Positions 1 to 26,939 of a DNA stretch of 26,939 bases are shown in pieces. This DNA is from a virus: positions 1 through 26,939 of the IMG/VR virus record IMGVR_UViG_3300025314_000086; one strand, 5' to 3'. How positions within the stretch are numbered: the first letter of the stretch is position 1; the number at the start of each line of letters is the position of its first letter. The notes under the pieces are model-generated. The model was not told the DNA's origin and made no database searches. It worked only from the letters and a program-made list of their open reading frames with translations. The position numbers were made by a program, and so were the translations under genes.

Positions 1-10
1 TAAGTTCCTT

Positions 11-110
11 ATAGATCCTTATAGATCCTTATAGATCCTTATAGATCCTTATAGATCCTTATAGATCCTTATAGATCCTTATAGATCCTTATAGATCCTT
101 ATAGATCCTT
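11..110. repeat. Tandem array of ten perfect 10-bp repeats
   Basis: The unit ATAGATCCTT is repeated ten times without a mismatch. It is preceded by a degenerate unit at 1-10 (TAAGTTCCTT) and followed by a decayed one around 115-124. Each unit carries one GATC, so ten GATC sites lie on nearly the same face of the helix at about one helical turn each. The array cannot be coding because every frame meets TAG or TAA. It lies upstream of the promoter at 233-261. Arrays like this can be replication iterons, protein-binding arrays, bent DNA or slippage products; the sequence alone does not decide. The position at the window edge means copy number may be uncertain. Confidence 0.95.
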
Positions 111-146
111 AAGTATAAATCCTTTTAAAGTACTTCTTATGTTTTA

Positions 147-198
147 GTTCTTATATATCTTATAGTCTTAATATATCTTATAGTCTTATTATAAGAAC
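147..198. repeat. Inverted repeat enclosing an 18-bp tandem duplication
   Basis: A perfect 18-bp unit (ATATATCTTATAGTCTTA) occurs twice, at 153-170 and 171-188. The pair is framed by a 9-bp inverted repeat, GTTCTTATA at 147-155 and TATAAGAAC at 190-198. The motif CTTATA is shared with the 10-bp array to the left. The element lies about 35 bp upstream of the -35 box at 233, a plausible place for an activator or repressor site, but function is inference. Confidence 0.85.
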
Positions 199-232
199 GT
201 ACTTTTAGATAATATATAGAACTACTTTACTA

Positions 233-261
233 TTGACTTTTATAAAAATATCATATATAAT
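233..261 (+). promoter_or_regulatory. Sigma70-type promoter
   Basis: TTGACT at 233-238 is followed after exactly 17 bp by TATAAT at 256-261. This is one mismatch from the bacterial sigma70 consensus with ideal spacing. Transcription would begin near 268 and run into the gene at 300. It is the only convincing promoter seen and probably drives the first genes of the rightward cluster. Confidence 0.8.
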
Positions 262-299
262 ATACTTTAAGAGTAGTATACTTATATAGGATATAACTT

Positions 300-620
300 A
301 TGTTATCTATAAATGATTTAGTCTGTTCAGAAGGAACTTTAAATATAGCTGATATTACAAACGTTCTTGCAACTAAAGGTATGTTATTTTATGATACCTT
401 TAGAAGTACAGATCAGGTTAATCTTATAGTTGAGTTCCTAAAGAATATGCATCAACTAAAGGATGCGCCTTTTAGGGATAATATAGATGCCTTTAGTATG
501 TTCTTAAGTACATATGGAGTTATTGTTACTGATAATGTTAAAGGTTGTTATAAGTATTTGTATATGATTGATATAGATAATGTAGAAAAGTTACTTAAGT
601 TATTAGGTATTAGTATCTAG
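300..620 (+). CDS. Hypothetical protein, 106 aa
   Basis: This is the first gene downstream of the promoter at 233-261, with a modest ribosome site (TAGGA at 287-291) 8 bases before the ATG. The product is small, predicted helical and rich in Asp, Leu and Ile. It has no membrane segment, signal peptide or catalytic motif that I recognise. Its place as leader gene of the cluster could fit a small cytoplasmic regulator or accessory protein, but nothing in the sequence shows this. Existence of the gene is well supported; function is unknown. Confidence 0.75.
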   Translation: MLSINDLVCSEGTLNIADITNVLATKGMLFYDTFRSTDQVNLIVEFLKNMHQLKDAPFRDNIDAFSMFLSTYGVIVTDNVKGCYKYLYMIDIDNVEKLLKLLGISI

Positions 621-625
621 AACTT

Positions 626-967
626 ATGCTAAAGTATGTTATATTTGGTATAGTCTTATATATTGGCATCGTCTTATCAGGATCTTATTCAATAGAAGCT
701 GATGAGCTCAAAGATTATTTAAGGACTTTTATTAATCAGTCTTGTTGTTATACTAATGATTGTTGTTGGTCTATTTCAGAATCAGAATTAACAGATTTAG
801 GGAATGGTAAGTATAAAATAAATGCTACAGGACAGATAATAGCTAAGACAGGCGATAGTCCAGACGGAAAGTTCTGGAGATGTGCCTGTGATCTTGTAGG
901 ATACGATTGGATAAAAAGTAATTTATCAAATACAAGATGTTTATATGTACCTTTTCAAGGATCTTAA
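626..967 (+). CDS. Exported Cys-rich hypothetical protein
   Basis: The 113-residue product begins with a typical signal sequence (about residues 1-20: a Lys, then a hydrophobic run ending LSGS). The mature part has seven cysteines: paired C40/C41 and C46/C47, then C86, C88 and C105. The order SCC..DCC, then SPDG..WRCAC, then TRCLYVP resembles a family of small secreted proteins of unknown function that I associate with Alphaproteobacteria and their phages. Disulphide pairing in the periplasm is likely. No lipobox is present. It starts 5 bases after the previous gene. A role at the cell envelope, such as superinfection exclusion or envelope modification, is speculation. Confidence 0.75.
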   Translation: MLKYVIFGIVLYIGIVLSGSYSIEADELKDYLRTFINQSCCYTNDCCWSISESELTDLGNGKYKINATGQIIAKTGDSPDGKFWRCACDLVGYDWIKSNLSNTRCLYVPFQGS

Positions 968-970
968 TAA

Positions 971-1117
971 ATGCCCTTTAGCAAAGTACAATTAGGAAAA
1001 AATAAAGGTAAATATAAATCTCCATCAGGTAGAGTGTTTACTAAGAAACAAGTAGCCTTATATTATGCTACAGAAGGTTTTAAGAAAAACTATAGAAAAA
1101 GAAGGAATAGGGAATAA
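971..1117 (+). CDS. Small basic protein, 48 aa
   Basis: The ATG lies 3 bases after the preceding stop and the frame is open for 48 codons. The protein is strongly basic, especially the last 15 residues (KK, RKRRNRE end). The central part, SPSGRVFTKKQVALYYATEG, resembles short phage proteins that carry an SPSGR..T..Q....YAT pattern; their function is unknown. A nucleic-acid-binding role would fit the charge. The stop codon overlaps the ATG of the 12-codon mini-ORF at 1117. Confidence 0.65.
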   Translation: MPFSKVQLGKNKGKYKSPSGRVFTKKQVALYYATEGFKKNYRKRRNRE

Positions 1118-1155
1118 TGGAATTTATTTATGTAAGACTAATAGGAGATAAATAA
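1117..1155 (+). CDS. 12-codon mini-ORF, copy 1 (putative coupling leader)
   Basis: The reading frame MEFIYVRLIGDK starts on the A of the previous stop (TAATG) and its stop directly abuts the next ATG at 1156. Its 3' end contains the Shine-Dalgarno-like AGGAGA used by the gene at 1156. A nearly identical mini-ORF at 2000-2038 has the same length and the same boundaries. The peptide may matter less than its translation, which would carry ribosomes across the junction. The frame is seen directly; translation is inference. Confidence 0.45.
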   Translation: MEFIYVRLIGDK

Positions 1156-1521
1156 ATGGCTGTTACTGCATTAAATATTGTTAAGACAGATAATCCCCTT
1201 GTTTGGAAGATCTATTGGACTGGTCTTGCAAAAGGAGACACAGGCGCTCCTTTTAGAGCAGATTTAATTCATGCAGCAGGAGGTTCTGATAGATCGGCTC
1301 AAATAGTGGGTACATTTGATTCTGCTACCATTACCATCGAAGGAAGTAATGACGGCACTAATTATACTACATTAACAGATCCTCAGGGAAATGCATTGTC
1401 GTTTACGACTGCTGCTATAGAAGCAATCTCCGAATATACGTTATTTATTCGTCCCAATGTAGCGGGAACGGGAGGAACTACTTCTCTGGGAGTTTATATG
1501 GCTGTGAAAGGAACCAACTAA
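1156..1521 (+). CDS. Putative virion surface/decoration protein, 121 aa
   Basis: This is a short beta-rich protein with alternating hydrophobic strands, Gly and Thr, and the stretch ITIEGSNDGTNYTTLTDPQG at about residues 58-77. That stretch is reminiscent of small phage structural proteins with an immunoglobulin or jelly-roll-like fold. There is no signal peptide. Its start immediately follows mini-ORF 1, whose end supplies the ribosome site. It overlaps the next start by one base (TAATG). It is the first of a run of small beta-rich genes, which suggests capsid or fibre decoration. No enzyme motif is visible. Confidence 0.6.
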   Translation: MAVTALNIVKTDNPLVWKIYWTGLAKGDTGAPFRADLIHAAGGSDRSAQIVGTFDSATITIEGSNDGTNYTTLTDPQGNALSFTTAAIEAISEYTLFIRPNVAGTGGTTSLGVYMAVKGTN

Positions 1522-2000
1522 TGAGTACTTCACAGGCACTTCAAGATTTATTATTTGTTGCACGTCGTTTCAAAGGTGTAGTTGATATTATTCCAGAATT
1601 GGAAAAGATCTCTTCAATGAAAGCGACGATCCAAGAGTTATCCAGTACTATTGATTCCAAAAAGAAAGAAAGAGATAAATTTTCCACTGTTGTAGACAGT
1701 CTTGAAAAAGAAAGTAAAAAAGTTCAAGATCTTATTACGGCTAAGTTGGCAGAAACCCATAGTGAAGCGCAAGAAGTAATTTCGATGGCTAAACAAAGAG
1801 CTGAAGAAGAGACCGCTAGACAGGCTAAAGATCGTGTAGATTTAGTAAACAAATTAAGTAAAGAAAACGATGAGCTTTTAGCATCTATTGAGTCTCACAG
1901 AATGGAATTACGTAAGGTTCAAGCTATGCTTAAAGATGCCGAAGAAAACCATAATAAGATTTTGAATGAAATTTCTAAATTAAAGTTGAGGCTAGGCTAA
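1521..2000 (+). CDS. Coiled-coil protein, 159 aa
   Basis: Almost the whole chain from about residue 25 to 155 is charged heptad sequence (Lys, Glu, Asp, Leu, Ile), as expected of a long coiled coil. There is no signal peptide or membrane segment. It sits between two predicted beta-rich structural proteins and could be a fibre shaft, chaperone or scaffold. A small terminase subunit was considered because none is otherwise visible, but there is no N-terminal helix-turn-helix I can recognise. Its stop overlaps mini-ORF 2. Confidence 0.6.
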   Translation: MSTSQALQDLLFVARRFKGVVDIIPELEKISSMKATIQELSSTIDSKKKERDKFSTVVDSLEKESKKVQDLITAKLAETHSEAQEVISMAKQRAEEETARQAKDRVDLVNKLSKENDELLASIESHRMELRKVQAMLKDAEENHNKILNEISKLKLRLG

Positions 2001-2038
2001 TGAAATTTATTTATATAAAGCAAATAGAGGATAAATAA
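2000..2038 (+). CDS. 12-codon mini-ORF, copy 2 (putative coupling leader)
   Basis: The reading frame MKFIYIKQIEDK starts on the last base of the upstream stop codon and ends immediately before the ATG at 2039. It matches copy 1 at 1117-1155 in length, in frame, in the FIY core and in the ...GATAAATAA end. It carries an AGAGG-like ribosome site for the next gene. The repeated junction suggests either duplication of a gene unit or a reused translational coupling device. Confidence 0.45.
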   Translation: MKFIYIKQIEDK

Positions 2039-2470
2039 ATGGCAGCCCTTAATAAATTTAATGCTTTTGTAGAGCATTTAGATGAAAAGGTTCATGATTT
2101 AGGTGCAGATACTTTGAAGGTAATGTTAGTTCCTTCAGGCAGTGCACCTGTCGCCACTAATACAGTTAAAGCAGATTTAACGGAAATTTCTGCTGGAAAT
2201 GGATATACAGCGGGAGGTACACAAGCTACTCAAGTTTCTTCGTCTCAAACATCAGGTACTTATAAATTAGTTTTAAATGATGTTACTTTTATTGCATCAG
2301 GTGGTAGTATTGCTACATTTAGATATGTAGTCTTATATAATGATACTCCCACGTCTCCTGCAGATCCTTTGATCTGTTGGTATGATTATGGTGCAGATGT
2401 TGTAGTTACAAGTGGCAATTCATTTGTAGTTGATTTTGATGGTACTAATGGAGTCTTTACGGTAGCCTAA
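2039..2470 (+). CDS. Phage structural protein family member, 143 aa
   Basis: The N-terminus (NKFNAF..HL.E..HDLGADTLKVML) followed by ADLTEISAGNGYTAGG at about residues 45-60 is a pattern common in small proteins encoded near tail fibre genes of many tailed phages. They are probably virion components of unresolved function. The rest is beta-rich and Ser/Thr/Gly-rich. There are no membrane or catalytic motifs. The start abuts mini-ORF 2. It overlaps the next gene by one base. Confidence 0.7.
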   Translation: MAALNKFNAFVEHLDEKVHDLGADTLKVMLVPSGSAPVATNTVKADLTEISAGNGYTAGGTQATQVSSSQTSGTYKLVLNDVTFIASGGSIATFRYVVLYNDTPTSPADPLICWYDYGADVVVTSGNSFVVDFDGTNGVFTVA

Positions 2471-2829
2471 TGTCAAAAATTCATGTTCTAGGACGCTCAG
2501 GTCCGAATCAATATCGAATTATGCTTCATGTGGATACTCCTGTAGGAAACAATTCCGCAGGAATTCCCTGGAATACTGTTCTAGTTAACTCTGGAAGAGC
2601 TATGTCCCGAATGACAGAAGGTACTGGTGCAGGTCAGATTACTTCTGCAGAACTTGCTAAAGTTTTGTCTGGAGATGTAATTGAAATTGCATATGATTTT
2701 GGGATAAACCCTGCGTTAACTAATGCAGAAAGAAATGCTACTATGGATTTTGAGATAATCAAACTAACATCTGAAACTGTATCTGAATTACAAGCCAATT
2801 TAAAATGGTTTGGAGCTACTAGAGGATAA
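2470..2829 (+). CDS. Hypothetical phage protein, 119 aa
   Basis: It begins at a TAATG overlap with the preceding gene and ends one base before the next ATG. The protein is soluble and of mixed fold, with a probable beta N-terminus (IHVLGRSGPNQYRIMLHVDT) and helical C-terminal half. I do not recognise a domain. Its place in the run of presumed virion proteins suggests a structural or fibre-assembly role, which is guilt by association only. Confidence 0.6.
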   Translation: MSKIHVLGRSGPNQYRIMLHVDTPVGNNSAGIPWNTVLVNSGRAMSRMTEGTGAGQITSAELAKVLSGDVIEIAYDFGINPALTNAERNATMDFEIIKLTSETVSELQANLKWFGATRG

Positions 2830-2830
2830 T

Positions 2831-3328
2831 ATGGCTACAATTACTCCAGTATATGGTACTAAGGTTACTATGACTATTGGTCTCGCTACGACACCATTAG
2901 CAAGTGATACAAATCTTTTAGCGGGGCGGCAAAGTACCGCAGTCGATAATAAAGATACAGATGATGCGATAGACTGTCTTGTAGGAGGTCTTGTTACGAC
3001 TGGAGCAACTCCGACAGCAAGTCGTTTAATTGGTGTGTTTGCTTATGGATCATATGACGATACGAGCTTTCCAGGCGATTTAACGGGATCGGACGGAGAT
3101 ATTACTGTCTTATCCTTGAGTCTTCTGCAACTTTTGACGTGGATTCCGACAACTAATACGGCTAATGAAGGGTACACTTGGGGGCCATATTCGGTTGCTC
3201 AAGCTTTTGGAGGAATTCTTCCTGTTAGATGGGGTATTTTTATTGTTCATAATACAGGGGTAGCTTTAAATGGAACTGCCGGTAATCATGAAGTGGAGTA
3301 CTTTCCAGTAAAATTTGAGACTGCGTAA
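2831..3328 (+). CDS. Hypothetical virion-associated protein, 165 aa
   Basis: I chose the ATG at 2831, preceded by AGAGGATAAT, rather than the in-frame ATG at 2810. The upstream start would overlap the previous gene by 20 bases and add a dissimilar N-terminus. The C-terminal part, with WGPYSVAQAFGGILPVRWGI at about residues 117-136 and a final EYFPVKFE segment, is the type of sequence seen in small phage proteins near tail or head fibre genes. No catalytic motif is visible. It overlaps the next start by one base. Confidence 0.6.
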   Translation: MATITPVYGTKVTMTIGLATTPLASDTNLLAGRQSTAVDNKDTDDAIDCLVGGLVTTGATPTASRLIGVFAYGSYDDTSFPGDLTGSDGDITVLSLSLLQLLTWIPTTNTANEGYTWGPYSVAQAFGGILPVRWGIFIVHNTGVALNGTAGNHEVEYFPVKFETA

Positions 3329-4071
3329 TGGCAATTTCGTTAAATGGCACCAATCAATCTTTAACGAATTCAACGCCACAAGTGACGGCGGAACCGATTA
3401 CGGTTGGTATATGGGTCAAGGTAGATTCTATAAGTGCAAATAGGACAATCTGGGCATTATCGGACAATGGTGCCAACAGCTTTATAAGACTCGGTATGTC
3501 AGGAGCGAATGTCTGGCAGGTAACATCCCAGGATAGCGCCGGAGTAAACAGTACGGCGGGTGCGGGAACGGTTGTTGGGAATCTTTGGTTCTTTATAGTA
3601 GGCCGGTGGATATCCTCGACTTTACGCTATATTGACATTCTTAATCCAGATGGTTCGATTTCTCAGAACTCTAATGCAGGGTCAAGAACCGTATCTGGTC
3701 TTGATATTGCATCTTTGGGGAGAAAGTATGCCGGGACGAATCAATGGTTGGATGGGGATATTGCGGAATTTTGGTGGACAAACTCAGATATTTATTCAGC
3801 AGGTAATTTAACGGATGGTTGGATTAGACAGCTTGCTTATGGAGGCCCTTTTTCGATTTCATCAGTACAAAACAGGATTATGGAATATAGATCTTTTAGA
3901 TCAACTATTATTGAAAGAACAGGTACTACGGATGAAGTTTACTTAGGAAGAAATTTAAATACACAGACATGGACAAATGATGGTGGTGTACAGAATGTTG
4001 AACATAATAGTTTGCCGTATTGGAAAACACCTCCTCCTAATAAAATAAAAACAATTGTTTCTTCAACATGA
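3328..4071 (+). CDS. LamG / concanavalin A-like lectin domain protein
   Basis: The 247-residue product opens with the signature of a LamG-type jelly-roll domain. MAISLNGTNQSL is followed by PITVGIWVKVDS at about 24-35, then a GNLWFFIVGRW-like strand near 84, and the DGDIAEFWWTN strand near 142-152 that closes such folds. These domains usually bind glycans. In a phage this suggests receptor binding or fibre decoration. There is no signal peptide. About 80 further residues follow the lectin core. It overlaps the next gene by 4 bases (ATGA). Carbohydrate binding itself is inferred. Confidence 0.7.
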   Translation: MAISLNGTNQSLTNSTPQVTAEPITVGIWVKVDSISANRTIWALSDNGANSFIRLGMSGANVWQVTSQDSAGVNSTAGAGTVVGNLWFFIVGRWISSTLRYIDILNPDGSISQNSNAGSRTVSGLDIASLGRKYAGTNQWLDGDIAEFWWTNSDIYSAGNLTDGWIRQLAYGGPFSISSVQNRIMEYRSFRSTIIERTGTTDEVYLGRNLNTQTWTNDGGVQNVEHNSLPYWKTPPPNKIKTIVSST

Positions 4072-4535
4072 ATCTTAGACGAAGATTTTTTCCTGAAGGA
4101 GGAGTTTCTACAACTACTTTAACTGCAGTAACAGGCTCCTATGCAATAAATGGGCAATCTTGTTTATTTAAAATAAATCAGATGTCTTCTGTTGGGAACT
4201 ATGCAGTAACAGGAAATACGGTTAATTTAAGACATAATATGTTAGCAGGTGCAGGAAGTTATGTTGTAACGGGTATTTCAGTTTTATTTAGGACTGTTTT
4301 ACCATCATCTGCAGGATCATATGGATTAACTTTGATTAATACTCCTTTAAAGATTTTACAGAATACAACGGTAGGATCTTATGTCATAACAGGAGTTTCA
4401 AATCTGTTTAGAAAAATATTAACGTCAAATTCAGGAAGTTATACGATGGTTGGATATCCAATAACAGATTTAGTAGGAGGGCCAGTAGGAGACGATTGGA
4501 TTTTTAGACTTAGGAAACGTATTAGGATTAAATAA
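4068..4535 (+). CDS. 20-residue repeat protein (fibre or surface)
   Basis: The protein is built from six copies of a repeat with an exact 20-residue period, pattern (A/S)xxGSYxVTGxxxLFRxxLx. GSY or GNY cores fall at residues near 24, 44, 64, 84, 104 and 124. The N-terminus is basic (NLRRRFFP) and the C-terminus ends in Arg/Lys. Regular GSY..TG repeats of this sort occur at the ends of phage tail or head proteins and are expected to stack as beta strands. Its translation is coupled to the LamG gene by an ATGA overlap, so the two products may act together. Function is inferred. Confidence 0.65.
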   Translation: MNLRRRFFPEGGVSTTTLTAVTGSYAINGQSCLFKINQMSSVGNYAVTGNTVNLRHNMLAGAGSYVVTGISVLFRTVLPSSAGSYGLTLINTPLKILQNTTVGSYVITGVSNLFRKILTSNSGSYTMVGYPITDLVGGPVGDDWIFRLRKRIRIK

Positions 4536-4750
4536 TGGTAGATCTTGGTATTGAAATAGGCATTCTTAAAGCTGAATTGAGAAATGTCTGTCGTGAGATA
4601 GAAGAATTAAAAGAAAGTCAAAAACTTTTACTTAAATTCATGTATAATATACAGGGAGGAAAAGCATGGTTCTTTGGCATACTAACTATTTCAGCAGCAA
4701 TGGGTGCAATTATAAGTAATTTTTTCGGCATAATCTTTCCACATAAGTAG
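4535..4750 (+). CDS. Coiled-coil plus one-TM small protein (XhlA/holin-like)
   Basis: The 71-residue chain has a charged helical N-terminal half (about 8-35, with EIEELKESQKLLLKF). A single hydrophobic segment follows at about 45-67 (WFFGILTISAAMGAIISNFF), with a short basic tail. This two-part layout resembles XhlA-type and other small phage membrane proteins near lysis genes, some of which assist holins. Here it lies 11 kb from the lysis cassette and next to a CAP-like gene, so another envelope role is possible. It begins at a TAATG overlap with the repeat protein. Confidence 0.55.
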   Translation: MVDLGIEIGILKAELRNVCREIEELKESQKLLLKFMYNIQGGKAWFFGILTISAAMGAIISNFFGIIFPHK

Positions 4751-4756
4751 GTTTTT

Positions 4757-5305
4757 ATGTTAACATATTCAAAATTAATACATGAAGTATATACTCTTCT
4801 GGTTACTAAGTGGAAGAAGACACGTCTAGTTATGTCTCAGGAAGAATTTAATGTGGCTTCTAATAAATTAACACATGCTTATAACGCTTTATCAGCTTAT
4901 GAAGCTACTTATTCACGTCCACAAGGTTTGAATAGACCTCCGTTGCCCAAGGATATATTTGATGCAGAAGCTCAAGCATTAACTTTGATTTCTGCTGAAA
5001 GGGAGAGACATGGAATGTCTAAATTGTCCTTGAATGCAGATTTGAGTGAGTTAGCTAGAAATTATAGTGACGATTATATTGACAATACAGATATTTCAAA
5101 TTTAACAAATACTGAGTATTCCTTTTTTGTGTTTACCGCACAAGTTTATTCAGGTGATAATGCCGTAAAACAGATGCATGATGCGACGGTAAAAGATCCT
5201 AAACAATATAGTTTTAAGATGTTATCATCTAAAGCTAAAGTAATCGGAATTGGCATTTCTAAAGAGAACAGAAAAACTGCTTTGACCGTAATATACGCAG
5301 GATAA
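4757..5305 (+). CDS. Degenerate CAP (SCP-like) domain protein
   Basis: Residues about 68-182 match the course of a CAP domain. A first helix holds ALTLISAERERHGMSKL, then LSLNADLSELARNYSDDYID, and the C-terminus KVIGIGISKENRKTALTVIYAG corresponds to the usual IG.G......Y..Q.F strands. The His and Glu residues of the usual CAP cavity are not evident: the equivalent of the first His falls in YIDNTDISN and no ENI motif follows. The first 65 residues are a separate helical region without a signal peptide. It sits 5 bases before the terminase gene, where a small terminase is often found. The role is unknown; CAP homology is moderately supported. Confidence 0.6.
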   Translation: MLTYSKLIHEVYTLLVTKWKKTRLVMSQEEFNVASNKLTHAYNALSAYEATYSRPQGLNRPPLPKDIFDAEAQALTLISAERERHGMSKLSLNADLSELARNYSDDYIDNTDISNLTNTEYSFFVFTAQVYSGDNAVKQMHDATVKDPKQYSFKMLSSKAKVIGIGISKENRKTALTVIYAG

Positions 5306-5310
5306 TTCGG

Positions 5311-6867
5311 ATGATAAAAAAAATCTCTGAGGAACATCTTCAAAAACAGATGTTGGCAGAGTCTGATTTAGAGGAATTTATTAAACTCGTCCATCCGAAA
5401 AGATTGTTAGGAAATATTCACAGAGAAATTATTCACTGGTGGACTAGACAAGAAGCGAAACAACACCAATTGCTGCTACTTCCCAGAGATCATGGAAAAT
5501 CGGCATTACTTGCATATAGAGTTGCCTGGAGAATAACTAAAGATCCTACATTAAGAGTTCTTATTATTTCTAGTACATCCAATCTGGCTGTTAAACAATT
5601 AAAATTTATTAAGGATATTTTGTGTTCAAATATTTATCGTTTTTATTGGCCGGAGATGGTTGAAAAAGAAGAAGCTAAAAGAGAGAAATGGACAGAAAAA
5701 GAAATATCTGTCGATCATCCTAAACGTAAAGATGAGAGTATTAGAGATTCGACGATCTTTACAGCAGGTTTGACTTCTAATATTACCGGACTTCATTGTG
5801 ATATCGCTGCTCTAGACGATGTAGTTGTTCAAGGAAATGCTTATATTGCGGAAGGACGTAATAAAGTAAAAGAACAGTATTCTTATTTGTCTTCTGTTGA
5901 AAGCGCGGATTCAGAAGAATGGGTTGTCGGAACAAGATATTATCCTACAGATTTATATTCAGATTTAAGTGAGATGGAGGTCGAGAGTTTAGATGAATTT
6001 GGACAAGTTGTTAAATTTGAGCCTTTATTTGAAGTCTTTGAGAGACAGGTTGAATCTGCGGGGGACGGAACTGGAGAATTTCTTTGGCCCCGTCAACAAA
6101 GATCTGATGGCAAATGGTTCGGGTTTGATTCCGAAATCCTGGCCAAAAAGAAAACACATTACATTAGTAAAATTCACTTCAGGGCACAATACTATAATGA
6201 TCCGCACGACATCGCTTCCTCTCCAATCCAAAGAGACGTGTTTCAATACTACGATCAAAACTACATCTCAAAAAGAGATGGAAAGTGGACCTTTAAAGGA
6301 GAACGTTTGAATGTTTGTGCAAGTGTCGATTTTGCCTATTCTTTAGGTAAGAAGAGTGACTTTACTTCTATTGTCGTACTTGGAGTTGACCGCCAACATA
6401 ATTATTATGTTTTAGAAATAGATCGTTTTAAAACTGACAAAATTTCAGAATATTTTAATAGAATTTTGAAATTACATGAAAAATGGGGTTTCAGAAAGAT
6501 AAGAGCAGAGGTAAGTGTTGCTCAGATAGTCATTGTCAAGGATTTGAAAGAGAATTATATACGTCCGTATGGTATTGCCCTGGCCATTGAAGAATACAGA
6601 CCTTCACGTTGGCATGGATCTAAGCAAGAGAGAATAATGGCTATATTAGAACCTAAATATGCTAATAAACAAATTTGGCATAATCAAGGAGGTAATTGTC
6701 AGGCTCTTGAAGAGGAACTTTTATATGCAAATCCTCCTCATGATGATATTAAGGATGCTTTAGCTTCAGCAGTAGATTTTGCGGTTGCTCCTTCGAGTTT
6801 ATTTGACATTCAACAAAAGGTTACACATGAATTTAGATATCACAGAAAGTTTGGGGGGGTAGTTTGA
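5311..6867 (+). CDS. terL: Terminase large subunit
   Basis: This is the ATPase-nuclease motor that packages DNA into the prohead. The N-terminal ATPase has the Walker A-like PRDHGKSAL at residues 58-66 and Walker B LHCDIAALDD at 161-170 (acidic D169/D170). A motif-C-like GTRYYPTD starts at 207. The RNase H-like nuclease domain has candidate metal ligands D340 in VDFAYS, E400 in IRAEVS, and D478/D479 and D482 in HDDIKDA. Its length of 518 aa is normal for TerL. The gene overlaps the portal start by 4 bases. A partner small subunit was not identified. Family assignment is secure; the packaging mode cannot be told from this alone. Confidence 0.96.
   Translation: MIKKISEEHLQKQMLAESDLEEFIKLVHPKRLLGNIHREIIHWWTRQEAKQHQLLLLPRDHGKSALLAYRVAWRITKDPTLRVLIISSTSNLAVKQLKFIKDILCSNIYRFYWPEMVEKEEAKREKWTEKEISVDHPKRKDESIRDSTIFTAGLTSNITGLHCDIAALDDVVVQGNAYIAEGRNKVKEQYSYLSSVESADSEEWVVGTRYYPTDLYSDLSEMEVESLDEFGQVVKFEPLFEVFERQVESAGDGTGEFLWPRQQRSDGKWFGFDSEILAKKKTHYISKIHFRAQYYNDPHDIASSPIQRDVFQYYDQNYISKRDGKWTFKGERLNVCASVDFAYSLGKKSDFTSIVVLGVDRQHNYYVLEIDRFKTDKISEYFNRILKLHEKWGFRKIRAEVSVAQIVIVKDLKENYIRPYGIALAIEEYRPSRWHGSKQERIMAILEPKYANKQIWHNQGGNCQALEEELLYANPPHDDIKDALASAVDFAVAPSSLFDIQQKVTHEFRYHRKFGGVV
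6853..6859 (+). promoter_or_regulatory. G7 tract before the portal UUG start
   Basis: Seven consecutive G residues lie inside the last codons of terL, 4 bases before the TTG start of the portal at 6864. No better Shine-Dalgarno sequence is present. A pure G tract paired with a UUG start is unusual in this A+T-rich genome and suggests deliberately tuned or coupled translation of the 12-copy portal. Confidence 0.4.
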
Positions 6868-8708
6868 CAGGAAGAGTTCTTGAATTAAATGACGTAATCC
6901 AACCTGATCAAATGGCAGTTAGAATAGCTGAACGTTGGGTTGAGTGGGATCTTCTTCGTGAAAATAAGAAGAAGGATTGGGAAGAACTCCGTCGTTATGT
7001 TTATGCTACGGATACTACTCAGACAACTAATTCACAATTACCTTGGAAGAATAAGACGACTATTCCAAAGTTATGTCAGATACGTGACAGTCTTTATTCC
7101 AACTATGTTGCATCAATGTTTCCTCAAAGAAAGTGGTTAATCTGGTCGGCAGATGAGAAAAAGTCAGATTCTGTTTTAAAAAGGGATTCGATTGTTAATT
7201 ATATGTCCTGGGCTATTGAACAACCTTCATTCAAAAATGAAATTGATAAAATTGTTTTAGATTATATTGATTTTGGAAATTGTTTTGCAACTTTTGAATG
7301 GTTAGATCAACGGGTAGAACGTGAGTCAGATGTTCAGACAGGTTTTGTAGGACCGGCTGCAAGACGTATTAGCCCTTTGGATATTGTATTCAATCCAGTT
7401 GCAGAGAATTTTGAGTCTTCCCCCAAGATTATTAGATCTTTGGTTTCTATAGGAGAATTGAGAGAACTTTTACAACGAATGTCCACCGATGAGAATATAG
7501 CTGAGTACGAAGAGTTATGGAAATATTTCAGGGATATTCGCGGAAATGCAACTTCTTTTGAAGGCGAGTGGCTTCAGAAAGATAATTTATATCAAGTAGA
7601 TGGTTTTACGTCCTTTAGAGATTATCTTAGAAGTGATATTGCTGAAATTTTAACTTTTTACGGAGATTTATACGATCCGCTTACAGATATGTTTTATAAA
7701 AATCACGTAATAACAATAGTTGACCGTCATAAATTAATAGGAAATAAACCTAATCCAAGTTTCTTTGGATATCCGCCTATATTTCATACTTCTTGGCGAA
7801 AGAAACAGGATAATCTTTGGGGAATGGGACCATTAGATAATTTAGTGGGTCTTCAGTATCGCATGGATCATGTTGAGAATATGAAGGCTGATGTATTTGA
7901 TTTAATTACTTTTCCAGTGCAAAAGGTCAAAGGTTTTGTCGAAGCATACACATGGCAACCTGGAGAAAAGATCTTTTTAGGAGATGAAGGTGATGTAGAT
8001 TTAGTCGTTCCTCATGTTAATGCTCTTCAAGCTAATTTCGAGATTCAGAATATTGAACGGTTAATGGAAGAGATGGCAGGAGCGCCTAGAGAAGCGATGG
8101 GTTTTAGAACTCCTGGTGAAAAGACTAAATATGAAGTACAACGTTTAGAAAATGCTGCTGCAAGAATATTTCAGAATAAAATACGTCAATTTGAAGAGCA
8201 ATTAGTCGAACCTCTTCTTAATTCTATGTTGGAGTTGGCGCGACGTAATTTATCAGGAACTATTTCAATGCGCATTTTTGATGATGAATTAAAAGTGGCC
8301 TCTTTTCAAGATCTAAGTCCAGAAGATATTACGGGAGTAGGTAGGATTAGGCCGATTGCAGCTCGACATTTTGCAGAACAAGCTGAATTAATCCAGAATA
8401 TTACTAATTTAACAAACTCTAATTTGTGGCCTACTGTTCAGATGCATTTTTCATCGGTTAAATTGGCAAAGATTTTAGAAGATATTTTTAATTTAAAAGA
8501 TTATGGAGTGGTTTTACCTTATGTCTCTCTATCTGAAAGGGCGGATGCACAAAAATATATGAATGTCCTTGAGGAACAGATTGCTATGGAAACCTCGACT
8601 ACTTCTGGAATTGGAGAGGATCTTGATCTTAGTGAGATGGATCAAATGATGAACATGGGCAAGGAACAAACTAAAGATGAAGAGAATACTACAGGATTGG
8701 CTGCGTAA
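6864..8708 (+). CDS. Portal (head-tail connector) protein
   Basis: This is the dodecameric portal that forms the DNA entry vertex and the docking site for TerL and tail. The 614-residue length, position directly after TerL and before the scaffold, and the sequence fit podovirus-type portals. An N-terminal helical region (RIAERWVEWDLLRENKKKDW) is followed by a beta/alpha core. Around residue 400-440 comes the stretch MEEMAGAPREAMGFRTPGEK and a long helix with FQNKIRQFEEQLVEPLLNSM. The C-terminus is acidic and Met-rich. The TTG at 6864 overlaps the terL stop; the next Met is residue 17, so UUG is the better start. It ends with a one-base overlap with the next gene. Confidence 0.9.
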   Translation: MTGRVLELNDVIQPDQMAVRIAERWVEWDLLRENKKKDWEELRRYVYATDTTQTTNSQLPWKNKTTIPKLCQIRDSLYSNYVASMFPQRKWLIWSADEKKSDSVLKRDSIVNYMSWAIEQPSFKNEIDKIVLDYIDFGNCFATFEWLDQRVERESDVQTGFVGPAARRISPLDIVFNPVAENFESSPKIIRSLVSIGELRELLQRMSTDENIAEYEELWKYFRDIRGNATSFEGEWLQKDNLYQVDGFTSFRDYLRSDIAEILTFYGDLYDPLTDMFYKNHVITIVDRHKLIGNKPNPSFFGYPPIFHTSWRKKQDNLWGMGPLDNLVGLQYRMDHVENMKADVFDLITFPVQKVKGFVEAYTWQPGEKIFLGDEGDVDLVVPHVNALQANFEIQNIERLMEEMAGAPREAMGFRTPGEKTKYEVQRLENAAARIFQNKIRQFEEQLVEPLLNSMLELARRNLSGTISMRIFDDELKVASFQDLSPEDITGVGRIRPIAARHFAEQAELIQNITNLTNSNLWPTVQMHFSSVKLAKILEDIFNLKDYGVVLPYVSLSERADAQKYMNVLEEQIAMETSTTSGIGEDLDLSEMDQMMNMGKEQTKDEENTTGLAA

Positions 8709-8971
8709 TGTACACAGTCTGGACTAAACACCTTCAAGACCAGGGAGAGAAAACTAAGCTTGAGAATTCTATTCTTAGTGCTAAATCCGTTCTTGATCGT
8801 TTACATGATATTTTAGAAGAAGATGAAAAAGGTTTGGACAGATCTGAGTCAGATATAAAAACCTTTGATACTCCTGGATGGGAGTTTAAACAAGCATATA
8901 AAAATGGATATCGTGCATGTCTAAATATGTTAAAAACATTAGTTAATTTAGATTTGCAAAAACAATTATAA
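8708..8971 (+). CDS. Small protein between portal and scaffold, 87 aa
   Basis: It starts at a TAATG overlap with the portal gene. The product is helical and charged, with a Glu/Asp-rich middle (DILEEDEKGLDRSESD) and a conserved-looking C-terminal segment TPGWEFKQAYKNGYRACLNM at about 56-75. Similar small ORFs occur between portal and scaffold genes of marine-type podoviruses, without known function. A head-assembly accessory role is possible from its position only. Confidence 0.65.
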   Translation: MYTVWTKHLQDQGEKTKLENSILSAKSVLDRLHDILEEDEKGLDRSESDIKTFDTPGWEFKQAYKNGYRACLNMLKTLVNLDLQKQL

Positions 8972-8983
8972 GCGAGGAAATAA

Positions 8984-9802
8984 ATGACCGATAGTTTATT
9001 AAACGAAGACCAAAATTTTACTCCAAATATAGACCCTGATAAAAATTATCTTGAAGAGCTTACCAGTGATGGGAAGAAATTTGATAAGAGCAAATATGCT
9101 TCCGAACAAGAATGGTTACAAGCTCTTGCCAAAGGTAAATATGTATCTGATTTGTACGTCGATCACTTAGAAAAGCGCTTAGATGAAATGCGCGAAGACT
9201 ATACAAAAATCAGAGAAGAATATAACGCGGGACCGAAGCTGCAGGAATTATTAGATCAACTCTCCAAACAGCAACTTACAAGTAGGAATAACCTTGGCCC
9301 GAACGAAGATGATCATCCGCCCGACAAATCTAACCTTTCTGATTCTAGTTTTGATTTTAAAGAAGTTGAGAGTCTTGTTTTGTCAAAAATTCAAGAACAT
9401 GAAAATTCTAAAAAACAAAATGAGAATTTTGATTTAGTTAGAAATAAATTAAAAGAACGTTATGGTTCTGATTATCAGAACGTTCTAAAAGAACAGATAG
9501 AGTCTTTAGGATTAACAGAAGATTTTGTTAATGATCTTGCTAAAAAACATCCTACAGTTTTGTATAGAACTCTAGGTTTAGATAAAGATGAAAGACGTGA
9601 AAATTTCAGTTCTCCTCCGCGATCTAATGTAAGAAGTGACTCCTTTTTACCTCAAGTACAAAAACGTACTTGGGCATATTATCAAAAGATGCGGAAAGAG
9701 AATCCTAAACTTTATCACAATCCTAAAACAATTGTTCAAATGCATGAAGACGCCAGAGAACTTGGCGCAGACTTTGAAGATGGTGATTTTCATTCCATTT
9801 GA
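8984..9802 (+). CDS. Capsid scaffolding protein
   Basis: The 272-residue product is hydrophilic and highly charged. It has coiled-coil-prone helices at about 52-95 and 120-160, a flexible Pro/Asp/Ser-rich linker near 105-118, and a basic Tyr-rich C-terminal part (KRTWAYYQKMRKENPKLYHN). It lacks hydrophobic core sequence. Its position between portal and major capsid genes is the standard place for the assembly scaffold (T7 gp9 equivalent), which directs prohead formation and is later lost. The ribosome site GCGAGGAAATAA precedes the ATG. No protease motif is visible, so a scaffold-protease fusion is unlikely. Confidence 0.75.
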   Translation: MTDSLLNEDQNFTPNIDPDKNYLEELTSDGKKFDKSKYASEQEWLQALAKGKYVSDLYVDHLEKRLDEMREDYTKIREEYNAGPKLQELLDQLSKQQLTSRNNLGPNEDDHPPDKSNLSDSSFDFKEVESLVLSKIQEHENSKKQNENFDLVRNKLKERYGSDYQNVLKEQIESLGLTEDFVNDLAKKHPTVLYRTLGLDKDERRENFSSPPRSNVRSDSFLPQVQKRTWAYYQKMRKENPKLYHNPKTIVQMHEDARELGADFEDGDFHSI

Positions 9803-9829
9803 ATATAACTAAATTAAGGAGACTAACTA

Positions 9830-10786
9830 ATGGCTAGTGGCTTTACAATTGCTACTAATGAGCATCTTTCAAGAAGCAATCTTTATACTAGGCAGCTTAA
9901 AGAATTGCTCTTAGATGATTTGTATGCCATGCGGTTTGTCAAAGTTTTAACAGATTTCCCTGACGGCGCTACGTTTAATATTCCTAGCGTCGGTGAGGCT
10001 GAAACTGCTGATTTCGCTGAAGGTCAGTCCATCAAATACAATAAGATGGATACTGGTAATTTTACCTTTAGTTTTGATCAGTATAAGTATTCAGGACTTG
10101 CTATGTCAGAGAAGTTTAAGAGGGACAGTTATTATTCTAACGAAGTGTTAGCTATGTTTGTTCCCCGTGAACATCGTGCTTTGATGGAAGCTGTTGAAAC
10201 TAGAGTTCTCTCACGAGGGCCTAATACACAAACTGCAAGTAATGCAAATCAAATAAATGGCGCTGATCACCGTTGGGTTGGTTCCGGTACTAATGAAGCA
10301 ATGGCACCTGTCGATTTTGCGAAGGCACTGCATTCTTTAACGAAGGCAAATGTTCCTTTAACGAATCTAATTGCTGTTGTGGATCCTTCTGTTGCGTATT
10401 CATTACAAACGCAACCGAATATTATTAACATGCTTTCACCAATGCCTATGTATGAAGATGTAGTCAAGGCTGGAATGGTTACTGGATTTAAATTCAGGTT
10501 TAACCTTTTCGGATTCGACGTTTATGTTTCTAACTATCTTCCTTCGGGCATTTCAGAAACTGTTGGTAGTAAGACCGTAACAACTGGTGTGGCAAATCAA
10601 TTCTTCTCAGCGACTGCTGGCGACACTCTTCCAATTGTGGGAGGGTTTAGACAGCCGCCGACTGTGCAATCGAAGTTTAACATCGACTTGCAACAGATGG
10701 AGTACGTTACGATTGCCGAATACGGATTCAAGCTCTATCGTCCTGAAAATATGGTCGTTGTCCTCACGGACACGGACGTCGTGTAA
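9830..10786 (+). CDS. Major capsid protein (HK97 fold)
   Basis: This would be the main shell subunit. It is 318 residues, with an N-terminal arm followed by PDGATFNIPSVG (about 43-54), typical of the E-loop/P-domain entry of HK97-fold capsid proteins. A helical P-domain segment lies around 105-130 (EVLAMFVPREHRALMEAVET), and the C-terminal beta-rich A-domain ends in GFKLYRPENMVVVLTDT. It follows the scaffold gene and has the strongest ribosome site in the window (TAAGGAG at 9815-9821, 8 bases from the ATG), as expected for the most abundant protein. Codons in its 3' half use C-ending triplets more than neighbouring genes, consistent with selection for high expression. No cross-linking residues are assigned. 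Confidence 0.9.
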   Translation: MASGFTIATNEHLSRSNLYTRQLKELLLDDLYAMRFVKVLTDFPDGATFNIPSVGEAETADFAEGQSIKYNKMDTGNFTFSFDQYKYSGLAMSEKFKRDSYYSNEVLAMFVPREHRALMEAVETRVLSRGPNTQTASNANQINGADHRWVGSGTNEAMAPVDFAKALHSLTKANVPLTNLIAVVDPSVAYSLQTQPNIINMLSPMPMYEDVVKAGMVTGFKFRFNLFGFDVYVSNYLPSGISETVGSKTVTTGVANQFFSATAGDTLPIVGGFRQPPTVQSKFNIDLQQMEYVTIAEYGFKLYRPENMVVVLTDTDVV

Positions 10787-10798
10787 TAGGAGAGTAAC

Positions 10799-11287
10799 AT
10801 GGGATGGCTAAATAGTGATGGCTTGTACCTGGAATTTGGTACGGCCAAAGCGACTGCTAATACAGCAGGCGAATATATTACCACTGGTGCTCTTCGTGAA
10901 ATTGAAGTTAAGATTGATCTGACTACTTTGGGCACTAGTCCAGCAATTCAATCAGATACAGTCTTTATTCCTGCGGGCGTCAGAATTGAAGAAGTGGAGA
11001 TCGTCACACAGACGGCGGCTACTTCGGGAGGTTCTGCTGTTCTTAATGTCGGTTTAATTCAGACTGATCGTTCCACAGCAATTGATGTTGATGGACTTAT
11101 TGCAGCTATTGCGATTACATCGCATGATGCAGCCGGTGAGAAAACGGTTCTTCGAGTTGGATCTACTGGCGCAGGTGCTTTGATTGGCACGACTACTGCG
11201 AATGTAGGAATGCTTGTGGCAGATTATGATACTGCGGCGTACACCGCTGGTGTTATTTATGTGCGCATTCGTTACTACAGACCATAA
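10799..11287 (+). CDS. Putative capsid decoration/cement protein, 162 aa
   Basis: The gene lies 12 bases after the major capsid gene with its own AGGAGA ribosome site (10788-10793). The product is small, Ala/Thr/Gly-rich and almost entirely beta. It has no Cys, membrane or enzyme motif, and ends in a strand IYVRIRYYRP. Small abundant beta proteins just downstream of the capsid gene often decorate or stabilise the shell. The call rests on position and composition, not on a recognised family. The hairpin at 11303-11334 follows it. Confidence 0.6.
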   Translation: MGWLNSDGLYLEFGTAKATANTAGEYITTGALREIEVKIDLTTLGTSPAIQSDTVFIPAGVRIEEVEIVTQTAATSGGSAVLNVGLIQTDRSTAIDVDGLIAAIAITSHDAAGEKTVLRVGSTGAGALIGTTTANVGMLVADYDTAAYTAGVIYVRIRYYRP

Positions 11288-11302
11288 GGGCACTTATTAA
11301 CA

Positions 11303-11334
11303 ATGGGGAGGAGAGCTTTTGCTCTCCCCTCCAT
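11303..11334. terminator. Strong hairpin after the capsid-decoration genes
   Basis: A 14-bp stem with a TTTT loop forms between 11303-11316 and 11321-11334. The seven loop-proximal pairs are perfect (GGAGAGC/GCTCTCC); then there is one A/C mismatch and one G-T wobble. No T-tract follows on either strand, so it is not a classic intrinsic terminator. More likely it is a leaky attenuator, an RNase processing site or an mRNA-stabilising structure that adjusts capsid against tail expression. Confidence 0.55.
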
Positions 11335-11349
11335 AAAATGGAGAAATAA

Positions 11350-11877
11350 ATGGCAACTAATGTTGATCTTGGAGGGTTAGACCTCATTGTAAATAACATT
11401 AGGACTGGAGCTTCTGCTCCGAGTCAAGCTGGAACGTATCAAGCAACGGATGCAGATAGATATGTTGCTGCAGGATCTACATTAACTTTGACTGTCGCAA
11501 GTCATAATAAAAAAGTTATTAAGTTGGATACTGCTGCAGGAAGTACTGTAACTCTTCCTGCTTCAACAGGTTCTGGAGCTTTATTTAGATTTATTGTAAC
11601 TGTAATTGCAACGAGTAATAATCATATTATTAAAGTGGCAAATGCAAATGACGTTATGGCTGGTGTTATCTTTTCAATGGATGATACTTCAGCTAATGCG
11701 GTTGCTTTTGCTGCGGGTTCGACAGCAGATACGATTACCCTAAATAGAACAACTACAGGTTCTGTTACTAAGGGTGAGTGGATTGAAATCGAAGATATTG
11801 CCGTTAATTTGTGGCATGTCAAAGGTTTTGTCACGAATTCAGGTACGCCTGCATCACAGTTCTCAGCTACTGTGTAA
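11350..11877 (+). CDS. Putative head/decoration protein, 175 aa
   Basis: The ATG is preceded by GGAGAAATAA. The product is beta-rich. Its N-terminal segment (VDLGGLDLIVNNIRTGASAP) may act as an anchor. A core follows with VIKLDTAAGSTVTLPASTGS at about 57-76 and repeated TIT/ITLN strands near 135. That core resembles beta-helix or jelly-roll phage virion proteins in which a time-zero constant profile is predicted for each subunit. No enzyme motif is seen. It is isolated between two hairpins (11303-11334 and 11892-11912), unlike all other genes in the cluster, and so may be expressed at a different level. Decoration function is inferred from position. Confidence 0.55.
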   Translation: MATNVDLGGLDLIVNNIRTGASAPSQAGTYQATDADRYVAAGSTLTLTVASHNKKVIKLDTAAGSTVTLPASTGSGALFRFIVTVIATSNNHIIKVANANDVMAGVIFSMDDTSANAVAFAAGSTADTITLNRTTTGSVTKGEWIEIEDIAVNLWHVKGFVTNSGTPASQFSATV

Positions 11878-11891
11878 TAATGTTAATCGGG

Positions 11892-11912
11892 AGTCCCTGG
11901 TCAACAGGGACT
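11892..11912. terminator. Perfect 8-bp hairpin before the gp11-like gene
   Basis: AGTCCCTG at 11892-11899 pairs perfectly with CAGGGACT at 11905-11912 around a GTCAA loop. Outer CGG/CCG bases could extend it across small bulges. There is no T-tract, so termination would be weak or factor-dependent. It sits in the 56-base gap between the decoration and tail genes, one of the largest gaps in the cluster, so a role in attenuating or processing the late mRNA is likely. Confidence 0.55.
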
Positions 11913-11933
11913 TTCCGGGCATAAGGATTTCAG

Positions 11934-12704
11934 ATGAAATATACACTTCTTCAAATGACACAGGAAATACTATCTAGTATGGATAGTGATGAAGTGAATT
12001 CTATTAACGATACGACTGAAGCACAACAAGTTGCTCGTTGTATTCGTCAGGCATACTATGATTTAATAGATGATTTAGATCCGCCTGAGCATTATAGCAT
12101 GTTTGAGTTAACAGATAGTGGGGACAATGCTAAACCAACACTTATGACTGTTCCTGCGGATATTAATTTAGTTCGATGGGTTAAGTACAATAAGATTGCA
12201 AATGGGGAGACTGCTCCCAATTACCAATATATAGAATTTCTTCCTATGGATGATTTTCTTAGAATGATGTATAATTTAAATATAGACGAATCTAATATAG
12301 CTTCTTTTGACATTACAATAGATTCGGATAGTATCGCGGTTAATTATATAAACGACCATTCACCGACTTATTATACTTGTTTTGGAGATGATAATACATT
12401 AATTTTTGATAGTTATGATGTCGCTGTTGATACTCGTCTTGCAAAAGCTAAAACTATTTGTTACGGAAAGAAATTAATTACATTTTCTTTGTCAGATAGT
12501 ACTACTCCAGATTTGGATGAACCCTATTTTGTAAGATTATTGAACGAAGCGAAGTTATTGACTTTCGCTGAACTAAAATCAACGGATCATGCAATTGCTA
12601 ACAGAAATGCACGAAGATCCAGAACTAAATCAGAAGCTAGAAAATATCGAGTTAAAAAAGAAAGTTATTTTGATCAATTACCTAATTTTAGTAGAAAAGG
12701 TTAA
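11934..12704 (+). CDS. Tail tubular protein A-like (T7 gp11-like) adaptor
   Basis: The 256-residue product has the layout of podovirus head-tail adaptors. An N-terminal helix (TLLQMTQEILSSMDSDEV) precedes TTEAQQVARCIRQAYYDLID at about 30-49. Then comes a beta domain with LMTVPADINLVRWVKYN near 63-79, and a long basic C-terminal helical region (RNARRSRTKSEARKYRVKKE). Such proteins form the ring joining the portal to the nozzle. It has an AAGGA ribosome site at 11923-11927 and is followed by a fibre-like gene and a gp12-like gene, which supports the call. Identification is by pattern and synteny. Confidence 0.75.
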   Translation: MKYTLLQMTQEILSSMDSDEVNSINDTTEAQQVARCIRQAYYDLIDDLDPPEHYSMFELTDSGDNAKPTLMTVPADINLVRWVKYNKIANGETAPNYQYIEFLPMDDFLRMMYNLNIDESNIASFDITIDSDSIAVNYINDHSPTYYTCFGDDNTLIFDSYDVAVDTRLAKAKTICYGKKLITFSLSDSTTPDLDEPYFVRLLNEAKLLTFAELKSTDHAIANRNARRSRTKSEARKYRVKKESYFDQLPNFSRKG

Positions 12705-12707
12705 CTA

Positions 12708-13394
12708 ATGGCTGATACTGCACATAAAAATATAACTGGAGTAGATTTGCACGAACCTAAAGGAGTTTCTACTGCTTCTTCAGGACAAGTTTATACTGCG
12801 AACGGTTCTGGCTCAGGTTCTTGGACAATGCCTACGACTCCTGGCCTAGTTTTAATTAAGAGTCAATCGGTCTCTGCTGTAACTGAGGTTGATTTTGTTA
12901 ATGGTGTTTCTGGGGTGGTTCTTGATAATACATATGATGACTATCGTTTTGTTTTATCAGGCATTACTGTAAGTACTGTTGATTCGGATATTTATATGCG
13001 CGTCGGTACAGGAGGAGGACCGACTTATCAAACGTCTGCGTATTCAAATACTTCGGGTTATGGACGCTATGATGGAAGTGCTTGGACTACTAATTTAGCT
13101 CAGAACGGACTTTCAGAGATATTGCTGTCTGTTACTTATCTTGCAGGTCTTGGGCTGGGTGGGAGTTCTGAAGCTCAATTAAGATGTTGTATTGAGTTCT
13201 CAAATCCAGACGCAGCCGTATTTCATACATTTTTGTACTCTACTACATACGTGGCATCGACAAAGACGAGTACGGGGTGTATTTATGGAAGTGCGTTTTG
13301 GGATAGTGCCACAGCTATAACGGCTATTAGGTTCTTACCAAGTACAGGGACTTTCTCTGGACGCTTTTCTCTTTATGGATATAAATACGCATAA
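12708..13394 (+). CDS. Short tail or head fibre-like protein, 228 aa
   Basis: The N-terminus carries HKNITGVDLHEPKG (residues 6-19) followed by a Ser/Gly linker and GQVYTANGSGSGSW. I know this as a recurrent virion-anchor pattern at the start of phage fibre-like proteins. The remaining 180 residues are beta-rich with a Ser/Thr/Gly-rich surface and end in FSLYGYKYA, a typical end of a receptor-binding or fibre-tip domain. It lies between the gp11-like and gp12-like genes, so it probably attaches at the tail hub. It overlaps the next start by one base. Receptor binding is inferred. Confidence 0.65.
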   Translation: MADTAHKNITGVDLHEPKGVSTASSGQVYTANGSGSGSWTMPTTPGLVLIKSQSVSAVTEVDFVNGVSGVVLDNTYDDYRFVLSGITVSTVDSDIYMRVGTGGGPTYQTSAYSNTSGYGRYDGSAWTTNLAQNGLSEILLSVTYLAGLGLGGSSEAQLRCCIEFSNPDAAVFHTFLYSTTYVASTKTSTGCIYGSAFWDSATAITAIRFLPSTGTFSGRFSLYGYKYA

Positions 13395-15511
13395 TGCCTA
13401 GACAAGCTGCTGTTTCTGTTGATAATAACTTTACTAAAGGCTTGATTACAGAAGCTTCTGGATTGAATTTTCCAGAAAATGCTTGTACTGAAACGTATAA
13501 TTGTGTATTTGATCAAACAGGTTCTGTGTCTAGACGTTTAGGAATTGATTTTGAATTAAATTACTTAGAAACTGCCATCACAAAAACAGGAGCTGCAATA
13601 TCTTCGTTTTTGTGGAAAAATGTTGCGGGCGATGGAAGAACAACCTTATATGCAATCCAAATAGGAGAGGAATTACATTTTTGGGATGTTACTGAGACGG
13701 AATCTCCTAGTAATGGATATATAGCAGATACAGTTGATGTATCTGTTTTTCAGGTTTCTGGGGCACCGTCGATTATAGATACTGAATGTCAGTTTGCATC
13801 TGGAGGTGGATATTTATTTGTTTCACATCCGTATTGTGAACCATTTTTTGTATCTTACAATACATCTACAAATGTTTTTACAGCTACTCAAATAAACATT
13901 AAAGTTAGAGATTTTGATGGTGTTGATGATGATTTGAGTATTGATGCACGGCCTTCGACATTATCAGATAATCATAAATATAATTTATTGAATCAGGGAT
14001 GGTTAACTGCTCATATCACTACTTGGGATGGAGCAAGAGCTGATTTTCCAAGTAATGCGGATGTATGGTGGCATTGGAAAGATTCCTCCGATAATTTCTC
14101 AACTACTTTAATTGATAAAATTTATTTAGGAAATTCCAAAGCTCCTTCTGGACATTATATTGTAGATGCATTCAATATGAATCGTAATGCAGCTTCTGGG
14201 TTAACGGGATTGCCTTCTACTACGTCTGGATATCAACGTCCTGGTACGGTTGCATTTTTTTCAGGAAGAGTGTTTTTCTCTGGAGTTAATTATACGGGAT
14301 ATTCAGCTAATATTTATTTTTCTAAAATACCCGATCATTTAAGATCTGACGTTCATATAACTAAAGATTTTGGGCAGTGTTACCAAAATAACGATCCTTC
14401 TTCGGAAGAAACATTCGATCTTCTGCCTTCAGATGGAGGTGTGATTGTTATTAACGATTGTGGGACTGTTTATAAATTGTGGCCTATGTCAGGAGGTTTG
14501 ACTGTATTTGCAACAAATGGCATTTGGTTGATCACTGGATCGCAGGGAATCGGTTTCACAGCCAATGATTACACAATACAAAAACTTTCCAGTATTAACG
14601 CAATTTCAGGAACATCATTCGTAGATGTTGCAGGTTTTCCTGCTTGGTGGAATGCAGAAGGAATTTATTCATTATCTAGCAGTCAGACGAGTATGTTTGA
14701 TGTAAAATCGTTAACAAATACTACGATAAATGCATTTTATGAAGATATTCCTCTTTCATCAAAAAAACAATCAAGAGGAGACTACGACATTGTTAATTCC
14801 ACTATTCAGTGGATTTATCGAAGTACGGAAGCAGGAACTACAGAAGAAGTATATCAATTTGATCGTATTTTAAATTTAAATACATTAGCAGGTGCTTTTT
14901 ATCCTTGGAGTGTATCTAATCAAGATGTAAAGATAAATTCTATTGTATCAATGAACAGTACTGGTGGATTGGTGGTCGTGAATGATGTTAAGACTGATGC
15001 TGGTAATTTTGTTAAAGATGATGCTGGAAATCAAATAGTTGTTTACGACATTCAAAGCACATCCGTATCTCCTAAATTTAAATATCTTGTAAGTTATGAC
15101 GCAGGCACACCATATAATTTTACTTTTGCAGAAGAAACCGACGATGCTTATGTAGACTGGGCCTCTTATGATACTGGAGTAAACTATACAAGTTATTTTA
15201 TCTCCGGGTATCGTATTCGTGGAAATGCAATTCTAGATGCTCAGGTAAATTATGTAGGTCTTTATGCGGATAACAACAGTCGATTTAATATTCGAGGTGT
15301 ATGGGACTATGCAAATACAGAGGACTCAGGAAGATGGTCCTACTCACAGATAGTTGATACCACCAATAATGCTAATTTTGATGTAGTTTATAAACGTAGA
15401 AAAATTAGAGGACGGGGGAAAGCAATTCAAATAAAAATTGAGTCTGAGTCGGGGTATGCTTTTTCTATAGTGGGTTGGAGTATGCTTGCAAGTGCAAATA
15501 GTTCACCTTAA
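13394..15511 (+). CDS. Tail tubular protein B-like nozzle (T7 gp12-like)
   Basis: The 705-residue product begins VDNNFTKGLITEASGLNFPENACTETYNC-type sequence with RRLGID soon after. This is the characteristic start of podovirus nozzle or stabilisation proteins (N..GL.TE...L..P......N...D..G...RR.G). The rest is beta-rich, as expected of the beta-propeller-like nozzle, with repeated Gly/Ser/Asp loops. It follows the gp11-like gene and precedes lysis genes. In T7-like virions six copies form the tail tube end through which DNA leaves. No enzymatic depolymerase motif is evident. Confidence 0.78.
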   Translation: MPRQAAVSVDNNFTKGLITEASGLNFPENACTETYNCVFDQTGSVSRRLGIDFELNYLETAITKTGAAISSFLWKNVAGDGRTTLYAIQIGEELHFWDVTETESPSNGYIADTVDVSVFQVSGAPSIIDTECQFASGGGYLFVSHPYCEPFFVSYNTSTNVFTATQINIKVRDFDGVDDDLSIDARPSTLSDNHKYNLLNQGWLTAHITTWDGARADFPSNADVWWHWKDSSDNFSTTLIDKIYLGNSKAPSGHYIVDAFNMNRNAASGLTGLPSTTSGYQRPGTVAFFSGRVFFSGVNYTGYSANIYFSKIPDHLRSDVHITKDFGQCYQNNDPSSEETFDLLPSDGGVIVINDCGTVYKLWPMSGGLTVFATNGIWLITGSQGIGFTANDYTIQKLSSINAISGTSFVDVAGFPAWWNAEGIYSLSSSQTSMFDVKSLTNTTINAFYEDIPLSSKKQSRGDYDIVNSTIQWIYRSTEAGTTEEVYQFDRILNLNTLAGAFYPWSVSNQDVKINSIVSMNSTGGLVVVNDVKTDAGNFVKDDAGNQIVVYDIQSTSVSPKFKYLVSYDAGTPYNFTFAEETDDAYVDWASYDTGVNYTSYFISGYRIRGNAILDAQVNYVGLYADNNSRFNIRGVWDYANTEDSGRWSYSQIVDTTNNANFDVVYKRRKIRGRGKAIQIKIESESGYAFSIVGWSMLASANSSP

Positions 15512-15534
15512 ATATCTTAAAAGAAAGGAATAAT

Positions 15535-16005
15535 ATGTGGCCTAAACAAACTTATGGAGAAATGACCAAATTCTTTGGCCCGATTGGTACTAATTTAAAA
15601 TACATTACAGTCCCAGAGAAGTATCCGTTAAAGTTGTATAATGGTTCAGAAAAATTACAAAAATTATATGTTAATAATAGGATTGCAGAACCTGTTATTA
15701 GAGTATTAAATAAAGTTCTGGAACATTATGGCTCAGATAAAATAAATAACTCAGGAATGGATTTATTCTTTGGTTGTTATAATCCACGTCGAATGCGTGG
15801 AGGCTCAAACTGGAGCACCCATGCCTGGGGAGCAGCTTTAGATTTTGATGCTGCTTATAACCCATTAAGATGGAAGAAAGATAGAGCTAGATTGGCCCGT
15901 CAATTTTATGATAAATGGTGGGAAATTTGGGAAGATGAGGGAGCAGTTTCTTTAGGACGTGTAAAAGATTTTGATTGGATGCATGTTCAATTCGCGCGAA
16001 TATAA
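15535..16005 (+). CDS. M15-type peptidoglycan peptidase endolysin
   Basis: The 156-residue product has the M15 (VanY/D-Ala-D-Ala or L-Ala-D-Glu peptidase) zinc site. It includes STHAWGAALDFD at 94-105 with ligands H96 and D103, and DWMH at 147-150 with the catalytic D147 and ligand H150. These proteases cut peptide links in peptidoglycan. There is no signal peptide, so release would need the holin encoded 15 bases downstream. No separate wall-binding domain is present, normal for Gram-negative hosts. The ribosome site AAAGGA precedes the ATG. Exact bond specificity cannot be told. Confidence 0.92.
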   Translation: MWPKQTYGEMTKFFGPIGTNLKYITVPEKYPLKLYNGSEKLQKLYVNNRIAEPVIRVLNKVLEHYGSDKINNSGMDLFFGCYNPRRMRGGSNWSTHAWGAALDFDAAYNPLRWKKDRARLARQFYDKWWEIWEDEGAVSLGRVKDFDWMHVQFARI

Positions 16006-16020
16006 ATATGGAGAAAATTT

Positions 16021-16221
16021 ATGGATAAGTTTATGGATATGTTACGTAATGGTCTTACCTTTGAATGGTTAGCTGGTTACCGTACTACTTTAATTGCCCT
16101 GTTTGTTTTAATGGGGTGGTTGGTTGAGTATATGAATTGGTATGACATTCCAGGTGTCGATTTTGGGATTGAGGAGGTTTTACTAGCCCTTGGTCTTAAG
16201 ACCGCTTCGCTTCATAAATAA
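16021..16221 (+). CDS. Probable holin, one-TM type
   Basis: This 66-residue protein has one clear membrane segment at about 22-39 (TTLIALFVLMGWLVEYMN) and a second weaker hydrophobic stretch at about 48-60 (DFGIEEVLLALGL). Its tail is short, with two Lys and two His. It sits directly between the endolysin and the spanins, the classical place for the pore former that times lysis. A GGAG ribosome site at 16010-16013 precedes the ATG. Only one strong TM makes it a candidate class III or pinholin-like protein; the topology is not certain. Confidence 0.7.
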   Translation: MDKFMDMLRNGLTFEWLAGYRTTLIALFVLMGWLVEYMNWYDIPGVDFGIEEVLLALGLKTASLHK

Positions 16222-16223
16222 CT

Positions 16224-16460
16224 TTGAATACTATAGTAATTATTTTGGTTAGAGCGGTTTTTGAGTGGTTTATGCTGCTCTGGGATCGCTTTAATCAAAT
16301 TAGGGCTTATATAGAAAAAGGTAGACAAGAAGTTAAATCGGAAATTGATAAAAAGGAACAGCAGATCAATGCTGAAGTTGAAAAATTACGCAATACCAAT
16401 ATTACTTTCGATGCTGCTATTGATGAGTTGCGTAAGCGCTACAATCGTAGTAAAGACTAG
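16224..16460 (+). CDS. i-spanin (Rz-like)
   Basis: The 78-residue product has an N-terminal membrane anchor at about 3-20 (TIVIILVRAVFEWFMLLW). A periplasmic charged coiled coil follows at about 28-72 (EKGRQEVKSEIDKKEQQINA and beyond). This is the typical layout of inner-membrane spanins, which link to an outer-membrane lipoprotein to fuse the two membranes at the end of lysis. It starts with TTG 2 bases after the holin stop. The o-spanin reading frame begins inside it. Function is inferred from layout and context rather than sequence identity. Confidence 0.72.
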   Translation: MNTIVIILVRAVFEWFMLLWDRFNQIRAYIEKGRQEVKSEIDKKEQQINAEVEKLRNTNITFDAAIDELRKRYNRSKD

Positions 16461-16623
16461 TTGTGTTGTAATTGATCCTCCTACTGAAATTGTAGTTAAT
16501 GTTTTAGCTACGATTAGAGATTTGGAATCTCGTCAATGGGTTGTTCAATTATCTAAATTGTATAATGTTTGGGATAATAAATTAATTTGTGACACTATAA
16601 AACATATAGGTTCAATAAGATGA
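16369..16623 (+). CDS. o-spanin lipoprotein (Rz1-like), embedded start
   Basis: In the +1 frame within the i-spanin gene, the ATG at 16369 opens an 84-residue product. It has a lipoprotein signal: MLKLK, hydrophobic PILLSMLLLM, then SC with Cys21 as the lipidated residue. The lipobox L-M-S-C is slightly non-standard at -2. The mature part has 64 residues with one PP motif near 39 and two more cysteines. A nested or overlapping Rz/Rz1 pair is typical of phages of Gram-negative hosts. A TTG at 16345 could give an 8-residue longer form, but the shorter start gives a cleaner signal peptide. The end overlaps the next ATG (ATGA). Confidence 0.7.
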   Translation: MLKLKNYAIPILLSMLLLMSCVSATIVVKTSCVVIDPPTEIVVNVLATIRDLESRQWVVQLSKLYNVWDNKLICDTIKHIGSIR

Positions 16624-16931
16624 CCGTCGAAGAACAAACAGTAATGCGAAGTGATATTCGTCTTATTTCTTTAAAACTCATAAACGATAAAAAACCAATG
16701 AGTAGTATCGGTCTTATAGATAGTAATTTACTTAAAGAAGAAAATGAACTTTATCTGGTAATGAATTCCCAGACATTGTTATGGACTTTTAAATATAAAG
16801 TCGGAGGTGTTCCTCCAATATTAAGACAGAATTTTACTAACTCTAATACAGCTATTAAATTCATAACAGAATATTTGAAAAAAAGAAATATAGAAGTCAT
16901 CGAGGTAAAAGACTATTGGCCTTCCGAGTAG
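16620..16931 (+). CDS. Hypothetical protein, 103 aa
   Basis: It starts at ATGA on the o-spanin stop and overlaps the GNAT gene by 16 bases, so it is embedded in the same transcript. The product is mixed alpha/beta and soluble, with a strand-rich centre (ELYLVMNSQTLLWTFKYKVG) and an amphipathic C-terminal helix followed by VIEVKDYWPSE. No signal peptide or known motif is present. Similar small genes precede gp13-like genes in other podoviruses as I recall, but I cannot assign a role. Confidence 0.6.
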   Translation: MTVEEQTVMRSDIRLISLKLINDKKPMSSIGLIDSNLLKEENELYLVMNSQTLLWTFKYKVGGVPPILRQNFTNSNTAIKFITEYLKKRNIEVIEVKDYWPSE

Positions 16932-17359
16932 CTACTGAAAAAGATATTTCATTATTAGAGGAATTTATTGAACAAGCTTTTTTAGATTCCAAGTATATTG
17001 GATTACTTTCCGAATATAAAGAAACGGAAGGAATTTCTAAATATTTTGTAGACCCAACTACCTTAAACATTAGAACTGGAATAATAAAGACAGTTGATGA
17101 TGTAGATATTGGTTGTGCTCTATTTGAAGTTTTACCTTCTTATTTTGGAAATAATTATATTGCGCGTATAGTCGCTGTCTATTTAAAACCTGATTTCAGA
17201 GGCAAGGGTTATATGAAAGAAATTTTAGATGCTTTTGAATACTGGGGTAAATTAGTAGGTTGTAAATACTATCATGTAGGTGTTAGCAGAGATAATGTCG
17301 ATTTAGTTAATAGAGATTATGTTAAATTTGAGACTATGTTTATGAAGGAAATTAAATAA
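16916..17359 (+). CDS. GNAT-fold protein (T7 gp13-like position)
   Basis: The 147-residue product has the GNAT acetyltransferase core. Beta strand VAVYLKPDFRGKGYMKEILD at about 87-106 carries the acetyl-CoA pyrophosphate-binding R-G-K-G-Y (95-99), and a following helix and strand hold YYHVGVSRDN. It starts with TTG at 16916 (GAGG ribosome site at 16902-16905). It lies directly before a gp14-like gene. In T7-like phages the internal virion or assembly protein gp13 occupies this place and belongs to a GNAT-like family, so it may act in virion assembly rather than as a metabolic enzyme. Substrate is unknown. Confidence 0.78.
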   Translation: MAFRVATEKDISLLEEFIEQAFLDSKYIGLLSEYKETEGISKYFVDPTTLNIRTGIIKTVDDVDIGCALFEVLPSYFGNNYIARIVAVYLKPDFRGKGYMKEILDAFEYWGKLVGCKYYHVGVSRDNVDLVNRDYVKFETMFMKEIK

Positions 17360-17994
17360 TGCCCTTTTTTGTTCCGATATTTGCTGCTGTAGGAGCGGGT
17401 TTAGTTGCTGCTACTCCTTTTATAGCTGCTGCAGGTCTTGGTATGACTGCGTATGGAACTGTACAACAAGTCAGTGCAGCTAAACGTCAGGCTTCGTTTC
17501 AACGAGAAATTATGGTCCAGGAACAAAGGGCTGAGGCTGTCCGTATGCGTGCGATGGAATTAGATGCACGTAGACGTCAATTAGAAGTTATTAGAAATCA
17601 ACAGAGAGCTAGAGCTATGGCTTTATCTACAGCGACTGCACAAGGCGCTGGATTAGGCTCAGGTTTATTCGGAGGTTATGGGCAGATTTCAGGACAGACT
17701 GGTACTAATTTACTAGGAATTTCTCAGAATTTAGGGTTAGGCCAGCAAATGTTTGGTATAAATTCGGCTATATCGCAAAGTAAAATAGGAATGGCTGGAG
17801 CAGCTAGTTCGGCTGTTACTGGAGCAGGTTTATCCTCTCTAGGTGGAGCCTTTATTTCAGCGATGCCTTATTTGAGTTCTTTAGGCGGATCTTTGTCTTC
17901 CCCAAGTTCTGGGGCGTATAAAACTACATCTTCGCCAGCATATGCATTTCCTCAGTGGAGCCCTAGAATGCAAGGGTATTTTTCAGAGTTTTAA
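17359..17994 (+). CDS. Internal virion protein B-like (T7 gp14-like)
   Basis: The 211-residue product has a hydrophobic Ala/Gly-rich N-terminus at about 4-30 (FVPIFAAVGAGLVAATPFIA). A long charged helix follows at about 35-80 (REIMVQEQRAEAVRMRAMEL). The C-terminal half is Gly/Ser/Ala-rich with GSGLFGG and SSLGG motifs. This profile and the place after a gp13-like gene fit gp14, which is ejected and forms the outer-membrane channel for DNA entry. It begins at a TAATG overlap and ends exactly before the next ATG. Identity is inferred from composition and synteny. Confidence 0.7.
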   Translation: MPFFVPIFAAVGAGLVAATPFIAAAGLGMTAYGTVQQVSAAKRQASFQREIMVQEQRAEAVRMRAMELDARRRQLEVIRNQQRARAMALSTATAQGAGLGSGLFGGYGQISGQTGTNLLGISQNLGLGQQMFGINSAISQSKIGMAGAASSAVTGAGLSSLGGAFISAMPYLSSLGGSLSSPSSGAYKTTSSPAYAFPQWSPRMQGYFSEF

Positions 17995-20900
17995 ATGGCT
18001 AGATTTGAAGAATTAGTTTCTATTGAAAATAATGAGTTTGAGGAGCCTGCTCCGATTAGTTTAGATGTTGAGGCACAGACTTCTACGTCTATTAGTCCTA
18101 TTGTTGCAGAACAGAGAGCTTTCAGAGCTAAACAAGGACTCTCCTTTTTAGATTCTTCTTATGATGAAATTCATAGTTCCATTGTGAGTGGAAGAGAGAA
18201 AAATTTAAGAGAAAAAGCTGCTGCTGAATTGCATACACAAAAACTTTTGCATCAACAAAAACTTATTGTAGATGCTACAAGAAAGAAAAACGGACCTTTA
18301 ACCACGGAAGAGATGAAGTCTCTTCTTAATCAGGATATTCCTGAAGGTACTTGGCCAATTCACGGATTAAGAAAGTGGCCTGTTGATCCAGAAACAGTGA
18401 TTGAAGAGACTTACGCCAGAGATTATATTGATTGGTTAGATAGAGCAGCTCTTGGTAAGGATTCTTTTTGGGCTGAGGCTATAAAAGAAATTCCTGATGA
18501 TGTTGTTGCGGCTAAAAAAATTGGTCGTGAGTTAATTGTAAAACAAGAATTTTCGCGTAGAAAGTTAGAGGAGGCCGAACAAGCTTATGGAGAACAGTCT
18601 TGGGGAGGTTGGACCGTAAATTTATTACAAGGTTTTATTCCTTTATATTTTGAATATCAATTAAGAGGTTTGTTAGAAAAGACTCCTGCTTTATATGGAT
18701 TTAGAGGTACTAATCTTTATGAACAAGGAAGAGAGCTTGCTCTTCTTCCCCTTGGTGAATTTGAGAAGAAGTTTACTGCAGTCTTTAACACTTTAAAGGA
18801 AAAAGATCCCCTTCTTGCTTTTGCATTTGCAAGAGCTGTTCATGGAATGTCTTCGGATGAGATTACTTTAGAAAACGTATTCTCTATGTTTGATATTGCT
18901 TTGGTTCCCGGTTTAGCTACTTTAGGAAAGTCTGCATTAAGACGTACGGGATTAAAAAGGCAGGCAGCAGATGCTGTTAAAGATTCGGTAAGAGCCTCTA
19001 GAAATCCCGAGCAATCTTCAGGAACTATGGCTGCTGCTGCCGGAAATATAGATGAAGCTGCTACACAACGTTTGCTTCAGACTGCGGTTGAAGATGTAAG
19101 TGGACGCGGAGATCCTTTTAGAAGGATGTGGAACTCTCTTCCATCTTATCTCAGGCTCGTGGATGATAATTTTAAGGCAAATCCTGGACGTCTCGGACAA
19201 GGAGTTGTTGATGCGGTCGAACAGAGTGAAGAATTATTTATAAGTTCATTTTTAACACGTGTCCAAAATTTGATGCGTGTTAAACGTGTTCCTTTGTTAG
19301 AGGGTTTTGAAAGTGTTGTAAAGCAATTGAAAGATGAGATAAAAGTTTCTGATCTTGTTCTTCAAAAAGCTGTTCTTGATGTGGATTTAAAATACGATCC
19401 TCTGCTGAATGTCCATTATTGGGAAATTTCTTTAGGTAAACCTGGGGGAGATTTATTCTTTAGTAAGCAAGCTGCTGAAAATTATTTAACGGGAGCTGAA
19501 AGAACTAAAAGTTTAAAGGGAGCTTGGGCAGCTCCAAAAGAAGGTCATGGCATTGGCTGGGTAATAAAAGTTACCAAGTCCATAGATGAAAAAAATCCTT
19601 TAATTCAGAAGTATTTAATTGAGGATCCTAGTGCAAAATCACCTAAGACATGGATTTCAGTTTTAGATTGGATTAGAACTCCTGAAGAAACTATGTCATT
19701 GCAGCAAAGAATTGCTCGTAAAAAGGCTACGTATGGTCCTGCTGCACTAGTTGAAATTGCAAAGAAAACAGCAGAATCTCTTTTAGAATTAGGTAAGGTT
19801 AGTAATCGACGTCTTTATAAAGATTTTATGCGTGTTATGAATGCAGCGCAGGATATAAAAGATCCTGTTACAGGTGTATCAGGGTATTCTTTTAAACATC
19901 CTTCTGATCTAGAATCCTTTTATCAAAGACATATAGGACGCCTTCCTGAACCTTTAGAGATAAAGGCTTATTTTGATGTTAGACGTCTTTTAAGAATGGA
20001 TTTATTCCTGCGTAATTTAGGTGAAGTCCGAAATAGACATATTGCAGGTGCAGAGTCACATAAATTTTTTGTTATTGATAAAGAAGATAAAAAGATTTAT
20101 TCATCTGATTTTGATGGTGTTATAAGAAATCGAGTTCCAGGTGGAGATAATAATATCTTAGTTGTTGGAAATAAAGCCGGCGAAGAAAGGCTCTATTTAG
20201 GAGGTCTTCCTCAGCAGACAGCGAATAAACTTGGAGAATTGCTTACGGAAGGGAAAATTAAAGTTATTGAACTTTATGATCCGAAAAGACGTCCTTTCCA
20301 TTCTTTTGGAACTAAGGTAGAAAGTAATAAAGTTGAATATGTAATTATAAAAACAGGGAATTTAGAAACTAAACCCGTTTCGTGGCAACAAGTTTCGGAA
20401 GCCGGTGGTGTTCATTTTATTTATGATCATCCTTTATACTTAAAACAAGCTATTGTTATTCCCGAACGTAGAATATCTAAAGGAAAAGAATATTTTGTTC
20501 ATAGATATGAAGGGGATGCAACAGCGTTAGCTCTTGAGAGCAGGGCTGTTGGTGAAAGAGTGGGGGAACGTTTAAATCAATTTGTAAAATTGTTAAAAGA
20601 TGGCGATGAGGCAGGGGCTGTAACTTTTCTTAAATCAAGTGGACTTCCCTGGGAATGGGCTGATTTGATTCATCATTTTAGACCCCGTTTGGTAAATGGC
20701 ATAAAACATCCGCCTAGATTTAATCTTTCAGAACCTTTTGAAGTAGTTGCTCGAAATAAATTAATTTCCGAGACGAGTGATGCATTGATGAAACGTTACC
20801 CTAAGACATTCATGGATGATACTAGACGTTCTTTGGCTGAAAGAACTCGTATTGAATTTACAGGGGAACGGGATGTTTATGAACTGAGTTCAATAAAAGA

Positions 20901-22908
20901 TGAAGGAAATAGGAATAAGCCTGTATTTAAACTAACAAAACCAAATAGAATTGATCCTATTTTGGCCGTTGACCGAGGTTTAACGCGAATTATTCAGAGT
21001 ACATTTTTGGATGATTATAAATTGAAGTCGATGACACAATGGCTTCAGGAAGCATTACCTCATTTAGATTTGCCTGGGGTACGTAATAGAGAAGCTGAAA
21101 TTGCACGGAGACCTTTCTTTCATTTTTATAATCATACTTTTATGAAAGGTGCTCCTTTTGATCAAATACAAAAATTAAAAGCAAATCACATGAAGATTGA
21201 GCAATTATTAGGAACGCCAAGTGTAACGGATACATTTTTACATTCCATGGCACAAAAATTGTCAGATTCTATTTATAAGAAATATGGTCCTAATGCTATA
21301 AAAATAGATCCTGCATGGTTGTTGCCTAAACTAACAGATCCATTTAGATTTTTTAGATCTGCGACACACCATTACAAACTGGGATTATTTAATCCACGTC
21401 AACTTTTTGTTCAGTCCATGACTTTTATAAATATATATTCAATAGCTGGTCCTATACATGCTGTTACAGGTACATATGGTGCTTTATTACATGGGTTTTT
21501 GAGGATTAATAAGAATCCTGCGATTATTGATTATGCAGATAAACTTGCTTCTGGATTTAGAGTTCCTGGAATTATTCATTATAAACCCGGTTGGTTTAAA
21601 GAAGCCTGGACTATGTTGGAAAATTCGGGTTATGGCCATGTTGGTTTAGAATATGCTACTCTGGATGACATTGTATCTGGAAGAGTAGTTCAACGAGGAG
21701 TTCATAAAGTTTTAGATATAGGACAGACCTTTTTTAGAGCTGCTGAAGAAAATGTCAGAAGGGGGGCTTGGTACACTGCTTATCTGGAATTACGAACTAA
21801 AAAACCAATAGGACGTCTTACAGATGTAGATGCAGATTGGATTCTAAATAGAGCGGATGACTTGTATAATAATATGTCAAGAGCCTCTAGTTCCATTATT
21901 CAAAGAGGAATAGGTTCTTGGCCAACTCAATTCTTATCATATCAGTTTAGAATTGCAGAACAATTTTTAGGAAAACGTTTAACATGGCAGGAAAGAACCC
22001 GTCTTGTAGGAGTTTATTTTACTTTATTTGGTTTTCCTGTTGCAGCTTCTTTGAGCGGCCTCCCCATTGCAGATTGGTTACGAAAACAGGCTATTGAAGC
22101 AAAATATGTTCCTGGAGATTCCTTTATTATTGATTCTTTAGTTGATGGTCTACCTGCTGCTACCGTTGCGGCCGCAACAGGAGGACATTATTCCTTTGCA
22201 GAAAGTTATGGTATTGGCGGTATTGAATTTGCAAGAGAATTTCTTAGATCCGATCGTCCCTGGTGGGAAATCTTAGGAGGGGCTCCTTACAGTGTCCTTG
22301 CAAATACTTTATATAATGCAAATGGTTTTTATAGAGCAATGATATCTCTGATCTTTAGGGACGACGATGAAGTATATCCATTTAAGATTAGTGACGTAGT
22401 GGCTTTACTTAGAGAAGTTGCTACTGTTGCTGGTGCCGAAAGAGCTTATTGGGGAGTTTACACTGGAATGTGGTTATCTAAGAAGGGTTTGTACTTAGAT
22501 GACGTAACTGCTAAAGAAGCAATATTATTAAATCTTGTAGGTCTTACTCCTACTGCTATAAATGATATTTTTCTTAAATCTGATTTAAATAAAATAAGAA
22601 AAGAAGTTCAAAGAAAAGCTTTGGATAAATTTATTCAAGAATATCGTAAGGGACTTCGTATGATGTCTACTAATCCAAACGAAGCTAGTGATTTCTTCAG
22701 AAGAGGTTCTTATATTCTTAAAATGTCTGGCTATCCAGAAGAAGATCTTCCTGCCGCTATGTCAATGGCTTTAAAAGGGCATGAGTCTTTAGTTAAAGAG
22801 ATTGATTACGAGTATTATATGAAACATCTTTCTGCCAAGGATAGAGAAGCTATGATTAAAGCCTATCAAAGAACTCTCCGGCAAGGGGATATTAGGAAAG
22901 GTCAATAA
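17995..22908 (+). CDS. Giant internal virion / DNA-ejection protein, 1637 aa
   Basis: This is the largest gene in the window. The N-terminal 130 residues are charged and helical. A long mixed region follows without a catalytic motif I recognise. The last 550 residues resemble the C-terminal portion of large podovirus ejection proteins. They hold hydrophobic stretches at about 1128-1165 (LFNPRQLFVQSMTFINIYS...), 1340-1362 (FTLFGFPVAASLSGLPIADW) and 1385-1395, with aromatic motifs such as WPTQFLSYQFRIAEQFLG. It would be the counterpart of T7 gp16 (1318 aa) without its N-terminal transglycosylase. Here the lysozyme domain is in the gene at 25077 instead. It starts one base after the gp14-like stop. 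Confidence 0.68.
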   Translation: MARFEELVSIENNEFEEPAPISLDVEAQTSTSISPIVAEQRAFRAKQGLSFLDSSYDEIHSSIVSGREKNLREKAAAELHTQKLLHQQKLIVDATRKKNGPLTTEEMKSLLNQDIPEGTWPIHGLRKWPVDPETVIEETYARDYIDWLDRAALGKDSFWAEAIKEIPDDVVAAKKIGRELIVKQEFSRRKLEEAEQAYGEQSWGGWTVNLLQGFIPLYFEYQLRGLLEKTPALYGFRGTNLYEQGRELALLPLGEFEKKFTAVFNTLKEKDPLLAFAFARAVHGMSSDEITLENVFSMFDIALVPGLATLGKSALRRTGLKRQAADAVKDSVRASRNPEQSSGTMAAAAGNIDEAATQRLLQTAVEDVSGRGDPFRRMWNSLPSYLRLVDDNFKANPGRLGQGVVDAVEQSEELFISSFLTRVQNLMRVKRVPLLEGFESVVKQLKDEIKVSDLVLQKAVLDVDLKYDPLLNVHYWEISLGKPGGDLFFSKQAAENYLTGAERTKSLKGAWAAPKEGHGIGWVIKVTKSIDEKNPLIQKYLIEDPSAKSPKTWISVLDWIRTPEETMSLQQRIARKKATYGPAALVEIAKKTAESLLELGKVSNRRLYKDFMRVMNAAQDIKDPVTGVSGYSFKHPSDLESFYQRHIGRLPEPLEIKAYFDVRRLLRMDLFLRNLGEVRNRHIAGAESHKFFVIDKEDKKIYSSDFDGVIRNRVPGGDNNILVVGNKAGEERLYLGGLPQQTANKLGELLTEGKIKVIELYDPKRRPFHSFGTKVESNKVEYVIIKTGNLETKPVSWQQVSEAGGVHFIYDHPLYLKQAIVIPERRISKGKEYFVHRYEGDATALALESRAVGERVGERLNQFVKLLKDGDEAGAVTFLKSSGLPWEWADLIHHFRPRLVNGIKHPPRFNLSEPFEVVARNKLISETSDALMKRYPKTFMDDTRRSLAERTRIEFTGERDVYELSSIKDEGNRNKPVFKLTKPNRIDPILAVDRGLTRIIQSTFLDDYKLKSMTQWLQEALPHLDLPGVRNREAEIARRPFFHFYNHTFMKGAPFDQIQKLKANHMKIEQLLGTPSVTDTFLHSMAQKLSDSIYKKYGPNAIKIDPAWLLPKLTDPFRFFRSATHHYKLGLFNPRQLFVQSMTFINIYSIAGPIHAVTGTYGALLHGFLRINKNPAIIDYADKLASGFRVPGIIHYKPGWFKEAWTMLENSGYGHVGLEYATLDDIVSGRVVQRGVHKVLDIGQTFFRAAEENVRRGAWYTAYLELRTKKPIGRLTDVDADWILNRADDLYNNMSRASSSIIQRGIGSWPTQFLSYQFRIAEQFLGKRLTWQERTRLVGVYFTLFGFPVAASLSGLPIADWLRKQAIEAKYVPGDSFIIDSLVDGLPAATVAAATGGHYSFAESYGIGGIEFAREFLRSDRPWWEILGGAPYSVLANTLYNANGFYRAMISLIFRDDDEVYPFKISDVVALLREVATVAGAERAYWGVYTGMWLSKKGLYLDDVTAKEAILLNLVGLTPTAINDIFLKSDLNKIRKEVQRKALDKFIQEYRKGLRMMSTNPNEASDFFRRGSYILKMSGYPEEDLPAAMSMALKGHESLVKEIDYEYYMKHLSAKDREAMIKAYQRTLRQGDIRKGQ

Positions 22909-22909
22909 A

Positions 22910-25066
22910 TTGGCGCAATTTAATCCACAGATAAATCCTACAACTGATCCTTCATATTTGAAGTTTTCACAGCCTATAAGTCAACCTCAAGAAGATAAGA
23001 CTCTAGGTCTTCTGTTTAAAGGTGCTGGAGATTTATTAACTTCAGGTCTTAAGGCAGTAGATTTTTTAGTTAAAGATAAGTTGGAAAAAACAGCTTTTTC
23101 TGAAATTGAATCCGAAAAAGAACGTTTTACAGGTCAATTGGAAGATATTAGAACTGTTGTTACTGGGCAACCTCCTGCATCTCCAGGTTTAATGGATGAA
23201 GAAAAGGTTCCTGTTGACATTTCAAATTTAAATAGAACTATTAGTAATTTAACTAGTAGCAAAGCTTCTGGCCAATTAACCAGGACTGATTATCTAAGTC
23301 GTGTAAATCAAATTGCCAAATCATTAAGAAATCAGTATCCAGGTTATAGAGATTACATTAGAAAAACTATTAATGAAGCCGCTGGAGAAAATGTTGATAA
23401 TGCGTATGTCACTTCTATTTTAGGAGAGATTAACAGTTATATTTCCCAAAGGAAAAGTGAAAAAGATCAAATTGGAAAGGAATTACTTAAAGCTGCTGTC
23501 GAAGGTATGCCCGGTTTTGATAAACTTCATGATGATTATGTGAATGATTTGATTGATGGATCTGAAGCTAAGAAGTATTTAAATCGTGCAAATAGAGTTA
23601 AATACGAACATGCAATGGCTAAAATTAGGAGAGAAGAAGAACAAGGTTCTCTTGAAGATCAAGCGACTCAAGCCGAGGTAGATGCAACTAAAATAGCCTT
23701 CGACCATGTAACAAGTTATATGAATACTCCATTAATTTACAAAGAGATGAAAACTCCTCGAAAAATTATGGAATTATTTACCGATGTTAAATCAGGGAAA
23801 GCCAAAGTAAGTACTGAAGAAGCAAGGTCGTTAGGAGAGTTCCTGGAACAACAGATAAAAATTGTTGAGCATACTCTTCGTAGCAAACTTAATGAACCTG
23901 ATTCTCGGGGCAAATCCATTGTACAACGTTTAACTGGCAAGGCTGGAGGTGCGCTGGGAGTAACTAAAGCAGATAGCATTGTAAAAGCTCAAATGGCTTC
24001 TTTATACGGAATGCGTGATTTAGTGTATGATAAAGAATATGGTCTTGCGTATTCTATCCCAAATGCTTCTAAAGCTATTACAGAGGATGATATTCTTAAT
24101 ATTAAAAAGGATAAGGAATTAAATGCATACGTAAGAATAATGAGTGTTGCAAGCGAAGTTGGAGGAGATCCTTTTGCATCTTTGATTGCTGCAGATGTTT
24201 TTAATGATCCTAAATTTGTTCCCGCTGTTAAAACATTAATGACTAGGTTTTTAGGTGAAATGGGAGTTCAGCCTGATATTAGAAAAGATGGTAAGCCTAA
24301 GACTCAAAGTGAAGTAATTGATGAGATGCAGAAAATAGGAATTAATAGTCCTGCTGCATTTGATAAAGTAATTGATTTTGTAGGGGACATTATAAACTCC
24401 GAGTCTAAGGATGCTGTTAAGTTAAACGCAATGAGAGCTGCTTTTAGTCCCAACAACAGAAACCTTCTCTCTAAGTTTGCTATTGATGACACAGATCCTA
24501 ACACTGGCAGAAGAATTCCTGGAAAGTATTCGGTACTTACCCGGCTTACATTTCCAGATGTTATTGCAGATGTAGCTAGATTAGGTAGAAAATACGATCC
24601 CAGTCTAATACCAAATGCTATTAACTGGGCTGAGGTCGCCTTCGCGCATGTGTTTAAATCCGATATTATGAGTCTTAAAAAGATTCAGATGGATTCTACT
24701 ATGCAGCTTTTTTGGGACGATTATAATAACGAACTTAGACTCAAAACTGGACCTAGATTAAATCTTCCTGATGAAGATTTAGAACGTCCTTACATGACTA
24801 GACAAGGTCTTGTAAGTAGAAACATAGATCAGATTCAAAAGGTTATTAATAGACTTAATACTGGTTTTAAATCTATGGCTAATGTCGCTGAATTATCGGG
24901 GCAAAAACCTGGAGACTACGTTATTGAATTGATGTTAGAATTGGGATTTGATCCTACAATTGGTACTCCAGTGAATCTTCCTGAACATATTATGAAAGTT
25001 ATGTTAGCAGGAAAGACTTCTCAAGAGAAAAGAAAAGAATTAACAAAAGAATTGAAACTTAAGTAA
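22910..25066 (+). CDS. Internal virion protein (gp15-like), 718 aa
   Basis: A helical soluble protein translated from TTG at 22910, with an AGGAAAGG ribosome site just before it. Coiled-coil-prone segments lie near 60-75 and 215-265, and the C-terminus is Lys-rich (TSQEKRKELTKELKLK). No enzyme motif or TM is visible. Its size and place between the giant ejection protein and the lysozyme protein match gp15 (747 aa in T7), the tube-forming ejection protein, although in T7 gp15 precedes gp16. The assignment is by size, composition and neighbours only. Confidence 0.58.
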   Translation: MAQFNPQINPTTDPSYLKFSQPISQPQEDKTLGLLFKGAGDLLTSGLKAVDFLVKDKLEKTAFSEIESEKERFTGQLEDIRTVVTGQPPASPGLMDEEKVPVDISNLNRTISNLTSSKASGQLTRTDYLSRVNQIAKSLRNQYPGYRDYIRKTINEAAGENVDNAYVTSILGEINSYISQRKSEKDQIGKELLKAAVEGMPGFDKLHDDYVNDLIDGSEAKKYLNRANRVKYEHAMAKIRREEEQGSLEDQATQAEVDATKIAFDHVTSYMNTPLIYKEMKTPRKIMELFTDVKSGKAKVSTEEARSLGEFLEQQIKIVEHTLRSKLNEPDSRGKSIVQRLTGKAGGALGVTKADSIVKAQMASLYGMRDLVYDKEYGLAYSIPNASKAITEDDILNIKKDKELNAYVRIMSVASEVGGDPFASLIAADVFNDPKFVPAVKTLMTRFLGEMGVQPDIRKDGKPKTQSEVIDEMQKIGINSPAAFDKVIDFVGDIINSESKDAVKLNAMRAAFSPNNRNLLSKFAIDDTDPNTGRRIPGKYSVLTRLTFPDVIADVARLGRKYDPSLIPNAINWAEVAFAHVFKSDIMSLKKIQMDSTMQLFWDDYNNELRLKTGPRLNLPDEDLERPYMTRQGLVSRNIDQIQKVINRLNTGFKSMANVAELSGQKPGDYVIELMLELGFDPTIGTPVNLPEHIMKVMLAGKTSQEKRKELTKELKLK

Positions 25067-25076
25067 AGCTAAATAA

Positions 25077-26567
25077 ATGACTCTTTACACTAGTGATGGA
25101 AATTCCTATGAATCCTTTGCAGATTATGTATTAAAAAATACATCTTCTCCTGAAACCTTTCGTAAAGAGGGTTCCTATCATCAAAGGACTGGATATTCAA
25201 TTGATCCAGAAGCAAGTGAATTACCTTTACATCAAAAAGCTTTTCTAAATGCAATATCTGTTCCTGAGAGTTCAGGCAGGTATGATGTAAGGTACACTCC
25301 ATCGGGAGGAACTAGATTTCAAGAGACAGGACAACATCCTGGAATCTTTGAGCCTGGGCCTTCCGGTCCTTCTAGTGCAGCCGGTAGATATCAATTTACA
25401 ATATCTACTTGGAATAATATGGGAGGAGGTCCGTTTACTAGACGTAATCAAGATGTAAGAGCTTGGGAATTGGCTCAAAAAGAATATAACAGACTTATGG
25501 GTAGAGATCTAGATACTGATCTTAAAGAACAGGGTCTGACTTCCTATATGGCTGAATCTTTAGGGGGAGTTTGGGAAGGATTGAAAGACAGTCCTTTAAA
25601 AGCAGTTCAAGAGTATCATTCTAGTTTGAACCGTTATGGGGGGGCTACTACCCTAGCGGGCACCTCAGATAAACGCACCAGTGAGCTTCCTATTGGCTCT
25701 GAGAGCCCTTCTATTAGAGGGCGAGCTTCTCCTGAATCTTATATCGGAGGTAAGTCTATCCCTGTTTCAGAGGCAGTAGGAGCTACCAATTTAATGGGCA
25801 TGGGACTGGCATCAGCTCCACAAATTTTTTCAACCTTACGTGAACAGGAGTCCTATCATCAAGATGATGAGAAAAACAAACCGAATTTACAATCTGTATC
25901 TGGATTAACAAATTTTATAAAAGAGCTGTTTGGTTATGACAAACCCAAGTCAGAAGAAAAAACATTTAATGTCGAGAATGACGAATTTCCATCAAAAGAA
26001 GATGTAGAATTTGCACAGAAATATGGATGGGGCTACGGACAGTCTTGGGAACGTTATTTTAATAACGAACTTATAAAAATCTTTGGAAAAGAAAAGGGTA
26101 AGACAAAAAAGGTTGAGATCGAGGCTTTAAATTTTGCGGGATATACTTTTGAAGAACTACATAAAGTGATGAACGATTCTAAGTGGACAATGCTGATAGA
26201 TCCTAAACATCCAGAATATAATGTTGTTAAAAATGCTATAGGACAAATGTACGGGAGAGCTGCTTTAGCTTCTGCACGAAGTGGAATTGCTAGTCTGGGT
26301 TTTGATCCTAGTAAAAGTATAACCGATCTTATCACAGAAAAAGTAAATGTTGGAGGGCTCCATTGGCCCAGTTCAGATAAAATATATATAAATCTTCACG
26401 ATAAAAGAAAAGGATTTGAAGGTACTGCTCTATTACATGAAAGCATTCATTCAGGAATAGAACATTTGAAAAGACGTACTCCAAAGGAATCAAAGGAAAT
26501 TCTATCCAAATTAGAATCAAATGGAATAACTGAAGAACACATAGTATTCAAAAATGGGCGACCCTGA
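25077..26567 (+). CDS. Virion lysozyme-like plus HExxH metallopeptidase-like protein
   Basis: The 496-residue product has an N-terminal muramidase-like domain at about 50-180. KAFLNAISVPESSGRYDVRY puts a candidate catalytic E64, and SSAAGRYQFTISTW at 99-112 is the usual second motif of lambda R or GH104-type lytic enzymes. A linker rich in Ser/Gly/Lys follows at about 190-320. The C-terminal part holds LLHESIHSGIEH with HESIH at 454-458, an HExxH zinc site, and candidate third ligand E486 or E487 in TEEH. The protein stops only 9 residues after TEEH, which is short for this kind of domain (see the next ORF). In the virion it would locally open the cell wall during DNA entry. Confidence 0.75.
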   Translation: MTLYTSDGNSYESFADYVLKNTSSPETFRKEGSYHQRTGYSIDPEASELPLHQKAFLNAISVPESSGRYDVRYTPSGGTRFQETGQHPGIFEPGPSGPSSAAGRYQFTISTWNNMGGGPFTRRNQDVRAWELAQKEYNRLMGRDLDTDLKEQGLTSYMAESLGGVWEGLKDSPLKAVQEYHSSLNRYGGATTLAGTSDKRTSELPIGSESPSIRGRASPESYIGGKSIPVSEAVGATNLMGMGLASAPQIFSTLREQESYHQDDEKNKPNLQSVSGLTNFIKELFGYDKPKSEEKTFNVENDEFPSKEDVEFAQKYGWGYGQSWERYFNNELIKIFGKEKGKTKKVEIEALNFAGYTFEELHKVMNDSKWTMLIDPKHPEYNVVKNAIGQMYGRAALASARSGIASLGFDPSKSITDLITEKVNVGGLHWPSSDKIYINLHDKRKGFEGTALLHESIHSGIEHLKRRTPKESKEILSKLESNGITEEHIVFKNGRP

Positions 26568-26706
26568 AAAAGTATCGGATGTTAATATTCGTCAAGAAGC
26601 TTTAGAAAGGTTTAAGAATGTTAAGGTAGCGAAATCTTTATTAGACAAATTAGAAAAACTTGCTGAAAACGAAATTCTAAAGAAACGTCCACGCGGACCT
26701 CGTTAA
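26554..26706 (+). CDS. Small ORF, possible frameshifted C-terminus of the lysozyme/protease
   Basis: The ATG at 26554 lies 14 bases inside the preceding gene in the +1 frame, and 50 codons follow. MGDPEKVSDVNIRQEALERF is predicted helical with Leu/Lys repeats, and the C-terminus is basic (KKRPRGPR). The frame is open upstream only to 26545. If one A of the A5 run at 26550-26554 were absent, the previous protein would run straight into this frame, giving a 542-residue product. It could be a separate small protein coupled by overlap, a programmed +1 frameshift, or a sequencing or true indel. Both readings are consistent with what is seen. Confidence 0.55.
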   Translation: MGDPEKVSDVNIRQEALERFKNVKVAKSLLDKLEKLAENEILKKRPRGPR

Positions 26707-26730
26707 AAGCTACTCTAGATTTTAGACACA

Positions 26731-26766
26731 AAAAGAGCCCCCTAGGCTTACGCCTGGGGGGCTTTT
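26731..26766. terminator. Strong bidirectional intrinsic terminator
   Basis: AAAAGAGCCCCCTAGGC pairs with GCCTGGGGGGCTTTT around a TTAC loop. The stem is about 13-15 bp, with five consecutive C-G pairs and G-U wobbles. On the + strand TTTT ends the stem and AGTTT follows; on the - strand TTTTT follows. It therefore stops the rightward late transcript and also leftward transcription from the right, implying convergent genes beyond the window or the small ORF at 26784-26885. Confidence 0.9.
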
Positions 26767-26783
26767 AGTTTGTAGTCGGCGGA

Positions 26784-26885
26784 CTACTCACGGTTTCTTC
26801 TTGTCTTTCTATTTTTACTCGCCTTGTTATGCTTTACGAAAGTCTGTCTCTTGGAAAGCATACACGGCCTTAAGAGACGTGGCAT
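26784..26885 (-). CDS. Possible small basic protein, 33 aa (leftward)
   Basis: The frame reads MPRLLRPCMLSKRQTFVKHN and ends RKTRRNRE. It is the only plausible leftward gene and points at the bidirectional terminator. The ribosome site is weak. The basic end RKTRRNRE resembles the last residues of the + strand 48-residue protein at 971-1117 (RKRRNRE). No promoter is visible inside the window. Because it is very short, with low sequence complexity, and overlaps two inverted repeats, it may be spurious or the DNA may encode an RNA instead. Confidence 0.3.
   Translation of the reverse strand: MPRLLRPCMLSKRQTFVKHNKASKNRKTRRNRE
26828..26878. other. Interleaved inverted repeats (possible pseudoknot)
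   Basis: TATGCTTT at 26828-26835 can pair with AAAGCATA at 26855-26862. GTCTCTT at 26846-26852 can pair with AAGAGAC at 26872-26878. The two stems are interleaved, as in an H-type pseudoknot, in a noncoding stretch (or a small leftward ORF) after the terminator. Either strand could form it. Stems of 7-8 bp can arise by chance, so this is a candidate only. Confidence 0.35.
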
Positions 26886-26939
26886 TGTCGCTCAGCATGA
26901 TGATGTCTTTGGTTTTGCTTTATTAAGATATTGTTGAAT

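Follow-up and report, generated by a model that had tools for sequence, protein, structure and literature searches.

What is a perfect array of short repeats doing at the very start of a viral contig? The window analysed here is an entire IMG/VR contig of 26,939 bases, classed as linear, and near its left end a 10-bp unit containing GATC is repeated without a mismatch. An earlier note on this DNA had proposed four roles for the array: a replication iteron array, a SeqA/Dam-like methylation sensor, a phage promoter enhancer or a packaging signal.

The array and its genomic setting

The ten perfect 10-bp copies described in the earlier note are confirmed by TRF (positions 6-111, period 10, 10.6 copies, 100% match, score 212) and by an exact periodic span over the same 106 bp (Table 1). 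All six reading frames meet stop codons every 30 bases, and the array is therefore noncoding. Window positions 1-300 contain 520 7-mer repeat pairs, compared with 81 ± 18 in shuffled sequences, which is far above chance. The array scores 96.5; the runner-up among noncoding stretches of period 7 to 25 in the window scores 23. With only 5 bases between the array and the contig end, there is little sequence from which to judge its left boundary and copy number, and neither has independent support.

Table 1. Positions of the array and other features in the window.
Feature	Position	Strand	Remarks
Sole sequence left of the array, TAAGT	1..5	.	Contig end
Perfect tandem array	6..111	.	TCCTTATAGA repeated ten times, followed by 6 bases of a further copy; noncoding in all six frames
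Degenerate CTTATAG/CTTAATATA repeat	149..193	.	18-bp period, 2.6 copies; CTTATAG at 159 and 177
Sigma-70 promoter	233..261	+	TTGACT-N17-TATAAT, 11/12; counterpart of the structural promoter that follows the terminus signature in relatives
First ORF of the structural arm	300..620	+	106 aa, no family match
Terminase large subunit	5311..6867	+	phrog_38; ~61% to Siovirus terminases
Portal / head-tail adaptor	6864..8708	+	phrog_332
Major capsid protein	9830..10786	+	phrog_267
Strong hairpin terminator, end of the structural arm	26733..26766	.	Occupies the place of the cobavirus inter-arm terminator

The array contains ten GATC sites, one per 10 bases, at positions 14, 24 and so on to 104. These had been thought to lie on the same DNA face at every turn, which holds for neighbouring copies but not across the array: with 10.4-10.6 bp per helical turn, a 10-bp unit makes the sites rotate by 14-20 degrees per copy, or 125-183 degrees from end to end. 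Nor is the array directly upstream of the first promoter. The order is as claimed, but the -35 box starts at 233, which leaves the array ~122-227 bp upstream of it. The observation that GATC is not avoided elsewhere in the window was correct (119 sites, 97 expected).

In all, 232 noncoding bases precede the promoter in the window. The flank between the array and the first ORF (112-300) contains CTTA/TAAG 10 times, compared with 4.8 in shuffled sequences, 0.6% of which reach 10. CTTATAG itself occurs at 4 other sites in the window and is not enriched there.

Searches for the array gave no matches. Zero matches were found to an exact two-unit pattern or to the right flank of the array in a viral contig collection, and to a 2.3-unit pattern in a genome contig collection. 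BLAST of the array sequence also returned nothing, but its low-complexity filter may hide some matches. No second perfect noncoding array of short period with four or more copies turned up in 2.24 Mb of related phage sequence.

The contig carries a structural arm that runs rightwards, with genes assigned by family matches to terminase, portal, capsid, tail and internal virion proteins. To judge from the homologous terminase, portal and capsid in this characteristic arm, the virus is a Zobellviridae-like podovirus. The closest terminases are those of Celeribacter phage P12053L and Lentibacter phage ICBM1 (~61%), and the portal and capsid agree. Two overlapping ORFs within the arm (16224-16460 and 16345-16623), the second of which has a weak Rz-like spanin match, are likely to be an overlapping lysis gene pair. 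Past the terminator, a leftward ORF with ~33 basic residues may lie within window positions 26767-26939, and a convergent early arm perhaps begins here.

For comparison we used 61 IMG/VR relatives, several of which are ~50 kb long. The ORF at 300-620 retrieved no relatives, the region 626-967 gave one uninformative GC-rich match, and a megablast search of window 1-12000 against phages gave no matches. As a route to relatives, phrog_644 was set aside as too widespread. One contig, L009 (IMGVR_UViG_3300025174_000269), has 100% protein identity to the window genes from ~4757 to 11600 and lacks the array region. It comes from IMG dataset 3300025174 and would appear to be a second assembly of the same virus.

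The terminus region in related phages

The ICBM1 record has 172-bp direct terminal repeats (DTRs) annotated in an ORF-free region between the two genome arms. DTRs of 159-173 bp were shown by PacBio sequencing, and the inter-arm region was used to place the ends of related phages (PMC6775973). At the ICBM1 DTR boundary we found a signature consisting of a G-run (GGGGGTCGGGGGGTC or similar), approximately TGAATTACACC and then AAAATATCTCACAGAAATT, with the structural genes to the right. Pattern matching or inspection by eye identified the signature in ~17 relatives, though only weakly in some. Versions of varying strength occur in Siovirus, MEP401, ICP2 and the majority of IMG/VR relatives whose sequence includes the region; carriers include ICBM1 itself (L107, ~39960-40000) and the inter-arm regions of G004, G007, G008, G009, G011, G012, G013, L028, L042, L053 and others. 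It is a candidate recognition or cut site for the terminase. In G012, the A/T part of the signature is doubled in tandem, 30 bp apart (reverse-complement positions 21891 and 21921). Contig L054 starts inside the signature (positions 1-25), which suggests that contigs are sometimes interrupted at the physical end of a genome.

Downstream of the signature, the relatives generally have a sigma-70 promoter with 10-12 consensus matches. Read from left to right, Siovirus, MEP401 and G013 have the signature, then short repeats, the promoter and the first gene. Signature and promoter are separated by one to three leftward genes in the nearer soil relatives, where most of the repeats fall on the DTR/early side of the signature. 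A search of window positions 1-300 did not find the signature, and the terminus must thus lie further left, beyond the contig end. We infer that it is within ~1 kb of that end.

Short degenerate repeats abound in the relatives' terminus regions. Of 17 genomes, 8 have a 7-mer repetitiveness above z = 3 on one or both sides of the signature. The corresponding figure is 8% for single control stretches, or ~15% when either of two sides may count; the value for G013 includes a TA run. L042 contains a degenerate period-10 array (76% match) ~220 bp from the signature. The earlier note had named related phage genomes as a check on the array; they provide repeat-rich terminus regions, but neither the unit TCCTTATAGA nor a perfect array was found in any relative examined. 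An occurrence of ATCCTTATAGA in L012, considered as a conserved unit, was dropped as a coincidence and read as lying inside a short ORF.

Two words contained in the array were counted in the 17 terminus regions. CTTA/TAAG occurs 134 times, compared with 74.5 in shuffled sequences, giving a z value of 8.2 that is optimistic because the word had been noticed by eye before testing. In 8 of the 17 regions z is at least 2; enrichment is absent in several relatives (ICBM1, P12053L, ICP2 and G004). When all 4-mers were screened, CTTA/TAAG came behind only GGGG, TATA and ATAT, making it the best-supported word that is neither G-rich nor TA. GATC is not enriched in these regions (14 occurrences, 17.8 in shuffled sequences). 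What the unit shares with the relatives is therefore CCTTA, not GATC.

Short repeats at other phage termini

Terminal short repeats of the T7 type have been known for decades and, to our knowledge, have no agreed function. Those of T7 are of a CCTAAAG type and are named SRL and SRR, for left and right short repeats. In the T7 genome (NC_001604), CCTAAAG-type repeats occur with 13-bp spacing at 175-338, just inside the 160-bp terminal repeat. The array described here resembles them in consisting of tandem short (7-13 bp) noncoding units of similar overall length. Its place may correspond too: the promoter side is seen in the window (233-261), and the terminal repeat would lie outside the contig, judging from the relatives. 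The differences are that T7 has degenerate 13-bp units beside a known terminal repeat, whereas the units here are perfect and 10 bp long, and that this virus belongs to a different family and has a different type of promoter. The CCTAAAG-related word of T7 is not shared by our unit. Thus, the two are the same kind of element from different sequence families.

A further comparison is offered by Yersinia T7-like phages. Phage WX2 (L197, OP219460) has a 12-bp array at 448-553, ATCCTAACGACC repeated 8.8 times with 98% match, in a place that aligns with the T7 repeats. A stretch shortly after it is taken for a phage RNA polymerase promoter on account of its resemblance to T7 promoters. The fPS phages are reported to have 11-34 repeats separating the terminal repeat from the first promoter, so that the distance between these two varies, and the genomes of these T7-like phages are most variable near both terminal repeats (PMC5923468). 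WX2 resembles our virus in having a near-perfect array in what is probably a comparable place. It differs in its 12-bp unit and in the putative phage RNA polymerase promoter that follows, where our virus has a sigma-70 promoter. The WX2 array and our unit have TCCTWA in common, perhaps by chance.

The other point of reference is the virus's own group. Siovirus/Cobavirinae phages (ICBM1, P12053L, SIO1) have a similar ORF-free inter-arm region, sigma-70 promoter and structural arm, and their terminus region combines the signature with short AGGTAAC/TTACCT repeats. Unlike the array, these repeats are few, degenerate and based on another word; the DTR, on the other hand, has been demonstrated there.

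Role and origin of the array

We consider it somewhat better than even (probability roughly 0.55) that we are dealing with a short tandem repeat near the genome terminus, of the T7 SRL/SRR kind, which would act in cis at the concatemer junction. It looks like a new example of a known, still unexplained feature, akin to the T7 arrays in form and putatively in place. Among the four roles first proposed, a terminus-related element such as a packaging signal is the best supported, since the array precedes the structural promoter and falls in what is the genome-end region of the family, and T7-like phages have comparable arrays; the terminus itself is not in the window. The array would be located in the noncoding segment between the packaging terminus, left of the contig, and the structural sigma-70 promoter. 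On this reading it arose when a CTTA-containing word was amplified in tandem; degenerate copies of that word are present in its own flank and in the relatives' terminus regions. The earlier note's suggestion of recent amplification agrees with the identity of the copies and with the lack of such copies in all relatives seen. At the concatemer junction, the array could provide repeated binding sites or a spacer for junction processing and terminase assembly; alternatively, it might hold late transcription clear of the cut site. We infer both the cis action of the repeats and the adjacency of array and terminus.

In a more elaborate version, which we regard as quite unlikely, Zobellviridae-like phages would generally have a conserved terminase-cut signature flanked by fast-evolving, lineage-specific arrays. 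A phage protein would read these through their helical spacing and couple concatemer cutting to the structural promoter, the present array being the purest case.

Repeat-rich termini in a second podovirus group, with another promoter type and beside a conserved signature, suggest a recurrent feature worth testing and not a T7 oddity. The signature should also help to locate physical genome ends in metagenomic Zobellviridae-like contigs.

The main rival to a terminus-proximal element is a neutral minisatellite, in which slippage or unequal exchange recently made ten copies in fast-evolving noncoding DNA without any specific role. The identity of the copies, the absence of the unit pair from the viral and genome collections, the different words and lack of a perfect array in relatives, and the variability of fPS genomes near their terminal repeats are all consistent with such an origin. 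Short-period noncoding arrays are rare elsewhere, however, yet recur at both Zobellviridae-like and T7-like termini, and one word is common to several genomes. We consider neutrality a real but distinctly less probable explanation.

Action as a promoter enhancer is possible. In its specific form, a phage regulator would bind cooperatively to phased CTTATAG sites and activate or time the promoter at 233-261. The succession of array, degenerate sites (159 and 177), strong promoter and first structural gene is as expected for such an operator, and structural promoters are conserved across the group. The reading is weakened by the strength of the promoter, which is already 11/12 to consensus, by a distance of >120 bp combined with a drift of about half a turn, and by the presence in many close relatives of a leftward gene upstream of the equivalent promoter. 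CTTATAG is also not enriched elsewhere in the window, and no regulator gene was identified; we thus consider an operator unlikely. As for a replication iteron array, the analysis turned up nothing in its favour: no initiator gene was found among the family matches in this half of the genome; the early arm lies outside the contig, and in the named relatives the annotated replication genes are on that other arm.

Distortion of the copy number, or of the very existence of the array, by assembly at a contig end is decidedly improbable. No second contig covers the array, which begins almost at the contig end, and the only identical contig stops short of it. Nevertheless, 106 bp fits inside a typical short read, there is non-repeat sequence on both sides and finished T7-like genomes hold comparable arrays.

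P1 pac and SeqA-type elements are clusters of GATC sites. Despite ten such sites at 10-bp spacing, a Dam/SeqA-like methylation sensor or a methylation-dependent packaging site like P1 pac is very improbable here, as the relatives lack conserved GATC in their terminus regions and a Dam-type methylase family was matched in only one of 17 relatives. The GATC within each unit is most likely incidental.
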